NCBI RefSeq assembly: GCF_016863015.1
Contig: NZ_BOOB01000017.1
Location: 124,001 to 188,000, forward strand
DNA from: Microbispora amethystogenes
GTDB taxonomy: Bacteria > Actinomycetota > Actinomycetes > Streptosporangiales > Streptosporangiaceae
Length of the DNA: 64,000 nt
Direction of reading: 5' to 3'
Shown here: positions 1-64,000 of the stretch, in pieces
How positions within the stretch are numbered: the stretch's first letter is position 1
How the letters are laid out: each line of letters begins with the position of its first letter
Program-made: the position numbers and the translations under genes
Notes under the pieces: model-generated
Database searches by the model: none
What the model was told of the DNA's origin: nothing
What the model saw: the letters and a program-made list of their open reading frames with translations, nothing else

Positions 1-50
1 TTCTCGGCACCGCGCGGACGGTGCGCGACATGTGGCGGGCGGCGGCGTGA
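1..50 (+). CDS. C-terminal end of an unidentified protein (partial)
   Basis: An open frame enters from the left edge and stops at TGA 48-50, giving a tail that ends in RDMWRAAA. The fragment is too short to identify. It overlaps the start of the DUF2064 gene by 19 bases, which suggests co-transcription. In actinomycetes a family 2 glycosyltransferase often sits just upstream of DUF2064 and a methyltransferase, so that is a reasonable guess from context only. Confidence 0.4.
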   Translation, partial: LGTARTVRDMWRAAA

Positions 51-733
51 CATCCGTCGCGACACAGTTCCCCCCGCAGAGCCCTCCACAGATCTCCCCG
101 CAGGTCATCGTCATCGCCAAGGAGCCCCGGCCGGGGAGGGTCAAGACGCGGCTGACCCCGCCCTACACGCCCAGCCAGGCCGCCGTGCTCGCGGAGGCGG
201 CGCTGCGCGACACGCTGGCGGCGGTCGCCGCCGCTCCGGCGGCACGCCGGGTGCTGGCCCTGCTCGGCGAGGCCGGGCCCTGGCTGCCCGCCGGGTACGA
301 CGTGGTCCCGCAGCGGGGGGACGGCCTCGCGGAGCGGCTGACTCACGCCTTCGACGACGCCCGGAGCGCCTGCCCGGCGCCGGCCGTGCTGATCGGCATG
401 GACACTCCGCAGGTCACCCCGGGCCTGCTGGCCGAGGCGGGACGGCTGCTGGACGGGCACGACGTCGTGGTCGGCCCGGCCGCGGACGGCGGGTTCTGGC
501 TGCTCGGGCAGCGCGAACCCGATCCCGCGCTGCTCTCCGGGCTGCCGATGTCGCGCTCCGACACGGGAGCCCTGCTGCTCCGCCGGATCCGGGAGGCGGG
601 TCTGCGGACCGCCCTGCTGCCCGAGCTGACCGACGTGGACACCGCCGCCGACGCCCGCGCGGTGGCCGAGCGGGCCCCCTCCTCACGGTTCGCGGCGGTG
701 CTGGCGAGCCTCGGCGCGGGCGTCCCGGCGTGA
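32..733 (+). CDS. DUF2064 (TIGR04282-type) glycosyltransferase-like protein
   Basis: A 233-residue protein with the nucleotidyltransferase/glycosyltransferase-A-like fold expected of DUF2064. The N-terminal strand VIVIAKEPRPGRVKTRL (about residues 25-41) matches the family's AKxPxPGxVKTRL signature. Later come IGMDTPQVTP and GPAADGGFWLLG, the usual DxP and D-GG-Y/F-LG metal/nucleotide-binding segments. The biochemical reaction is not established for the family. The GTG at 32 is the longest start, and a later start nearer residue 20 is possible because the first 20 residues are low-complexity Pro/Gln. The gene overlaps both neighbours (19 and 4 bases), so it lies within one operon with the methyltransferase. 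Confidence 0.85.
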   Translation: MAGGGVTSVATQFPPQSPPQISPQVIVIAKEPRPGRVKTRLTPPYTPSQAAVLAEAALRDTLAAVAAAPAARRVLALLGEAGPWLPAGYDVVPQRGDGLAERLTHAFDDARSACPAPAVLIGMDTPQVTPGLLAEAGRLLDGHDVVVGPAADGGFWLLGQREPDPALLSGLPMSRSDTGALLLRRIREAGLRTALLPELTDVDTAADARAVAERAPSSRFAAVLASLGAGVPA

Positions 734-1341
734 TCGGCCCCCTCTACGCCGAGTCGCTGGACGGCGCACGGATCGACGTCGAGGCGGCCGACGGCAGGAC
801 GTGGCCGCTGGAGTCGTGGCGCTGGCTCGACGGCGCCGAAGGGGACGAGGCCATGCTGGCCCGCTGCGGCGACCCCACGCTCGACGTGGGCTCCGGCCCC
901 GGGCGGCTCACAGTGGCGCTGACCCGGCGCGGGGTGGGGGCGCTCGGCATCGACGTCACGCCCCGGGCCGTCCGCCTCACCCGCCTGGCCGGCGGGCGGG
1001 CCCTGTGCCGTGACGTGTTCGGGCACGTGCCGGGCGGCGGGCGCTGGGCGACGGTGCTGCTGGCCGACGGCAACATCGGCATCGGGGGGGACCCCGAGGC
1101 CCTGCTGCGGCGGGCCCGCGAGCTGCTGCGGCCCGGTGGCGAGGTGGTCGCCGAGCTCGGCCCTCCCGGCACCGCCACCCGCTCGGAGCGGGTCAGGCTG
1201 CGCCGGGACGACACGGTCACCGGGTGGTTCGCCTGGGCCCGCGTCGGGGCGGACGGCATCGGCCCGCTCGCCCGGCGTACGGGCTTCGGCCGCGCGGAGG
1301 TGTGGACCGAGGCGGGACGCTGGTTCTGCGTCCTCGGCTGA
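730..1341 (+). CDS. Class I SAM-dependent methyltransferase
   Basis: A 203-residue protein starting at GTG 730, whose start overlaps the preceding TGA by four bases (translational coupling). SAM motif I is LDVGSGPGRLTVAL (about residues 50-63), followed by the acidic end of strand 2 in GIDVTPRAV and by LLADGNIGIGG in the position of motif II/III. Substrate is unknown. Linkage to DUF2064 and probably a glycosyltransferase is a conserved actinomycete arrangement, so a role in modifying a glycosylated metabolite or envelope lipid is plausible but unproven. Confidence 0.85.
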   Translation: MIGPLYAESLDGARIDVEAADGRTWPLESWRWLDGAEGDEAMLARCGDPTLDVGSGPGRLTVALTRRGVGALGIDVTPRAVRLTRLAGGRALCRDVFGHVPGGGRWATVLLADGNIGIGGDPEALLRRARELLRPGGEVVAELGPPGTATRSERVRLRRDDTVTGWFAWARVGADGIGPLARRTGFGRAEVWTEAGRWFCVLG

Positions 1342-1369
1342 GAGTTCCCCCAGAACGCAGGCTCGTGGC

Positions 1370-2242
1370 TCAGGCGGCGACGACGCCGGCGCCCGTGGCG
1401 GCGAGGAGCAGGACGTCGATCCCCGCGGCGGCGATCGCGGCGGCGAAGGGCGCCCTGGGCAGGCGCCGGCCGAGCGCCAGACCGGCCGCCGCGCACCCGG
1501 CCACCCCGGCGAGGGCGAGCCACTCCGCCGGGCCGGGCGGGCCAGGCGGTGCGACGACCAGCAGCAGGGACGCCGCCAGCGGCGGCACCGGCATCAGCGC
1601 CCTGACCCGGGCCTCGCCGAGCCGCTGGGGCCAGCCCCGCACGCCCGTCGCCAGGTCCGTCGCGATGTCGGGCAGCACGTTGCCGAGGTGCGCTCCGCAG
1701 CCGAGCAGCGCCGCCGCGAGCACGGCCCACCACGCGGGCAGGGGCGGGCCGTCATGGTGGGCCGGCATGCCCCCCGCCACGAACACCGGCACGGCGCCGA
1801 ACCCGATCGCGTACGGCGCCCACGACGCGGCCGTGCCCTTCAGCCACAGGTTGTAGGCCCAGGCCGCGGCGACGGCGAGCAGGTGCGCCGCGGCCGGCAG
1901 CGGCCCGCAGGCGAGCGAGAGCGGCACGCACGCCGCCAGCGCCGTGAAGGCCGCGGCGCGCACCGTGCCCGCGGTCACCAGGCCGGCGACGATCGGCTTG
2001 CCGGTCCGCCCGGCCGCGGCGTCCCTGGCGGCGTCCACGGCGTCGTTGCACCAGCCCACCGAGAGCTGGCCGGTCAGCACGGCGAGCGCCACCGGCGCCG
2101 CCCCCGCGAGGCCGCGCCCGGCGAGCACCACGAGCGCCGTGACCAGAACCGTGACCGCGACGGCCGGGCCCGGATGGCACGCGCGGGCCAGCCCGGCCAC
2201 CTGCCGCGGCCCGTCGCCGGGGAGTGCTCTGGAGCAGGTCAT
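1370..2242 (-). CDS. UbiA-family prenyltransferase
   Basis: A 290-residue, multi-spanning membrane protein. The first Asp-rich region appears as GWCNDAVDAARDAAAGRTGKPI (an N/DxxxD-type diphosphate-Mg site) and the second as NVLPDIATDLATGVRGWPQRLG (DxxxD). Both are hallmarks of UbiA aromatic prenyltransferases. I start it at ATG 2242 (MTCSRALPGD), because upstream in-frame sequence is low-quality antisense of the PKS. It is divergent from the type III PKS operon with only about 100 bases between starts. It may therefore prenylate the phenolic product of that operon or make a related quinone; this is inference from position. Confidence 0.85.
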   Translation of the reverse strand: MTCSRALPGDGPRQVAGLARACHPGPAVAVTVLVTALVVLAGRGLAGAAPVALAVLTGQLSVGWCNDAVDAARDAAAGRTGKPIVAGLVTAGTVRAAAFTALAACVPLSLACGPLPAAAHLLAVAAAWAYNLWLKGTAASWAPYAIGFGAVPVFVAGGMPAHHDGPPLPAWWAVLAAALLGCGAHLGNVLPDIATDLATGVRGWPQRLGEARVRALMPVPPLAASLLLVVAPPGPPGPAEWLALAGVAGCAAAGLALGRRLPRAPFAAAIAAAGIDVLLLAATGAGVVAA

Positions 2243-2256
2243 CGTGACGAGCGTAA

Positions 2257-2269
2257 CCGGATGATCCGG
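2257..2269. promoter_or_regulatory. Inverted repeat in the UbiA/PKS divergent promoter
   Basis: CCGGA-TGA-TCCGG forms a short perfect dyad in the 100-base gap between the UbiA and PKS starts. It could be an operator, but it is short and GC-rich, so chance is likely. Confidence 0.25.
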
Positions 2270-2342
2270 GTTGGGAGGTATGTGAGCCGCCTGGACGGGC
2301 AAGAGTGCAGGTAGTTTCCTCCGCCAGCCAGTGGGATGTGAG

Positions 2343-3431
2343 ATGACGCGGATCGCGGCCGTCCATGGTGTCCTTCCTCCCCATCGCCACTCCCAGAAGG
2401 AGATCACGGACACGCTGGCGCGGGTCTGCCTCCCTCCGGGCGCCGACCGCCGGCTCCTCGACCGGCTGCACGCGAGCGCGCGGGTGGAGCACCGCAACCT
2501 CGTGCAGCCGCTCGACCGGTACGGCAAGCTCGACGGCTTCGGCATGGCCAACGACCTGTTCATCGAGGCCGCCCTCGACCTGGGCGCGGAGGCCGTGACC
2601 GGCGCGCTCGACGCCGCCGGCCTCACCCCGGCGGACGTCGACATGATCATGTGCACCTCGGTCACCGGCGTCGCCGCGCCGTCCCTGGACGCCCGGCTGG
2701 CCAACCGCATCGGGCTGCGTCCCGACGTGAAGCGGGTGCCGGTGTTCGGCCTCGGCTGCGTGGCGGGGGCGGCGGGCATCGCCCGGCTGCACGACTACCT
2801 GCGCGGGTGGCCCGGCCATGTGGCGGTGCTGCTCTCGGTCGAGTTGTGCTCCCTCACCCTCCAGCGCGACGACTCCTCCACGGCCAACCTCGTCGCCGGC
2901 GCGCTGTTCGGTGACGGCGCCGCCGCCGTGGTCGCGTACGGCGACGACCGTGACATCCCCGGCCGTGACATCCCTGAGCTCCCCGGGGGACGGCCGGACC
3001 CGGCCGTCGTCGCCACCCGCAGCCGCCTCTACCCCGGCTCGGAACGGGTGATGGGGTGGGACGTCCGCGACAGCGGGTTCCGGGTCGTCCTCGACGCCGG
3101 GGTGCCCGACGTGGTGCGCACCCACCTCGCCGGAGACGTGGGCGGGTTCCTCGGCGACCACGGCCTGGACGTCGGCGACATCACCGCGTGGGTGTGCCAT
3201 CCCGGCGGCCCCAAGGTGCTGGAGGCGGTCGCGGAGACGCTCGCGCTGCCGGAGGGCGCGCTCGACCTCACCTGGCGCTCGCTCGCCGCCATCGGCAACC
3301 TGTCGTCCGCGTCCGTGCTGCACGTGCTGCGGGACACCCTGGCCCTGCGGCCACCACCGCCGGACACCCCGGGGATGCTCCTGGCGATGGGCCCGGGATT
3401 CTGCTCCGAGCTCGTTCTGCTGCGCTGGTGA
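2343..3431 (+). CDS. srsA: Type III polyketide synthase, SrsA-like (alkylresorcinol/phenolic lipid synthase)
   Basis: A 362-residue chalcone-synthase-superfamily homodimer-type enzyme. The Cys-His-Asn triad is visible: Cys139 in [11 protein letters not shown], His286 in CHPGGPK and Asn319 in GNLSSASV. Such enzymes condense an acyl-CoA starter with malonyl or methylmalonyl-CoA. The next two genes are an ICMT-like methyltransferase and a FAD hydroxylase, the same order as the Streptomyces griseus srsABC operon that makes methylated phenolic lipids and alkylquinones. I therefore assign alkylresorcinol synthesis by context. ATG 2343 is preferred; GTG 2331 in frame would add four residues. Confidence 0.88.
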
Positions 3432-3486
3432 ATGCACTGGTGAAGGGGGGCCGGCGGGAGCCGGCCGGGAGGGATGGAGGGGACCG

Positions 3487-4041
3487 ATGTCGCCCTGGTA
3501 CGCGGTGCTCGTCGCGCTCGTCGGCGTGGAGCGCCTCGCGGAGCTGTTCGTGGCGCGCCGCAACGCCCGCTGGAGCATGGAGCGCGGCGGGGTGCTGTAC
3601 GGCGCCGGGCACTATCCCTGGATGGTGGCCCTGCACACCGGCCTGCTCGCCGGGTGCCTGCTGGAGGCGGCGCTGGCGGACCGGCCGTTCGTCCCGGCCC
3701 TGGGCTGGCCGATGCTGGCGCTCGTCCTGGCCGCGCAGGGGCTGCGCTGGTGGTGTGTCACGAGCCTCGGCCACCAGTGGAACACCCAGGTCATCGTCGT
3801 GCCCGGCCTGCCGCTCGTGACGCGTGGGCCGTACCGGCTCGGGTGGCTGCGGCACCCCAACTACGTCGCCGTGGCGGTGGAGGGCGCCGCCCTGCCGCTC
3901 GTGCACTCCGCGTGGCTGACCGCACTGGCCTTCACCCTGCTCAACGTCCCGCTCATGGTCGTCCGCCTGCGGTGCGAGAACGCCGCTCTCGCGACCGCCG
4001 CCCCGGCCGCCGCTCCCGGTTCCCTGCGGCACGCTCAGTGA
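3487..4041 (+). CDS. srsB: ICMT-like phospholipid/phenol methyltransferase, SrsB-like
   Basis: A 184-residue integral membrane protein with four to five hydrophobic segments. The C-terminal SAM-binding region typical of isoprenylcysteine carboxyl methyltransferases reads GPYRLGWLRHPNYVA (RHPxY motif) preceded by LGHQWNT. In srsABC operons the equivalent protein O-methylates the alkylresorcinol. It lies 55 bases after the PKS, and its TGA overlaps the GTG of the FAD gene by four bases, so the three genes form one operon. No peptide-prenylation gene is nearby, so a CaaX role is unlikely. Confidence 0.88.
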   Translation: MSPWYAVLVALVGVERLAELFVARRNARWSMERGGVLYGAGHYPWMVALHTGLLAGCLLEAALADRPFVPALGWPMLALVLAAQGLRWWCVTSLGHQWNTQVIVVPGLPLVTRGPYRLGWLRHPNYVAVAVEGAALPLVHSAWLTALAFTLLNVPLMVVRLRCENAALATAAPAAAPGSLRHAQ

Positions 4042-5099
4042 TCGACGTACTGGTGGCCGGAGGCGGGCCGGCGGGGCTGGCCACGGCCATCCACGCGGCG
4101 CTGGCCGGCCTGGAGACGGTCGTGGTCGAGCCGCGGGCCGTCCCGGTCGACAAGGCGTGCGGGGAGGGTCTGATGCCCACCGGCGTCGCCGCCCTCGCCG
4201 GTCTGGGGATCGACCCCAAGATCGCGCTGCCGGAGAGCAGGCCGTTCCTGGGCATCCGCTACGTCGACGGGCGGCACCGGGTGCAGGCGGAGTTCCGGGA
4301 CGGCACCGGGCTCGGCGTGCGGCGCACCGCGCTGCACGCGGCCCTGGCCCTGCGCGCCCGGGAGGCCGGAGTCCGGGTGGTCTCCGGGCGGGTCGCCGGC
4401 GTGCGCGCCGGTGACGACGACGTGCACGCGCGGGTGCCGCCCTCCGGTGGCGTCCCGGGCGGTCTCGATCTGCGGGCGCGGTGGCTGGTCGCGGCGGACG
4501 GCCTGCACTCGCCGATCAGGGCGTCCCTCGGGCTGGACCTGCCCGCGGGCGGCCCCCGCCGGTACGGCCTGCGCCGCCACTACCGGGTGACGCCGTGGAC
4601 CGACTTCGTGGAGGTGCACTGGGCGCCGGACGGCGAGGCGTACGTCACCCCGGTGGGCGACGACCTCGTCGGCGTGGCCGTGCTGAGCGGCGAGCGCCGG
4701 GGATACCACGAGCACCTCGCGGCGTTCCCGGACCTGCTCGCCCAGCTGGACGGGCCGCCCGCCACCCCGGTGCGCGGAGCCGGGCCGCTGCGCCAGCGGG
4801 TCCGCCGGCGGGTGGCCGGGCGGGTCCTGCTCGTGGGCGACGCCGCGGGCTACGTGGACGCGCTCACCGGCGAGGGCCTGTCGCTCGCGCTGCTGTCGGC
4901 CCGCGCGCTGGTCGGCTGCCTGCGCGCCGGCCGACCCGAGGAGTACGAGGCCGCCTGGCGGCGCCTGTCGCGGCGGTCCCGGCTGCTCACCGCCACGCTG
5001 CTGGAGGCGCGGCGGCACCCCCCGGCGGCCCGGATGATCGTGCCGGCCGCCCGGCGGTTGCCGGTGCTGTTCCGCGCCGCCGTCCGATCGCTCGCCTGA
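4038..5099 (+). CDS. srsC: FAD-dependent monooxygenase, SrsC-like
   Basis: A 353-residue flavoprotein of the aromatic hydroxylase/geranylgeranyl reductase superfamily. The N-terminal Rossmann motif is VLVAGGGPAGLATAIHAALAG with the ribose-binding Glu in VVVEP. DGLHSPIR is the mid-protein DG motif, and GRVLLVGDAAGYVDALTGEG is the GD motif that contacts FAD. In srs-type operons the flavoprotein hydroxylates the methylated resorcinol ring, giving a hydroquinone that oxidises to a quinone. The alternative is a lipid saturase of the geranylgeranyl reductase group; operon context favours the hydroxylase. Confidence 0.85.
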   Translation: MIDVLVAGGGPAGLATAIHAALAGLETVVVEPRAVPVDKACGEGLMPTGVAALAGLGIDPKIALPESRPFLGIRYVDGRHRVQAEFRDGTGLGVRRTALHAALALRAREAGVRVVSGRVAGVRAGDDDVHARVPPSGGVPGGLDLRARWLVAADGLHSPIRASLGLDLPAGGPRRYGLRRHYRVTPWTDFVEVHWAPDGEAYVTPVGDDLVGVAVLSGERRGYHEHLAAFPDLLAQLDGPPATPVRGAGPLRQRVRRRVAGRVLLVGDAAGYVDALTGEGLSLALLSARALVGCLRAGRPEEYEAAWRRLSRRSRLLTATLLEARRHPPAARMIVPAARRLPVLFRAAVRSLA

Positions 5100-5230
5100 G
5101 CGGCCCGGGAAAGCGGCCCGTGGGATAAATCGGGACATAGCGCAATTTGTCCATGGCCGGAATTCACAGTTCGCGAACGCCCGTTTTTAGGTGCGGCCGC
5201 ACCGGCTTATATCCCTGGACGTTAGAACTT

Positions 5231-5249
5231 ACTTCGACATGAACGAAGT
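5231..5249. promoter_or_regulatory. Inverted repeat upstream of the histidine kinase
   Basis: ACTTCG-N7-CGAAGT is a perfect dyad about 92 bases before the TTG start of the kinase, in the 241-base gap that follows the srs operon. The gap is clearly less GC-rich than its surroundings and should hold the kinase promoter. The dyad could bind a regulator of the lanthipeptide locus. Confidence 0.35.
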
Positions 5250-5286
5250 GGCCATCTTTTGTGACAGGTATGCAAGGATATAGCGC

Positions 5287-5325
5287 ATGCACCGAAAGGC
5301 GAGTCCGATGTTACGGCGAGGATGA
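5287..5325 (+). CDS. Possible 12-codon leader ORF with a TTA codon
   Basis: ATG 5287 opens a frame reading MHRKASPMLRRG and stopping at TGA 5325, 15 bases before the kinase start. AAGGA lies eight bases upstream as a possible ribosome site. Codon 9 is TTA (5311-5313), the rare codon read by the bldA tRNA in streptomycetes. No homology can be judged at this length, and it may be chance. Confidence 0.2.
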   Translation: MHRKASPMLRRG

Positions 5326-5340
5326 CTGGAGGGTCGTCAC

Positions 5341-6054
5341 TTGCCTGACTTCGCGATACTCGCCCTGTTCGCGTCACTCGGCGCGCTCCCCGTCGCCGCG
5401 CTGGCGATCCTGGCTCTCCGGCTGCGCCGGCTGCGCGCCATGCAGGCCGAGGCCGTCCGCCAGGCCGCGGCCGAGGCCCGGGAGCAGTTCGGCCGGGACG
5501 TGCACGACCTCGTGAGCAGCCGGCTGTGGCTGGCCACCCTGCGCAGCGAGCTCGCCTACCGCCTCGCCGAGGAGGACAACCCGCTGCGGCCCGCCCTGGC
5601 CGACGTGGTGCAGGCGATCCGCCAGGCCGCCGCGGACATCCGCAACGTGACCCGCTCGTTCCAGGACGTCTCGCTGCCGTCGGAGCTGGCCAACGCGCGT
5701 GCCGTGCTCCGCGCATACGGGACCGACTGCAAGATCGAGGTGACCGACGCGGAGCTCTCGGACGAGATCGGCGCGACGCTCGCCATCATGGTGCGCGAGG
5801 CCGTGACCAACGTCGTGCGGCACAGCCGGGCGACCCTGTGCGTCATCGAGATCGCCCTGCGCGCTAGCACGGTGACGCTGACCGTGGCCAACGACGGCGT
5901 CGACCCCTCCGCCCCGTCCGGCGCCGGCAGCGGCCTGGACAACCTCCGCACCCGCGCGGCCGCGCTCGACGGCGTCGTGGGAACGGTCCTCGACCCCGAC
6001 GGCTGGTTCCGCCTGGTCGCCGAGATCCCCAGCAGGGGCAACATCCGCCGCTGA
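5341..6054 (+). CDS. NarL-type histidine kinase flanking the lanthipeptide cluster
   Basis: A 237-residue short sensor kinase. TTG 5341 is the start, supported by GGAGG nine bases upstream. Residues 3-27 form one hydrophobic N-terminal segment with almost no extracytoplasmic sensor. His55 lies in the dimerisation box FGRDVHDLVSSRLWLA of the HisKA_3 type. The ATPase domain follows, with the N box VREAVTNVVRHSRA and the G-rich box GSGLDNLRTRAAALDG. No response regulator is adjacent. The nearest unpaired one is the LuxR-type regulator at the far end of the lanthipeptide cluster (13084-13740), so I infer that they form a pair. Confidence 0.88.
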   Translation: MPDFAILALFASLGALPVAALAILALRLRRLRAMQAEAVRQAAAEAREQFGRDVHDLVSSRLWLATLRSELAYRLAEEDNPLRPALADVVQAIRQAAADIRNVTRSFQDVSLPSELANARAVLRAYGTDCKIEVTDAELSDEIGATLAIMVREAVTNVVRHSRATLCVIEIALRASTVTLTVANDGVDPSAPSGAGSGLDNLRTRAAALDGVVGTVLDPDGWFRLVAEIPSRGNIRR

Positions 6055-6129
6055 GCGGACGGACCGCTCCAAAGCACTCCACGCCTCCTTCGGCATCCCC
6101 CCGCGCTCTTGACCTGCCGTTTGACAGAT

Positions 6130-6150
6130 GACCTCACCGCGACCTCACCC
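6130..6150 (+). promoter_or_regulatory. Direct-repeat operator candidate upstream of lanKC
   Basis: GACCTCACC occurs twice with an 11-base period (6130-6138 and 6141-6149), just after a consensus-like TTGACA at 6121. The 15-mer ACCGCGACCTCACCC (6136-6150) recurs exactly upstream of the cluster's response regulator (13787-13801). A shared binding site for that regulator is the simplest reading. Confidence 0.5.
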
Positions 6151-6212
6151 GCGGCCTCCCGGTGACCGTGGAGAGCGTCACCACCTGACCCGTGACCGCG
6201 TCATGGTTCGTT

Positions 6213-6229
6213 ATGTGCAGATTTCACAT
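6213..6229. promoter_or_regulatory. Inverted repeat in the lanKC promoter region
   Basis: ATGTG-N7-CACAT is a perfect five-base dyad in an AT-richer stretch about 80 bases before the GTG start of lanKC. A TTGACG lies just downstream at 6237-6242. It may be an operator or promoter element. Confidence 0.3.
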
Positions 6230-6308
6230 GGCGCAGTTGACGGGCGTAACTTGGCCCGTCCCCGCAATTCCGGAATTCTTACTTGTGACCGGCCTAAGGG
6301 GACATCTG

Positions 6309-8954
6309 GTGATTAGTAAGTACGAGATTTACTGCCTCGCAGATCCCTTGTTCTACGACACCCTCGACAGCAAGCGCGCGGAGCATCCGGATTTCTCCGT
6401 GGCCGCGCGGCCCACCCCCGAGGGGTGGGCGCATCTCGCGACCGGAACGTGGCTGCACTACGCGCCGGCCGGCGCCACGTTGCCCACCCAGGGCTGGAAG
6501 ATCCACATCTCCTCCTCCGTACGGGAGGCGGAGCGGGTGATCGCCGCGGCGTGGGACTACTGCGTGCCCCGCGGGCTGGCCTTCAAGTTCCTGCGCGGCC
6601 GGCGCGTGATGACCATGCAGAACTCCAAGTACGCCTTCCGGGGGTCGAGCGGCAAGCTGGTCACCGTCTACCCGGTCGACGAGGCCCAGCTCGAGCTGAC
6701 GCTCAAGGAGCTGGCCGAGGTCCTCGACGGCGTCGAGGGCCCGTACATCCTCAGCGACCTGCGCTACGGCGACGGACCGATGTACGTGCGGTACGGCGGG
6801 TTCGCCGAGCGCCACTGCCTCGACGAGAGCGGCGAGCAGGTCCTCGCGATCGAGAACGCCGACGGCGAGCTCGTCCCCGACGTGCGCGGCCCGGGGTTCT
6901 CCCTGCCCTCCTGGGTGCCCCTGCCGGCCTTCCTCGAACCCCACCTGGCCGCGCGCAACGCCGTGACCATGGAAGGCGTGCCGTACCAGGTCGACAGCGT
7001 CCTGCACTTCTCCAACGGCGGCGGCGTCTACCTCGCGCACGACACACGCACCGGTGAGAAGGTGGTGCTGAAGGAGGCGCGCCCGCACGCCGGCCTCGAC
7101 GTGGAGGGACGCGACGCGGTCACCCGCCTCCGGCACGAGGCCGAGATCATGGAGCGCCTCGCCGGGCTGGACTGCGTCCCCCGCCTGCACAGCCACTTCA
7201 CCGTCGGGGAGCACCACTTCCTCGCGCAGGAGTACGTCGACGGCACCTCGCTCAGCCAGCTCATCGCGCAGAAGCACCCCCTCACGCGGGCCGACCGCAC
7301 GCCGGAGATGAGCACGGACTACGCGGAGTGGGCCGTCACGATGCTCGGCAAGGTGCGGGCGGCGGTCGCGGCCCTGCACGAGCGCGGCGTGGTGTTCGGC
7401 GACCTGCACCCCTTCAACATCCTCGTCGACGGCGACCGGGTGGTGCTGATCGACTTCGAGGTCTCCTCGCCGGTCGAGGAGCGCAGACGGCCCACACTGG
7501 CCAACCCCGGCTTCGTCCCGCCGAGCGGCCTCGCCGGCGTCGAGGCCGACGAGTACGCCCTGGCCTGTCTGCACCTCGGGATCTTCGCCCCGATGACCAC
7601 CATGCTGCTGCAGCTCCACCGGCCCAAGGCCGCCCAGCTCGGCAGGCTGGTGAAGGAGACGTTCCCGGTGCCGCCCGAGCTGATCGACGGCGCGGTGGCG
7701 ACGCTCCTCGGCGACACGACCGGCGTGCACTCCGCCGTCCATTCCGCCGTCCATTCCGCCGTCCATTCCGCCGAGCCGGAGCCGAGCCGGCTCTCCGAGG
7801 GCTGGCCCGCGCTCCGGGACGCCCTGGCGACGGCGATCCTCGCCTCGGCGACGCCGGGGCGCGACGACCGGCTGTTCCCCGGGGACATCGTCCAGTTCGA
7901 GCCCGGCGGCGGCGTGAGCCTCGCCAACGGCGCGGCCGGCGTGCTCTACACGCTGGCCGCGACCGGGGCCGGGCGCTTCCCCGAGCACGAGGAGTGGCTG
8001 GTCAGGCGGGCGGCGGAGCCCGGCATCGGGATCGGCTTCTACAACGGGCTGCACGGCGTGGCGTACGCGCTGGAGGAGCTCGGCCGGCGCGAGGACGCGC
8101 TCGGCGTGGCCGAGCGGTGCCTGCGGGAGCCCTGGGAGGGGCTCGACCTCAGCCTCTACCGCGGCCTGTCCGGCGTGGCCCTCGCCCTGATGCGCCTGCA
8201 CGACGCGACCGGCGAGCCCGAGTTCCGCGAGCGGGCCGCGCGCGTCGTCACCGCGGTGGCCGACCGGCTCGGCGGCCCGGACGACGTCCCCGAGATCAGC
8301 GGAGGCAGGTATCCGCACGCGGGGCTGATGTACGGCTCGTCGGGGCCCGCCCTGATGTTCCTGCACGCCTACGAGCGCACCGGCGACCCCGGTCTGCTCG
8401 ACCTCGCGGCCACCGCGCTGCGCCAAGACCTGCGCCGGTGCGTCGGCCGCGAGGACGGGCAGCTCCAGGTGCAGCAGGGCTGGCGGACCAACCCCTACCT
8501 GGACGAGGGGTCGGCCGGCATTGGGCTGGTGCTCGACCGCTACCTCGCTCACTGTGAGGACGACGACTTCGCCGGGTCGCTGGCGGCCATCCGGTCGGTG
8601 CTGACCCTTCCGTACTACGTCCAGTCGGGGCTGTTCGCCGGCCGGGCGGGCATGATCGCCTGCCTGTCGTCCGGCTCGCGCCCCGACCCCGGGGCCGCCG
8701 AGGCGCAGATCGCCCGGCTGGCCTGGCAGGAGCTTCCGTACCAGGGCGGGCTGGCCTTCCCCGGGGCCCAGTTGCTCCGCCTGTCCATGGACTTCGCCAC
8801 AGGGAGCGCCGGCGTGCTGTTCGCGCTCGGCACCGCGCTGCACGACGAGCCGGTCCGCCTCCCGTTCCTTGAACCCCCCGGACGGTCCCAGGCGCAGGCC
8901 CCCCTGCGTACCGCCGCCGGGTCGCATGTCCCGACCAGCCCCGGAAGGAGGTGA
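6309..8954 (+). CDS. lanKC: Class III lanthipeptide synthetase LanKC (RamC/AmfT-like)
   Basis: An 881-residue three-domain enzyme that phosphorylates Ser/Thr of the precursor, eliminates phosphate and cyclises onto Cys. It starts at GTG 6309, with AAGGGGA seven bases upstream. The N-terminal lyase domain opens with YEIYCLADPLFYD and has LPTQGWKIHIS, hallmarks of LanKC. The kinase domain has Lys255 (VVLKEA), Asp365/Asn370 in FGDLHPFNILV and Asp382 in IDFE. The C-terminal LanC-like domain starts near residue 530 (GAAGVLYTL, GLHGVAYAL). It lacks the Cys-Cys-His zinc ligands: the expected site reads YPHAGLMYGSSG. That makes it class III, not class IV. A variable HSAV repeat links kinase and cyclase. 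The stop lies six bases before lanA1. Confidence 0.95.
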   Translation: MISKYEIYCLADPLFYDTLDSKRAEHPDFSVAARPTPEGWAHLATGTWLHYAPAGATLPTQGWKIHISSSVREAERVIAAAWDYCVPRGLAFKFLRGRRVMTMQNSKYAFRGSSGKLVTVYPVDEAQLELTLKELAEVLDGVEGPYILSDLRYGDGPMYVRYGGFAERHCLDESGEQVLAIENADGELVPDVRGPGFSLPSWVPLPAFLEPHLAARNAVTMEGVPYQVDSVLHFSNGGGVYLAHDTRTGEKVVLKEARPHAGLDVEGRDAVTRLRHEAEIMERLAGLDCVPRLHSHFTVGEHHFLAQEYVDGTSLSQLIAQKHPLTRADRTPEMSTDYAEWAVTMLGKVRAAVAALHERGVVFGDLHPFNILVDGDRVVLIDFEVSSPVEERRRPTLANPGFVPPSGLAGVEADEYALACLHLGIFAPMTTMLLQLHRPKAAQLGRLVKETFPVPPELIDGAVATLLGDTTGVHSAVHSAVHSAVHSAEPEPSRLSEGWPALRDALATAILASATPGRDDRLFPGDIVQFEPGGGVSLANGAAGVLYTLAATGAGRFPEHEEWLVRRAAEPGIGIGFYNGLHGVAYALEELGRREDALGVAERCLREPWEGLDLSLYRGLSGVALALMRLHDATGEPEFRERAARVVTAVADRLGGPDDVPEISGGRYPHAGLMYGSSGPALMFLHAYERTGDPGLLDLAATALRQDLRRCVGREDGQLQVQQGWRTNPYLDEGSAGIGLVLDRYLAHCEDDDFAGSLAAIRSVLTLPYYVQSGLFAGRAGMIACLSSGSRPDPGAAEAQIARLAWQELPYQGGLAFPGAQLLRLSMDFATGSAGVLFALGTALHDEPVRLPFLEPPGRSQAQAPLRTAAGSHVPTSPGRR
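7731..7766 (+). repeat. 12-bp tandem repeat inside lanKC
   Basis: TCCGCCGTCCAT is repeated three times and followed by a partial fourth copy, encoding the peptide repeat SAVH in the linker between the kinase and cyclase domains (about residues 475-490). The unit length keeps the reading frame, so copy-number change would only alter linker length. Confidence 0.9.
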
Positions 8955-8960
8955 ATCGCA

Positions 8961-9086
8961 ATGGCGCTTCTCGACCTGCAGACCCTCGAGGCCCCCGGTG
9001 GCCACGGTGGCGGCGGCGGCAGCAACCTCAGCCTGCTCGCCTGCACCCCGCACGAGAACAGCAGCCTCAGCCTCATCTGCGGCTGA
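8961..9086 (+). CDS. lanA1: Class III lanthipeptide precursor 1 (RamS/AmfS-like)
   Basis: A 41-residue precursor from ATG 8961, with a strong GGAAGGAGG ribosome site inside the 3' end of lanKC. The leader begins MALLDLQTLEAP, the LxLQ-type motif bound by LanKC, and passes into a Gly-rich spacer (GGHGGGGG). The core carries two ring motifs, SNLSLLAC (SxxSxxxC) and SSLSLIC (SxxSxxC), separated by TPHEN and ending in Gly. SapB from RamS has the same two-ring layout. It differs from the other two precursors by Ala for Gly before the first Cys and SLIC for SIIC. Two rings, lanthionine or labionin, are predicted. Confidence 0.93.
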   Translation: MALLDLQTLEAPGGHGGGGGSNLSLLACTPHENSSLSLICG

Positions 9087-9157
9087 CGCACCCGCTCGAC
9101 CCCACTTCCGGGGTGAACCATCCAGGCAGTGAACCATCCCAAAGGGAGATGATCCAC

Positions 9158-9289
9158 ATGGCGCTTCTCGACCTGCAGACCCTCGAGGCCCCCACCGGTG
9201 GCGGCGGCGGTGGCACCCAGGGCAGCAACCTGAGCCTCCTCGGCTGCACCCCGCACGAGAACAGCAGCCTGAGCATCATCTGCGGCTGA
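9158..9289 (+). CDS. lanA2: Class III lanthipeptide precursor 2 (RamS/AmfS-like)
   Basis: A 43-residue precursor from ATG 9158, with AAAGGGAG as ribosome site. Its leader has the same first 12 residues (MALLDLQTLEAP), then TGGGGGGTQG. The core rings are SNLSLLGC and SSLSIIC, joined by TPHEN. The core is identical to that of precursor 3, so both genes should give the same mature peptide if the leader is fully removed. An in-frame ATG three codons upstream lies directly on the ribosome site and is unlikely to be used. Confidence 0.93.
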   Translation: MALLDLQTLEAPTGGGGGGTQGSNLSLLGCTPHENSSLSIICG

Positions 9290-9327
9290 CGGCACCTCGC
9301 TCAACCCGACCTGCTCGACCCGACTTC

Positions 9328-9390
9328 CGGCACCGTGTTCCAACACCGGTTCCAACACCGGTTCCAACACCGTGTTGCAGCACGGTGCCG
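9328..9390. repeat. Palindrome-bounded repeat element between lanA2 and lanA3
   Basis: CGGCACCGTG (9328-9337) and CACGGTGCCG (9381-9390) are perfect 10-bp inverted ends. They enclose three tandem copies of GTTCCAACACCG (9337-9372). A nested hairpin, CACCGTG-N6-CACGGTG, occupies 9368-9387. Apart from this element, the lanA2 and lanA3 upstream regions align closely (ACTTCCGG before it and AACCATCCAGGCAG after it). It therefore looks like an insertion into a duplicated leader region. Confidence 0.85.
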
Positions 9391-9439
9391 GGTCAACCAT
9401 CCAGGCAGCGAACCATCCACGCAAAGGGAGATGATCCAC

Positions 9440-9574
9440 ATGGCGCTTCTCGACCTGCAGACCCTCGAGATCCCCGGCGGCCACGGCGGCGGCGGTGGCA
9501 CCACGGGCAGCAACCTGAGCCTGCTGGGCTGCACCCCGCACGAGAACAGCAGCCTGAGCATCATCTGCGGCTGA
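9440..9574 (+). CDS. lanA3: Class III lanthipeptide precursor 3 (RamS/AmfS-like)
   Basis: A 44-residue precursor from ATG 9440, with GGGAG at the proper distance (an in-frame ATG at 9431 abuts the ribosome site). The leader is MALLDLQTLEIP followed by GGHGGGGGTTG. The core rings SNLSLLGC and SSLSIIC are identical to those of precursor 2. The upstream sequence AAAGGGAGATGATCCACATG is also shared with precursor 2, indicating a recent tandem duplication. Confidence 0.93.
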   Translation: MALLDLQTLEIPGGHGGGGGTTGSNLSLLGCTPHENSSLSIICG

Positions 9575-9606
9575 CAGTCGCGGCTGCTGACGCATGAAGC
9601 GAAGGT

Positions 9607-9631
9607 CTGGGCGGTCGTCGCGGCCGCCCAG
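9607..9631 (+). terminator. Hairpin between lanA3 and the exporter genes
   Basis: CTGGGCGG-N9-CCGCCCAG forms an eight-base perfect stem 33 bases after the lanA3 stop. It lacks a T run, so it is more likely a partial terminator or 3'-end stabiliser that keeps precursor mRNA above exporter mRNA than a full stop. Confidence 0.45.
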
Positions 9632-9679
9632 GCTTCCGCGTTTCCGGGCTGAAGGCGTTTCGGGACTGGAGGACCCCTG

Positions 9680-11401
9680 GTGAGTTCCCGTACGGCGGAC
9701 CTGCTGATCGCGCGGGCCGTCCGGCGCGGCGGTCCCTGGCTCGCGGTGCTGACGGTGACGGCGCTGGCAGGCGCCGCGGCCGACCTGCTCGTCCCGGCGG
9801 CGCTCGGCCGCGCGCTCGACGCCGTCGTGCGCGCCTCCCCCGACCTCCCGGAGACGGTCGCCGCCGCCGCGCTGCTGGCCGGGCTCGTCGTCGTGTGCGA
9901 CGCGCTGGGCGTGCTCGCCGCGGGGGTGAGCGGCGCGCGGGCCGCCCGGTGGCTTCGCACCCGGGTCGTGACCCACACCCTGTCGGCCGGCACCGGGATG
10001 ACCCGGCATCTCGCGCCCGGGGAGATCGTCACCCGCGCCGGCGTGAACGTCGAGGAGGCGGGGCGGACCCCGGAGGCCGTCGTGACGGCCGCCACTCTGG
10101 TCATCCCGTCGGCCGGCAGCGTCGTCGCCCTCGCGCTGATCGACCCGTGGCTCGCGGTCACGCTGGTGGCCGGCCTGCTGCTGATCGTGGCCGTGCTGCG
10201 CGCGTTCATGCGGAAGACCACCGCGGCCTCCGGCGGCTACCAGGAGGCGCAGGGCCAGATCGCGGGCATGCTCGTCGGGGCGCTCGCCGGGGCCCGCACC
10301 ATCAGCGCGGCCGGCACGGAGGACCGCGAGGCCGCACGGGTGCTGGCCCCGCTCCCCCGGCTGCGCGCCCACGGCCTCGCGCTGTGGCGGCTGCAGGCGC
10401 GGGCCGGTGTGCAGGCCGCCGTCGTCGTCCCGCTCCTGGAGATCGCGGTGCTCGCCGTCGGCGGGCTCCGCCTGTCGGCGGGCGGCCTCACCGTCGGCGA
10501 ACTGCTCGCCGCCGCACGCTACGTCGTGCTCGGCGCGGGCCTCGGATCGGCGCTGGGCTACGCCGCGCGCATCGCCCGCGCCCGATCGGCCGCGCAGCGC
10601 CTGGAGCAGCTTTTCGCCGTGCCGCCCCCGGCGTACGGATCCCGCCCGCTGCCGCCGGGCCCGGGGACCCTGGAACTGCGTGACGTGACCGTACGGGCCG
10701 ACGGGGTCCAGCTGCTGAGCGGGATCAGCTTCGTGGTGCCGGGAGGCACCTGCACGGCGGTGGTCGGCCGCTCCGGCTCGGGCAAGTCGTCGCTGGCCGC
10801 CGTCGCCGGTCGGCTCGCCGACCCCGAGCGGGGCGTCGTGCTGCTGGACGGCGTGCCGCTGCGGGAGCTCGCCAGGGAGCCGCTGCGGCGCGCGGTCGGG
10901 TACGCCTTCGAGCGCCCGGCCCTGTTCGGCCGCACCCTGGGCGAGGCCGTCGGCTTCGGACTCCCGGCTCACGACGAGAACGACGAGAACACGGTGCGGG
11001 CCGCCGCCGTCGCCGCCTGCGCCGACCCGTTCGTCCGCAGGCTGCCCCTCGGGTACGCCACACCGGTCGAGGACGCGCCGATGTCCGGGGGCGAGATCCA
11101 GCGGATCGGCCTCGCCCGCGCGTTCGCCCAGGCCGGGCGGGTGCTGATCCTGGACGACGCCATGTCGAGCCTCGACACGGTGACCGAGCGGCAGGTCGGG
11201 CGCGCGCTCACGGGCAGCCTGGCCGACCGCACCCGCCTGGTGGTGGCCCACCGGGTGACGACCGCGGCCCAGGCCGACCAGGTCGTGTGGCTGGAGGACG
11301 GGCGGGTCCGCGCGATCGGCACGCACGAACGGCTGTGGGCCGATCCCGGCTACCGGGCCGTCTTCCAGGCGCCCGTCTTCCAGGAACAGGAGGCGTCGTG
11401 A
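9680..11401 (+). CDS. ABC exporter, fused permease-ATPase (RamA/AmfB-type)
   Basis: A 573-residue half transporter with an N-terminal six-helix membrane domain (about residues 15-310) and a C-terminal ATPase. Walker A is VGRSGSGKSS, the signature is MSGGEIQRIGLARAFA, Walker B is VLILDDAMSSLD, and the switch His lies in VVAHRVTT. It starts at GTG 9680 after CTGGAGG. The next exporter gene overlaps its stop by four bases, so the two should assemble as a heterodimer. Position after the precursors matches ramA/ramB of the SapB cluster, so export of the modified peptide is the likely role. No peptidase domain is present, so leader removal needs another protease. Confidence 0.92.
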   Translation: MSSRTADLLIARAVRRGGPWLAVLTVTALAGAAADLLVPAALGRALDAVVRASPDLPETVAAAALLAGLVVVCDALGVLAAGVSGARAARWLRTRVVTHTLSAGTGMTRHLAPGEIVTRAGVNVEEAGRTPEAVVTAATLVIPSAGSVVALALIDPWLAVTLVAGLLLIVAVLRAFMRKTTAASGGYQEAQGQIAGMLVGALAGARTISAAGTEDREAARVLAPLPRLRAHGLALWRLQARAGVQAAVVVPLLEIAVLAVGGLRLSAGGLTVGELLAAARYVVLGAGLGSALGYAARIARARSAAQRLEQLFAVPPPAYGSRPLPPGPGTLELRDVTVRADGVQLLSGISFVVPGGTCTAVVGRSGSGKSSLAAVAGRLADPERGVVLLDGVPLRELAREPLRRAVGYAFERPALFGRTLGEAVGFGLPAHDENDENTVRAAAVAACADPFVRRLPLGYATPVEDAPMSGGEIQRIGLARAFAQAGRVLILDDAMSSLDTVTERQVGRALTGSLADRTRLVVAHRVTTAAQADQVVWLEDGRVRAIGTHERLWADPGYRAVFQAPVFQEQEAS

Positions 11402-13182
11402 GGCGGCGGGTCGTCCTGGACGCGCTGTGGCGCGAGCCGTCCCGGCTGCTGCGGCTGGCCTGCTGGTCGGTGGCGGAAGCCCTGCCCTCGCTGACCGGCG
11501 GGTACGCCGTCGCACGCGCGGTGGACGACGGGTTCGTGGCCGGCCGGCCCGGCCTCGGGATGGCCTGGCTCGGGGTCCTCGCCGCCGCGTGGGCGGTGGC
11601 CGCGGTGTCCGCCCGGCAGGTGCTGCTGCTGATCGCCGGCATCGTCGAGCCGTTCCGCGACGACCTGCTCAGGCGGGTGGTGACCGGGGCGCTGCGGGCC
11701 GGGCGGGGCGGCGACAGCGCGGCCGTCGCCCGGATGAACCATCAGGTCGAGCTGGCCAGGGACTCCTTCGGCGCCATCATCACGGTGGTCAGGTCGTTCG
11801 TGTTCACGCTGGTCAGCGTGGCAGTGGGGCTGTCGACCCTGGCGCCCGCCGTGGTGCCGCTCGTGCTGCCCCCGGTGGCCCTCGGGCTGGGCCTGTTCCT
11901 CGTCTCCCTGCCCTCGCTCGCCCGGCGGCAGCGGGAGTTCATCGTCGCCGACGAGCGTACGGCGGCCGCCGTGGCCGCGATGGCGAGCGGACTGCGCGAC
12001 GTGACCGCCTGCGGCGCGGAGGAGCGGGTCGCGGCCGAGGTCGGGCAGGCGGTGGCCCGGCAGGCGGCGTCCGCGCGGGCGCTCGCCCGGGTGACCGCGA
12101 CGCGGACGCTGTCACTGGCGGTGGGAGCGTGGCTGCCGGTCGTGCTGCTGCTCGCGGGCGCGCCCTGGCTCGTCCGCCAGGGGATCACCGGCGGGGTGAT
12201 CCTCGGCACGCTGACCTACGTGATGCAGTCGCTCGCCCCCGCGCTGGGCGGCCTGGTGCAGGGCCTCGGCGTCAGCGGCGTACGCCTCGCCGTCACGCTG
12301 GAGCGCATCCTGCACGTGCCCGGGCAGCCGGCTCTGCATGGCGACACCGAGCCGGACAGCGCCCGCCTGGTGCTGCGGGGCGTCCGCTTCGCGTACGGCG
12401 CCGCCGGCCGGAAGGCCCCCGAGCCGGTCATCGACGGCCTGGACCTCGACGTGCCGGAGGGCGACCACCTGGCCGTCGTCGGCCCGAGCGGGATCGGCAA
12501 GTCCACGCTGGCCGCGCTGGTCGCCGGCCTGCTCACGCCGGACGAGGGCGAGGTCCTCGTCGGCGGCGTCCCGGCCGCCCAGGTCCGCCCGGCCGCCCGC
12601 GCGCTGATCCCCCAGGAGGCGTACGTCTTCCCCGGCACCCTGGCCGAGAACCTGACCTATCTCGCGCCCGGCGCGACGCCGGAGCAGGTGGACGAGGCGG
12701 TCGCGGCGTTCGGGCTCACGGACCTCGCACAGCGCTGCGCGGGCGGCCCGCTCGACCCGGCCGAGCTGTCGGCGGGCGAACGGCAGCTGGTCGCGCTGGC
12801 CAGGACGTACCTGTCCCCCGCCCGGCTGGTCGTGCTCGACGAGTCGACCTGTCACCTCGACCCGGCGGCGGAGGCGCGGGCGGAGGCCGCGTTCGCGGCG
12901 CGCGGCGGGACGCTGGTCGTGGTGGCCCACCGCATCTCGTCGGCCCTGCGCGCCAGGCGGGTGCTCGTCATGGACGGCACCCGGGTCAGGCTCGGCTCCC
13001 ACGAGGAGATGGTGGCCGCGTCACCGCTGTACGCCGACCTCGTGGGCCACTGGACCGGTCACCGGGCCGGCCGGAGCGAGGAGCTACCGGCGGGGGCGGT
13101 AGCGGAGGATGCCGATGTCACGCCCGGCCGACGGCCAGAGCCAGCCGCACTCGGAGGCGATCTGAATCGCCTCGACGCGTGA
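11398..13182 (+). CDS. ABC exporter, fused permease-ATPase (RamB/AmfA-type)
   Basis: A 594-residue half transporter from GTG 11398, translationally coupled to the first exporter gene. Membrane helices occupy about residues 20-310. Walker A is VGPSGIGKST, the signature is degenerate (LSAGERQLVALART) and Walker B is RLVVLDESTCHLD. The Ser-Ala-Gly signature and the Ser after the Walker B Asp-Glu differ from the partner, typical of heterodimeric exporters. The last 33 codons (13084-13182) lie antisense to the end of the response regulator gene, so the C-terminal tail beyond the ATPase fold may be dispensable. Confidence 0.92.
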   Translation: MRRRVVLDALWREPSRLLRLACWSVAEALPSLTGGYAVARAVDDGFVAGRPGLGMAWLGVLAAAWAVAAVSARQVLLLIAGIVEPFRDDLLRRVVTGALRAGRGGDSAAVARMNHQVELARDSFGAIITVVRSFVFTLVSVAVGLSTLAPAVVPLVLPPVALGLGLFLVSLPSLARRQREFIVADERTAAAVAAMASGLRDVTACGAEERVAAEVGQAVARQAASARALARVTATRTLSLAVGAWLPVVLLLAGAPWLVRQGITGGVILGTLTYVMQSLAPALGGLVQGLGVSGVRLAVTLERILHVPGQPALHGDTEPDSARLVLRGVRFAYGAAGRKAPEPVIDGLDLDVPEGDHLAVVGPSGIGKSTLAALVAGLLTPDEGEVLVGGVPAAQVRPAARALIPQEAYVFPGTLAENLTYLAPGATPEQVDEAVAAFGLTDLAQRCAGGPLDPAELSAGERQLVALARTYLSPARLVVLDESTCHLDPAAEARAEAAFAARGGTLVVVAHRISSALRARRVLVMDGTRVRLGSHEEMVAASPLYADLVGHWTGHRAGRSEELPAGAVAEDADVTPGRRPEPAALGGDLNRLDA

Positions 13183-13740
13183 GCGGGCGCCCACCTTGCC
13201 GAGGATGCGGGACATGTAGTTGCGCACGGTGCCCTGCGACAGGGACAGGCGGGCGGCGATCTCGCAGACGGTGGCCCCTCCGGCGGCGGTCTCCAGGACG
13301 TCCAGCTCGCGAGCGGTCAGCGGGTTGCTGTCGGCGTCGAGTGCCGCCACGGCCAGTTCGGGGTCGATGACCCGCTCCCCCGCGGCCACCCGGCGGATGC
13401 AGTCGATGAGATGGGCCGGGGAGGCGTCCTTCACCACGTAGCCGCGCACGTTGGCGTCCAGGGCCTTGCGCAGGGCCGTGGGCGTGCCGAGCCCGGTGAG
13501 CACGACGGTCTTGCAGGAGGGTAATCGGCGGTGCAGCTCGGCCGCCGCGGTGAGGCCGTCGACGCCGGGCAGCCCGATGTCGAGCACCGCGACGTCGGGG
13601 CGCCGCAGACAGCCCAGCCGCACGATGTCCTCCCCCTTGTCCGCCTCGGCCACGACCTCCAGGTCGTCCTCGCTCGACAGCAGAGCGACCAGCGCCTTGC
13701 GGATGAGGTGCATGTCCTCGGCGAGCATCAGTCGGATCAA
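13084..13740 (-). CDS. LuxR/NarL-family response regulator (RamR/AmfR-like)
   Basis: A 218-residue regulator. I start it at TTG 13740 because the receiver fold then begins normally (IRLMLAEDMHLIRKAL) and GGGAG lies six bases upstream. Longer in-frame starts add an unrelated 37-residue tail. The receiver has acidic pocket Glu8/Asp9, phosphoacceptor Asp54 (VAVLDIGLPG), Thr in VVLTG and Lys in YVVKDAS. The DNA-binding helix-turn-helix reads LTARELDVLETAA ... SQGTVRNYMSRILGK. It sits where ramR/amfR sits relative to SapB-type operons, but converges on the exporter genes and overlaps them by 99 bases. It probably activates lanKC and pairs with the kinase at 5341. Confidence 0.9.
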   Translation of the reverse strand: MIRLMLAEDMHLIRKALVALLSSEDDLEVVAEADKGEDIVRLGCLRRPDVAVLDIGLPGVDGLTAAAELHRRLPSCKTVVLTGLGTPTALRKALDANVRGYVVKDASPAHLIDCIRRVAAGERVIDPELAVAALDADSNPLTARELDVLETAAGGATVCEIAARLSLSQGTVRNYMSRILGKVGARSRVEAIQIASECGWLWPSAGRDIGILRYRPRR

Positions 13741-13786
13741 CCCAGACTCCCTACCACGTGAAGCGAGCGGGTGCTCGCCCTGTGTG

Positions 13787-13801
13787 ACCGCGACCTCACC
13801 C
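13787..13801 (+). promoter_or_regulatory. 15-bp motif shared with the lanKC promoter
   Basis: ACCGCGACCTCACCC lies 47 bases upstream of the regulator's TTG start and is identical to 6136-6150 upstream of lanKC. The surrounding TGACC-GC-GACCTCACC imperfectly repeats itself, as it does at lanKC. This suggests autoregulation by the response regulator. Confidence 0.45.
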
Positions 13802-13874
13802 ACTATGGCCGCCGAATGTGAGCACCGGGACCTCTCTACCCGAACTGTCATCTTTAATCTGCGGATGAGTCAGG

Positions 13875-13915
13875 AAAAAACGGGACGCCCGGCTCCCTGA
13901 GGAAGCCGGGCGTCC
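13875..13915 (-). terminator. Rho-independent terminator of the secreted-protein gene
   Basis: GGACGCCCGGCT (13883-13894) pairs perfectly with AGCCGGGCGTCC (13904-13915) across a nine-base loop. AAAAAA at 13875-13880 reads as a T run after the hairpin on the minus strand. It lies 68 bases past the stop of the gene ending at 13984. Confidence 0.85.
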
Positions 13916-13983
13916 GTGAACTGCAAATCTGTTCGTTTTCCCAGGATATTCCCAGGTTGTCTCTCTGGGCTGGGGTGTGCCTC

Positions 13984-14952
13984 TTAGTGGTGGTGCCGGA
14001 TCACCTTGACGTAGTCGGTGGCCTCGGAACCCTTGAGACGCCGGGTGCCGTCGAAGCGCACGCCCCAGGTGCCCGACTGGTAGGCCCGCACCCGCGTGGC
14101 GAAGTCGCCGTCGCCGTCGGTCCTGATGGTGTCGACGTACCGCCACTTGCGGGAGCCCGCGGGCAGGAAGTAGACGCCGACCTCCTGGGAGCCCAGCCAG
14201 TGCCAGTCGTGCCAGTAGTCACGGCTGTCATAGCAGTTGTCGTCCCCGCCGCGGCGGCCGCTGTAGCCGTCCCAGCCGAAGTACCAGTCGGAGTAGCACT
14301 GCGCGACCTGCAGCTCACCCTTGAGGGTCAGCGCACGGCCCTTGCGGACCGGCTCGGGCGTGGCGTCGAAGCCGACGATGCGGGTCGCCTTCGGGCCCGA
14401 CGGACGCGGCGCGTGCCAGTCCGTGCGCTTGACCCTGAAGGAACGCTCCGCGGTCAGCGTCCGGCCGTCGAGGCCCTCGGCCTCGATCCGCACGCTGTAG
14501 ACGCCTTCCCGGTCGTGCCTGTCGAAGCTCCACGACTGCGAGAAGGTGTCGAAGGACGGGCCGTCGTGCGGGCCGCCCTTACGCTTGCCCCACCAGGGGC
14601 CGTCGTGGCCACCGTGGCCGCCGCCGTGACCATCACCGTGCCCGCGGGACCCGGACAGGGTGAAGGTGACCTTCCTGACGTCCTTGGTCCTGACCGAGGC
14701 GGAGACCGTGGCGGAGCCACGTCCGCTCACGACGACGACGTCGGGGTTGACGCTGAACCCGAGGATGCGCGCCTGGGGCACGTACGGGCGCCGGCCTTCC
14801 GGGGTCGGGGTGGGCGTGGGGGTCGGCGTCGGTGTGGCCGAGTCTGTGGGCGTCGGCGTTGATGTGACCGGGTCCGCGTACGCGGGCGCGGTCGCGAGCG
14901 CCGTGGCGCCCATGGCGATCACTGCCAGGGCGGTAGCAGCTCGTTTCACCAT
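13984..14952 (-). CDS. Secreted protein with His/Gly-rich segment, function unknown
   Basis: A 322-residue protein from ATG 14952 with GGAGAGGA upstream. Residues 1-26 are a clear signal peptide (MVKRAATALAVIAM ... APAYA). Then comes a Thr-Pro linker (TPTPTPTPTP) and a first beta-rich domain (ILGFSVNPDVVVVSG ... VTFTLSG). A His/Gly-rich stretch (GHGDGHGGGHGGHDG) could bind metal. A C-terminal domain ends GSRKWRYVDTIRTDGDGDFATRVRA. It has two Cys about 23 residues apart that may form a disulfide, and a terminal HHH. The C-terminal domain resembles that of the neighbouring gene, so they look like paralogues. I do not recognise the family; an Ig-like envelope or matrix protein is a guess. Confidence 0.8.
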   Translation of the reverse strand: MVKRAATALAVIAMGATALATAPAYADPVTSTPTPTDSATPTPTPTPTPTPEGRRPYVPQARILGFSVNPDVVVVSGRGSATVSASVRTKDVRKVTFTLSGSRGHGDGHGGGHGGHDGPWWGKRKGGPHDGPSFDTFSQSWSFDRHDREGVYSVRIEAEGLDGRTLTAERSFRVKRTDWHAPRPSGPKATRIVGFDATPEPVRKGRALTLKGELQVAQCYSDWYFGWDGYSGRRGGDDNCYDSRDYWHDWHWLGSQEVGVYFLPAGSRKWRYVDTIRTDGDGDFATRVRAYQSGTWGVRFDGTRRLKGSEATDYVKVIRHHH

Positions 14953-15085
14953 GAGGGTGTGTCCTCTCCCCGTGTTCACTCGCGCCCCCGGGTTGGGGCG
15001 CGCCAACGTCATAGACGTAAAAAGGAAAAGGAAAGTTGCCAGGTTTCTCAGAGTAAACTGTAACAAGTCTGTAACTGTCCCTTAT

Positions 15086-15113
15086 ATGCCACTTCTGTCC
15101 TTTATATGGCATT
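15086..15113. promoter_or_regulatory. AT-rich promoter region with inverted ATGCCA/TGGCAT
   Basis: The region just upstream of the secreted-protein gene is far more AT-rich than its surroundings. It contains TTATATGCC and TTTATATGGC, which form an ATGCCA...TGGCAT dyad. It is a plausible promoter/operator for the gene starting at 14952, although about 130 bases away. Confidence 0.3.
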
Positions 15114-15123
15114 CAAGGGTGGT

Positions 15124-16359
15124 TTATGCCTCTCGTTCCGAGCTGACGTCGGCGGCGTAGCGGGGCGAGCCCGCGTACTCGGCCCGCCAGGCGCCCTGGC
15201 CGTCCTCCCGCGTCCGGGCGCTGAACCAGCCGTCCCTCCGGGTGACCGCCTCGCCGACGGGCCGCCACTCGGACGACCCGCTGGGCCGGAAGGAGATCCT
15301 GACCCGCTGCCCGGGGAAGGGCCGGTAGTCGACCCGCCCGCCCGGGTCGACGCGCAGCAGCGTCCCGGTGACCCGGGTCTCGTCCCCGCCCCGGCCGCGT
15401 GCGACCTTGAGCCCCTCGATCTCGGTCGCCCGCCGCAGATGGAACACCGCCCGCGCGACGGCCGTACCGCCCCGGGCGTCCACGGCGGTCGCGGTGACCG
15501 TCCAGGGCCCGCTCGGATACCACCGCGACAGAGGCCGGTCGGGCAGGAAGCGCCACGTCTCCCATCCCCCTGCGCTGTCTCTCCCGGCAGCACTGTCTCT
15601 CCCGGCTGCGCTGTTTTCACCGGCTACGCCGTGCTCATCGGCGGTGCTGCCTCTCCCGGCGGTCCCGGCCCGAAGCGGCCCGGCGGCCTGTCCGTCTCTG
15701 GCCGCGCCGACGATGCCGGGCATCGCGGAAGCCAGGCCGCTCAACCCGGGCACCCCCGGAACCCCGGGCACCGTCGCGGGAAAGGCGCCGGGCACGCCAG
15801 GTCGTACGGGGAAGCGCGGACGCACGGCCGGGGACCTGGGCATGGGTTCGGGCCTCGAACGCGGCGATCCCTGCCAGAGACCACCCGGCCCGAGACCACC
15901 CGGCCCGAGACCACCCGGCCCGAGCACCGGGCCCGGCAAGGGACCCTGCTCATGACCCTGCTCATGACCCTGCACAGGACCCGGCAGCGGCACGGCGTCA
16001 CCGGACGGCGGCAGGGGGCCGTCGCCCGGCTCCCCTCCACCGTGCTCCCCTCCACCGTGCTCTCCCCCACCCGGGCCCTCACCACCGGATTCGTCACCAC
16101 CCGGTTCCCCGCCACCGGGTTCGTCACCACCGGCGGAGGGCGCGCGGCCGGGTTCGAGGACGACCGAGACGCGGTTCGCGCCGCGCGCCACCACGTCGAC
16201 GACCAGCCGCACCGATCCGGCCGGCCCGACGACGGGGTCGGCCGGCCGCACCACGACCGAGCGGATCGCCGTCTCACCGCCCGCTGGAGCCACCGGCGCG
16301 AGGGGTGACGCGGCGAGAGATGACGCGACAAGTGCGGGCACGAGGAAAGGCGTCGTCAT
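15124..16359 (-). CDS. Secreted Gly/Pro-rich protein, paralogue of the neighbour
   Basis: A 411-residue protein from ATG 16359 with a signal-like N terminus (MTTPFLVPALVASSLAASPL). Residues 25-75 form a beta-rich domain (IRSVVVRPADPVVGPAG). A long Gly/Pro/Glu-rich region (about 75-260) made of short repeats such as GGEHGGGE, GHEQ and LGPGG follows. The C-terminal domain contains GQRVRISFRPSGSSEWRPVG and RRDGWFSARTREDGQGAW, which aligns by eye with the end of the protein at 13984-14952. Both probably act outside the cell. No catalytic motif is seen. Confidence 0.75.
   Translation of the reverse strand: MTTPFLVPALVASSLAASPLAPVAPAGGETAIRSVVVRPADPVVGPAGSVRLVVDVVARGANRVSVVLEPGRAPSAGGDEPGGGEPGGDESGGEGPGGGEHGGGEHGGGEPGDGPLPPSGDAVPLPGPVQGHEQGHEQGPLPGPVLGPGGLGPGGLGPGGLWQGSPRSRPEPMPRSPAVRPRFPVRPGVPGAFPATVPGVPGVPGLSGLASAMPGIVGAARDGQAAGPLRAGTAGRGSTADEHGVAGENSAAGRDSAAGRDSAGGWETWRFLPDRPLSRWYPSGPWTVTATAVDARGGTAVARAVFHLRRATEIEGLKVARGRGGDETRVTGTLLRVDPGGRVDYRPFPGQRVRISFRPSGSSEWRPVGEAVTRRDGWFSARTREDGQGAWRAEYAGSPRYAADVSSEREA
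15879..15923 (-). repeat. 15-bp tandem repeat in the secreted-protein gene
   Basis: Three perfect copies of GACCACCCGGCCCGA encode LGPGG repeats on the minus strand. A shorter 12-base repeat, encoding GHEQ, follows at about 15947-15970. Confidence 0.9.
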
Positions 16360-16434
16360 GCCCCGAGACCGTACGCACGACCGGCGCGCGTCCCGCCCCC
16401 GACACTCTCCCCGGCCGGTAAAAGTTCCCCCGGC

Positions 16435-18294
16435 TCAGCCCTCCGCGTACAGTTCCTCGATCAGGTCGGCGTACCTGGCGTGCACGACGCGGCGCTTGAG
16501 CTTGAGGCTCGGGGTGAGCTCCTCGGTCTCGGCCGTCCACTCGACCGGCAGCAGCCGCCACCGCTTGACCTGCTGCACCCGGGCGAGCTTGCGGTTGGCG
16601 GCCTCCACCGCCGCCTCGATCTCCTTGAGCAGGTCCGGATGCCCGGCCAGGTCGGCGAGTGACTCGAAGGCGATGCCGCGGGCGCGCGCCCACTCGGGGG
16701 CGACCTCCCCGTCGAGGGTGAGGATCGCCACGGGGTACGGCCGTCCCTCGCCGTAGGCGAGTGCCTGCCCGATGAGCGGGTGCTCCTTGAGGTGGCCCTC
16801 GATGCCGGCCGGGGAGACGTTCTCCCCTCCGGAGGTGATGAACAACTCCTTCTTGCGGTCGACGATGCGGACGAACCCGTCCTCGTCGATCGACCCCACG
16901 TCGCCGGTGTGCAGCCAGCCGTCGGCGTCCAGCAGTTCGGCGGTCGCCTCGGGCAGGCCCAGGTAGCCCCGGGTGTTGAGCGGGCTGCGAGTGAGGATCT
17001 CGCCGTCCTCCGCCACCCGCACCTCCACGCCGGGCTCGGCCCGTCCCACCGTGCCGAGCCGGAAGACCTCCGGGCTGTTGACCGTGAAGGCGCCGGTCGT
17101 CTCGGTCATGCCGTAGACGTCGATCACCTTCAGGCCCAGACCGCCGAAGAAGCGCTGCACCTCCGGCGGCATCGGCGCGGCGGCGGTGGCGCACCAGCGG
17201 GCCCGGTCGAGCCCGATCAGGCCGCGGATCAGCGACAGCAGCGCGGCGTCCGCCCGCTCGTACGCCTCCCGCACCTCGGACGAGACCGTGTGGCCGTACT
17301 GCTGCCCCTCGATGTAGGCGAGCCCGGCGGCCATCGCGGCGCGGACGTTCTCCTGCTGGTCGGCGGGCTGGGAGGCCAGCAGCGCCTGCAGCCGGGCGGC
17401 CATCTTCTCCCAGACGCGGGGCACGCCGAAGAACAGCACCGGGCGCACCTGGCCCAGCGTCGTGGCGAGCGCGTTCAGGTCCGTGCAGAAGTACACGTGG
17501 TTGACCTTGAACAACGGCAGGTACAGGCTGAGCGCCCGCTCGGCGATGTGGGCGTAGGTGAGATAGGAGATCTGAGTCCCCTGCTCGGGCAGGTCGATCA
17601 TCCGCTGCGTCGCCGCGATCTCGAAGAGCACGTTCGCGTGGGTGAGCGGGACGCCCTTGGGCATGCCGGTCGTGCCCGAGGTGTACAGCACGCTGAGGAC
17701 GTCGTCCGGGGCCACCTCCCGCGAGCGCCGCTCGACCGCCTCCGGGTCGGCGGCGTACGCCCGCGCGCCGATCGTCAGGAAGTCGTCCCAGCTCATGAAG
17801 CGGTCGTCGCCCTCTGGGGCGCCCTCCAGCATGATGATCCTGGTCAGCCCGGGCAGCTCACCGAACACGGGCGCCCAGCGGGCCAGGTCGCCGGGGCCGC
17901 CGAGCACCGCGATGCGCGCCCCGACGTCCCGGGCGACGTACGCGACCTGCTCGGGGGCGAAGGTCGCGTAGATGGAGCAGGAGACGGCGCCCGCGTGGAC
18001 GGCGCCGAGGTCGGCCAGCACGTGCTCGCTCCGGTTGACCAGCATCAGCGCGACCGCCTCACCCGGCCGCAGGCCGAGCGCGGCGTAGCCGGCGGCGATC
18101 TCCAGCACGCGCCGCCGCGCCTCGGCGTACGTCAGCGTGCGCCAGCCGCCGGCTGCGTCGGAATCGGAGGGGGCGGGATCGGAGTAGGCGGGCACGTCCG
18201 GGTGCTCCTGCGCGGCCCATCTGAGCTGTTCGCAGAGGGTCCTGCCCGCGATTTCGCGTTCGATCGCGGCCCGCTCCTCGAGAACACCGGCCAT
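16435..18294 (-). CDS. Long-chain acyl-CoA synthetase (AMP-binding, FadD15-like)
   Basis: A 619-residue adenylate-forming enzyme that activates long-chain fatty acids to acyl-CoA. The ATP loop is LYTSGTTGMPKGVPLTH (around residue 190). The A5 motif is YGMTETTG, the A7 motif is HTGDVGSIDEDGFVRIVDR and the hinge/A8 is KKELFITSGGENVSP. ATG 18294 is chosen because GGGAGG lies four bases upstream and the protein then begins with the family's usual AIEREIAGRTLCEQL region; longer starts add 22 residues. It is divergent from the POT transporter. It could supply acyl-CoA starters for the type III PKS, but the genes are not linked. Confidence 0.92.
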   Translation of the reverse strand: MAGVLEERAAIEREIAGRTLCEQLRWAAQEHPDVPAYSDPAPSDSDAAGGWRTLTYAEARRRVLEIAAGYAALGLRPGEAVALMLVNRSEHVLADLGAVHAGAVSCSIYATFAPEQVAYVARDVGARIAVLGGPGDLARWAPVFGELPGLTRIIMLEGAPEGDDRFMSWDDFLTIGARAYAADPEAVERRSREVAPDDVLSVLYTSGTTGMPKGVPLTHANVLFEIAATQRMIDLPEQGTQISYLTYAHIAERALSLYLPLFKVNHVYFCTDLNALATTLGQVRPVLFFGVPRVWEKMAARLQALLASQPADQQENVRAAMAAGLAYIEGQQYGHTVSSEVREAYERADAALLSLIRGLIGLDRARWCATAAAPMPPEVQRFFGGLGLKVIDVYGMTETTGAFTVNSPEVFRLGTVGRAEPGVEVRVAEDGEILTRSPLNTRGYLGLPEATAELLDADGWLHTGDVGSIDEDGFVRIVDRKKELFITSGGENVSPAGIEGHLKEHPLIGQALAYGEGRPYPVAILTLDGEVAPEWARARGIAFESLADLAGHPDLLKEIEAAVEAANRKLARVQQVKRWRLLPVEWTAETEELTPSLKLKRRVVHARYADLIEELYAEG

Positions 18295-18462
18295 CGTGCC
18301 TCCCACCGGGTATGTCGCACGCGTGGCCTGCATCGCATCACAGCGGATCACCGAGGACAAGACTCCGCGGGCGGGGAGCGCACGAAAGCGTCATCTCAAA
18401 CGGACAAACAGGACATAAAGGCATATAAAGTTGCTGAGATGATGCGTGATCGGGGGGTACGC

Positions 18463-19968
<1,506 letters not shown>

Positions 19969-20129
19969 CCACTTCGACTGGAACCCCGTCAGCCGAAGCC
20001 GGGTCAGGACGCTGATAGGGGACTATCGCGCCGCGACCAGACAGGCCGGGCCCCTACGGACCCTGGCTTCCGGACCGGCCCAGCCCGGCCCGCACCGTAC
20101 GCAGAATCCGGCCCTGCCGGCGTCCGCCT

Positions 20130-23039
20130 CTACACCCGCAATCGGGTGGTTCGGGGGTTGCGGTAGGTGAAGGCCCAGCGGTCGTCTCCGATCTTGCGGC
20201 GGGTGTAGCGAGTGGGGTGGCGGTAGCGGTCGCGGTTGTGGAACTGGCAGGCCGGTCCGAGCAGCTTGAGGTCGGTCAGTCCGCCGCGGCTCCAGTCGTC
20301 GGCGTGGTCGATCTGGCACAGGGTGGCGGGCAGCGGGCAGCCGTCGACCCAGCAGGTGGCATACCGGGCGAAGACCGCCCGGCGCTGGGCCGGGGTGGCC
20401 AGGCGGACCTTGCGGCCCATGTCCAGCACCTGCCCAGCGGCGTCCATGACGATCCTCACCAAAGTGCTGGTGCGAGCCAGCCGGTGCACGCTGGAGACGG
20501 GCAGCAGATGCCCGGTCGCCAGGATCAGCCCCGGCAACCCCCGCAACCACACCCCCGGCGGACCATTCACCCCCACCCCAGGCCGAGCGTGGGCTCCTGG
20601 CCAGGCACCGCCGCCACGTTCCGCACCCGGCGGAGCGTCGGCTCCCACCCCCGTCCAGGCCTCACCGCCCAGCCAGGCACTGCCACAACCCAGCCGGGCG
20701 TCACCTCCCAGCCAGGCACCGCCACCATATTCTGAACCCGGCGGCGCGTCGGCTCCCGCTTCCGACCAGGTGTCACCTCCCGGCCAGGGCTCACCCGGCC
20801 AGGCACCGCCGCCATGTTCCGCACCCGGCGGAGCGTCGGCTCCCACCCCCGGCCTCCCGCGCGGCGCCGCACCCGGCGCGGAGGAATGCCGGTAGTCCAC
20901 CGCCTCACAGTCAGGACAGCCGCCACCGCAGCGGTCCTCACCGGGCAAGCCGGGAGCACGGCACTCACTCGGGCGGTCTCCGTTAGGGCAACTGTGAGCA
21001 CGGCGGTCCCCGGGACAGTCCCCGCTGGGGCCGCCCTCGCTGGGCCTGTCCTCGGTGTGGGGGCCAGGCGCGTCGTCACGCTCGGGTGAGGGATCAGGGG
21101 CAGGCGCCTGCTGCGCACATGTGCGCCGCGAATCCCTCGCTCGGTGTCTCCGCGTGTCTGTCTCGTCGGCGCGGCCCTGCCAGGTGTCACTAACCTCACC
21201 AACCCCGCCACGGTCGGCGGGGTCCACGGTGCCGACGGGGTCGGCGGAGTCGGCGGGGTCGGCCGAGTGGGAGCGCGGCCCGGCGGGGTCCAGGCCGCCC
21301 GTGGCCGAGCACCCCTGAGCGGAACGCTCGCCGCCACGGGTGGGAGCATCCTTGACAGGGTCTTGGCCGACGGGTGCCTCAGCCCACTGCTCATCGCTCC
21401 GCATCGGTGCATCGCTCTCGGACCGGTCACTGTCGCACTGGGATATGTCGCTCTCGCAGCGCACCCTGTCACGCCCTGGCACATCATCAGCGCGGGGTTC
21501 GCCGCCGGGAGCAGCCGCGGAGTGCTCAGGGCCCGGGCGCTCGTCGTCGGGGTCGGCGGGCTGGTCTGTTGAGGGATCCGTGCCTGCGGGGTCGTCTGCT
21601 AGATCGTCTGTGGGGTCCGTGCCTGCGGGTTCGGTGCTCGCGGGTTCGGTGCCTGGGGAGTCGGTTGTGGGATCGTCTGTGGGGTCCGTGCCTGCGGGTT
21701 CGGTGCCTGGGGAGTCGGTTGCGGGATCAGCTGTGGGGTCGTCGGGGAGGGATTCGGCGTTGACCAGTACCAGAAGCTCGGTCGCGATCTTGTTCTCCAG
21801 GAACGCGATCAGCGCGTCGGCGTTCCGCACACTCAGCGTGCGGTCATCACCCTCGGCCTTGGGCTTGGCGTAGACGTCCAGCAACTGCTGCAGCCGCGCG
21901 GCGGCCTCCACCGGCAGGTAGAACTCCCCCTCCACACCACCGCTCCTACGTCGGCGCACCCTCAAGAACCGGCGGTCGAAGTCCGCCTGTTCGTCCTTCT
22001 CATGCCCGTCGGGGTCCAGCACCGCGCGCAGATACCGCCCCGCCTTGGCCACCTCCGCCGCACCCGCCGACCGCGCCAGCTCCAGCAGGATCCCTTCGGC
22101 GGTGGCGGCCTGGTCGTCGGTCAGCCCGGCGGTGGCCGTGCAGATCGCCTCCACGACCCCCTCGGGCAAGCCGCCCTCCGCGAACAGGCGACGCACCTCG
22201 TGCAGGCGGTGCAATTCCATGCTCATCGTCAGCAACCGGCCGGCTCCCGCAGGCGTCATCCCCCCGGCGCTACGCAACCACAACTTGGTGGACGCATGCC
22301 CATGGCCCTTCGCCTCGCCGGCCCGATGGACGCGGCCGACTCGGGCCGCCAGCGCCGAGGTGATCCGGTCGCGCGCCGACAGCAACTCCCCGGCCTCGGC
22401 CAGGCACATCTCCGCCGCCTCGGGCACCGGCACCAGCGCCACCACCCGCGCCGCCTCAGCAACCGCAGCCACCGCCACCCACGACGACGACCCCGCGCCA
22501 CACGCACCAGGAGAAGCACCACCGGAAGCACCACCGAAGGCACCAGCAGAAGCAGCACCGGCGGCGCCACCAGGGACGCCACAGGAAGCGCCACCGGTAT
22601 CCCCTTCAGGGCCCTCATCCCGATTCTGGCCCGCAGCGTCGCGGGCAGTGTCAGAGGCGCTACCGGACGCACCGTCGGAAGCGGTGCCGAAAGCATCAGC
22701 AGGGCCACCGCTGCCGGCGCGCCTGATGCCGCCAGGAGAGACACCGTCAGGAGAGACACGGCTCGCGGTCCCGTTTCCGCTGTATTCAGCACCGGGGACA
22801 TTGCCGCGACGAGTATTGGATGGACGGGCAGAGTCGGGCGATTCCGTCGATTCTGCCGAGTCGTTGAACCGGCTCGCGCACTTTCGTGTCGCAGGGTCGA
22901 CAATCGGCACATATGCGCGGGCGAGCGAATCTTCGGCGGACCACAGGGGCGAGCGGGCGATGAGCTGCTCCCACCAGCCGTCCGTACCAGTATCGTTCGA
23001 ACGAGTGAGGCACTCAGGATCAGCGTCGAACAGATCCAT
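20130..23039 (-). CDS. DUF222 and HNH endonuclease protein (13E12-like) with large low-complexity insert
   Basis: A 969-residue protein. ATG 23039 has AGGGAGG four bases upstream. Residues about 165-420 form the DUF222 helical domain (AGELLSARDRITSALAARVG ... FDRRFLRVRRRRSGGVEGEF). A C-terminal HNH nuclease domain contains CWVDGCPLPATLCQIDHADDW and LLGPACQFHNRDRY (Cys pair, DH, HN). Between them lie roughly 400 residues of Asp/Pro/Thr/Gly/Glu-rich repeats. Family members are normally 400-550 residues, so this one is about twice the usual length. Such genes are multicopy in actinomycetes; their biological role is unclear. The 160 bases before it (19969-20129) show nothing recognisable. Confidence 0.88.
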   Translation of the reverse strand: MDLFDADPECLTRSNDTGTDGWWEQLIARSPLWSAEDSLARAYVPIVDPATRKCASRFNDSAESTESPDSARPSNTRRGNVPGAEYSGNGTASRVSPDGVSPGGIRRAGSGGPADAFGTASDGASGSASDTARDAAGQNRDEGPEGDTGGASCGVPGGAAGAASAGAFGGASGGASPGACGAGSSSWVAVAAVAEAARVVALVPVPEAAEMCLAEAGELLSARDRITSALAARVGRVHRAGEAKGHGHASTKLWLRSAGGMTPAGAGRLLTMSMELHRLHEVRRLFAEGGLPEGVVEAICTATAGLTDDQAATAEGILLELARSAGAAEVAKAGRYLRAVLDPDGHEKDEQADFDRRFLRVRRRRSGGVEGEFYLPVEAAARLQQLLDVYAKPKAEGDDRTLSVRNADALIAFLENKIATELLVLVNAESLPDDPTADPATDSPGTEPAGTDPTDDPTTDSPGTEPASTEPAGTDPTDDLADDPAGTDPSTDQPADPDDERPGPEHSAAAPGGEPRADDVPGRDRVRCESDISQCDSDRSESDAPMRSDEQWAEAPVGQDPVKDAPTRGGERSAQGCSATGGLDPAGPRSHSADPADSADPVGTVDPADRGGVGEVSDTWQGRADETDTRRHRARDSRRTCAQQAPAPDPSPERDDAPGPHTEDRPSEGGPSGDCPGDRRAHSCPNGDRPSECRAPGLPGEDRCGGGCPDCEAVDYRHSSAPGAAPRGRPGVGADAPPGAEHGGGAWPGEPWPGGDTWSEAGADAPPGSEYGGGAWLGGDARLGCGSAWLGGEAWTGVGADAPPGAERGGGAWPGAHARPGVGVNGPPGVWLRGLPGLILATGHLLPVSSVHRLARTSTLVRIVMDAAGQVLDMGRKVRLATPAQRRAVFARYATCWVDGCPLPATLCQIDHADDWSRGGLTDLKLLGPACQFHNRDRYRHPTRYTRRKIGDDRWAFTYRNPRTTRLRV
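21575..21735 (-). repeat. Degenerate tandem repeats in the HNH gene insert
   Basis: Imperfect repeats built from GTGCCTGCGGGTTCGGTG-like and GGGGAGTCGGTT-like blocks encode TDPTDDPTTDSPGTEPA-type peptide repeats on the minus strand. Further Gly/Ala/Pro repeats (GADAPPGAE) lie at about 20570-20850. Confidence 0.8.
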
Positions 23040-23042
23040 CAC

Positions 23043-23207
23043 ACCTCCCTGCTAGATTCGAAATCCTGTATTAATTCTTCCACATCGGCCGCTCAAGAAC
23101 AGCCCCGCGCGACGATTAGGTTGGAGCCACAGACTGATTCCCAATTGTCGAATATGCGGCTCTGTCGATCGATTGTCGATCTATCTCTGAATAGTCAGCC
23201 AGAACAG
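23043..23207. other. AT-rich intergenic region with a GATCGA/TCGATC dyad
   Basis: These 165 bases between the HNH and MocR genes are markedly less GC-rich than the rest of the window. They contain the perfect dyad GATCGA-N3-TCGATC (23167-23181). They should hold the HNH gene promoter. No ORF or RNA is evident. Confidence 0.5.
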
Positions 23208-24701
23208 CTACAGCGTCGGCGTGAGCGGCTCCCGGGATTGGTAGCCCGATCGGAAGCCGGCCAGAGAGCCTCCTGGGAAGGCCGCGCCGGAGACCCCGTG
23301 CGAGGCGGCAGATGAGGCAGCCGGGGAGGCGCCGAGGCGGCGTACCGCATCCTCCAGCACCGCCGGAGGCTGGGTGAACGCCAGCCGCACGTATCGCTCC
23401 AGCGTGCCGTCCACGCCGAACCACGGCCCCGGGGCCAGCCGTACGCCCCGGGCGGCGGCGGCCTCGGCGACCGCGCTCGCCACCGGCGTGTCGAGCCGTA
23501 CCCAGAGCGACCCGCCGCCGGGCGGCGGGGTGAAGGCCCATCCAGGTAGTTGCTCGCGCAGGAACTCGATGAGCGCGGCGAGCGAGGCGCCGAGCGTGCG
23601 GCGGCGCTCGGCCCGCGCCTCCTCGATGCGCTCGAACAGGCACGCCACCACGAGCTGGTCGAATACGGCGCTCGCGATGTCCACGGCGGCACGCAGCAGG
23701 GCCAGACGCCGCACCATCGCCGCGGTCGTCCGGATCCAGCCGACCCGCAGGCCGCCCCACCACAGCTTCGACGCCGATCCCACGCTGATCACCCGTCCGT
23801 CGGTGTCGAACGCGGCCAGCGGCGTCGCGCGTACGGCGGGGTCCAGCGCCATCTCGGCCCAGACCTCGTCGGCGATGAGCGTCGTGCCGTGACGCCGGGC
23901 GGCCCCGACCAGCGCGGCGCGGCCGGCGTCGTCCATCAGGTGCCCTGTGGGGTTCTGGAAGTCGGGGATGACGTAGGCGAGGCGGGCCGCCGACTGGCGC
24001 ATCGCGCCGCTCACCAGGTCGAGGTGCCAGCCGTCCTCCTGGACGCCCACCGGCACCAGTCGTGCCGACCGCAGGCGGGCCGCGTCGATCGCGTGCGGGT
24101 ACGTCGGCGATTCGACCAGCACGGGGTCCCCCGGCCCCGCGAGCAGGGACATGACCAGGTGGACGGCCTGCTGCGCCCCGCCCGTCACGAGGATCTGCTC
24201 GGGCCGGGTGGGCAGCCCCCGCTCGCCGTACCGGCGGGCGATCGCCTCCCGCAGCGGCGTGAGCCCGAGCGGGTGGTAGCCCGTGCCCAGCGCGTACCGG
24301 TGGTAGACCCGCCCCGCCTCCTCCACGGCCTCGCCGAGGAGGCCGGTCGCGGGCGGGGCGGCGGCGTGCAGCGGCAGCAGCCCGTCCTCGTCGGAGGCGA
24401 GCCACGGGTTGTCGGCGCCCAGCGCGCCGGGGTCCGGCAGGGCGGTGCGGCTTCCCGACCCCTGCCTGCTCTCCAGGTAGCCCTGCTCGCGCAACCGGTC
24501 GTACGCCGTGGTCACGGTGGTGCGGCTGACCCCGAGCGACTCGGCCAGGTGTCGTTCGGGCGGCACGCGCACCCCCACGGCGAGCCTCCCGTCGAGGATC
24601 AGGCCGCGTACGGCGTGCGCGAGCGCCCGGTAGTACGGACGCGCGCCGGGCGGCACCCGGACGAGCCTGGCGAGCTGAGGAGCGCTGACATACCGGTCCA
24701 T
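23208..24701 (-). CDS. MocR-type GntR regulator with aminotransferase-like domain
   Basis: A 497-residue fusion. Residues 20-90 are a GntR winged helix (ALAHAVRGLILDGRLAVGVRVPP ... VSRTTVTTAYDRLREQGYLESRQGSG). A short linker is followed by a fold-type I PLP domain with the Schiff-base Lys in VGSASKLWWGGLRVG and the pocket DFQNPTG. MocR proteins use PLP or an aminated ligand as effector. ATG 24701 begins MDRYVSAPQ; a TTG at 24710 is also in frame. It is divergent from a YczE-like membrane protein, a pairing that recurs in actinomycetes and bacilli, so it probably controls that gene and itself. Confidence 0.9.
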   Translation of the reverse strand: MDRYVSAPQLARLVRVPPGARPYYRALAHAVRGLILDGRLAVGVRVPPERHLAESLGVSRTTVTTAYDRLREQGYLESRQGSGSRTALPDPGALGADNPWLASDEDGLLPLHAAAPPATGLLGEAVEEAGRVYHRYALGTGYHPLGLTPLREAIARRYGERGLPTRPEQILVTGGAQQAVHLVMSLLAGPGDPVLVESPTYPHAIDAARLRSARLVPVGVQEDGWHLDLVSGAMRQSAARLAYVIPDFQNPTGHLMDDAGRAALVGAARRHGTTLIADEVWAEMALDPAVRATPLAAFDTDGRVISVGSASKLWWGGLRVGWIRTTAAMVRRLALLRAAVDIASAVFDQLVVACLFERIEEARAERRRTLGASLAALIEFLREQLPGWAFTPPPGGGSLWVRLDTPVASAVAEAAAARGVRLAPGPWFGVDGTLERYVRLAFTQPPAVLEDAVRRLGASPAASSAASHGVSGAAFPGGSLAGFRSGYQSREPLTPTL

Positions 24702-24718
24702 GCGGACCAATTTCGCTG

Positions 24719-24747
24719 ATTGGCCCTTTTATGGCAAGCCATTGGCC
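24719..24747 (+). promoter_or_regulatory. Direct repeat ATTGGCC, probable MocR operator
   Basis: ATTGGCC occurs at 24719-24725 and 24741-24747, 22 bases apart (two helical turns), inside the 64-base gap between the divergent MocR and YczE-like genes. A third weaker CCATTGA follows. MocR regulators are known to bind direct repeats, so this is a good operator candidate. Confidence 0.55.
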
Positions 24748-24765
24748 TGCACCATTGAGCCCACT

Positions 24766-25404
24766 ATGACCGAACTCTCCCTTTCGCGCCCTCGCTCGCT
24801 CACGTTCCGGCTCGTCCGTCTCTATGTCGGCCTGGCGCTCTACGGCGGCGGGATCGCGCTGCTCGTCGAGTCGGGCCTGGGCCTCGACCCCTGGGAGGTC
24901 TTCCACCAGGGCCTCTCGATCCGCACCGGCTGGTCGATCGGCATGTGCATCAACCTGGTGGGCGCGCTGGTGCTGCTGCTGTGGATTCCGCTGCGGCAGC
25001 GGCCCGGCCTCGGCACGATCAGCAACGTCCTGGTGGTGGGCACGAGCGCCGACGTCGTGATGTGGCTGGTGCCCGCGCCCGGCGTGTGGCCGGTCCAGTG
25101 GACCTTCCTGCTGAGCGGGATCGTGGCCATCGCCGCCGCCTCGGGGCTCTACATCCACGCCGGCTTCGGCCCAGGGCCGCGCGACGGCCTGATGACCGGC
25201 CTGCACCGGATGGGCCTGTCGATCCGGCTCGCCCGTACGATCGTCGAGCTCACCGTGCTCGCGGCCGGCTGGCTGCTCGGCGGCACCGTCGGCATCGGCA
25301 CCGTCGTCTTCGCCCTGGCGATCGGCCCGCTGACGCAGGTCTTCATGAAGCTGTGGGCCCCGGCCGGGGTCACTACCCGGTCACCGGGTACGCAGCCGTC
25401 ATGA
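24766..25404 (+). CDS. YczE/YyaS/YitT-type membrane protein
   Basis: A 212-residue integral membrane protein with about five helices. Family features include LGLDPWEVFHQGLSIRTG near residues 40-57 and GFGPGPRDGLMTGLHR near residue 130, both seen in YczE-like proteins. The function is unknown; transport of a small amine or pyridoxine-like compound is only a guess from MocR linkage. ATG 24766 begins MTELSLSRPR. No Shine-Dalgarno is obvious, so the mRNA may be leaderless or nearly so. Confidence 0.85.
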   Translation: MTELSLSRPRSLTFRLVRLYVGLALYGGGIALLVESGLGLDPWEVFHQGLSIRTGWSIGMCINLVGALVLLLWIPLRQRPGLGTISNVLVVGTSADVVMWLVPAPGVWPVQWTFLLSGIVAIAAASGLYIHAGFGPGPRDGLMTGLHRMGLSIRLARTIVELTVLAAGWLLGGTVGIGTVVFALAIGPLTQVFMKLWAPAGVTTRSPGTQPS

Positions 25405-25440
25405 CGCGGGACAGGACACGCCGCGCGGGGAGGTGAGCGC

Positions 25441-27228
25441 ATGCGGATCGAGGACTACGCCCTGGTCGGCGACACGCAGTCGGCCGCCCTCGTCGGCCGG
25501 GACGGCTCGGTCGACTGGCTGTGCCTGCCGCGCTTCGACTCCCCGTCGTGCTTCGCCCGCCTGCTCGGCGACGAGTCCAACGGCTTCTGGCGCCTGGCCG
25601 CCGCGGGGCGGGACACGGCCGCCCGGCGGGCGTACGTCGGCGACTCGCTGGTGCTCGCGACCGACTGGGAGACCTCCACCGGGACGGCCAGGGTGCTCGA
25701 CTTCATGCCGGTCCGGTCCGGCAACCCCGACCTGGTACGGGTGGTGGAGGGCCTGGCGGGAACCGTCGAGATGACGACCGAGATCCGCATCCGCTTCGAC
25801 TACGGGCGCATCGTGCCCTGGGTGCGCCGCACCGGCGGCCACCTGCACGCGGTCGGCGGGCCCGACTCGGTCTGGATCCACTCCCCCATCCACCTGCAGG
25901 GGAGCGACTACCGGCACCAGGCCGCCTTCACCGTCTCCGCCGGGGACCTGGTGCCGTTCGTGTTCACCTGGCACCCCTCCCACCAGCCGCGGCCGAAGGC
26001 CATCGACCCTCTCGCCGAACTCGGCCTGACCGTCCGGCTGTGGCAGGACTGGGCCGCGCGCTGCGGCTACCGCGGCCCGTGGCGTGACGCCGTAGTCCGG
26101 TCGCTGATCACGCTCAAGGCTCTGACGTACAGCCCGACCGGCGGCATCGTGGCCGCGCCGACCACGTCCCTCCCCGAGCACCTCGGCGGGGTGCGCAACT
26201 GGGACTACCGCTACTGCTGGCTCCGCGACGCCGCGATGACGCTCGACGCGCTCCTGCGGGCCGGATACGTCGAGGAGGCCGACGCCTGGCGCGTGTGGCT
26301 GCTGCGCGCCATCGCCGGCCGCCCCGAGGACCACCAGATCATGTACGGCGTGGCCGGCGAGCGCCGCCTGCCGGAGACGACGCTCGACTGGCTGTCCGGC
26401 TACGAGGGCGCGCGGCCCGTCCGCATCGGCAACGGCGCCGCCGGCCAGTTCCAGCTCGACGTCTACGGCCAGGTGGTCAACGCGCTCTACCGGGCCCGCA
26501 AGCAGGGCATGGCGCCGGACGACTACACCTGGGCGCTGCTGGTGAAAGGGGCCGAGTTCCTCGAACGTCACTGGGACCAGCCCGACGAGGGGCTGTGGGA
26601 GGTGCGCGGGCCGCGCCGCCACTTCGTCCACTCGAAGATCATGGCCTGGCTCGCCATGAACCGCATGACCCGGGGCGCGGCCGAGCTGGGCCGCACCGGG
26701 CCGTTCGAGCGGTGGGGCGCCCTGCGTGACCGCATCCACGCGGAGGTGTGCGAGAAGGGCTACGACCCCGTCCGCAACACCTTCACCCAGTCCTACGGCT
26801 CAACCGAACTCGACGCCGCCCTCCTGCAGATCCCCATCGTCGGCTTCCTGCCCCCCGACGACCCCCGCGTCACCGGCACCATCGACGCCGTCGAACGCGA
26901 ACTCATGACCGACGGCTTCGTTCTCCGCTACCCCACCGCCGAACACAACCCCGTCGACGGCCTCCCCGGCGGCGAAGGCGCCTTCCTCGCCTGCAGCTTC
27001 TGGCTCGCCGAAGCCCGCGCCCTCACCGGCCGCCACACCGAAGCCGTCGAACTCTTCGAACGCCTCATCAACCTCACCAACGACGTCGGCCTCCTCGCCG
27101 AGGAATACGACCCCCGCACCAGACGCCAACTCGGCAACTTCCCCCAAGCCTTCAGCCACATCCACCTGATCCACACCGCCCAGGCGCTGAGCGGCGCGCC
27201 CGCGCGCCCGGAGCCGGGCGCCCTGTGA
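25441..27228 (+). CDS. Glycoside hydrolase family 15 protein (trehalase/glucoamylase-like), copy 1
   Basis: A 595-residue protein with the GH15 layout: N-terminal beta domain (MRIEDYALVGDTQSAALVGR, DGSVDWLCLPRFDSPSCF) and an (alpha/alpha)6 catalytic barrel from about residue 210. Active-site segments are GGVRNWDYRYCWLRDAAMT, YGVAGERRLPETTLDW and a late acid in GLLAEEYDP. Without a signal peptide it should be cytoplasmic; actinobacterial homologues include trehalases. It lies 36 bases after the YczE-like gene, with GGGGAGG upstream. From base 26770 to 27171 it is 99% identical to copy 2 (28671-30425) and uses GAA/CAA codons that the rest of the gene avoids. Confidence 0.93.
   Translation: MRIEDYALVGDTQSAALVGRDGSVDWLCLPRFDSPSCFARLLGDESNGFWRLAAAGRDTAARRAYVGDSLVLATDWETSTGTARVLDFMPVRSGNPDLVRVVEGLAGTVEMTTEIRIRFDYGRIVPWVRRTGGHLHAVGGPDSVWIHSPIHLQGSDYRHQAAFTVSAGDLVPFVFTWHPSHQPRPKAIDPLAELGLTVRLWQDWAARCGYRGPWRDAVVRSLITLKALTYSPTGGIVAAPTTSLPEHLGGVRNWDYRYCWLRDAAMTLDALLRAGYVEEADAWRVWLLRAIAGRPEDHQIMYGVAGERRLPETTLDWLSGYEGARPVRIGNGAAGQFQLDVYGQVVNALYRARKQGMAPDDYTWALLVKGAEFLERHWDQPDEGLWEVRGPRRHFVHSKIMAWLAMNRMTRGAAELGRTGPFERWGALRDRIHAEVCEKGYDPVRNTFTQSYGSTELDAALLQIPIVGFLPPDDPRVTGTIDAVERELMTDGFVLRYPTAEHNPVDGLPGGEGAFLACSFWLAEARALTGRHTEAVELFERLINLTNDVGLLAEEYDPRTRRQLGNFPQAFSHIHLIHTAQALSGAPARPEPGAL
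26770..27171 (+). repeat. 402-bp near-identical tract shared with the second GH15 gene (copy A)
   Basis: Compared with 30000-30401 at a constant offset of 3230, I count three mismatches and no indels. Glu and Gln are written almost only GAA and CAA here, against GAG and CAG in the preceding 1300 bases. This marks a conversion tract or imported segment. Confidence 0.95.
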
Positions 27229-27243
27229 CCGTACGGAGAGCTC

Positions 27244-27735
27244 TCAGGCGGAAAACGCGATCCACACGTCCGGTGGCAGGTCGGGCCGCCCCGGCACGGG
27301 CCTGCGCTCCTCGGTCCACGCGCCCGGGGCGATCTCCCCGGCGACGCGGCGCCAGAAGCGTACGGCGGCCGTGTTGGCGTCCTGGAAGGCCACCTCCCAG
27401 GAGCCGGGGTGCCTGGCCGTCACCTGCCGCACGGCGCGCAGCCCGATCCCCGACCTGCGCACGCCGCGTACGACGAAGAAGGCGCTCAGGACGCGCGTCC
27501 GCGCGGTGAGGCCGCGGACGAGAGCGAGACCGGCGGGGCGTTCGCCGCTGGTCAGCAGGTACGCCGCCCAGTCCGGGTCACGGAACGCCGCCTGGAGCCG
27601 CTCCCCGCGGAAGGTCCCGTCGGGATTGGGCAGCACTCCGCCGAATTTCGACATGTCATGCCGGAACATCAGCCACAGACGCTCCAGCACGGGATGGTCG
27701 GCGGCATCGGCGAGGCGGACGGCCAGATCGGGCAT
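27244..27735 (-). CDS. GNAT-family N-acetyltransferase
   Basis: A 163-residue protein from ATG 27735 (MPDLAVRLADAAD) with GAAGGA upstream. The GNAT fold shows an N-terminal helix (HPVLERLWLMFRHD), a central strand pair (AGLALVRGL, RVLSAFFVVRGVRRSGIGLRAV, in place of the usual R/QxxGxG/A acetyl-CoA loop) and WEVAFQDANTAAVRFWRRVA at strand 5/helix 4. The substrate is unknown. It converges on GH15 copy 1 with a 15-base gap. Confidence 0.85.
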   Translation of the reverse strand: MPDLAVRLADAADHPVLERLWLMFRHDMSKFGGVLPNPDGTFRGERLQAAFRDPDWAAYLLTSGERPAGLALVRGLTARTRVLSAFFVVRGVRRSGIGLRAVRQVTARHPGSWEVAFQDANTAAVRFWRRVAGEIAPGAWTEERRPVPGRPDLPPDVWIAFSA

Positions 27736-27805
27736 GACGGGTCCTTCACGACAGGAACGGGAGCAAGAGCGGAAGCGGGCGCCGGAAACAGGCACCGGAA
27801 ACGCC

Positions 27806-27843
27806 GAGAGCCTCCCGGCGGAATGTCCGGCCGGGAGGCTCTC
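27806..27843. terminator. Perfect 14-bp hairpin between two divergent genes
   Basis: GAGAGCCTCCCGGC (27806-27819) and GCCGGGAGGCTCTC (27830-27843) form a perfect stem with a 10-base loop. It looks like a GC-type actinomycete terminator, but no recognised gene ends nearby on either strand: the acetyltransferase starts at 27735 going left and the protease at 27993 going right. Confidence 0.5.
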
Positions 27844-27867
27844 AGTCGTGCACGAATAATATCAAGG

Positions 27868-27892
27868 CCCCCTATACCGCAGTAGTAGGGGG
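27868..27892. promoter_or_regulatory. Inverted repeat CCCCCTA/TAGGGGG upstream of the protease
   Basis: CCCCCTA-N11-TAGGGGG lies about 100 bases before the snapalysin start, next to an AT-rich AATAATAT stretch. It is a reasonable operator candidate for that gene; the regulator is unknown, and no LysR gene lies beside it as in some Streptomyces snp loci. Confidence 0.4.
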
Positions 27893-27992
27893 AAATTGGC
27901 CTGTCCCCGGCGGGCCCGGCCGCGCGTACGGTGACGGCAGCCCCACCCGAGGCGCGCCTCGCGGTGGCAACCCCCCGATCGAGGAGACCCCG

Positions 27993-28607
27993 ATGCGCCT
28001 GTCACGGTTCCTCCGCGCCCTCCCGGCCCTGGTCCTGGGCCTCGTCCTGCTGTCACCCGTGCCGTCCGCCCACGCCGGAGCGAGCGGGGCGAGCACAGTG
28101 AGCGGGGCGACCACAGTGAGCGGGGCGACCACAGTGAGCGCCGTGCGTGTGCTCCGGTACGACGCGAGCCGGGCGGCCGAGTTCCGCACGGTGATCGACC
28201 AGGCGGCCCAGGTGTGGAACGCCAGTGTGACCAACGTCCGGCTCGTGGCGGGCACACCGGCCGACTTCGCCGTGCTCGCCGACAACGGCTGGCCGCGTAC
28301 GAGCCGCACCAGCCTCGGCCGGGGCACCATCTGGATGGGCCGGGAGGCGACGAGCGAGGGCTACTACCCGCTGCGGATCGCCACCCATGAGATCGGCCAC
28401 ATCCTCGGCCTGCCCGACCGGCGCACCGGCCTGTGCTCCGACCTGATGTCCGGTTCCAGCGCCCCGGTGAGCTGCACCAACGCCAACCCCAGCGCGGCGG
28501 AGCGCAGCGCCGTCAACGCCAACTTCGCCGGTTCCGCCCTGCTCGGCGGATCCGCGGCGCTCTTCGTCGACCGCCCGGACGCCGCGAGCCTGGCTCCAGC
28601 GGCATAG
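27993..28607 (+). CDS. snpA: Snapalysin-family secreted zinc metalloprotease (M7)
   Basis: A 204-residue protein from ATG 27993, with GAGGAG upstream. Residues 1-28 are a signal peptide ending in SAHA. A short repeat-encoded propeptide follows (STVSGATTVSGATTVSA). The catalytic domain has H132-E-I-G-H136-ILGLPD142, matching the extended HExxHxxGxxD zinc motif of snapalysins, the smallest known metalloproteases. CSDLMSGSSAPVSC supplies the Met-turn and a likely disulfide. It should degrade extracellular protein. It lies between the two GH15 paralogues without obvious functional link. Confidence 0.92.
   Translation: MRLSRFLRALPALVLGLVLLSPVPSAHAGASGASTVSGATTVSGATTVSAVRVLRYDASRAAEFRTVIDQAAQVWNASVTNVRLVAGTPADFAVLADNGWPRTSRTSLGRGTIWMGREATSEGYYPLRIATHEIGHILGLPDRRTGLCSDLMSGSSAPVSCTNANPSAAERSAVNANFAGSALLGGSAALFVDRPDAASLAPAA
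28091..28144 (+). repeat. 18-bp tandem repeat in the protease propeptide
   Basis: About three copies of GACCACAGTGAGCGGGGC, with minor changes at the ends, encode (T/S)TVSGA units just after the signal peptide. Confidence 0.85.
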
Positions 28608-28670
28608 GAACAGCGTATGAGCAGGGTAGGAACGGCGTACGCACCGCGCCCCCCGGGTAGCGTGGCGGGC

Positions 28671-30425
28671 ATGCGGATCGAGGACTACGCCCTCGTGGGC
28701 GACATGCAGTCGGCCGCCCTCGTCGGCCGGGACGGCTCGGTCGACTGGCTGTGCCTGCCGCGCTTCGACTCCCCGTCGTGCTTCGCCCGCCTGCTCGGCG
28801 ACGAGTCCAACGGGTTCTGGCGCCTGGCCCCCACCGGCCACGAGGAGGCGACCCGCCGGGCGTACGCGGGGGACACGCTCGTCCTGGAGACCGTCTGGGA
28901 GACGTCCACCGGCGCGGTCAAGGTGATCGACTTCATGCCGCCCCGCTCCGCCAACCCCGATCTCGTACGGATCGTGGAGGGCCTGTCGGGCACGGTCGAG
29001 ATGAGCACCGAGATCCGCATCCGCTTCGACTACGGGCGCATCGTGCCCTGGGTGCGCCGCACCGGCGGCCACCTGCACGCGGTCGGCGGGCCCGACTCGG
29101 TCTGGATCCACTCCCCCGTCCACCTGCGGGGCGGCGACTACCGGCACGAGGCGACCTTCACGGTCTCCGCCGGGGAGCGGGTGCCGTTCGTGTTCACCTG
29201 GCACCCCTCCCACCACCCGGAGCCCGAACGGATCGATCCCCTGGAGCAGCTCGGCGAGACCACGGCGATGTGGGAGGCGTGGTCGTCCCGGTGCGGCTAT
29301 CGCGGCCCGTGGCGCGACGCCGTGGTCCGGTCGCTGATCACGCTCAAGGCCCTGACCTACAGCCCGACCGGTGGCATCGTGGCCGCACCGACCACGTCGC
29401 TGCCCGAGCACCTCGGCGGGGTGCGCAACTGGGACTACCGCTACTGCTGGCTGCGCGACGCGGCGATGACGCTCGACGCGCTGACCGGCTCGGGGTACGT
29501 CGAGGAGGCCGACGCCTGGCGCTCCTGGCTGCTGCGGGCCATCGCCGGCCGCCCGGAGGACATCCAGGTCCTGTACGGCGTGGCCGGCGAGCGCCGCCTC
29601 CCGGAGACGACGCTCGACTGGCTGTCCGGCTACGAGGGATCCCGGCCGGTGCGGATCGGCAACGGCGCGGCCACGCAACTCCAGCTCGACATCTACGGAG
29701 AGGTCGTCAGCGCGTTGTACGAGGCGCGCAAGCAGGGCATGCCGCCCGACGACCACGCCTGGGCGATGATCACCGCGGTGATGAGGTTCTTCGAGAACAA
29801 CTGGGACCAGCCCGACGAGGGGCTGTGGGAGGTGCGCGGGCCGCGCCGCCACTTCGTCCACTCGAAGGTGATGGCCTGGGTCGCGGCCGACCGCATGGTC
29901 CGGGTGATCGAGGAGCTGGGCCGGGAGGGCGACGTGGAGCGGTGGCGGGCGCTGCGCGACCGCATCCACGCGGAGGTCTGCGAGAAGGGCTACGACCCGG
30001 TCCGCAACACCTTCACCCAGTCCTACGGCTCAACCGAACTCGACGCCGCCCTCCTGCAGATCCCCATCGTCGGCTTCCTGCCCCCCGACGACCCCCGCGT
30101 CACCGGCACCATCGACGCCGTCGAACGCGAACTCATGACCGACGGCTTCGTTCTCCGCTACCCCACCGCCGAACACAACCCCGTCGACGGCCTCCCCGGC
30201 GGCGAAGGCGCCTTCCTCGCCTGCAGCTTCTGGCTCGCCGAAGCCCGCGCCCTCACCGGCCGCCACACCGAAGCCGTCCACCTCTTCGAACGCCTCATCA
30301 ACCTCACCAACGACGTCGGCCTCCTCGCCGAGGAATACGACCCCCACACCAGACGCCAACTCGGCAACTTCCCCCAAGCCTTCAGCCACATCCACCTGAT
30401 CAATACGGCGCTGGCTCTCCAGTAG
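28671..30425 (+). CDS. Glycoside hydrolase family 15 protein, copy 2
   Basis: A 584-residue paralogue of the protein at 25441-27228, with the same N-terminal MRIEDYALVGDMQSAALVGR and barrel motifs GGVRNWDYRYCWLRDAAMT and GLLAEEYDPHTRR. ATG 28671 is chosen because it aligns with copy 1; ATG 28617 would add 18 unrelated residues. The proteins diverge mainly in residues 50-75, 180-220 and 330-420. The first 130 bases and the last 402 are nearly identical at DNA level, so homogenisation is patchy. It is separated from copy 1 by only 1442 bases. Confidence 0.93.
   Translation: MRIEDYALVGDMQSAALVGRDGSVDWLCLPRFDSPSCFARLLGDESNGFWRLAPTGHEEATRRAYAGDTLVLETVWETSTGAVKVIDFMPPRSANPDLVRIVEGLSGTVEMSTEIRIRFDYGRIVPWVRRTGGHLHAVGGPDSVWIHSPVHLRGGDYRHEATFTVSAGERVPFVFTWHPSHHPEPERIDPLEQLGETTAMWEAWSSRCGYRGPWRDAVVRSLITLKALTYSPTGGIVAAPTTSLPEHLGGVRNWDYRYCWLRDAAMTLDALTGSGYVEEADAWRSWLLRAIAGRPEDIQVLYGVAGERRLPETTLDWLSGYEGSRPVRIGNGAATQLQLDIYGEVVSALYEARKQGMPPDDHAWAMITAVMRFFENNWDQPDEGLWEVRGPRRHFVHSKVMAWVAADRMVRVIEELGREGDVERWRALRDRIHAEVCEKGYDPVRNTFTQSYGSTELDAALLQIPIVGFLPPDDPRVTGTIDAVERELMTDGFVLRYPTAEHNPVDGLPGGEGAFLACSFWLAEARALTGRHTEAVHLFERLINLTNDVGLLAEEYDPHTRRQLGNFPQAFSHIHLINTALALQ
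30000..30401 (+). repeat. 402-bp near-identical tract shared with the first GH15 gene (copy B)
   Basis: Partner of 26770-27171. The mismatches fall at a GAA/CAC codon (two bases) and a CGC/CAC codon (one base). The same GAA/CAA-rich codon use is seen, while the flanking gene uses GAG/CAG. Confidence 0.95.
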
Positions 30426-30428
30426 CCG

Positions 30429-31418
30429 TCAGGGTGTCTCAGGCAGCGGGCCGTCGGCGTGCGGGACCCGCTCGGCGGGGATGACGCCGAGGCGTCCCGC
30501 CTGGTAGTCCTCCATCGCCTGGATGATCTCGGCGCGGGTGTTCATCACGAACGGGCCGTAGTGCGCGACCGGCTCGCGGATCGGCCGCCCGCCGAGGAGC
30601 AGCACCTCCAGCGCGGGCTCGGCCTGCGGCTGGGCGGTGTCCGCGGCGAGGGTAAGCGACCCGCCCGGGCCGAAGAGGGCGAGCTGGCCCTTGCGGACCG
30701 GCCGCCGCTCGGCGCCCACGGAGCCCTGACCGGCCAGCACGTAGGCGAGGGCGTTGAAGTCAGGGTTCCAGGGCAGGTCGAGCCGGGCGCCCGGGCTGAC
30801 GGTCGCGTGCACCATCGTGATCGGGGTGAACGTGACGCCGGGGCCGGCGTGCCCGTCCAGGTCTCCGGCGATTACCCGGAGCAGCGCGCCGCCGTCGGCC
30901 GAGGCGAGCAGGGCCGCCTCACGCCCCCGGATGTCCTGGTAGCGGGGCAGGTGGAACTTGTGCGCGCGGGGGAGGTTGACCCACAGCTGGATGCCGTGGA
31001 AGAGCCCGCCCGAGACCACCAGGTGCTCCGGGGGCTTCTCGATGTGCAGCAGGCCGGACCCGGCGGTCATCCACTGGGTGTCGCCGTTGGTGATGGTGCC
31101 GCCGCCTCCGTTCGAGTCCTGGTGCTCGAAGACGCCGTCGATGATGTAGGTGACGGTCTCGAAGCCGCGGTGCGGGTGCCACGGCGTGCCCTTCGGCTCG
31201 CCGGGGGCGTACTCGACCTCGCCCATCTGGTCCATGTGGATGAACGGGTCGAGCAGCGACTGCGGCACCCCGGCGAACGCGCGCCGTACGGGGAAGCCCT
31301 CGCCTTCGAAACCGCTGGGGGCGGTCGTCACCGACCGTACGGGGCGGGGTCCGGCGACGGCCGGATCGGGTGCGGCGACGCGGGGCAGGGTCAGGGTGTC
31401 TGCGGTGACGGCGGGCAT
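30429..31418 (-). CDS. Pirin-family bicupin protein
   Basis: A 329-residue bicupin. The N-terminal cupin carries the pirin metal site in PWHPHRGFETVTYIIDG (two His) and HQDSNGG, with LLHIEKP later; the C-terminal cupin spans about residues 190-300. Pirins are iron proteins, some with quercetin dioxygenase activity and others acting as redox co-regulators, so the exact role is open. ATG 31418 has GGAGAGG upstream. A dyad lies directly in front of it, as often seen with redox or phenol-responsive MarR/TetR control. It converges on GH15 copy 2 with a three-base gap. Confidence 0.92.
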   Translation of the reverse strand: MPAVTADTLTLPRVAAPDPAVAGPRPVRSVTTAPSGFEGEGFPVRRAFAGVPQSLLDPFIHMDQMGEVEYAPGEPKGTPWHPHRGFETVTYIIDGVFEHQDSNGGGGTITNGDTQWMTAGSGLLHIEKPPEHLVVSGGLFHGIQLWVNLPRAHKFHLPRYQDIRGREAALLASADGGALLRVIAGDLDGHAGPGVTFTPITMVHATVSPGARLDLPWNPDFNALAYVLAGQGSVGAERRPVRKGQLALFGPGGSLTLAADTAQPQAEPALEVLLLGGRPIREPVAHYGPFVMNTRAEIIQAMEDYQAGRLGVIPAERVPHADGPLPETP

Positions 31419-31439
31419 GGCCACCTCTCCTGGTTTAAA

Positions 31440-31462
31440 GTTCAACTTCTTACGCGTTGAAC
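31440..31462. promoter_or_regulatory. Inverted repeat GTTCAAC/GTTGAAC, pirin operator candidate
   Basis: GTTCAAC-N9-GTTGAAC is perfect over seven bases per half, 22 bases upstream of the pirin start, in an AT-rich patch likely to be the promoter. Size and spacing suit a dimeric repressor of the MarR or TetR type; none is encoded nearby. Confidence 0.5.
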
Positions 31463-31487
31463 CAAGCCCGCCCGCAGGACATTCCCC

Positions 31488-31557
31488 GCAGCTCAGGAAC
31501 GGCAGCTCAGGAACGGCAGCTCAGGAACGGCAGCTCAGGAACGGCGGCTCAGGACCG
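31488..31557. repeat. 14-bp tandem repeat, five copies
   Basis: GCAGCTCAGGAACG is repeated four times exactly and a fifth time with changes. The last copy runs through the stop codon of the gene at 31549-32454. The 14-base period cannot be read as peptide repeats and the array lies mostly between genes. Confidence 0.92.
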
Positions 31558-32454
31558 GCCGGCGATGCGGGCGAGGAGCCGGGCGAACTCCGGCGGCGGC
31601 GCGACGACGAGCCGGGTCTGCCCGTCGTGGCTGATCAGGTCGGCCTGGATGCGGGTCAGCTTGCCCCGGCGCCACCAGTACACGTGCGGGCTGAGCCCGT
31701 CGGCGTGACCGGCGTGCTCCCGGTGGGCGAACAGCCGCAGCCGCTCGATCGCCCGCACCACCCCGATGCCGGCCACCGGATGCACCGCGACCAGCCCCCG
31801 GTGCGGCAGCACGGCGAGCATGCCGTCCTCGGGCACGTGCGTGTGGGCGGGCAGGCGGCGTAGATGGGCGGCCGCGCTGGGCGCGGTGAGCAGCGTGACC
31901 TCGGTGCCGCCCAGGTCCAGCCGGGACACCGTGGGCCGCTCGTCGGCCAGGGCGTTGCCCACCGCGACGTCGAGCGCCTCCCCCGGCGGGATCGGCCAGC
32001 AGAAGGCCTCCTCGGGGCGGACGGGGCGGGCCCCGATCGTCAGCACCTCGATCAGGTCGGCGCTCAGGTGACGGCCGATGATCCGGGACGGGTCGGGAAA
32101 GGCCGGGTCGTCGGCGGCGTGCACCCGCGTGCGCAGCAACGGCTTGATCGGCTTGAGGTTGCAGGCGTCGAACGGCTCGCCCGACACGGCGTGGGCCAGG
32201 TGCTCGGAGACCAGCATGGGCCAGTCCTCGCGGGTGCGCCGGGCGGCCTCACGGCGCAGGCCGACGAGGTTCACGACCCGCTCGCGCTCGGGGGAGGCCA
32301 GCGTCATCGACGTGCCGTCGGCGGCGAACCCGCAGGTGTAGCCCATGGTCTCGGCGACCAGCCCCAGCAGGGAGTCGAGATCGACGTCCTCGACGGCTCT
32401 CGGAGCGGGATCGTCCGGCCGCGTCCGGCTGAGCAGTCGCCGCAAGAGTCCCAA
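31549..32454 (-). CDS. Conserved hypothetical protein
   Basis: A 301-residue soluble protein beginning at TTG 32454 with GAAGGG upstream. It has no signal peptide or membrane segment. The first 90 residues include LDSLLGLVAETMGYTC and a mixed strand region (GTSMTLASPERERVVNL). Later parts (SADLIEVLTIGARPV, GGTEVTLLTAPSAAAHLRRLP, DGMLAVLPHRGLVAVHPV) suggest an alpha/beta protein with two similar halves, vaguely like DUF1444 proteins, but I cannot claim that family. Its stop lies in the 14-bp repeat array. Confidence 0.7.
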   Translation of the reverse strand: MGLLRRLLSRTRPDDPAPRAVEDVDLDSLLGLVAETMGYTCGFAADGTSMTLASPERERVVNLVGLRREAARRTREDWPMLVSEHLAHAVSGEPFDACNLKPIKPLLRTRVHAADDPAFPDPSRIIGRHLSADLIEVLTIGARPVRPEEAFCWPIPPGEALDVAVGNALADERPTVSRLDLGGTEVTLLTAPSAAAHLRRLPAHTHVPEDGMLAVLPHRGLVAVHPVAGIGVVRAIERLRLFAHREHAGHADGLSPHVYWWRRGKLTRIQADLISHDGQTRLVVAPPPEFARLLARIAGRS

Positions 32455-32497
32455 CGCACCATCCCTTCGCCACCGCCCGGGCGCCTCCGGGCGCGTC

Positions 32498-33460
32498 TCA
32501 GGTTGCCGCGTCCGAGTCGCGGAATGCGCCCGAGGCTGGGCACGATTCGGTCACAATAGCCACATTCGTCTCCAACCACATACTCAGTTGTGGTGATCCA
32601 TGCCCGACGGGCAGCCCCGCGAGGACCGGCACACCCAGGGGCGACAGGCGTTCGGCCAGCACCGGCAGCGGGTCGCCGCAGTCCACCCACGACCCGAGCA
32701 CGATTCCCGCCGCGCCGTCCAGGCAGCCCGCCTGGAGCAGCTGCGTCACCATCCGGTCGATCCGGTACGGCTCCTCGGTCACGTCCTCCAGCAGGACGAT
32801 CCGGCCCTCCCCCCGCATCGCGTACGGCGTGCCGCACAGGGCGGCGAGCAGGGCGAGGTTGCCCCCGGTGAGCCGTCCCTCGGCCCGTCCCGGCACGATG
32901 ACGCGGTCGCCGGTGATCGGAGCGGGCGCGCCGCCCTCGAACAGGGCCTGCCGCAGATGGGCGAACGTGACCGGTTCGGGCCCTTCGGGATCGCTGATCG
33001 TCGCGCAGGCCGGCATCGGCCCGAAGAGCGTCGCCAGGCCGAGCCTGGCGGCGAAGGCCCGATGCAACGCGGTGACGTCGCTCGACCCGAGCAGGATCTT
33101 GGGACCGGCCGCAGCCATGGCGTCCCAGTCGAGCAGCCCGAGCAGCCGGGTCACGCCGTAGCCGCCCCGCGCGCAGATGACGGCCGCCACCCCGGGGTCG
33201 CACCAGGCCGCCTGGAGATCGGCGGCGCGCGCGGCGTCCGGCCCCGCGAGATAGCCCTCCCGGGCCCGCACCGACGCTCCGTGCACGACCCGCAGGCCCA
33301 GCGCCTCCAGGACCGCCCCACCGCGCTCCAGCCGTACGGGATCCACCGGGCCGGCGGGCGCGACCAGCGCGACGGTGTCTCCCGGCCGCAACCGCCGGGG
33401 CGCCTCCGGCACCGTTACCGAGGCGACACCCCCCGCCCCGCCGCGGATGCGCTCGCTCAC
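32498..33460 (-). CDS. LD-carboxypeptidase (peptidase S66)
   Basis: A 320-residue murein tetrapeptide LD-carboxypeptidase family protein. The nucleophile is Ser127 in LLGSSDVTALH, with Glu225 in VLLEDVTEE and His287 in PVGHGSPQ completing the S66 Ser-Glu-His triad. It trims the terminal D-Ala of muropeptides in peptidoglycan recycling, or, in MccF-like members, cleaves peptide-nucleotide antibiotics. No signal peptide is seen, so it is cytoplasmic. GTG 33460 is the longest start; the start context is weak and a GTG about 15 codons later is possible. It is divergent from the sulfotransferase with 31 bases between starts. Confidence 0.9.
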   Translation of the reverse strand: MSERIRGGAGGVASVTVPEAPRRLRPGDTVALVAPAGPVDPVRLERGGAVLEALGLRVVHGASVRAREGYLAGPDAARAADLQAAWCDPGVAAVICARGGYGVTRLLGLLDWDAMAAAGPKILLGSSDVTALHRAFAARLGLATLFGPMPACATISDPEGPEPVTFAHLRQALFEGGAPAPITGDRVIVPGRAEGRLTGGNLALLAALCGTPYAMRGEGRIVLLEDVTEEPYRIDRMVTQLLQAGCLDGAAGIVLGSWVDCGDPLPVLAERLSPLGVPVLAGLPVGHGSPQLSMWLETNVAIVTESCPASGAFRDSDAAT

Positions 33461-33491
33461 CCTTCAAAGGGTGTCAGACTTAGCGGTATCT

Positions 33492-34370
33492 ATGCGACCT
33501 CCGACGCACATCCTCGTGGTCAACGGCGTCAAGGTCCGTCGCCCGGTGTTCGTGATCGCGGCCCCGCACTCCGGCGCGGACCTGCTGGGCCGTGCGCTCA
33601 AGCGCTCCCCCGGCTTCCACGTGACCATGGGCAGGGGCCCGGTGACCCGGGTCGTCTACGCCTTCGCCCGGAGGCCATCGATCGCCCGCAGTGGCGGGGC
33701 GCCCCGGGTGCTGCGCGACGTGCTGGCGGAGGCCTGGCAGGTCGTCCCGGCGTCCTGCGCGGAGTGCACGACCGCCTGCCGGGAGGCCGGCGGCATCATC
33801 GGCGCCGGGCCCTGCGTCGGGCCGGGGACGCTGACGCGGTTCGGCGACGCCAGCCCCGACCTGATCTACAGCACGCCGGTGCTGCTGCGGGCGTTTCCGG
33901 ACGCCCGGTTCATCCAGGTCGTCCGCGACGGCCGGGACGTCGTCGCCGACATGCTGGCCGACCCCGCCTGCATGGCCTGGGTCAAGCCGCACATGCTGAG
34001 CGAGGACGCCGAGTTTCCCAACCCGTTCCTCGGCGTGCGCTCGGCCGAGCACCGGCAGCGCTGGGCCGAGATGCCGGCCGCGGGCAAGTGCGCCCTGCGC
34101 TGGCGCGGCGCCGTACGGCTGAACGCGGCCCTGCGCCGCGAACTGCCCGCCGAGCACCTGCTCACGCTCCGGTACGAGGACCTGGTGGCCGCGCCCGGCG
34201 AGGCGATCGACGCGGTGTCGTCCTTCCTGGAGACCAAGGTTTCGATGATCGCGTTGTACGGCGCGACGATCCCCCGGCCGGGCGGCTGGCGCACCCGCCT
34301 GTCCGGCGAGGACGCCGAACTGGTGGAGAAGGTCGCCAGGGAGGAACTCGCCCGCCTCGGCTACCGCTAG
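33492..34370 (+). CDS. Sulfotransferase-family protein (PAPS-dependent)
   Basis: A 292-residue protein. The 5'-phosphosulfate loop is PVFVIAAPHSGADLLGRAL (residues 18-36) and the 3'-phosphate motif is ARFIQVVRDGRDVVADML, both typical of PAPS sulfotransferases; RYEDLVAAPGE follows. The acceptor is unknown. An unusual Cys cluster, C89-x2-C92-x3-C96 and C108, lies in the insertion between these motifs and might bind a metal. ATG 33492 lies close to a possible promoter, so the transcript may be leaderless. It converges on the ABC exporter gene, and the two TAG stops share the palindrome CTAG (34367-34370). Confidence 0.85.
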   Translation: MRPPTHILVVNGVKVRRPVFVIAAPHSGADLLGRALKRSPGFHVTMGRGPVTRVVYAFARRPSIARSGGAPRVLRDVLAEAWQVVPASCAECTTACREAGGIIGAGPCVGPGTLTRFGDASPDLIYSTPVLLRAFPDARFIQVVRDGRDVVADMLADPACMAWVKPHMLSEDAEFPNPFLGVRSAEHRQRWAEMPAAGKCALRWRGAVRLNAALRRELPAEHLLTLRYEDLVAAPGEAIDAVSSFLETKVSMIALYGATIPRPGGWRTRLSGEDAELVEKVAREELARLGYR

Positions 34371-36274
34371 CGTCCCGAGCCACCGGACCCTGAGCCGCCC
34401 GACCCCGAGCCGGTGAACTGGGTGCGGTAGAGCTCGGCGTAGGCGCCGCCCTGCTTCAGCAGCTCCTCGTGCCGGCCGTGCTCGACCACCCGGCCGTCCT
34501 CGATGACCAGGATCGCGTCGGCCTCGCGGATGGTCGACAGCCGGTGGGCGATCACGAGCGAGGTCCGTCCCCGCAGGGCCGTCTTCAGCGCCTGCTGCAC
34601 CGCCGCCTCGGACTCGGAGTCGAGATGGGCGGTGGCCTCGTCAAGCACGACGACCCGGGGCGCCTTGAGCAGCAGCCGGGCCAGGGCGATGCGCTGCTTC
34701 TCCCCGCCCGACAGCCGGTATCCGCGGTCGCCGACGACCGTCTCCAGCTCCTCGGGCAGGTTCTTGACCAGGTCGGCGATCTGGGCCGCGCGCAGGGCCT
34801 CCCAGACCTCCTCGTCGGTCGCGTCGGGACGGGCGTAGCGGAGGTTGCTGCCGATCGTGTCGTGGAACAGGTGGGCGTCCTGCATGACCACCCCGACCGT
34901 GTCCCTGATGCCGTCCAGGGTGGCGTCGCGGACGTCGAGCCCGTTGATCCGCACGGCCCCCTCGTCCACGTCGTACAACCGGGAGACCAGCGAGGTGATG
35001 GTGGTCTTGCCCGCGCCCGAGTGGCCGACGAGCGCCACCAGCTCGCCCTCGCGGGCGGTGAACGACACGCCCTTGAGCACCTCCTGGGAGGGACCGGTGT
35101 CCGGGCGGGCCACCGACTCCAGCGACGCCAGCGAGACGTCGGAGGCGGCCGGGTAGCGGAAGCGCACGTCGTCGAACTCGATCGTCACCGGCCCCTCGGG
35201 GATCGGCCGCGCGCCCGGCTTCTCGGCGACCATCGGCTTGAGGTCCAGCACTTCGAAGACCCGGTCGAAGCTCACCAGCGCGGTCATCACGTCGACGTGC
35301 ACGTTCGACAGGCTGGTCAGCGGGCCGTAGAGGCGCATGAGCAGGGACGACTGGGCGACCAGGGTGCCGAGCGCGAACGCCCCGGAGATCGCGAGGGAGC
35401 CGCCGAGGCCGTAGACGAGCGCGGTGGCGAGCGCGGCGACCAGTCCCAGCGCGATGCGGAACACCGCGCCGTACATCGCGACGGTCACGCCGACGTCGCG
35501 GACCCGGCCCGCCCGCTCGGCGAAGTACGCCGCCTCGTCGTCCGGCCTGCCGTACAGCTTGGCGACCATCGCCCCGGCCACGTTGAAGCGCTCGGTCATC
35601 ACCGAGCTCATCTCGGCGTCGAGCTGCATCTGCTCGCGGGTCAGCACCGACATCCGGCGGCCGACCCACTTGGCGGGGAAGATGAAGATCGGTAACAGGA
35701 CCAGCGCGACCAGCGTGACCTGCCACGACAGCACGATCATGGTGCCGAGCACCAGCACCAGGCTGATCACGTTGGAGACCACCGACGACAACGTGCTGGT
35801 CAGCGCCCGCTGCGCGCCGATCACGTCGGTGTTCAGCCGGGAGACCAGCGCGCCGGTCTGGGCCCGCATGAAGAACGCCACGGGCATGCGCTGGACGTGG
35901 TCGTAGACCTCCGTGCGCAGGTTGTAGATCAGGCCCTCGCCGATGCGCGCGGAGAACCAGCGCTGCGCCAGGCCGAGCCCGGCGTCGACGACGGCCAGCG
36001 CGGCGATCGTGACGGCGAGCCACAGCACCACCTCGACCCGCTTGGGCATGATGCCCTCATCGATGATCGCCTTCATCAGCAGCGGGTTGGCGACCACGAT
36101 GACCGCGTCGACCACCACCAGCGCGAGGAAACCGGCGATCTGCGCCCGGAAGGGCCGCGCGTACCCGGCGATGCGCCGGACGGTCCCCGGCGCGATGCGC
36201 TCCTTCGTCACGGAGCTGTCACGCCGCAGGGACCGCATCACCTGGAAGCCGTAGCCCCCGTTCATCATCGACAT
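34367..36274 (-). CDS. ABC transporter, fused permease-ATPase (lipid/multidrug exporter)
   Basis: A 635-residue half transporter. ATG 36274 (MSMMNGGYGF) follows GGGAGG by about 12 bases. The membrane domain spans about residues 40-320 with six helices. The ATPase has Walker A VGHSGAGKTT, signature LSGGEKQRIALARLLL, Walker B RVVVLDEATAHLD and switch His in VIAHRLST. Motifs are canonical, so it should act as a homodimer. The C terminus ends in GSGSGGSGSGGSGR, a flexible tail. The substrate is unknown. Confidence 0.92.
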   Translation of the reverse strand: MSMMNGGYGFQVMRSLRRDSSVTKERIAPGTVRRIAGYARPFRAQIAGFLALVVVDAVIVVANPLLMKAIIDEGIMPKRVEVVLWLAVTIAALAVVDAGLGLAQRWFSARIGEGLIYNLRTEVYDHVQRMPVAFFMRAQTGALVSRLNTDVIGAQRALTSTLSSVVSNVISLVLVLGTMIVLSWQVTLVALVLLPIFIFPAKWVGRRMSVLTREQMQLDAEMSSVMTERFNVAGAMVAKLYGRPDDEAAYFAERAGRVRDVGVTVAMYGAVFRIALGLVAALATALVYGLGGSLAISGAFALGTLVAQSSLLMRLYGPLTSLSNVHVDVMTALVSFDRVFEVLDLKPMVAEKPGARPIPEGPVTIEFDDVRFRYPAASDVSLASLESVARPDTGPSQEVLKGVSFTAREGELVALVGHSGAGKTTITSLVSRLYDVDEGAVRINGLDVRDATLDGIRDTVGVVMQDAHLFHDTIGSNLRYARPDATDEEVWEALRAAQIADLVKNLPEELETVVGDRGYRLSGGEKQRIALARLLLKAPRVVVLDEATAHLDSESEAAVQQALKTALRGRTSLVIAHRLSTIREADAILVIEDGRVVEHGRHEELLKQGGAYAELYRTQFTGSGSGGSGSGGSGR

Positions 36275-36326
36275 ATGCCGTACATCCTCCCAGGCGTGCA
36301 GCGATGGGAGGACTCCCCCGATTCCC

Positions 36327-36398
36327 CCGTCAGCTCGAAGCGAACAGCGCCGGTCAGTTCGACGCGAACACTGCCCGTCAGTTCGACGCGAACAGTGC
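36327..36398 (-). repeat. 24-bp triplicate of the enoyl-CoA hydratase 3' end
   Basis: Three tandem 24-base units (36327-36350, 36351-36374, 36375-36398) read on the minus strand as GCxxTGTTCGCxTCGAxCTGA..., each encoding ALFAS(N/S) and a stop. Only the first copy met by the ribosome is translated; the other two lie after the stop codon. Confidence 0.85.
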
Positions 36399-37232
36399 GC
36401 GGATGCGCGCCACCTGTTCGGCCCGCTCGGCGGCGGCCTGCTCCTCCAGCGTGCGCCCCGGCGCGGCCCGCAGCAGGCGCTTGGTGGCGGTCGCGGCGGC
36501 GTGGTCGGTGGCCAGCAGCGCGGCGACCAGGTCACGGGTGGTCTGGTCGAGCTCGCCCGCCGGCACCGCGATCTCGGCCAGGCCGAGCCGTACGGCCTCC
36601 TCGGCCCCGACGACGCGGGCGGTCAGGCACATCTCGATGGCGCGGGGAACCCCGACGATGTCAGCCAGGGGCTTGGTCCCGGTCAGGTCGGGAACCAGCC
36701 CCAGCGCGGGCTCCTTCATGCAGAACTTCACGTCGTCCGCGACGACACGCAGGTCACACGCGAGCGCGAGCTGGAAGCCCGCCCCGATCGCGTGGCCCTG
36801 CACGGCCGCGATCGACACGATCTCCGGCCTGCGCAGCCACAGGAAGCCCCTCTGTGCCTCCGCGATCAGCCTCTCCAGTTCGGTGTCGCCGAGCGCCGCG
36901 GCGCTCGCGAACGATTCCTGCCCGGGCACTCCCTCGGGCGTGAACATGCGCAGGTCGATTCCGGCTGAGAAGGACGGCCCCTCGCCTCTGACCACGACCA
37001 CTCTCACCCGCTCCGGCAGGGTGTCCCCTATCCGGGCCAGAGCCGACCAGGTCGCGAACGTCTGCGCGTTGCGCTTGTCCGGCCGGTCCAGGGTGACGGT
37101 CGCGATCTCGCCGTCCACCTCGCAGCGCAGTCCGATCTCGGCCGGCGCGGCCGCCGAGACCGTCGACACATCGGAGCCTTCGCCCGTCTCAGGGGCGTGC
37201 TCCGGATCCCCCCCCACTGCCGCTTCCGCCAT
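36378..37232 (-). CDS. Enoyl-CoA hydratase/isomerase family protein
   Basis: A 284-residue crotonase-fold protein from ATG 37232. The oxyanion-hole segments are GPSFSAGIDLRMF and AVQGHAIGAGFQLALACDLRVV. The position of the second catalytic Glu is in the region MKEPALGLVPDLTGT. It has a 30-residue non-conserved N-terminal extension. Substrate could be any enoyl-CoA in beta-oxidation or a branched degradation path. It is followed by a tandem duplication of its own last codons. Confidence 0.9.
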   Translation of the reverse strand: MAEAAVGGDPEHAPETGEGSDVSTVSAAAPAEIGLRCEVDGEIATVTLDRPDKRNAQTFATWSALARIGDTLPERVRVVVVRGEGPSFSAGIDLRMFTPEGVPGQESFASAAALGDTELERLIAEAQRGFLWLRRPEIVSIAAVQGHAIGAGFQLALACDLRVVADDVKFCMKEPALGLVPDLTGTKPLADIVGVPRAIEMCLTARVVGAEEAVRLGLAEIAVPAGELDQTTRDLVAALLATDHAAATATKRLLRAAPGRTLEEQAAAERAEQVARIRALFASN

Positions 37233-37430
37233 GCCTGCTCCTGCCTTCGATGAGGAGCCACGTCGCCTCGCACGGCCGGTCCGGTGCGGCGCACCGCCCG
37301 TGCCGGGCGTCCGCGCTCCTGTTCGACCCGCGGTCGTGCCCGAGCCTACCGAACGACGTTCTGGTTAGCCGGACCCGGCCACGCCCTCTCACAGGAACGA
37401 GCGGCTGCGGTCGCGCGTCTTGAGGTGGAT

Positions 37431-37646
37431 CTAGCGCTTGGACTTGCCCCGGGTCGCTCCGCCGCGCCCGCGCAGAGTCACTCCGGACTCGCTCAGGATG
37501 CGGTGGATGAACCCGTACGACCGGCCAGTGGAAGCGGCCAGAGCGCGGATGCTCTCACCCGCGGAATAGCGCTTCTTGAGATCGCTGGCCAGCTTTTCCC
37601 GGTCGGCCCCGGTCACCCGGGTGCCCTTCTTCAGAGTCTCGGCCAC
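37431..37646 (-). CDS. gbn: Small helix-turn-helix nucleoid-associated protein, Gbn-like
   Basis: A 71-residue basic protein starting MAETLKKGTRVTGADREKLA. The single helix-turn-helix is SIRALAASTGRSYGFIHRILSESG (about residues 32-55), ending in a basic tail RGRGGATRGKSKR. It matches closely what I recall of Gbn (SCO1839), the GATC-binding nucleoid-associated protein of Streptomyces coelicolor, which affects chromatin and development timing. Its own upstream region holds an unusual cluster of GATC sites. GGAGGTACTCGTGG-like sequence, with AGGAGG, lies before the ATG. Confidence 0.82.
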   Translation of the reverse strand: MAETLKKGTRVTGADREKLASDLKKRYSAGESIRALAASTGRSYGFIHRILSESGVTLRGRGGATRGKSKR

Positions 37647-37693
37647 GAGTACCTCCTGTAGTGCCAGACTTCCGCAGCGTTACTTCAGCCCAT

Positions 37694-37761
37694 GATCAGT
37701 CATTTCGACGGGATCGGCTACCTACTCCGCGGGAAAAGATCCCTACCCGCTCAAATTAAGA

Positions 37762-37782
<21 letters not shown>
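37694..37782. promoter_or_regulatory. Cluster of five GATC sites upstream of gbn
   Basis: GATC occurs at 37694, 37712, 37738, 37760 and 37779, with spacings of 18, 26, 22 and 19 bases, in the gap between gbn and the ABC-F gene, the last within the ABC-F 3' end. At this base composition about one is expected every 360 bases. Autoregulation by a GATC-binding protein is the obvious hypothesis. Confidence 0.5.
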
Positions 37783-39360
<1,578 letters not shown>

Positions 39361-39489
39361 GATGGAGGGGACACTCCCGTGGGTGATGCGGACAGGACCG
39401 GTGCCGGGAGCGATCAGTCGGGAGCGCTCATGGGCTCAAGTGTAGTGCCGCCGTCACCGCGACCGGCTTCGCCGAGCCCCGCCCGCCGG

Positions 39490-40170
39490 TCAGGGGTCGA
39501 GCAGCCGGATCCGCACGGCGCGGAACAGGTCCGGTGCGCCCTCCAGAACGGCCAGCCGCGGATCGGGAACGGTGAGGAACGGCCCGGCCTCCAGGGCGAA
39601 CAGCGGCGCGAGACGCCGGTCCTCCCTGATCTCGTCGACCGCCCGCCGGTCCCCGCCGAGCACCACCGCCTCCAGGTCGGCCAGCCGCGGCGTCAGCAGC
39701 CGGACGGCCACGTCGGCGGCGGCCCGCAGCGCCTCGGCCGACTGCTTGTCCCTGCGCCGGGCGAAGCGCTGCTGGGACCATCCCCCCGCCGCGCTGCGCC
39801 CGTGGACCTGACGCGACCCGACCTTGGCCGCGACCAGGCGGGTGCCGGTGAAGACGCCGGCGGCGTGCCCGCCGAGCCGGGCCAGCAGCACGCCGACGGT
39901 CCGCTCGCGGCAGGCGTGGGCGACCAGCGCCGCCGCCGGAGCCGGCAGGGCCGCGGGGGTCGGCGGCGTGACAGGGGACGGGCGCAGCGGCGGGAACGGC
40001 ACGTGGCATTCGGCGACCGCGCCGTCGGCGGCGTCAAGGCGCACGACGTCCGGCAGGATGACCGCCTCGATCGCGCCGTGCCGCGCGGCGAAGCGCGCGA
40101 TCCAGCCCGCGAGCCGCTCGGGGGCCACCGAGACCCATCTGCCGCCTCCGGCGGCGGGCCGTCCCGTCAT
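39490..40170 (-). CDS. acVLRF1-family peptidyl-tRNA hydrolase (Vms1-like)
   Basis: A 226-residue protein. The diagnostic segment is [20 protein letters not shown] (residues 124-143), with the catalytic Gln pair 133-134; it is the VLRF1 release-factor-like loop found in Vms1/ANKZF1. Actinobacterial members (acVLRF1) are predicted to cleave stalled peptidyl-tRNA from 60S/50S subunits in ribosome-associated quality control. Its proximity to an ABC-F protein, also ribosome-linked, may be meaningful. It is divergent from the EAL-CBS gene. Confidence 0.88.
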
Positions 40171-40289
40171 GGCTGATCAGCCTACCGGTGTGGTCGTTTG
40201 CCGGATTCCGTCCAACTGGCGGGGAAATGTAGGTGAATTTCCCCCTGTAAGGGTCAACGGCCCCGGGGAGCCGCCCCACAATTCACCCC

Positions 40290-41717
40290 GTGACGCTCCC
40301 CTCCTCGCCGGCGTCGCCGGTCGCCGCGTCCGTTCCGGGCGCCCCGTCGGCATACCATCCGGACGACCCGCAGGGACACCACCCGGCGGGCCTCGTGCGG
40401 CGGTACACCCCCGCCGCCTCCGCAACCGGGCCCCTGCCCTCGTCCTTCGTCCCGGGGACTCCCCACAGCGGTCTCCACAGCGGTCTCCACAGCGGTCTCC
40501 ACGGCACTCCTCCCCGCCCGCCCGTCCCGTTGTTCCTGCCGGTGGTCGACCTCGACACCGGCGGCGCGATCGCCGTACAGGTGATCCCCGAGGACCCCGC
40601 GTGGGGCGCCGCGCCGGACGCCGCCACGTACGCCATGCCGGACCCGGGCGGCGTGACGGGCGGTGTGACGGGTGGCGTGACGGGCGGCGTCGCGGCCACG
40701 GTGAACGGCGTGCTGGCCGCGGCCCGCGAGGAGACCGCCCTGCCGCTGGTGCTGCCGATCTCCGCCGCCGTGGTCGCCGCCGGTTCGGCCGGGACGGCGC
40801 CGCTGCACGAGGCGCTGCGGATGTGCAACCGCCGTCCGCGCGAGGTCATCTTGATGATCGAGGGCGATGTCGCGGCCGTGGGGCGCACCGCCCTGCTGTC
40901 CGGTATCGACGGCCTGCGCGCGGTGGGCTATCTCGTCGCCTTCGGCGAGCTCGGCACGTCCCCGCTGCCGCTCGACCTGCTCGCCGACGCCGCGCCGTAC
41001 GTGATCGCGCTCTCCGCCGATCTGCTGGCGCGGGGAACGCGCGACCCCCGGCGCGGCGCGCTCGTGGAGTCGCTCGTCCGCCTGGCGCGTGGCGCCGGGG
41101 CGCACGTGCTCGCCCCCGGCGTACGCGAGGAGACGCAGCTCGCGGCGGTGCGCGGCTGGGGCATCCGGCTCGCCCAGGGCCCCCTGCTCGCGCCGCCCGA
41201 CTGGCGGCCCTCCCACGGTCACAACCGCGTCCACGTGCCGCTGCCGGTGCCGGAGACCGAGGCCGTCCCCGCCGCGCCGGGCCTCATGGGACCGGGCGCG
41301 AGCGGATTGGGACCACGCGTGCAGGAGTTCCTGCTTCCTGCCGTGACGCTGCCGGCCGGCTCGACGGCCGAGGAGGTCGTCGGCGTGCTCAGCGCGGAGC
41401 CGTCGATCACCAGCGTGGTCCTGGTGGACGAATACCAGCGCCCGCAGGGCAGCGTCGACCGCAGCCGGTTCCTGCTGTTCATGGCCGGGGCGTACGGCCA
41501 CGCGCTGCACGCGAAGAAGCCGGCCAGCCGCCTGGCCGACCCCGCGAAGATCGTGGCGAAGACCACCCCGGCGATCGCGGCCATGCAGGTGGCCGGGCGC
41601 GACACCACCCGCGCGTACGACGACCTGGTCGTGGTCGACGAGGTGGGCCGGTGCATGGGCGTGGTCCGGATCAGCGACCTGCTGCGGCACGTCGCCGAGA
41701 TGCAGGCCGCCCGCTGA
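40290..41717 (+). CDS. Degenerate EAL-domain protein with C-terminal CBS pair
   Basis: A 475-residue protein from GTG 40290. Residues 1-75 are low complexity with HSGL repeats. Residues about 80-300 resemble an EAL phosphodiesterase domain: VDLDTGGAIAVQVI sits where the EAL signature should be, and GVREETQLAAVRGWGIRLAQGPLLAPP corresponds to the GVET and GYLxQGxLxGxP segments. The catalytic Glu of EAL and other metal ligands appear lost, so it likely senses rather than degrades cyclic-di-GMP. The C terminus (about 345-475) contains two CBS-like halves (EEVVGVLSAEPSITSVVLVDE ... YDDLVVVDEVGRCMGVVRISDLL), which often bind adenosyl nucleotides. Confidence 0.8.
   Translation: MTLPSSPASPVAASVPGAPSAYHPDDPQGHHPAGLVRRYTPAASATGPLPSSFVPGTPHSGLHSGLHSGLHGTPPRPPVPLFLPVVDLDTGGAIAVQVIPEDPAWGAAPDAATYAMPDPGGVTGGVTGGVTGGVAATVNGVLAAAREETALPLVLPISAAVVAAGSAGTAPLHEALRMCNRRPREVILMIEGDVAAVGRTALLSGIDGLRAVGYLVAFGELGTSPLPLDLLADAAPYVIALSADLLARGTRDPRRGALVESLVRLARGAGAHVLAPGVREETQLAAVRGWGIRLAQGPLLAPPDWRPSHGHNRVHVPLPVPETEAVPAAPGLMGPGASGLGPRVQEFLLPAVTLPAGSTAEEVVGVLSAEPSITSVVLVDEYQRPQGSVDRSRFLLFMAGAYGHALHAKKPASRLADPAKIVAKTTPAIAAMQVAGRDTTRAYDDLVVVDEVGRCMGVVRISDLLRHVAEMQAAR
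40464..40499 (+). repeat. 12-bp tandem repeat in the EAL-CBS gene
   Basis: CACAGCGGTCTC is repeated three times, encoding HSGL. A second 12-base repeat encoding GGVT follows at about 40646-40690. Confidence 0.9.
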
Positions 41718-41733
41718 CCCGCCCGGCGGCGGG

Positions 41734-42335
41734 TCAGAGCCAGCCCTGCGCCTGGGCCTTCCGCACGGCCTCGATGCGGTTGCGCGCCCCGGTCTTCTGG
41801 ATGGCCGCCGACAGGTAGTTGCGCACGGTGCCCTCCGACAGGTGCAGCCGCAGCGCGATGTCGTTGATGGTCGAGCCGTCCGCGGCGGCCGACAGCACGT
41901 CCCGCTCGCGCGGCGACAGGGGGTTCGGCCCGGCGCTGAGCGCCGCGGCGGCCAGCCCGGGGTCGATCACCCGCTCGCCCCGGAGCACCCGCCGGAGGGC
42001 GGCGGCCAGGTCGCGCGCCGGGCTGTCCTTGACCAGGAACGCCACCGCCCCGGCCTCCATCGCCCGGCGCAGGTAGCCGGGCCGGCCGAAGGTCGTGAGG
42101 ATCACCACCCGGCACCCGGGGACCCGCCGGCGCAGCTCCTCGGCGGCGGCGATGCCGTCCCTGCCGGGCATCTCGATGTCCAGCAGCGCGATGTCCGGCC
42201 GGGTCGCCTCCGCGACCGCGACCGCCTCGTCGCCGTTCGCCGCCTCCCCGACCACCTCGATGTCGGGCTCCAGGCCGAGCAGCGAGGCCAGCGCGCCCCT
42301 GACCATGCTCTGGTCCTCCGCCAGCACGACCCTGA

Positions 42336-42339
<4 letters not shown>
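41734..42339 (-). CDS. LuxR/NarL-family response regulator (DesR-like)
   Basis: A 201-residue response regulator. The receiver has Glu8/Asp9, phosphoacceptor Asp54 (IALLDIEMPGRDG), Thr in VVILTTFGR and Lys in FLVKDSPA. The LuxR helix-turn-helix is LSPRERDVLSAAADGSTINDIALRLHLSEGTVRNYLSAAIQKTG. Its start overlaps the stop of the kinase gene by four bases. The pair lies downstream of an ABC-2 exporter in the same direction, the DesKR/YvfTU-type arrangement in which the regulator controls its exporter. A 24-bp palindrome upstream of the exporter is its likely site. Confidence 0.93.
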
Positions 42340-43505
<1,166 letters not shown>

Positions 43506-43532
43506 CGCGTCGTCCCTCCGCTCCCCGACGGG

Positions 43533-44276
43533 TCAGGCACGCACCACGGCGCGGCGGTAGGCGAGCACCGCGACGGCCCCCAGCGCGACGGCCCAGGCGA
43601 CGATGCCCGCCACGTCGGACCCGTACGGCGCCTGCCCGGCGACGATGCGCCACCCGATGCCCGCGTAGTCGTACGACGGCAGCACTTCGGCGACGTTCCG
43701 CATGGCCTCCGGCATGAGCGACGTGGGGATCCACAGGCCGCCCAGCAGGGCGAGGCCGAACATGGAGATCATGGCCACCGGCTGGGCGGTGTCGGGCCGC
43801 AGCGCCGAGCCGATGGCGAGGCCGAGCGCCACGAAGGGGATGGTCCCGATCCACATGAACGCGATCAGCCCGATCCACTGCCCCACCGGCAGCGACACGT
43901 GCTGGGTGAAAACCGCGGCCAGTCCCACCAGCAGCAGCGCGGGCAGCACCAGCAGCAGCGACGCGACGAGCTTGGTCGCGAGGATGGCCCAGGCGGGCAG
44001 CGGGGTGATCTGGAGCTGCCGCAGCCAGCCGCTGTGCCGCTCCTGCGCCCAGGGCACGGCCGTGGACATCACCGACGAGGCGAGCGCGCCGTACGCCGCC
44101 ATGTTGACCATCAGCAGCACGCTGCCCTTGATCCCGGTGGCCTCGTCCGTCTGCGCGCCCCACAGGTTCGAGTACAGCAGGTAGAAGCCGAGCGGGAACG
44201 CGACGACGAAGATGACGTACCGCTTGTTGCGCAGCATGCGCAGCACTTCGACCTTCAGGTAGTGCGGCATCGTCAC
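43533..44276 (-). CDS. ABC-2 type exporter permease
   Basis: A 247-residue permease with six helices. The start is GTG 44276, overlapping the ATPase stop by four bases; ATG 44270 is two codons on. ABC-2 features include the N-terminal LRNKRYVIFVVAFPLGFYLLY and, mid-protein, WAQERHSGWLRQLQITPLPAWAILATKL. It pairs with the ATPase at 44273-45157 to export an unknown lipophilic compound, probably a drug or lipid. Confidence 0.9.
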   Translation of the reverse strand: MTMPHYLKVEVLRMLRNKRYVIFVVAFPLGFYLLYSNLWGAQTDEATGIKGSVLLMVNMAAYGALASSVMSTAVPWAQERHSGWLRQLQITPLPAWAILATKLVASLLLVLPALLLVGLAAVFTQHVSLPVGQWIGLIAFMWIGTIPFVALGLAIGSALRPDTAQPVAMISMFGLALLGGLWIPTSLMPEAMRNVAEVLPSYDYAGIGWRIVAGQAPYGSDVAGIVAWAVALGAVAVLAYRRAVVRA

Positions 44277-45157
44277 GACTCCTTGGTGAGAGCGAGGAAG
44301 GCGTCCTCCAGATCGGCCCCGTGGACCTGGAGATCGCGCACGTCGAGGGTGGTCTTCCGGTACAACGCCTCGACCGTCGCGTCGAGGTCGGTGGTGCGCA
44401 GCGTGACGCGGTCCGCCTGGAGCTCCACGCCGGTCGTCCCCGGCAGGCTCGCCAGCCCGGCGGCCGGCTGGTCGCCCAGCCGGAAGCTCACCGACTGCCC
44501 GGCCACGCCTGCCTTGATCTCGGCGGCGGTGCCGTCGGCCACGACCCGCCCCCGTGCGATCACGACGACCCGGTCGGAGTTCTCGTCGGCCTCCTCCAGG
44601 TAGTGCGTCGCGAACAGGATCGTGCGCCCCTGCGCGGCGTAGCGCCGCATGTTCTCCCAGAACGTACGGCGGGACTCGACGTCCATGGCCGCGGTCGGCT
44701 CGTCGAGCAGCAGCAGCCTCGGCCCGCCCGCGACCGCCAGGGCGAACCGCACCCGCTGCGTCTGCCCGCCGGACAGGCGGTTCGCCCGCCGCCCGGCCAG
44801 CTCGGTCAGGTCGGCGAGCCGGAGGATCTCCTCGCGCGGCAGGGGGTTCGGATAGAGCCGGCGGACGAAGTCCACGGTCTCGGCCACGGTCAGCTCGGGG
44901 ATCAGCTCGCCCTCCTGGAGCATCGCGCCGATCTCGCCGTGGGCGACCGCGGTCTCCGGCGGCTCGCCGAAGACCCGGATCTCGCCCGCCGAGGGCCTCA
45001 GCAGGCCCAGCAGCATGTTGATGGAGGTGGACTTCCCGGCCCCGTTCGGCCCGAGGAGCGCGACCGTGCTGCCGGCCGGGACCTCCAGGTCGAGGCCGTC
45101 GACCGCGAGCACGTCGCCGTACCTCTTGGTGACGTCCGTGAAGGAGATGGCGTTCAT
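44273..45157 (-). CDS. ABC-2 exporter ATP-binding protein
   Basis: A 294-residue ATPase from ATG 45157 (MNAISFTDVTKRYG). Walker A is LLGPNGAGKSTS, the signature is LSGGQTQRVRFALAV, Walker B is LLLLDEPTAAMD and the switch His lies in FATHYLEEAD. A C-terminal regulatory domain follows. It is first gene of a four-gene operon: ATPase, permease, kinase, regulator. A perfect palindrome ends 55 bases upstream and TAGTTT just before the ATG could be the -10 of a short-leader transcript. Confidence 0.92.
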   Translation of the reverse strand: MNAISFTDVTKRYGDVLAVDGLDLEVPAGSTVALLGPNGAGKSTSINMLLGLLRPSAGEIRVFGEPPETAVAHGEIGAMLQEGELIPELTVAETVDFVRRLYPNPLPREEILRLADLTELAGRRANRLSGGQTQRVRFALAVAGGPRLLLLDEPTAAMDVESRRTFWENMRRYAAQGRTILFATHYLEEADENSDRVVVIARGRVVADGTAAEIKAGVAGQSVSFRLGDQPAAGLASLPGTTGVELQADRVTLRTTDLDATVEALYRKTTLDVRDLQVHGADLEDAFLALTKES

Positions 45158-45211
45158 GCCGACAAAACTAGAAGCGGGCCGGGAAGGGCGGCAGTGGGAT
45201 GCCTCCGGCCT

Positions 45212-45235
45212 CCGCGATGACATATGTCATCGCGG
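45212..45235. promoter_or_regulatory. 24-bp perfect palindrome, operator candidate for the exporter operon
   Basis: A perfect 12+12 dyad with core ATGACAT|ATGTCAT flanked by CGCG on both sides. It lies between the end of hisG and the start of the exporter ATPase gene, 55 bases upstream of the latter's ATG. NarL-family regulators bind such short-spaced dyads, so the DesR-like protein of the same operon is the likely ligand. Confidence 0.7.
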
Positions 45236-45263
45236 GCGGCCGTCGCGGCGGGTCACAGGCGCG

Positions 45264-46109
45264 TCAGAGGCGGCAGGCGAAGATGGCGGTGACGAGGATC
45301 GCCTTGGCGCCGATCTCCCAGAGCTGGTCCATGACCTGCTGGTGGCCCTTGCGCGGGACCATCGCCCGCACCGCCACCCAGCCCTCGCGGTGCAGCGGGG
45401 AGACGGTCGGCCCCTCCATGCCCGGGGTGATGGAGATGGCCTCGTCGATGCGCTCGGCCCGGATGTCGTAGTCGATCATGACGAAGTCGCGCGCCACCAG
45501 CACGCCCTGCAGGCGGCGGATGAGCTGCTGGAAGCCGTTGGCCTCCGGCGCCCCGGCCCGCTTGATCAGGATGGCCTCGGAGTGCGCGATCGGCTCCCCG
45601 AAGACCTCCAGCCCGACGTTGCGCAGCGTCGTGCCGGTCTCCACCACGTCGGCCACCGCGTCGGCGACGCCGAGCCTGATCGCGGTCTCGACCGCGCCGT
45701 CGAGCTTGATCACCCGGGCGTCCACGCCCTGGTCGGCGAGGTACTTGCCGAGCAGCCCGGCGTACGAGGTGGCGATGCGCAGGCCGGACAGGCCGTCGAC
45801 GCCGGAGTGGGCGCCGGCCGGGGCGGCGAAGCGGAACGTGGACCGCCCGAACCCGAGCGGCATGACCTCCTCGGCCGGGGACCCGGAGTCGAAGAGCATG
45901 TCGCGCCCGGTGATGCCGGCGTCCAGGGTGCCCTCGCCGACGTAGACGGCGATGTCGCGCGGGCGCAGGAAGAACAGCTCACAGGAGTTCTCGGAGTCGA
46001 CGACCACGAGTTCCTTGCTGTCCCTGCGCTGGCGGTAGCCCGCCTCTTTCAGGATGGTCTGGGCGCCCTCGGAGAGCGCGCCCTTGTTCGGTACGGCGAT
46101 GCGCAGCAT
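45264..46109 (-). CDS. hisG: ATP phosphoribosyltransferase HisG, long form
   Basis: A 281-residue enzyme catalysing the first step of histidine synthesis, ATP + PRPP to phosphoribosyl-ATP. Typical segments are MLRIAVPNKGALSE, ENSCELFFLRPRDIAVYVGEGTLDAGITGRDM and the PRPP loop DAVADVVETGTTLRN. The C-terminal ACT-like regulatory domain (GMEGPTVSPLHREGWVAVRAMV) binds histidine for feedback inhibition, so no HisZ is needed. It follows hisE by 67 bases, the usual actinomycete order; other his genes are elsewhere. Confidence 0.96.
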   Translation of the reverse strand: MLRIAVPNKGALSEGAQTILKEAGYRQRRDSKELVVVDSENSCELFFLRPRDIAVYVGEGTLDAGITGRDMLFDSGSPAEEVMPLGFGRSTFRFAAPAGAHSGVDGLSGLRIATSYAGLLGKYLADQGVDARVIKLDGAVETAIRLGVADAVADVVETGTTLRNVGLEVFGEPIAHSEAILIKRAGAPEANGFQQLIRRLQGVLVARDFVMIDYDIRAERIDEAISITPGMEGPTVSPLHREGWVAVRAMVPRKGHQQVMDQLWEIGAKAILVTAIFACRL

Positions 46110-46176
46110 GAGTTGAAGATCCTTTCAGGCAGGACGAGGTCGATTGGTCTCCGGACATCCGGGGCCGCCGCGGCGG

Positions 46177-46440
46177 CTACAGATGCTTGTAGACCTCGTC
46201 CAGCCCGATCCCGCGGGCCAGCATGAGCACCTGGACGTGGTAGAGGAGCTGGGAGATCTCCTCCGCCGCCCGCTCCGCCGACTCGTGCTCGGCCGCCATC
46301 CAGCTCTCCGCGGCCTCCTCGACGACCTTCTTGCCGATGGCATGGACGCCGGCGTCCAGCGCGGCCACGGTGCCGGACCCCGCGGGCCGGGTCCGGGCCT
46401 TGTCTGCCAGCTCGGCGAACAGCTCTTCGAAGGTCTTCAT
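46177..46440 (-). CDS. hisE: Phosphoribosyl-ATP pyrophosphatase HisE
   Basis: An 87-residue all-alpha pyrophosphohydrolase of the MazG superfamily, hydrolysing phosphoribosyl-ATP to phosphoribosyl-AMP (second step of histidine synthesis). The metal-binding helix motif is [18 protein letters not shown] followed by [18 protein letters not shown], carrying the EExxE and ExxD-like acids. It is the full family length and unfused to HisI, as in other actinomycetes. ATG 46440 has GAGAGA upstream. Confidence 0.95.
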
Positions 46441-46571
46441 GGTCTCTCTCGGAATCGTGGGACTGCCCGTTCAGGGTATCGGCCCAAGGGTAGTTGCGGA
46501 CGCGGGGCGTCCGCGCCCCGCGTCCACCCTGCGAGATCACGGGGCGAGATCACGCCTGCGCCGGGCCGGTC

Positions 46572-47537
46572 TCAGCCGAGGATCTTGCGGGCCAGCCGGA
46601 GCTGCTCCAGCGCCTGCTGCGACTCCCCGCCCTCGTGGCCGTTGAACGGCCACACGGTGATGTCCTTCGGGCCCGCGTAGTGGTTGTACGCCCCGAACAC
46701 GGTGGAGGGCGGGGTGACGCCGTCGCGCAGGGCCACGGAGAACCGGGCGGGCGTGCGGGCCCGCGCCGCGAAGTGCAGCCCGTCGAAGTAGCCGAGCGTG
46801 GCGAAGATCTCCTCGACCCGGGTGCGGTGGATGCCGCAGAACCGCCCCAGCTCGCCGTACGGGTCCTCGTCGGTGATCTCCACCGCGTGCCGGATGTCGC
46901 ACATGAACGGCACGTTGACGAAGGCGTACGCGAGGTCCGGCACGAGCGCCGCGGCGGCCAGCGCCATGCCGCCGCCCTGGCTGCCCCCGGCCACGACGAC
47001 GCGCCCGGCGTCCACGAGGGGATGCGACCTGGCCGCCTCCACCGCCCGCACGACGTCGGTGTAGAGCCGCCGGTAGTAGTAGTCGTCCCGGTCGAACACG
47101 CCCTGGGTGAGCTTGCCGGGGATCTGCGCGCCGTTGCCGCCGACCGGGTCGGGCGTGTCGCCCGAGCGCCAGGTGCCGCCCTGCCCGCGGGTGTCCATCA
47201 CGAAGGTCGCGTACCCGGCGGCGGGCCACAGCAGCCAGTCGTGCGGCCGGCCGCGCCCGCCGCCGTACCCGATGAACTCCGTCACGCACGGCAGCGGGCC
47301 GGACGCACCCGCCGGCGCGATGAACCACCCCTTGATCGGATGCCCGCCGAACCCCGCGAACGTCACGTCGGCCACGTCCACCAGCGCGAGATCGGCCTCG
47401 TACGGCTCGAAGACGGCGTTCAGGTCGTGCTCGCGCGCCTCGGCGAGCGTGCGGTCCCAGAAGGCGTCGAAGTCCGCCGGCTCCCGGCGCTCGGGCAGGT
47501 ACGCACGCAGTTGGTCGAGGGGCATGTCAACGAACAT
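46572..47537 (-). CDS. Carbohydrate esterase family 7 (acetyl xylan esterase/cephalosporin deacetylase-like)
   Basis: A 321-residue alpha/beta hydrolase from ATG 47537 with GGGAG upstream. CE7 signatures are all present: DTRGQGGTW (the RGQ motif), nucleophile Ser186 in VVAGGSQGGGMALA, and the catalytic His in NGHEGG. FDRDDYYYRRLYTDVVRAVE is the family's hexamer-forming region. No signal peptide is seen, so it should deacetylate imported oligosaccharides in the cytoplasm. It is divergent from a sugar ABC importer and probably shares its inducer. Confidence 0.93.
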   Translation of the reverse strand: MFVDMPLDQLRAYLPERREPADFDAFWDRTLAEAREHDLNAVFEPYEADLALVDVADVTFAGFGGHPIKGWFIAPAGASGPLPCVTEFIGYGGGRGRPHDWLLWPAAGYATFVMDTRGQGGTWRSGDTPDPVGGNGAQIPGKLTQGVFDRDDYYYRRLYTDVVRAVEAARSHPLVDAGRVVVAGGSQGGGMALAAAALVPDLAYAFVNVPFMCDIRHAVEITDEDPYGELGRFCGIHRTRVEEIFATLGYFDGLHFAARARTPARFSVALRDGVTPPSTVFGAYNHYAGPKDITVWPFNGHEGGESQQALEQLRLARKILG

Positions 47538-47873
47538 GGGGGCTCCCGTGAACTGGTGGGGCATACGCCGGTCAAGGCTACACAAGTGCCTCGTTTCAGC
47601 GTTCTGACCCGGTTAAGGGTCTCTGTCCGCACCGGATCTCGTCGGCCGATACGGCGTTCACCTGCGCAATCATGGCCGATGTGCGGTAAAGGCCGGATTG
47701 ACGGGCTGAAACACCCTCTTGCAACTAATCCGGTTTAGTGCTGGACTCTGCACGAATTCCACGCGTGTGAGGTGCGTCCGCACGGCACGATCTCGCGGCG
47801 GGCCGCCTCTCGGGGGCACGACACGTCAATCGATCACTGTCCGTGAGAACCGTCCGTCAGATCGGAGACCTCC
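47538..47873. other. Divergent promoter region between CE7 esterase and sugar importer
   Basis: These 336 bases hold no credible gene. The central part (about 47575-47745) is relatively AT-rich and includes the palindrome at 47725-47738. Promoters for both flanking genes should lie here. Confidence 0.6.
47725..47738. promoter_or_regulatory. LacI-type operator candidate
   Basis: CTAATCCGGTTTAG matches its own reverse complement at 12 of 14 positions and has the central CG expected of LacI-family sites. It sits 136 bases upstream of the sugar-binding protein gene. No LacI gene is in the window. Confidence 0.5.
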
Positions 47874-49154
47874 ATGCGACGAACGCCGGCGGCCCGCCGG
47901 GCCGCTCTGCCCGCCACCCTGATCGCCGTCCTGATCACCGGGCTCGGCGCGGGCTGCGCGACGAGCGGCACCCCGGAGACCAGGCAGGCCGACGCGAACG
48001 CCCCCGCCGCGATCACGTGGTGGTCCACCGGAGGCGACGACGAGAGCGCGGCCTTCCAGAAGGCGGCCGACCTCTACACGAAGTCGCACCCCAATGTGAC
48101 GATCAAGGTGCAGACGCTGAGCTGGGACGACGCGTACGCCAAGCTGCTCGCGGCCTCCACCAGCCGGAGCGGGCCGGACGTCATCTCCGGCGGCATGACC
48201 TGGACCATCCAGTTCGGCCTGCGCGGCGGGATGGTCGACCTGCGCAAGTACGGCGTCGAGCAGCTCAAGGCCCAGGCGCAGCCCGCCCAGTGGAAGTCGG
48301 CCGTCTCCCCCGACGGCACCGTCTACGGCATTCCGCTGGACATGTCCACCGAGGCGCTCTACTACCGGACCGACCTGCTGGAGAAGGCCGGCATCAAGGA
48401 GCCGCCCACGTCCTGGGACGAACTGACCGCCGACATCGGGAAGCTCAAGGACTCCGGGGTCAAGACCCCGTTCAGCATCGACTGGGGCAACCTCGACTGG
48501 ATCGGCTACTTCAACTTCCTCTACCAGGCCGGCGGCAGCTTCTACACGCCGGACTGCAAGCCCTCGCTCGGCACCCCCGAGGCCGAGCGGGCGCTGTCGT
48601 TCTGGATCGACCTGCACCGCAAGTACGGCGCGCCCACCGACACGGTGACCACCTCGGACGCGCTGGACGCGGGCACCGCGATGGTCTACGGCGGCACCTG
48701 GAACGCGCTCGTCATCGACACCTCCAAGCCCAAGCTGAAGGGTAAGTGGGCGGTGGCCCCGCTGCCCGCCGGTCCGGCGGGCCCGACGACCTTCATCGGC
48801 GGCCGGGCGGTCGGGGTGACGTCCTACAGCAAGCACATCCAGCAGGCGGCCGACTTCGTGAAGTACCTCTACACCGACGAGGCGGTCGACGCGGTGAACG
48901 CCGAGTCGAAGGCCCGCAACGTCGCCTACATCCCGCCGCGTCCGGACAAGGTGGCCGGTTCGCCGTTCCAGCCGCAGCACTCCCAGGTGTTCGCGAAGAT
49001 CATCAGCACCGGCGCCGCGGCTCCCGGATGCCCCGGCTGGGACGAGAGCGCGGGCGACGTGGCCAAGCACCTCCAGTCGGCGATCCTCGGCAAGGCCGAC
49101 ATGAAGACGGCCCTGGGCGAGGCCGCCAAGGTCATGGAGCGCAACGCCGGTTGA
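47874..49154 (+). CDS. Sugar ABC transporter substrate-binding lipoprotein
   Basis: A 426-residue family 1 solute-binding protein. The signal peptide ends in a lipobox, LGAGC28, so it is anchored outside the membrane. The mature part begins with AITWWSTGGDDESAAFQKAADLY; YGIPLDMSTEALYYRTDLLEKAGI and TAMVYGGTWNALV are typical of oligosaccharide binders. It starts at ATG 47874 after GGAGA. Two permeases follow; the ATPase is absent and is presumably a shared MsiK-type protein encoded elsewhere, as usual in actinomycetes. The ligand is unknown; the adjacent CE7 esterase suggests an acetylated oligosaccharide such as xylo-oligosaccharide. Confidence 0.94.
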   Translation: MRRTPAARRAALPATLIAVLITGLGAGCATSGTPETRQADANAPAAITWWSTGGDDESAAFQKAADLYTKSHPNVTIKVQTLSWDDAYAKLLAASTSRSGPDVISGGMTWTIQFGLRGGMVDLRKYGVEQLKAQAQPAQWKSAVSPDGTVYGIPLDMSTEALYYRTDLLEKAGIKEPPTSWDELTADIGKLKDSGVKTPFSIDWGNLDWIGYFNFLYQAGGSFYTPDCKPSLGTPEAERALSFWIDLHRKYGAPTDTVTTSDALDAGTAMVYGGTWNALVIDTSKPKLKGKWAVAPLPAGPAGPTTFIGGRAVGVTSYSKHIQQAADFVKYLYTDEAVDAVNAESKARNVAYIPPRPDKVAGSPFQPQHSQVFAKIISTGAAAPGCPGWDESAGDVAKHLQSAILGKADMKTALGEAAKVMERNAG

Positions 49155-49283
49155 CCCCCCGCCGACCGCCACCGACCGGCCGGTGACACCTGACCTCTCA
49201 CCGGCTCGCGGCACCCCTCACCGGCTGCCCCGCGTCCGTACGGATCGCGGGGCGGCCCCTTCCGACTGGAGAGAAGAGACTCC

Positions 49284-50198
49284 ATGGCAACCCCTGCCGC
49301 CGTGTCCCGGCACCGATGGCGCCGCCACGGCACGTCCTATCTGATGCTGCTGCCGTTCCTCGCCCTGTTCGCCGGCTTCCTGGTCTGGCCGCTGGCCAAC
49401 TCGCTCTATCTCAGCTTCACGAAGTTCGACGGGGTGACCGCCCCCGAGTTCGCCGGCCTGGAGAACTTCCGGCGCCTGCTGTTCGACGACGACCGGTTCC
49501 GCCACGCCCTCGGCAACACGTTCCTCTACGTGGTGGCGTCGGTCGGCATCGGCACGCTGCTGTCGCTCGGCCTCGCGCTGGCCTTCGGCGGGTCGGGCTG
49601 GCCCCACCGCGTCATGCGGACCGTCTTCTTCCTGCCCTCGGTGACCTCGTCCATCGCGCTCATGCTGCTCTGGAAGTGGATCTTCAATCCGGGCGACTTC
49701 GGCCTGGCCAACACCGTCGTCGGATGGTTCGGCGGCCGGGCCGTCGAGTGGCTGGCCACGCCCGGGCTCACGATCCCGATCCTCGTGCTCATGTCGGTGT
49801 GGGGCGGGATGGGCTACGGCATGGTCCTGTACGTCGCCGGGCTGGGCTCCATCCCCCAGGAGTACTACGAGGCGGCCCGCATCGACGGCGCCACGCCCTG
49901 GCAGCAGTTCCGCCGGGTGACGCTGCCGCTGCTCCGCCCGGTCACCACGTACGTGGTCGTGACCGGCCTGATCGGGGCGTTCCAGGTCTTTGAAGCCGTC
50001 TACATCGTGTTCCGGGGCACCAACAACATCGGCGGCGTGCTCGACTCGGGCCTGATGATCGTGCCCTACCTCTACGACCAGGGCTTCACGCACTTCAAGC
50101 TCGGCTACGCCTCGGCGATCGCCTGGGTGCTCTTCCTGATCATCTTCGCGATCAGCATGGTCAACCTCCGCATCGGCCGCGCGCTGAAGGAGCTGTGA
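49284..50198 (+). CDS. Sugar ABC transporter permease (MalF-like)
   Basis: A 304-residue permease with six helices from ATG 49284 after GGAGAGAAGAG. The EAA loop that docks the ATPase reads [27 protein letters not shown]. It lies 129 bases after the binding-protein gene and overlaps the next permease by one base. It forms a heterodimer with that permease. Confidence 0.94.
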
Positions 50199-51145
50199 TG
50201 GCCGCCGCTCCTCTCACCGCCCCCGTCACCGCGCCTCCCGCGGCCGCGCCGCGGCGACCGGGTTCCGGCGCCCGGCGCGGCGGTCTGCTGCGCCTGCCGT
50301 TCTACCTGCTGTCGCTCACCATGATCGCTCCGTTCTACTGGATGCTGATCACGGTGTTCAAACCGGTGACGGAGCTCGACAGGCAGCCGCCGTCGTTCGT
50401 GCCCGAGCACCCCACCCTGGACAACTTCTACGACCCCGGATACTCCCCCACCCAGGTCAACCCCGGACATCTCCAGGGCCTCTTCCAGCGGTTCCAGGTC
50501 GACTTCGGCTTCGGCCGGTTCATGTTCAACAGCCTGGTGATCACGATCACGATCACGGTGGGCTCGCTGCTGATCGCCTCGCTGGCGGCGTACGTGATCA
50601 CCAAGCACCGGGTGCCGGGCCGGCGGCTGATCTTCCTGATGATCGTCGCCTCGATGATGGTGCCCTGGCAGACCACGCTCGTGCCCAACTACGTCATCAT
50701 GCGGAACCTGGGCTGGCTGGACACCTACCAGGGCTACGTCATCCCGGCGCTGGCCAAGGCGTTCGTGCTGTTCTTCCTGGTGCAGTTCCTCCACTCGATC
50801 CCGGACGAGCTCATCCAGGCGGCCCGGGTCGACGGCGCCGGGGAGTGGCGCATCTGGTGGCGGATCGTGCTGCCGCTGCTGCGCCCCGCCCTCGCCGCGA
50901 TGTCGATCTTCATCGTGCTCGCCGAGTGGAACAACTTCCTGTGGCCGCTGATCCTCGTGCAGAGCGACGAGATGGCGAACATCCCGGTCGCGCTCGCCCG
51001 CCTCAACTCCTACTTCACGGGCGCGCAGAACCAGGGGGCGATCATGGCGGGCGGCCTGCTCGCCTCCCTGCCGTCGATCGCCTTCTTCCTCGCCTTCCAG
51101 CGCTACTTCACCCGAGGGATCGTGCTGAGCGGCCTCAAGGGCTGA
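50198..51145 (+). CDS. Sugar ABC transporter permease (MalG-like)
   Basis: A 315-residue permease from ATG 50198, overlapping the previous stop (TGATG). Six helices are visible; the EAA loop is [29 protein letters not shown]. About 40 residues of periplasmic-side sequence between the first two helices ([13 protein letters not shown] ... [13 protein letters not shown]) is slightly longer than usual. It ends the importer operon, followed by a strong terminator. Confidence 0.94.
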
Positions 51146-51151
51146 ACAGCA

Positions 51152-51198
51152 CCGAGGGGAGGGATCGCGATCCTGATGGTCGCGATCCCTCCCCTCGG
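51152..51198. terminator. Strong 19-bp hairpin terminator, probably bidirectional
   Basis: CCGAGGGGAGGGATCGCGA (51152-51170) pairs perfectly with TCGCGATCCCTCCCCTCGG (51180-51198) over a nine-base loop. It starts seven bases after the permease stop and also lies past the end of the convergent helicase gene. There is no T run, as is common in actinomycetes. Confidence 0.88.
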
Positions 51199-51280
51199 GA
51201 AGGTTCGGTCAGAGGTCCAGGCTCAGCAGAGTCGACTCAGAAGCAGGGTCGGTTCAGAGGAGCCGGCTCAGACAGCAGGC

Positions 51281-52843
51281 TCAGCGGCCGGTGTAACGGC
51301 GGCCGCCACTGCCGCGCCCGCCAGCACTGTGGCCGCCGCCGCTGTATCCGCCGCCGGTGCCGCCCCCGCTCCCGCTCCCGCTCCCGCCGCGAGGACGTCC
51401 GCCACCGCCGTAGGAGCGCTCACCGCCGTGGGGCCGGTCACCGCTGTGCGGCCGGTCGCCGCCGTACGACCGTTCGCCACTGTAGGAACGCTCGCCACCG
51501 CCGCGTCCGGTGCCACCGCCGCCGCCACCGCTGCGGGAGCGGTCGCCGAAGCGCCGGGGGCGGCCGGCCCGGGACTGGTCGTCCGGCCGGGACCGCAGCG
51601 GCGTGCGCACCTCCGGTTCCCACACGGGCACCGTGTCGCCGCTCGGCCGCCTGGCCCCGGCGATGTCGGCGAGGATCGGGTCGCCCGGCGCCACCCGGTG
51701 CCGCGACGCGGTGACCCCCGCCTTGCGGGTCAGCGACTCGGTGGCGCGGCGCTCGCTCGGCAGCACCAGCGTCAGCACCACCCCGTGCTCGCCGGCGCGG
51801 GCCGTACGGCCGCCGCGGTGCAGGTAGCTCTTGTGGTCGGCCGGCGGGTCGACGTGCAGCACGAGGCTCACGTCGTCCACGTGGATGCCGCGGGCCGCGA
51901 CGTCCGTGCAGACGAGCACGCCGATGTCGCCCCGGCGGAACCCGTCGAGGATGCGGGTGCGCTGGTTCTGCCGCTTGCCGCCGTGCAGGCCGCCGGCGCG
52001 GACTCCCGCGCGGGCCAGCTGCTTGACGACCCGGTCCACGCCGTGCTGGGTCCGCACGAACAGGATGGTCCGGCCGTCGCGGTTGGCGATCTCCGCGGTG
52101 ACGTCCGTCTTCTCCTCCCGGTGCACCTGGAGCAGGTGGTGCTCCATGGTGTCGACCGGGGAGGTGGCCGGGTCCAGCGAGTGGACGACCGGGTCCGTCA
52201 GGAACCGCTGGACCAGCTTGTCCACGTCGCCGTCGAGCGTCGCGGAGAACAGCAGCCGCTGGCCGTCCGCCGGCGTGCGCGCCAGAATCGCGGTCACCAC
52301 CGGGAGGAATCCGAGGTCGCACATGTGGTCGGCCTCGTCGAGGACGGTGATCTCGACGTCGCCGAGATCGCACTCGCCCTGCTCCATCAGGTCGGTGAGG
52401 CGCCCGGGCGTGGCGACGACGATGTCGACCCCCCGGCGCAGGTCCTCGATCTGACGGCCCATCGGCATACCGCCGACGACCGTCCTGGTGCGCAGCGACA
52501 GCCCCCGGCCGAGCGGCTCGATAGCGCTCGCCACCTGGAACGCGAGTTCGCGGGTGGGCACGAGGACGAGGGCGCGGGGCCGCCGGGGGCGGGCCCGCTC
52601 CCCCGCGATCCTGACCAGCGTGGGCAGGCCGAACGCGAGAGTCTTGCCGGAACCGGTCCGGCCCCGCCCGAGGACGTCGAGTCCGGCGAGGATGTCGGGA
52701 ATGGCCGCCTGCTGGATCGGGAACGGCGCGGTGATGCCCTGGCGGGCGAGCCCCGTCACGAGCGGCCTGGGCAGCCCCAGGTCCGCGAACTCAACGGGGT
52801 TCTCGGTGATACCGGCGGTCGTGCCGTCACCGAGGTCAAGCAT
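51281..52843 (-). CDS. DEAD-box RNA helicase with RGG-like C-terminal tail
   Basis: A 520-residue helicase from ATG 52843. The Q motif is FADLGLPRPLVTGLARQGITAPFPIQ; Walker A is GRGRTGSGKT; DEAD motif is VLDEADHMCDLGF; motif III is SAT; motif VI is YLHRGGRTARAG. After residue 390 the tail is basic and Gly-rich, with repeats such as GGERSYSGERSYGGDRPHSGDRPHGG cut by Arg, a disordered RNA-binding region. It should remodel structured RNA in ribosome assembly or decay. It has a 350-base leader region without a gene. Confidence 0.93.
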   Translation of the reverse strand: MLDLGDGTTAGITENPVEFADLGLPRPLVTGLARQGITAPFPIQQAAIPDILAGLDVLGRGRTGSGKTLAFGLPTLVRIAGERARPRRPRALVLVPTRELAFQVASAIEPLGRGLSLRTRTVVGGMPMGRQIEDLRRGVDIVVATPGRLTDLMEQGECDLGDVEITVLDEADHMCDLGFLPVVTAILARTPADGQRLLFSATLDGDVDKLVQRFLTDPVVHSLDPATSPVDTMEHHLLQVHREEKTDVTAEIANRDGRTILFVRTQHGVDRVVKQLARAGVRAGGLHGGKRQNQRTRILDGFRRGDIGVLVCTDVAARGIHVDDVSLVLHVDPPADHKSYLHRGGRTARAGEHGVVLTLVLPSERRATESLTRKAGVTASRHRVAPGDPILADIAGARRPSGDTVPVWEPEVRTPLRSRPDDQSRAGRPRRFGDRSRSGGGGGGTGRGGGERSYSGERSYGGDRPHSGDRPHGGERSYGGGGRPRGGSGSGSGGGTGGGYSGGGHSAGGRGSGGRRYTGR

Positions 52844-53194
52844 GGTCACGTAATCGTGCCTTTCGTAGGAGATCCCGCCACGTGGACGGGTTGAGAACGT
52901 GCCGGAGCACGTGGGGGCGTCACTTCTGCGAAAGGACGACCCATGACGTACGGCGAGCCGTACCTTTCGGGCGCTGCACGCCGGTGGCTCACCGGCGGCC
53001 CGTGCGCCCGAGTAACCGTGCGCACAGAGAACCGTGCGCGGGCGTCCGGTGCGGCGGGCCGCCAGGCGGCGGCCTCCCACGGACGCTCGACTCGCGTCGC
53101 ACAAGATGAAGCAAAGAATCACTGTACGGCATTCCCGCGCCGCGTGGGGCGACACAAAGCGACACGGACCCGCGCGGCGGGATGAGCACCGGCG
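52844..53194. other. Gene-free leader region of the DEAD-box helicase
   Basis: No credible ORF or known RNA family is seen in these 351 bases. GTACGGC-N2-GCCGTAC (52948-52963) is a perfect dyad and CACGTG occurs twice nearby (about 52890-52920). Long leaders are common for cold-inducible DEAD-box genes, so a regulatory 5' UTR is possible. Confidence 0.4.
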
Positions 53195-53219
53195 GGCGGC
53201 CTCCCGGTGGAAGGCCGCC
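53195..53219 (-). terminator. Hairpin terminator of the suf operon
   Basis: GGCGGCCT (53195-53202) pairs with AGGCCGCC (53212-53219) over a nine-base loop, 35 bases after the sufT stop on the minus strand. No T run follows. Confidence 0.6.
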
Positions 53220-53254
53220 ACGGACCGGACGGAGCAGACGGGCGGCGGGACGGA

Positions 53255-53647
53255 TCAGACGTTGAAGCCGAGCATCCTGAGCTGGTCGCGGCCCTCGTCA
53301 GTGATCTTGTCCGGGCCCCACGGCGGCAGCCAGACCCAGTTGATGACCACGTTGGAGACCAGGTCGGCGAGCGCCGAGTTGGCCTGGTCCTCGATGACGT
53401 CGGTGAGGGGGCAGGCGGCGCTGGTGAGCGTCATGTCGATCGTCGCGATCGGCCGCTCGCCCTCGCCGGCCGGGTCGAGGTTGACGCCGTAGACGAGGCC
53501 CAGGTCGACCACGTTGATCCCGAGTTCGGGGTCGACGACGTCCTTCAGCGCCTCCATCAGGTCGTCCAGGCTGGGAGACCCGTCGAAGGCGCCGGGCTCG
53601 GCGGCCTCCGTCACGGTTCCCGTCGGGGTCTCGGTGGGCTTGCTCAC
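53255..53647 (-). CDS. sufT: Fe-S assembly factor SufT (MIP18/DUF59 family)
   Basis: A 130-residue protein from ATG 53647, last gene of the suf operon. The DUF59 core is LMEALKDVVDPELGINVVDLGLVYGV with the conserved DPE, then TLTSAACPLTDVIEDQ, whose Cys is the conserved reactive or metal-binding residue. The C terminus ends in WGPDKITDEGRDQLRMLGF, typical of PaaD/SufT. SufT helps mature Fe-S proteins under high demand. Confidence 0.94.
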   Translation of the reverse strand: MSKPTETPTGTVTEAAEPGAFDGSPSLDDLMEALKDVVDPELGINVVDLGLVYGVNLDPAGEGERPIATIDMTLTSAACPLTDVIEDQANSALADLVSNVVINWVWLPPWGPDKITDEGRDQLRMLGFNV

Positions 53648-53720
53648 GTCGTCTCCTCAGCTCTTCTCCCGGGCCGGGTCACGCTCTCCGCGTGCCGGTC
53701 GACACCGGTGGGGCGTCCGG

Positions 53721-54158
53721 TCATCCCTGGCTCCGCATCAGCGCGTCCTTGTAGGCCATCCAGGCCAGCAGCGCGCACTTGACCCTGGCCGGGAACTTCG
53801 CCACGCCGGCGAACGCCACGGCGTCGCCCAGCACGTCCTCGTCGGGCTCCACCTGGCCCCTGCCCTGCATGAGCCGGGTGAACTCCTCCACCACCGACAG
53901 CGACTCGTCCACCGTGGAGCCGGTGGCGAGCTCGTGGAGCACCGAGGCGGCGGCCTGGCTGATCGAACAGCCCTGGCCGTCGTAGGACACGTCGAGCACC
54001 TTGCCGCCGTCGGCCACCTTCACCCGCAGCGTCAGCTCGTCGCCGCACGTGGGGTTGACGTGGTGGACCTCGGCGTCGAAGGGCTCCCGCAGACCCCGCC
54101 CCTGGGGATGCTTGTAGTGCTCCAGGATCAGCTCCTGGTACATGGATTCAGCGATCAT
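53721..54158 (-). CDS. sufU: SufU, sulfur-transfer partner of SufS
   Basis: A 145-residue SUF-type NifU-like protein. Zinc/sulfur ligands are Cys38 with Asp40 (NPTCGDE), Cys64 (GQGCSISQAA) and Cys128 (RVKCALLAW). It activates SufS and accepts persulfide. It starts two bases after the sufS stop, so the genes are tightly coupled. Confidence 0.95.
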   Translation of the reverse strand: MIAESMYQELILEHYKHPQGRGLREPFDAEVHHVNPTCGDELTLRVKVADGGKVLDVSYDGQGCSISQAAASVLHELATGSTVDESLSVVEEFTRLMQGRGQVEPDEDVLGDAVAFAGVAKFPARVKCALLAWMAYKDALMRSQG

Positions 54159-54160
54159 GT

Positions 54161-55426
54161 TCAGCCGAACACCTTCTGCACGTGGTGGAGGCCGCGGACC
54201 AGTGCGTCGATCTCGGCCGTCGTGTTGTACAGGTAGAAAGACGCCCGTGTGGTGGCCGGAATTCCGAACCTGAGATGCAGCGGCCGGGCGCAGTGATGAC
54301 CTACCCGGACCGCGATCCCGTACACGTCGTCGAGGATCTGCCCCACGTCGTGGGGGTGGATGCCCTCCAGCGTGAACGAGATCGTGCCGCCGCGGGCGAT
54401 CGGCGTTCGCGGCCCGATGATCCTCAGGCCGGGGAGCTCCGGCAGCGCCTCCAGGGCGTACGCCACCAGTTCCTTCTCATGCGCCTTGATCTGGTCCATG
54501 CCGACGGCGGTCAGGTAGTCGACCGCCGCGCCGAGCCCGATCGCCTCCACGATGGGCGGCGTCCCGGCCTCGAACTTGTGCGGCACCGGCGCGTACGTCG
54601 AGTGGTCCATCCAGACCGCCTCGATCATCTCGCCGCCGCCCAGGAACGGCGGCATCGCGTCGAGCAGCTCACGCCGGCCCCACAGCACGCCGATCCCGGA
54701 GGGGCCCACCATCTTGTGGCCGGTGAACGCGACGAAGTCGACGCCCAGCTCGGCCACGTCCACGGCCTGGTGCGGCACGGACTGCGACGCGTCGAGCATC
54801 ATCAGCGCGCCGACCTCGCGCGCCCGCGCCAGGATCGGCGAGACCGAGTTGACCGTGCCCAGCACGTTCGACTGGTGCGTGATCGAGACGATCTTCGTCC
54901 GCTCGTTGACCAGCTCCTCCAGGCCCTCGACGTCGAGGCGGCCCTCGTCGGTCACCGGGAACCAGCGCAGCGTCGCGCCGGTGCGCTGCGCGAGCATCTG
55001 CCACGGCACGATGTTGGAGTGGTGCTCCATCTCCGAGATCACGATCTCGTCGCCGGGGCCCATCCGGAACCGCTCGTCCTCGCCGATGGGGTTGCCGAAG
55101 GCGTACGCCACGAGGTTGAGGGCCTCGGAGGCGTTCTTGGTGAAGACGATCTCGTCCCGCGACGGCGCCCCGACGAACGCGGCGATCTTGCCGCGGGCGT
55201 CCTCGTACGCCTCGGTCGACTCGCTGCCGAGCACGTGCAGCGCCCGGCCGACGTTGCCGTAGTGCCAGGTCAGGTGGTCGCGCATGGTCTCGACCACCTG
55301 GGCCGGCTTCTGGGAGGAGTTGCCGGAGTCGAGGTAGACCAGCGGCCTGCCTCCGGGAAGCTCGCGGGTGAGGACCGGGAAGTCCTTCCTGATCCTCTCC
55401 ACGTCGAAGCCGGGCACGGCACTCAT
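54161..55426 (-). CDS. sufS: Cysteine desulfurase SufS
   Basis: A 421-residue group II cysteine desulfurase. The PLP Lys is K238 in FVAFTGHKMVGPSG and the persulfide Cys is C379 in RVGHHCARPLHLRFG. It delivers sulfur to SufU and the SufBCD scaffold. Its ATG overlaps the sufC stop by one base. Confidence 0.96.
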   Translation of the reverse strand: MSAVPGFDVERIRKDFPVLTRELPGGRPLVYLDSGNSSQKPAQVVETMRDHLTWHYGNVGRALHVLGSESTEAYEDARGKIAAFVGAPSRDEIVFTKNASEALNLVAYAFGNPIGEDERFRMGPGDEIVISEMEHHSNIVPWQMLAQRTGATLRWFPVTDEGRLDVEGLEELVNERTKIVSITHQSNVLGTVNSVSPILARAREVGALMMLDASQSVPHQAVDVAELGVDFVAFTGHKMVGPSGIGVLWGRRELLDAMPPFLGGGEMIEAVWMDHSTYAPVPHKFEAGTPPIVEAIGLGAAVDYLTAVGMDQIKAHEKELVAYALEALPELPGLRIIGPRTPIARGGTISFTLEGIHPHDVGQILDDVYGIAVRVGHHCARPLHLRFGIPATTRASFYLYNTTAEIDALVRGLHHVQKVFG

Positions 55427-56178
55427 CAGGCGGACGCCGCCTTCGAGGTGTACGCCTCGTAGCCCTCGGCCTCCAGCTTGTCGGCCAGCTCGGGGCCGCC
55501 CTCCTCCACCACGCGCCCGGCGGCGAAGACGTGGACGAAGTCCGGCTTCACGTAGCGCAGGATGCGGGTGTAGTGGGTGATCAGCAGCACGCCGGTGTCG
55601 CCGGAGGCGCGGAACCGGTTGACGCCCTCGGAGACGACGCGCAGTGCGTCGACGTCGAGGCCGGAGTCGGTCTCGTCCAGCACCGCGATCTTCGGCTTGA
55701 GCAGTTCGAGCTGGAGGATCTCGTGCCGCTTCTTCTCACCGCCGGAGAAGCCCTCGTTGGTGTTGCGCTGGGCGAAGGCCGGGTCGATGGACAGCGCGTC
55801 CATGCCCGACTTCAGCTCCTTGGCGAACTCGCGCAGCTTCGGCGCCTCGCCGCGGACCGCGGTGATCGCGGAGCGCAGGAAGTTCGACACGCTGACGCCG
55901 GGGACCTCGACCGGGTACTGCATGGCGAGGAACAGCCCGGCGCGGGCGCGCTCGTCCACCGCCATGTCCAGCAGGTCCTCGCCGTCGAGCAGGACGCTGC
56001 CGGAGGTGACGGTGTACTTGGGGTGCCCCGCGATGGCGTACGCCAGCGTGGACTTGCCCGAGCCGTTCGGGCCCATGATGGCGTGGGTCTCGCCGCTGCG
56101 GACCGTCAGGTCGACGCCGCGCAGGATCTCCTTGTCGCCCACGGCGACGTGCAGGTCACGAATCTCAAGGGTGGACAC
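55426..56178 (-). CDS. sufC: Fe-S scaffold ATPase SufC
   Basis: A 250-residue ABC-type ATPase: Walker A MGPNGSGKSTLAYA, signature FSGGEKKRHEILQL and Walker B IAVLDETDSGLD. It powers the SufBCD scaffold. The start is GTG 56178. The ribosome site AAGGAG lies in the end of the Rieske gene, about 12 bases away, which is somewhat long. Confidence 0.96.
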   Translation of the reverse strand: MSTLEIRDLHVAVGDKEILRGVDLTVRSGETHAIMGPNGSGKSTLAYAIAGHPKYTVTSGSVLLDGEDLLDMAVDERARAGLFLAMQYPVEVPGVSVSNFLRSAITAVRGEAPKLREFAKELKSGMDALSIDPAFAQRNTNEGFSGGEKKRHEILQLELLKPKIAVLDETDSGLDVDALRVVSEGVNRFRASGDTGVLLITHYTRILRYVKPDFVHVFAAGRVVEEGGPELADKLEAEGYEAYTSKAASA

Positions 56179-56185
56179 TGTGTAT

Positions 56186-56515
56186 TTACTCCTTCGAGAG
56201 CGAGACGTACACGTCGTCGCCTTCGATCTTGACTCGGTAGACGTTGACGGGCCTGGTCGCGGGCGGCCCGGTGGGCTTCCCGCTGCGCAGGTCGAAGCAG
56301 GAGCCGTGCAGCCAGCACTCCAGCGTGTGGTCGTACACCTCGCCCTCGCTGAGGCGGACCTCGGCGTGCGAGCACACGTCGTGCAGGGCGAAGACCTCGC
56401 CGCCGGTCCGCACCAGCGCGACCGGCGTGTCCCCGACCTCCATGCCGACGACGCCGCCGTCGGGGATGTCCGCGACCTGGCAGACCTTCTCCCAGTGGGG
56501 CGTCTCGCCGCTCAT
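56186..56515 (-). CDS. Rieske [2Fe-2S] ferredoxin of the suf operon
   Basis: A 109-residue Rieske protein. Cluster ligands are Cys48/His50 (DVCSHAEV) and Cys67/His70 (ECWLHGSCF). It has no membrane anchor and resembles ferredoxin subunits of non-haem oxygenases, but here sits between sufD and sufC, a conserved actinobacterial arrangement. It may donate electrons during cluster assembly. Its ATG overlaps the sufD stop. Confidence 0.94.
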   Translation of the reverse strand: MSGETPHWEKVCQVADIPDGGVVGMEVGDTPVALVRTGGEVFALHDVCSHAEVRLSEGEVYDHTLECWLHGSCFDLRSGKPTGPPATRPVNVYRVKIEGDDVYVSLSKE

Positions 56516-57636
56516 CGGGCCAGCTCCGCCTCGACCGCGGACAGCACGCGCTCACGCAGCTCCGGCAGCTGGATCTTCTCCAGCAACTGGGCGAAGAACC
56601 CGTGGATGACCAGGCGGCGGGCCTCGTCGAACGGGATGCCGCGGGCCTGCAGGTAGAAGATGTGCTCGTCGTCGAGGCGGCCGGAGGCGGACGCGTGGCC
56701 CGCTCCCGCGACCTCGCCGGTGAGGATCTCCAGGTTCGGCACCGAGTCGGCGCGGGCGCCGTCGGTGAGGAGGAGGTTGCGGTTGAGCTCGTAGGTGTCG
56801 GTGCCCTCGGCCTCGGCCCGGATGATCACGTCGCCGATCCAGACCGCGTGGGCCTCGTCGCCCTGCAGCGCGCCCTTGTAGGTCACGTTGCTGCGGCAGT
56901 TCGGCACGCTGTGGTCCACCAGCAGGCGGTGCTCCAGGTGCTGCCCGGCGTCCACGAAGTAGAGCCCGGTGAGGTCGGCGTCGCCGCCCGGCGCGGTGTA
57001 CGACACCGAGGGCGACAGCCGTACGAGGTCGCCGCCGAGGGTGACCACGAACGACCGGAACGTCGCGTCCTTGCCGAGCCTCGCGTGGTGGTGGGAGACG
57101 TGCACGGCGTCGTCGTCCCAGTCCTGCAGGCTGACGACCTTGAGCGTCGCGCCCTCGGCCACGTCGAACTCGACGTTGTCGGCGTAGACCGCGCTGCCGC
57201 GGTGGTCCAGGACCAGCACGGCCTCGGCCAGCGGCTCCACCGACACGAGGATGTGCCCGTACGCCGCGGCGCCGTCCCCGGACCCGCGCAGCGTGATCAC
57301 GGTGGGCCGGGAGGCGGCCGTCATCTTCGGGACCGTGACGACGGTGGCCTTCTCGAACGACGAGTACGCCTGCGCGCTGACCCGGTCGGCCGGGGTGTAG
57401 GCCCGGCCGAGCCGCGCGTCGTCGCGGGCGACGGTCTCGACCCGCACCTCGGGCGCGGCCTCGACGTCCACCACGACCCCGCCGGTGACGGCGGCCGTGC
57501 CGTCGTGCAGCCCCTTCAGCCGCGCGAGCGGCGTGAAGCGCCACTCCTCCTCGCGGCCCGTCGGCACCGGGAAGTCCGCCACGTCGTACGACGCCTTCTC
57601 GTGCAGCGTCGACAGCGGTTTGGTCTCCAGGCCCAT
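56512..57636 (-). CDS. sufD: Fe-S scaffold protein SufD
   Basis: A 374-residue protein from ATG 57636 ([16 protein letters not shown]). It shares the SufBD beta-helix core (VPNCRSNVTYKGALQGDEAHAVWIGDVIIR) and the C-terminal helical part (RGIPFDEARRLVIHGFFAQLL). The His in HHHARLG region is near the SufB-SufD interface. Its start overlaps the sufB stop by one base. Confidence 0.95.
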   Translation of the reverse strand: MGLETKPLSTLHEKASYDVADFPVPTGREEEWRFTPLARLKGLHDGTAAVTGGVVVDVEAAPEVRVETVARDDARLGRAYTPADRVSAQAYSSFEKATVVTVPKMTAASRPTVITLRGSGDGAAAYGHILVSVEPLAEAVLVLDHRGSAVYADNVEFDVAEGATLKVVSLQDWDDDAVHVSHHHARLGKDATFRSFVVTLGGDLVRLSPSVSYTAPGGDADLTGLYFVDAGQHLEHRLLVDHSVPNCRSNVTYKGALQGDEAHAVWIGDVIIRAEAEGTDTYELNRNLLLTDGARADSVPNLEILTGEVAGAGHASASGRLDDEHIFYLQARGIPFDEARRLVIHGFFAQLLEKIQLPELRERVLSAVEAELAR

Positions 57637-59048
57637 CAGCCGACCGCTCCTTCCATCTGCAGCTCGATCAGGCGGTTGAGCTCCAGGGCGTACTCCATGG
57701 GCAGCTCGCGGGCGATCGGCTCGACGAACCCACGGACGATCATGGCCATCGCCTCGTCCTCGCCGAGGCCCCGGCTCATCAGGTAGAACAGCTGGTCCTC
57801 CGACACCTTGGAGACCGTGGCCTCGTGGCCCATGGAGACGTCGTCCTCGCGGACGTCGACGTAGGGGTAGGTGTCGGACCGGCTGATCTGGTCGACCAGC
57901 AGCGCGTCGCACTTGACGGTCGAGGCCGAGCCGGCCGCGCCCTCGTCGATCTGCACCAGGCCGCGGTAGGACGTGCGGCCGCCGCCGCGCGCGACGGACT
58001 TGGAGATGATCGTCGAGGAGGTCTTCGGCGCGAGGTGCACCATCTTGGCGCCCGCGTCCTGGTGCTGGCCCTCGCCGGCGAAGGCGACCGACAGCGTCTC
58101 GCCCTTGGCGTGCTCGCCCATGAGGTAGACGGCCGGGTACTTCATCGTGACCTTGGAGCCGATGTTGCCGTCGATCCACTCCATGGTCGCGCCCTCGTAC
58201 GCCACGGCGCGCTTGGTGACCAGGTTGTAGACGTTGTTCGACCAGTTCTGGATGGTCGTGTAGCGGCAGCGGGCGCCCTTCTTCACGACGATCTCGACGA
58301 CCGCCGAGTGCAGCGAGTCGGACGAGTAGATCGGCGCGGTGCAGCCCTCGACGTAGTGGACGTAGGAGTTCTCGTCCACGACGATCAGCGTCCGCTCGAA
58401 CTGGCCCATGTTCTCGGTGTTGATCCGGAAGTAGGCCTGCAGCGGGATCTCGACGTTCACGTTCGGCGGCACGTAGATGAACGAGCCACCGGACCACACG
58501 GAGGTGTTGAGCGCGGCGAACTTGTTGTCGCCGACCGGGATCACCGTGCCGAAGTACTCCTTGAAGAGCTCCTCGTGCTCGCGCAGGCCGGTGTCGGTGT
58601 CGACGAAGATGACGCCCTTCTCCTCGAGGTCCTCACGGATCTTGTGGTAGACGACCTCGGACTCGTACTGGGCGGCGACACCGGCGATGAGGCGCTGCTT
58701 CTCCGCCTCCGGGATGCCGAGCTTGTCGTAGGTGTTCTTGATGTCGGGCGGCAGCTCGTCCCAGGAGGCGGCCTGCTTCTCGGTCGAGCGCACGAAGTAC
58801 TTGATGTTGTCGAAGTCGATGCCCGTGAGGTCGGAGCCCCAGGTCGGCAGCGGCTTCTTATGGAACAGCCGAAGGCCCTTGAGGCGCAGGTCGAGCATCC
58901 ACTCCGGCTCGTTCTTGAGCGCGGAGATGTTGCGGACGACCTCTTCGGACAGCCCACGCTTGGCCGTGGCCCCCGCCACGTCCGCGTCGGCCCAGCCGAA
59001 CTTGTAATTCCCGAGGCCTTCCAGCTCCGGGCGGTCGGTGACAGTCAC
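57636..59048 (-). CDS. sufB: Fe-S scaffold protein SufB
   Basis: A 470-residue scaffold subunit. GTG 59048 is used, with AAGGAG eight bases upstream and overlap with the sufR stop. Family segments include [53 protein letters not shown] and [21 protein letters not shown], the last carrying the cluster-assembly Cys. No intein interrupts it, unlike mycobacterial SufB. Confidence 0.96.
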
Positions 59049-59884
59049 CTGCCGGACTCCTTGCTCGTCGATGTGCTCGATATATGTGCGGTCGGTATGT
59101 GTGCGGCCGGTGTGGGCGGACCCGGCAGACCCGATGGATCGGCACGCGCGTGCCGCGCGGCCAGCGCGGGCGAGCTGACGTGGGTGGTGCAGACGCCGTC
59201 GCCGTTGGCGATCGTGGCCAGCCGCTGCACCGGAGTGCCGAGCAACCGGGCGAACGCCTCGGTCTCCGCCTCGCACAGCTGCGGGAACGCCGCCGCGACG
59301 TGCGCCACCGGGCAGTGATGCTGACACAGCTGCTCGCCGCCCTTGCCGGTCGCGGTCGCGGACGCCGCGTAGCCCTCCGTCGAGAGCGCCTCCGCCAGCA
59401 CGCGGACCCGCTGCTCGGCCGGGACCTCGCGCATCAGCGTCTCCAGCCTGCCGACCAGCCCGGACACCTGAGCCTGCGCGAACTCCGACACCGCCTCGCC
59501 GCCCAGGCGCTCGGCCAGGAAGCGCAGCGCGCTGCCGGCCAGGTCGTCGTAGGCGTGGACGAAGGCGCTGCGGCCCGCGTCGGTGATCGCGAACATCTTG
59601 GCCGGCCTGCCGCGTCCCCGCTGACCGCGGGGGCGGGCCGTACGCGGCTCGATCATGCCGTCGGCCAGCAGCGCGTCGAGGTGACGGCGCACCGCGGCCG
59701 GTGTCAGCCCGAGCCGTTCGCCGAGCGCCGCGGCGGTCACGGGGCCGTGCTCCAGGATGAGCCGCGCCACCCTGGCCCGGGTGCCCCGCTCGGCGCTGAT
59801 GTCCTTGCCGACGGTGGTGGCTGCGATGGTGGTGGTGCCCGCACGCGCGGGGGACGGGGACGCCGAGAACGGCCGCGTCGCCAC
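59045..59884 (-). CDS. sufR: SufR, Fe-S-sensing repressor of the suf operon
   Basis: A 279-residue winged-helix regulator. The DNA-binding part is [39 protein letters not shown]. Cluster ligands are C187, C191 and C204 ([21 protein letters not shown]), with C232 (GDGVCTTHV) as a further candidate. I chose GTG 59884, which has GGAGAAGG upstream and lies just after the operator at 59920; longer in-frame starts would run through the operator. The holo-protein represses the operon, relieved on cluster loss. The stop overlaps sufB by four bases. Confidence 0.92.
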
Positions 59885-59919
59885 GGCCTTCTCCGCGCTC
59901 TGTCTCCCCTGCACGTTTT

Positions 59920-59934
59920 TCACAACATCAGTGT
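59920..59934 (-). promoter_or_regulatory. SufR operator candidate ACACT-N5-TGTGA
   Basis: On the minus strand this reads ACACT-GATGT-TGTGA, 36 bases before the chosen sufR start. It is exactly the inverted repeat I recall as the binding site of mycobacterial SufR, so autoregulation of sufR-sufT is expected. Confidence 0.75.
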
Positions 59935-60000
59935 GCCGTAATTCCTTCCCGGTCGACAAACCCAAGATGAGGTCGACGGGCATGCAATTTCTCACGCAGG

Positions 60001-60019
60001 CAAGGCTTACCTAACCTGC
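60001..60019 (-). promoter_or_regulatory. Iron-box-like sequence (IdeR/DmdR) upstream of sufR
   Basis: Minus strand GCAGGTTAGGTAAGCCTTG matches the DtxR/IdeR consensus TTAGGTTAGGCTAACCTAA at about 12 of 19 positions, with the AGGTTAGG half intact. It lies about 117 bases before the sufR start and 175 before the divergent ABC gene. Confidence 0.45.
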
Positions 60020-60193
60020 GACGACGGCTCCGCGAAGGTTTTCCGCGTCCTTTACTCCGCGGGCGTCCGGGAGCGGCATCCGACGACGAGAGCGCGCCCC
60101 CCGCTCCCTAAACTCGATGCAGTCAGCGACGTGGAGCGGCGTCCGGATTTCCGTCCCGCTCCGCGGTCGCGTCTGTGAGGGGAGGCCGGTCGC

Positions 60194-61168
60194 GTGACCG
60201 GGGTTGACAGCACGCCCGGCGGCGTGGGTGACGGCGCGGTGATTGACAGCGGCGCCGGTGACACTGCGCCGGCGGTCGAGATCGACGGACTGGTCAAGCG
60301 GTACGGCCGCACCACGGCCGTCGACGGGCTGGCTCTCACCTGCGCCCGGGGCGCGGTCACCGCCATCCTCGGCCCGAACGGCGCGGGCAAGACCTCCACG
60401 ATCGAGATCTGCGAGGGGTTCCGCAGGCCGGACGGCGGAACCGTGCGGGTGCTCGGGCTCGACCCGGCCGATCCCGCGCTGAAGCCACGTCTGGGGATCA
60501 TGCCGCAGGCGGGCGGGGTGCCTCCGGCCGCCCGCGCGGGCGAGTGGCTGCGGGTGGTCTCCCGCTTCTACGCCCATCCCCTCGATCCGGACGCCCTGCT
60601 CGCCCTGCTCGGGCTGACCGCGCACGCGCGCACGCCGTACCGGCGGCTGTCGGGCGGCCAGCAGCAGCGCCTGTCGCTCGCGGCGGCCGTCGTCGGGCGG
60701 CCCGAGCTGGTCTTCCTGGACGAGCCGACGGCCGGGCTCGACCCGCAGGCCAGGCACGCCTGCTGGGACCTGGTCACCGCGCTGCGCGACGCGGGGGTCT
60801 CGGTCGTGCTGACGACCCACCAGATGGACGAGGCCGAGAAGCTCGCCGACCACGTGGTGGTCATCGACCACGGACGGGTGGTCGCCGAGGGCACGCCGTC
60901 GGCGCTGACCGGGGCCGAGCGCCAGCTCAGGTTCCGCGCCCGTCCCGGCCTCGACCTGGAGGAGCTGCTCGCGGCGCTGCCGCCGGGCAGCGCCGCCAAG
61001 GAGTCGCCGTCGGGGCACTACATCATCGAGGGACTGGTCGGCCCCCAGCTGCTGGCGACCGTCACCGCGTGGTGCGCCACCGAGGGCGTGACCACCGAGG
61101 ACCTGCGCATCGAGCGGCGCACGCTGGAGGACGTCTTTCTCGAACTGACCGGCAGGGAGCTGCGGTGA
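60194..61168 (+). CDS. ABC-2 exporter ATP-binding protein next to suf
   Basis: A 324-residue ATPase from GTG 60194 after GGGGAGG. Walker A is LGPNGAGKTSTI, signature RLSGGQQQRLSLAAAVV, Walker B LVFLDEPTAGLD and switch His in LTTHQMDEAEKL. It is divergent from sufR, as in mycobacteria and streptomycetes, where an ABC pair and then haem A/O synthase genes follow. Here the haem genes are absent after the permease. The substrate is unknown. Confidence 0.92.
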   Translation: MTGVDSTPGGVGDGAVIDSGAGDTAPAVEIDGLVKRYGRTTAVDGLALTCARGAVTAILGPNGAGKTSTIEICEGFRRPDGGTVRVLGLDPADPALKPRLGIMPQAGGVPPAARAGEWLRVVSRFYAHPLDPDALLALLGLTAHARTPYRRLSGGQQQRLSLAAAVVGRPELVFLDEPTAGLDPQARHACWDLVTALRDAGVSVVLTTHQMDEAEKLADHVVVIDHGRVVAEGTPSALTGAERQLRFRARPGLDLEELLAALPPGSAAKESPSGHYIIEGLVGPQLLATVTAWCATEGVTTEDLRIERRTLEDVFLELTGRELR

Positions 61169-61953
61169 GCGCGATCACCACGCTGGACCTCACCCCGCGG
61201 CCCGGGGCCGCGCCGCTGCACCGGATGGTGCTCGCGCAGGCGGGCGCGGAGATCCGCGCCATGCTGCGCAACGGCGAGCAGCTCCTGCTCACCATGATCA
61301 TCCCGGTCCTGCTCCTGGCCGGCTTCTCCGCCGCTCCGCTGGTGGACGTCGGCGGCGGCCGGCGGGTCGACTTCGTCGCCCCCGGCATCCTCGCGCTCGC
61401 GGTCATGTCGACCGCGTTCACCGGCCAGGCCATCGCCACCGGCTTCGAGCGGCGGTACGGCGTGCTCCGGCGCCTCGGCGCCACCCCGCTGTCGCGTATG
61501 GGGCTCCTGCTGGCCAAGACCGTCGCCGTCGTCGCGGTGGAGGCGCTGCAGGTCGTGGTGATCACCGTGGTGGCCCTGGCCCTCGGCTGGTCGCCGCACG
61601 GCGGCCCGTCGCTCGGCGCGCTGTGGGCCGTGCCGCTCCTGCTGCTCGGCACGGCGGCCTTCAGCGGCCTCGGCCTGCTCATGGCGGGCACGCTGCGGGC
61701 GGAGGCGACGCTCGCCGGAGCCAACCTCGTCTACCTGGTGCTGCTCGGGCTCGGCGGCGTGCTGTTCCCGCTCGACCGGTTCCCTGGCGGGGTGCGGCAG
61801 GTGCTGGAACTGCTGCCGATCAGCGCGCTCACCTCCGGCCTGCGCGCCGTCCTCAGCGACGGCGGCGGCTTCCCCGGCGGCCCGCTGCTCGTGCTGCTCT
61901 GCTGGGCCGTCGCCGCCCTCGCCCTGGCCGCCCGCACCTTCCGCTGGGAGTAG
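61165..61953 (+). CDS. ABC-2 exporter permease next to suf
   Basis: A 262-residue membrane protein with six helices from GTG 61165, overlapping the ATPase stop by four bases. The ABC-2 signature region is ATGFERRYGVLRRLGATPLSRMGLLLAKT and the last helices contain LGGVLFPLDRFPGGVRQVLELLPISALT. It forms the exporter with the preceding ATPase. Confidence 0.92.
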   Translation: MSAITTLDLTPRPGAAPLHRMVLAQAGAEIRAMLRNGEQLLLTMIIPVLLLAGFSAAPLVDVGGGRRVDFVAPGILALAVMSTAFTGQAIATGFERRYGVLRRLGATPLSRMGLLLAKTVAVVAVEALQVVVITVVALALGWSPHGGPSLGALWAVPLLLLGTAAFSGLGLLMAGTLRAEATLAGANLVYLVLLGLGGVLFPLDRFPGGVRQVLELLPISALTSGLRAVLSDGGGFPGGPLLVLLCWAVAALALAARTFRWE

Positions 61954-62045
61954 TCCCCGGCCGGGACATCGCCCGTTTTGCGCCGTATGTCGGCACCGTA
62001 TGATTGCGGAGTTTGCGCTGATCAAGTGACGGGTGAGGGTTGGGC

Positions 62046-62957
62046 ATGACGGCTGAATCGCTGTCCGGGGCGGCCGAGCCGTACCGGGCGGGGCCGCGGG
62101 CCGGGCGAGCGCTGCGGGCGGCGTCGGACGCGGTGCCGCCGCCGGGGCTGGTGCTGCTGGCCATCCTGTCGGTCCAGGTCGGGGCCGGGCTGGCCAAGAA
62201 CCTGTTCACGCAGGTTCCCCCCGCGGCGATGGTGTTCCTGCGCATCGCCACCGGCGCCGTCATGCTCCTGGCCGTGGTGCGGCCCAAGGTGCGCGGGCTG
62301 TCGCGGCGCGACCTCGGCGTCGGCGTCGCCTTCGGGCTCAGCCTGGGCCTGATGAACCTGTCGTTCTACGAGGCCCTGGCCCGGCTGCCGATCGGGATCG
62401 CGGTGTCCATCGAGTTCCTCGGGCCGCTCACCCTGGCCGTGGTGTCCTCCCGCCGCCGGCTGGACCTGCTCTGGGTGGCGCTGGCCGCCGCCGGCGTGAT
62501 CCTGCTCGCGCCCTGGGGCGAGGCGGGCTCAGCGAGCTGGGCCGGCATCGCGTTCGCCGCGCTGGCCGGGACGTTCTGGGCCGCCTACATCGTGTTCTCG
62601 GCTGCCACCGGCGCCCGCTTCCCCGGCGCGAGCGGGCTGACCTTCGCCATGATCGTGGCCACGGTCCTCACCACCCCCATCGGGGTCGCGGCGGGCGGCG
62701 ACGCTCTACTGCGGCCCGAGATCCTGCTCCTCGGGGCCGGCGTCGGCCTGCTCTCGTCGGTCATCCCCTACTCGCTGGAGCTGGAGGCCCTGCGCCGGAT
62801 GCCCAAGCGGGTCTTCGGGATCCTGATGAGCCTGGAACCCGCCGTCGCCGCGCTCGTCGGGCTGTTCGTCCTGCACGAGGTGCTCCAGGGCCGCGAGTGG
62901 GCGGCGATCGGCTGCGTGGTCGTCGCCTCCATCGGCGCCACCCGCGCCGGCGGCTGA
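62046..62957 (+). CDS. EamA-family (RhtA-like) metabolite exporter
   Basis: A 303-residue drug/metabolite transporter with ten predicted helices in two EamA repeats. Repeat 1 ends FYEALARLPIGIAVSIEFLGPLTLAV and repeat 2 ends RRMPKRVFGILMSLEPAVAALVGLFVLHE. Both match threonine/homoserine exporter RhtA. It starts at ATG 62046. No close partner gene exists. Confidence 0.92.
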   Translation: MTAESLSGAAEPYRAGPRAGRALRAASDAVPPPGLVLLAILSVQVGAGLAKNLFTQVPPAAMVFLRIATGAVMLLAVVRPKVRGLSRRDLGVGVAFGLSLGLMNLSFYEALARLPIGIAVSIEFLGPLTLAVVSSRRRLDLLWVALAAAGVILLAPWGEAGSASWAGIAFAALAGTFWAAYIVFSAATGARFPGASGLTFAMIVATVLTTPIGVAAGGDALLRPEILLLGAGVGLLSSVIPYSLELEALRRMPKRVFGILMSLEPAVAALVGLFVLHEVLQGREWAAIGCVVVASIGATRAGG

Positions 62958-63002
62958 TCCGTTCCGCCGCCGTCCCTCAGCCACCGCGCCCTCGCGTGGG
63001 GC

Positions 63003-63854
63003 CTACTGCGGCGCCTGCCGCGGCGGGTCGGCCGACCAGATCGCGCGTACGTGCTGGAGATGGTGGTGCGTCAGGCGCTCGGCCGCCGGGGCGTCGCCGC
63101 GTACGACGGCGTCGAGAAGGCCGAGGTGCTCGCGGGCGGAGGCCACCAGCATGCGCGTGTCGGGCAGCCCGCGCAGCCCGTAGAGCCGGGCCCGGGCACG
63201 CAGGTCCCTGACCGTCTCCACCAGCCGGGCGTTGCCCGACAGGCCGAGCAGCGCCAGATGGAACCGCTGGTCCGCCGCGACGTAGGCGAGCAGGTCGCCG
63301 CGGGCCGCCGCCGCGACGATCTCCCGGGCGAGCGGGCGCAGCTCCTCGGCCTCGGCGCCGCGGCCCTCCCGGGCCAGTTTGGCCACCGTGGGCGCCTCGA
63401 TCAGCCGCCGGATCTCGATGATCTCGTCGAGGTCCCGCTCGGACACCTCGGCCACCCGGAAGCCCTTGTTGCGCAGGGCCTCGAACAGGCCCTCCTTCGC
63501 GAGGTCGAGCATCGCCTCGCGCACCGGCGTGGCGGAGACGCCGAACCTCGCTGCCAGGGCGGGCGCCGAGTAGACGACGCCCGGCCGCATCTCTCCGGCC
63601 ACCAGCGCGTCGCGCAGCGCCTGCGCCACCTGCTCGCGCAGGTTCTGCCGGGTGGCCGGGACCGCCGGGCGGGCGTCGCCGGATCCCGCGGGCCCAGGGT
63701 TCGGGAGCACACGTTTCGGGGGCACAGGTTGTGGAGGCACAGGTTGTGGAGGCACAGGTTGTGGAGGCATGGGTTCCGCGGGCACGGGTTGCCTGCGCAC
63801 CGGTTCGCCGGATACCGGTTCTCCGCGCATCGGCCTTCCCCTCGCCCCGGACAT
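63003..63854 (-). CDS. GntR-family regulator (FCD domain) with Pro-rich N-terminal repeat
   Basis: A 283-residue regulator from ATG 63854. Residues 1-65 are Pro-rich with PPQPVPPQPV repeats, absent from typical family members. The GntR winged helix follows (LREQVAQALRDALVAGEMRPGVVY ... GVSATPVREAMLDLAKEGL). The FCD ligand domain has RRLIEAPTVAKLAREG, the metal-site DQRFHLALLGLSGN and EHLGLLDAVVRGD His residues. It probably controls uptake or breakdown of an organic acid; its target is not evident. Confidence 0.9.
   Translation of the reverse strand: MSGARGRPMRGEPVSGEPVRRQPVPAEPMPPQPVPPQPVPPQPVPPKRVLPNPGPAGSGDARPAVPATRQNLREQVAQALRDALVAGEMRPGVVYSAPALAARFGVSATPVREAMLDLAKEGLFEALRNKGFRVAEVSERDLDEIIEIRRLIEAPTVAKLAREGRGAEAEELRPLAREIVAAAARGDLLAYVAADQRFHLALLGLSGNARLVETVRDLRARARLYGLRGLPDTRMLVASAREHLGLLDAVVRGDAPAAERLTHHHLQHVRAIWSADPPRQAPQ
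63721..63765 (-). repeat. 15-bp tandem repeat in the GntR gene
   Basis: Three perfect copies of GGCACAGGTTGTGGA, with degenerate copies on both sides, encode PPQPV repeats on the minus strand. Confidence 0.92.
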
Positions 63855-63911
63855 CGTCCGGTCACCGCCCCCTCACGCTCCACGGCCGATCGTACCGTTT
63901 CCCCGTCCGCG

Positions 63912-64000
63912 ATGATCAACGCGTACGGGCTCCGGGAGGGGGCCCTTCACGCAGGCACGGGCGCCCGGGGCGGAGAGGGGACCACCCCGCGGGCCACCTA
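63912..64000 (+). CDS. Possible 5' end of a gene running off the window
   Basis: ATG 63912 opens a frame (MINAYGLREGALHAG...) that is still open at the right edge. Only 29 codons are visible, Gly/Arg/Thr-rich with no recognisable motif and no good ribosome site, so it may be chance. It would be divergent from the GntR gene. Confidence 0.2.
   Translation, partial: MINAYGLREGALHAGTGARGGEGTTPRAT

Follow-up and report, generated by a model that had tools for sequence, protein, structure and literature searches.

A SapB/AmfS-family class III lanthipeptide cluster of Microbispora amethystogenes with an adjacent histidine kinase and an intact receiver

Gene content, biosynthetic enzyme and precursors

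The window is a 64,000-nucleotide stretch of contig NZ_BOOB01000017.1 of Microbispora amethystogenes. At positions 5341-13740 the initial annotation had placed a histidine kinase (HK), a LanKC, lanA1-lanA2-lanA3, two ABC half-exporters and a convergent LuxR-type regulator (RR). All of these genes are confirmed, and the order, strands and coordinates are borne out (Table 1). The RR gene and the 3' end of the second exporter gene are convergent and overlap by 99 bp. The HK and RR genes lie at opposite ends of the cluster, about 7 kb apart. A paralogous RR is encoded outside the cluster, at 41734-42339 of the window. Upstream of the HK is a FAD oxidoreductase gene, which adjoins a type III PKS and is separated from the HK by a gap of about 240 bp. 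A scan of 8900-9700 for promoters and terminators found none.

Table 1. Features of the cluster, with positions in the window
Feature	Position	Strand	Basis
HK	5341..6054	+	HisKA_3 and HATPase-like; 237 aa from TTG
Conserved lanKC promoter region	6187..6308	+	Window aligned with 18 relatives
Dyad CCCRTGAC-N3/4-RTCAYGG, candidate operator of the RR	6189..6206	.	19/19 nearest loci
LanKC, class III lanthionine synthetase (lyase-kinase-cyclase)	6309..8954	+	NF038151, RamC_N
lanA1 precursor, core from first Ser SNLSLLACTPHENSSLSLICG	8961..9086	+	NF033212, PF19402
lanA2 precursor, core from first Ser SNLSLLGCTPHENSSLSIICG	9158..9289	+	NF033212
lanA3 precursor, core same as lanA2	9440..9574	+	NF033212
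ABC half-exporter 1	9680..11401	+	ABC_membrane and ABC_tran
ABC half-exporter 2	11398..13182	+	ABC_tran; N-terminal half without Pfam match
NarL/RamR-type RR, receiver and GerE, receiver residues intact	13084..13740	-	Domain matches, residue check

The locus encodes class III lanthipeptides of the SapB/AmfS family. LanKC matches NF038151 with 1092 bits (cut-off 575) and RamC_N with 270 bits, while its score against the class IV model is 413 bits and below the cut-off of 650, which places the enzyme nearer to class III than to class IV. All three precursors match the SapB/AmfS family NF033212 with 55-57 bits (cut-off 25). The precursor searched against Pfam, lanA1, matches RamS (PF19402) with 50 bits, and a search of the 8.13 Mb genome with PF19402 returned only lanA1-lanA3 above the cut-off. 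These matches and the gene order support the class III, SapB-type, ram/amf-like assignment of the initial annotation. LanKC matches at E<=1e-150 occur in 14 of 15 Microbispora genomes, the present one included; therefore the cluster is not a chance occurrence.

The MALLDLQTLE leader is found in all three precursors, each with two S-x-x-S-x(n)-C ring motifs, SxxSxxxC followed by SxxSxxC, as first described. The ring spacing of 3 then 2 occurs in 55 of 179 surveyed precursors when Thr is allowed for Ser. Since the lanA2 and lanA3 cores are identical from the first Ser, the cluster has two distinct cores, in agreement with the earlier count. For cleavage before the first Ser and loss of four waters, monoisotopic masses of 2085.998 (lanA1) and 2071.982 (lanA2 and lanA3) are predicted; additional Ser or Thr residues might be dehydrated as well. 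The three precursors were also thought to set the cluster apart, and this part of the description does not hold. One to four precursors per locus are found in 120 of 124 LanKC loci (counted by regular expression, so that undercounting is possible). The 13 other Microbispora loci have one (2 loci), two (9) or three (2), and Streptosporangium loci have up to four. According to the part of a published analysis cited here, a class III precursor is alone in its cluster in 57% of cases, so that many are not (PMC7268733). Three precursors were therefore rejected as a hallmark.

Kinase, regulator and candidate operator

The HK scores above the cut-off of HisKA_3 and just below that of HATPase_c_2 (23.5 bits, cut-off 27.4). 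It has one predicted transmembrane helix and a candidate phosphoacceptor, His55; the domain search recognised no sensor domain. The H-box His and N-box Asn are retained in 52/52 cluster-linked homologues. Of 124 non-redundant LanKC loci, 52 have this HK directly before lanKC, all of them in the family of the window organism. None of 15 Streptomyces-like clusters (group f18) has one, which bears out the suggestion that the adjacent kinase is unlike ram/amf. Among 116 loci with both flanks, 48 have HK and RR, 42 the RR only, 23 neither and three the HK without an RR within 8 kb; in one of these three the RR is farther out and in two there is none.

Receiver integrity tracks kinase presence. The RR retains E8, D9, D54, T82 and K104 (numbered from the TTG at 13740). 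This five-residue phosphorylation set is complete in 47 of 48 RRs from clusters with an HK (window included, identical RRs counted once), compared with 3 of 44 HK-less cluster RRs. It is also kept in 38/38 HK-paired RRs sampled elsewhere, by letter counts. The phospho-Asp alone is still present in 36 of the 44 HK-less RRs, and one HK-linked RR (L092) has an altered acidic residue. The Fisher p value of 2e-21 for the association is inflated by relatedness and is therefore not used as proof. The LanKC tree contains only four independent row pairs that differ in HK. With the foreign RRs of L083 and L084 left out, the receiver changes the same way in three, the opposite way in none and not at all in one (sign test p 0.25); with them included the numbers are two, none and two (p 0.5). 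The presence of an RR as such does not track the HK (1.1 same, 0.2 other and 2.7 no difference).

The two proteins also diverge together. With LanKC controlled for, HK and RR distances correlate (partial r 0.75), and HK and LanKC distances given RR have a partial correlation of 0.63, but RR and LanKC distances do not correlate given HK (partial r -0.01). In the HK tree, 45 cluster HKs form one clade (support 93) that is sister (86) to HKs of non-cluster HK-RR pairs. In the RR trees, whose branching is unstable from one to another, the cluster RRs group with regulators from the same adjacent pairs that the HK tree picks. The HK and RR thus share matching subfamilies and joint divergence, with few independent changes, and they look like one evolutionary pair although they are at opposite cluster ends. 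Relocation of the kinase in genomes with an HK-less cluster was rejected: 0 of 22 distinct unlinked HKs fall inside the cluster-HK clade (starred support of 96), in a search of 11 such genomes with matches in nine at E<=1e-26, a threshold that would miss a weaker, more diverged copy.

The dyad is a candidate operator of the RR. It is 18-19 bp long, about 120 bp before lanKC, and is found at -119 to -121 in 19/19 Microbispora, Planotetraspora and Sphaerimonospora loci, which are the loci it was derived from. Of the 14 Microbispora genomes with the cluster, 12 have the exact pattern before lanKC. It is missing from most Streptosporangium and Nonomuraea-type loci, and the dyad as a general RamR-box has no support beyond the three genera. 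When two mismatches are allowed the window has three dyads, which is near chance (shuffle mean 1.42; 21 of 100 shuffles reach three).

Two further copies were observed. N. typhae has one strong copy before LanKC, which is only suggestive. On contig C9 a further copy and an orphan RamR-like regulator are separated by about 1.4 kb in which no gene was recognised.

Proposed circuit and alternative explanations

The kinase-regulator pair probably activates production of a SapB-like morphogen; in the RamR line of Streptomyces the kinase would have been lost, together with part of the phosphorylation site. Phosphotransfer, RR binding at the operator, peptide export, product function and which way the change went are all inferred from the sequence evidence. 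LanKC would dehydrate and cyclise the three near-identical precursors to give two distinct amphipathic peptides, and the ABC pair would export both. The peptides would act during aerial growth at the hyphal surface, the most likely site of action of the product. The HK and RR would form a genuine two-component system whose genes stand at the two ends of the cluster, with phosphate passing from the one-helix kinase to the receiver Asp of the convergent RamR-type RR. The phosphorylated RR may bind the dyad before lanKC and turn the operon on. The RamR/AmfR type of Streptomyces would descend from such a kinase-paired regulator.

A different history is possible, if somewhat doubtful: the HK and RR may have been recruited ready-made into a ram-type Streptosporangiaceae cluster, replacing an older orphan RamR, and Streptomyces would never have had the kinase. 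Seven HK-paired non-cluster RRs join the orphan RamR type instead of the HK-linked cluster RRs in one RR tree (90), and in the LanKC tree the HK-less lineages g38 and f19, whose RRs are degenerate, fall within HK-bearing groups, with branches that are partly weak. However, when seven divergent rows are omitted, all cluster-linked RRs and two unlinked RamR-like regulators form one clade (92, not starred), and the RR is convergent after the exporters in groups with and without HK alike.

A lanthipeptide that serves chiefly as an antimicrobial or a signal, and not as a surface-active morphogen, is rather unlikely. Class III lanthipeptide products have varied activities, and two distinct cores with a sensor kinase would suit signalling. 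On the other hand, the precursors are of the SapB/AmfS family within a ram-like gene order, 14 of the 15 Microbispora genomes carry the cluster, and no immunity gene is among the scanned genes, in a scan that was not aimed at immunity genes.

The kinase is unlikely to be a bystander that controls the type III PKS neighbours or another regulator, with a cluster RR independent of phosphorylation, as is reported of S. coelicolor RamR. In favour of a bystander are its place at the cluster edge after the oxidoreductase gene and its distance from the RR. Against it are an HK directly before LanKC in genera where the oxidoreductase was not found within 10 kb (e.g., Streptosporangium), receiver integrity that follows HK presence, and RR divergence that follows HK and not LanKC.

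A wider reading that we hold to be unlikely is that a dedicated phosphorelay over SapB-type morphogens was ancestral, kept in Streptosporangiaceae and dismantled in Streptomyces, where RamR became a pseudo-receiver. The Microbispora kinase, reduced in this reading to one helix without a sensor domain, may then sense the membrane or peptide export; a kinase reading peptide export would make an autoinducing morphogen circuit in Microbispora. Clusters that keep both the kinase and an intact receiver raise the question of phosphorylation control of a SapB-type morphogen in Microbispora, Streptosporangium and Nonomuraea, and of what Streptomyces changed on losing it.

Comparison with known systems

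The ramCSAB-ramR cluster of Streptomyces coelicolor (SapB) and the amf cluster with amfR of S. griseus (AmfS) share with this locus the LanKC, a SapB-type precursor and two ABC half-exporters, and a NarL-type regulator is convergent at the end, as in the f18 clusters. The ram and amf clusters have one precursor each, as do 15/15 f18 loci. In contrast to this single precursor and an orphan regulator, the Microbispora cluster has a kinase, an intact receiver and three precursors; the orphan regulator with a degenerate receiver typical of ram/amf is not found here. RamR is described as an orphan regulator in the text cited (PMC9739842), and a passage of another source lists it among atypical regulators in which the Asp serves dimerisation and not phosphorylation (PMC12632262). 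Because related clusters keep the kinase and the intact receiver, unlike this orphan RamR, they are candidates for the ancestral circuit of RamR-type control. In the LanKC locus survey RamR-type regulators occupy the same position in many genera beyond streptomycetes, which adds to a 2013 survey that, in the portion cited, gives ramR only in streptomycetes (PMC4255298).

The SapB-type clusters of Streptosporangium and Nonomuraea likewise have HK, RR, LanKC, precursors and exporters. Unlike in Microbispora, a prolyl oligopeptidase gene is beside the exporters in the three genomes checked, and Nonomuraea-type kinases keep a multi-helix transmembrane N-terminus. The clustered oligopeptidase is an additional copy in two Streptosporangium genomes and one g4 genome. 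The Microbispora oligopeptidase was rejected as a relocated cluster protease; 8/8 genomes have a copy at 62-64% identity.

RagK/RagR belongs to the rag cluster of S. coelicolor, in the RamR regulon according to the text cited (PMC9739842). The likeness consists of a HisKA_3 kinase and a RamR-like regulator with an adjoining ABC transporter gene. Rag-like pairs, named by ABC context alone (an ABC ATPase upstream in 2/2 examined), form a clade apart in the RR tree (99, starred) and also, with a single row as exception, in that of the HKs (97), which does not indicate orthology to RagK/RagR.

Catenulipeptin has a ring pattern of the SxxSxxxC/SxxSxxC type. These motifs are shared with it and other labionin/lanthionine class III peptides, but the cores differ.

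The initial annotation regarded the locus as a candidate for an undescribed system. The precursors belong to a curated SapB/AmfS family and the cluster recurs across the genus, so that novelty as a system does not stand; the adjacent kinase, absent from the Streptomyces-like clusters, does. What is new here is the kinase-bearing, intact-receiver form of an already known SapB/AmfS cluster type.

Gene content of the lanthipeptide cluster

The cluster is a well conserved class III lanthipeptide cluster of the SapB type, and its biosynthetic parts are ordinary. Every gene listed in the initial annotation was borne out at its position (see table). The histidine kinase (HK), counted from a TTG start, has 237 aa and matches HisKA_3 above the cut-off and HATPase slightly below it. 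The LanKC scores 1092 bits against the class III synthetase model and also matches RamC_N. All three precursors match the SapB/AmfS family and share the leader MALLDLQTLE, and the cores of LanA2 and LanA3 are identical; a PF19402 search of the M. amethystogenes genome gave nothing above cut-off beyond these three. Two ABC half-exporters follow the precursors, and the NarL-type response regulator (RR) is convergent, with a 99-bp overlap where ABC2 ends. Since gene content and order match those of the ram/amf clusters of Streptomyces, the resemblance noted initially holds and the cluster kind is already known, rather than an undescribed system as had been proposed. The closest named relatives are Microbispora, and LanKC is present in 14 of the 15 genomes of the genus, this one included.

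Features of the window discussed in the text
Feature	Position	Strand	Remark
Small polyketide region	730-5099		includes a methyltransferase
Type III polyketide synthase	2331-3431		
FAD oxidoreductase	3474-5099		geranylgeranyl-reductase type
Cluster HK	5341-6054	+	
Candidate operator (dyad)	6189-6206		before lanKC
lanKC	6309-8954	+	
12-bp tandem repeat in lanKC	7720-7773		in frame, 4.5 copies
lanA1	8961-9086		
lanA2	9158-9289		
12-bp tandem repeat	9331-9372		lanA2-lanA3 gap, 3.4 copies
lanA3	9440-9574		
ABC1	9680-11401		
ABC2	11398-13182		
Cluster RR	13084-13740	-	
Second pair with ABC ATPase gene	41734-45223		
Second RR	41734-42339	-	
Second HK	42336-43505	-	
ABC ATPase gene	44273-45223		adjoins second pair

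The repeat in lanKC lies between the kinase and cyclase parts. The Walker B motifs, read by eye over 10680-12900, are Asp-Asp in ABC1 versus Asp-Glu in ABC2, a difference which suggests that the exporter is asymmetric, one of its ATP sites being degenerate. The same genome also has a further LanKC-like frame (G000:C53:24647-25795; L002, L233), with 36% identity over residues 40-420 only. The polyketide region is probably a separate small cluster; its FAD oxidoreductase was found near the HK in 10 Microbispora and 3 Planotetraspora loci only, among 37 named loci.

Class III leader proteases include prolyl oligopeptidases, according to a passage in PMC10885120. A gene for such an enzyme lies between ABC2 and the RR in one Streptosporangium cluster (L045, 16639-18789), and also beside the cluster in another Streptosporangium-type genome and in one genome of genus g4. 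The window cluster has no room for it; therefore, in Microbispora the gene for the leader protease presumably lies elsewhere.

A probable kinase-regulator pair split across the cluster

Of 297 genomes sampled from the family, 179 have a LanKC match at E<=1e-120; the figure for the class is 46 of 296, in a sample that overlaps that of the family. The survey comprised 137 loci (37 named and 100 hand-chosen regions), or 124 after removal of 13 duplicates, with the window itself outside the 124; genus names for coded genera were taken from loci identical to named ones. One precursor was found at 76 loci, two at 30, three at 13, four at 1 and none at 4. An HK was called at >100 bits within 2.5 kb upstream and an RR at >150 bits within 8 kb downstream. 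The HK is present at 52 of the 124 loci: Microbispora 13/13, Planotetraspora 4/4, Sphaerimonospora 2/2, g4 (Nonomuraea-like, judged by its precursors) 12/12 and Streptosporangium 11/13, the rest being spread over nine smaller groups. It was found in 0/9 Sphaerisporangium, 0/3 named Streptomyces and 0/15 loci of family f18, labelled Streptomyces-like from its SapB-type precursors. Among 116 loci complete at both flanks, 48 have both genes, 42 the RR only, 23 neither and 3 the HK only; one of these three has an RR just past the fetched stretch, and the other two have none within the retrieved sequence.

A tree built from 84 kinases unites the 45 cluster HKs in a single clade (support 93) whose sister (support 86) consists of kinases from non-cluster pairs, and the cluster RRs group with the regulators of those same pairs (support 90). 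With seven divergent rows removed, all cluster-linked RRs and two unlinked RamR-like regulators form one clade (support 92). Eleven genomes with an HK-less cluster were searched for a kinase elsewhere; nine had matches at E<=1e-26, and none of their 22 distinct HKs falls inside the cluster clade. For the 45 loci left after removal of three divergent ones, with data points that are non-independent, the partial r was 0.75 between HK and RR distances (LanKC held), 0.63 between HK and LanKC (RR held) and -0.01, or no correlation, between RR and LanKC (HK held). From these sequence comparisons, the HK and RR seem to be one pair placed apart within the cluster. All 52 kinases retain the H-box His and the N-box Asn, and in 47/52 the second G-box has its first Gly. 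By hydropathy only, 15/52 (g4, g65, g68 and Nonomuraea harbinensis) have a long N-terminus with at least two predicted TM helices, and the other 37, including Microbispora, Planotetraspora and Streptosporangium, are shortened to about one.

Receiver residues and a candidate operator

The five-residue phosphorylation set (acidic pair, Asp, Thr/Ser, Lys) is complete in 47/48 HK-linked cluster RRs (with the window among them and each identical sequence counted once), in 3/44 HK-less cluster RRs and, by letter counts, in 38/38 HK-paired RRs sampled outside clusters. Singly, the HK-less RRs keep Asp in 36/44, Thr/Ser in 9/44 and Lys in 30/44. The three exceptions are L083, L084 and one of the two RRs of L138. 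L083 and L084 are Streptosporangium-type clusters without HK, in which another RR type with an intact receiver occupies the usual place, an apparent regulator replacement. The LanKC tree holds four independent row pairs differing in HK: without L083/L084, the receiver changed the same way in three, the opposite way in none and did not differ in one (p 0.25); with them, the counts were two, none and two (p 0.5). The presence of any RR did not track with HK on this tree. The pattern, receiver integrity following the kinase, is consistent but statistically non-decisive.

The 122 bp 5' of lanKC are conserved in an alignment of the window and 18 relatives. The dyad CCCRTGAC-N3/4-RTCAYGG occurs at -119 to -121 with a score of at least 13/16 in 19/19 Microbispora, Planotetraspora and Sphaerimonospora loci, and anywhere in 300 bp at that score in 20/52 loci with HK versus 7/72 without. 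The M. amethystogenes genome has five exact sites versus one for the reversed control. Of 15 Microbispora genomes scanned, 14 bear the cluster and 12 of these have the exact dyad before lanKC; all genomes combined have 11 sites elsewhere and a single control match. With two mismatches allowed, the window has 3 matches versus 1.42 expected, a number reached by 21/100 shuffles. Because the motif was derived from the very loci scored, the counts show a candidate site of fixed position and rarity, and do not extend to binding.

Related pairs and comparison with RamR control

The second two-component pair in the window is homologous to the cluster pair (RR 52% identity), and with its ABC ATPase gene has a layout like that of rag, the RagK/RagR cluster of S. 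coelicolor. In two Streptomyces-like genomes (L223, 6903-10536; L226, 6345-10662), close non-cluster relatives of the HK-RR pair adjoin a YcaO gene, a neighbour that hints at a kinase-regulator subfamily serving more than one peptide system.

Searches of the open-access literature brought up no account of a SapB-type cluster with a paired kinase. RamR is called an orphan in a passage of PMC9739842, and according to an excerpt of PMC4255298 ramR was found in streptomycetes alone. Part of PMC12632262 places RamR among the regulators that dimerise without phosphorylation, its Asp being important for dimerisation. The kinase-regulator pair renders the evolution of RamR control testable.
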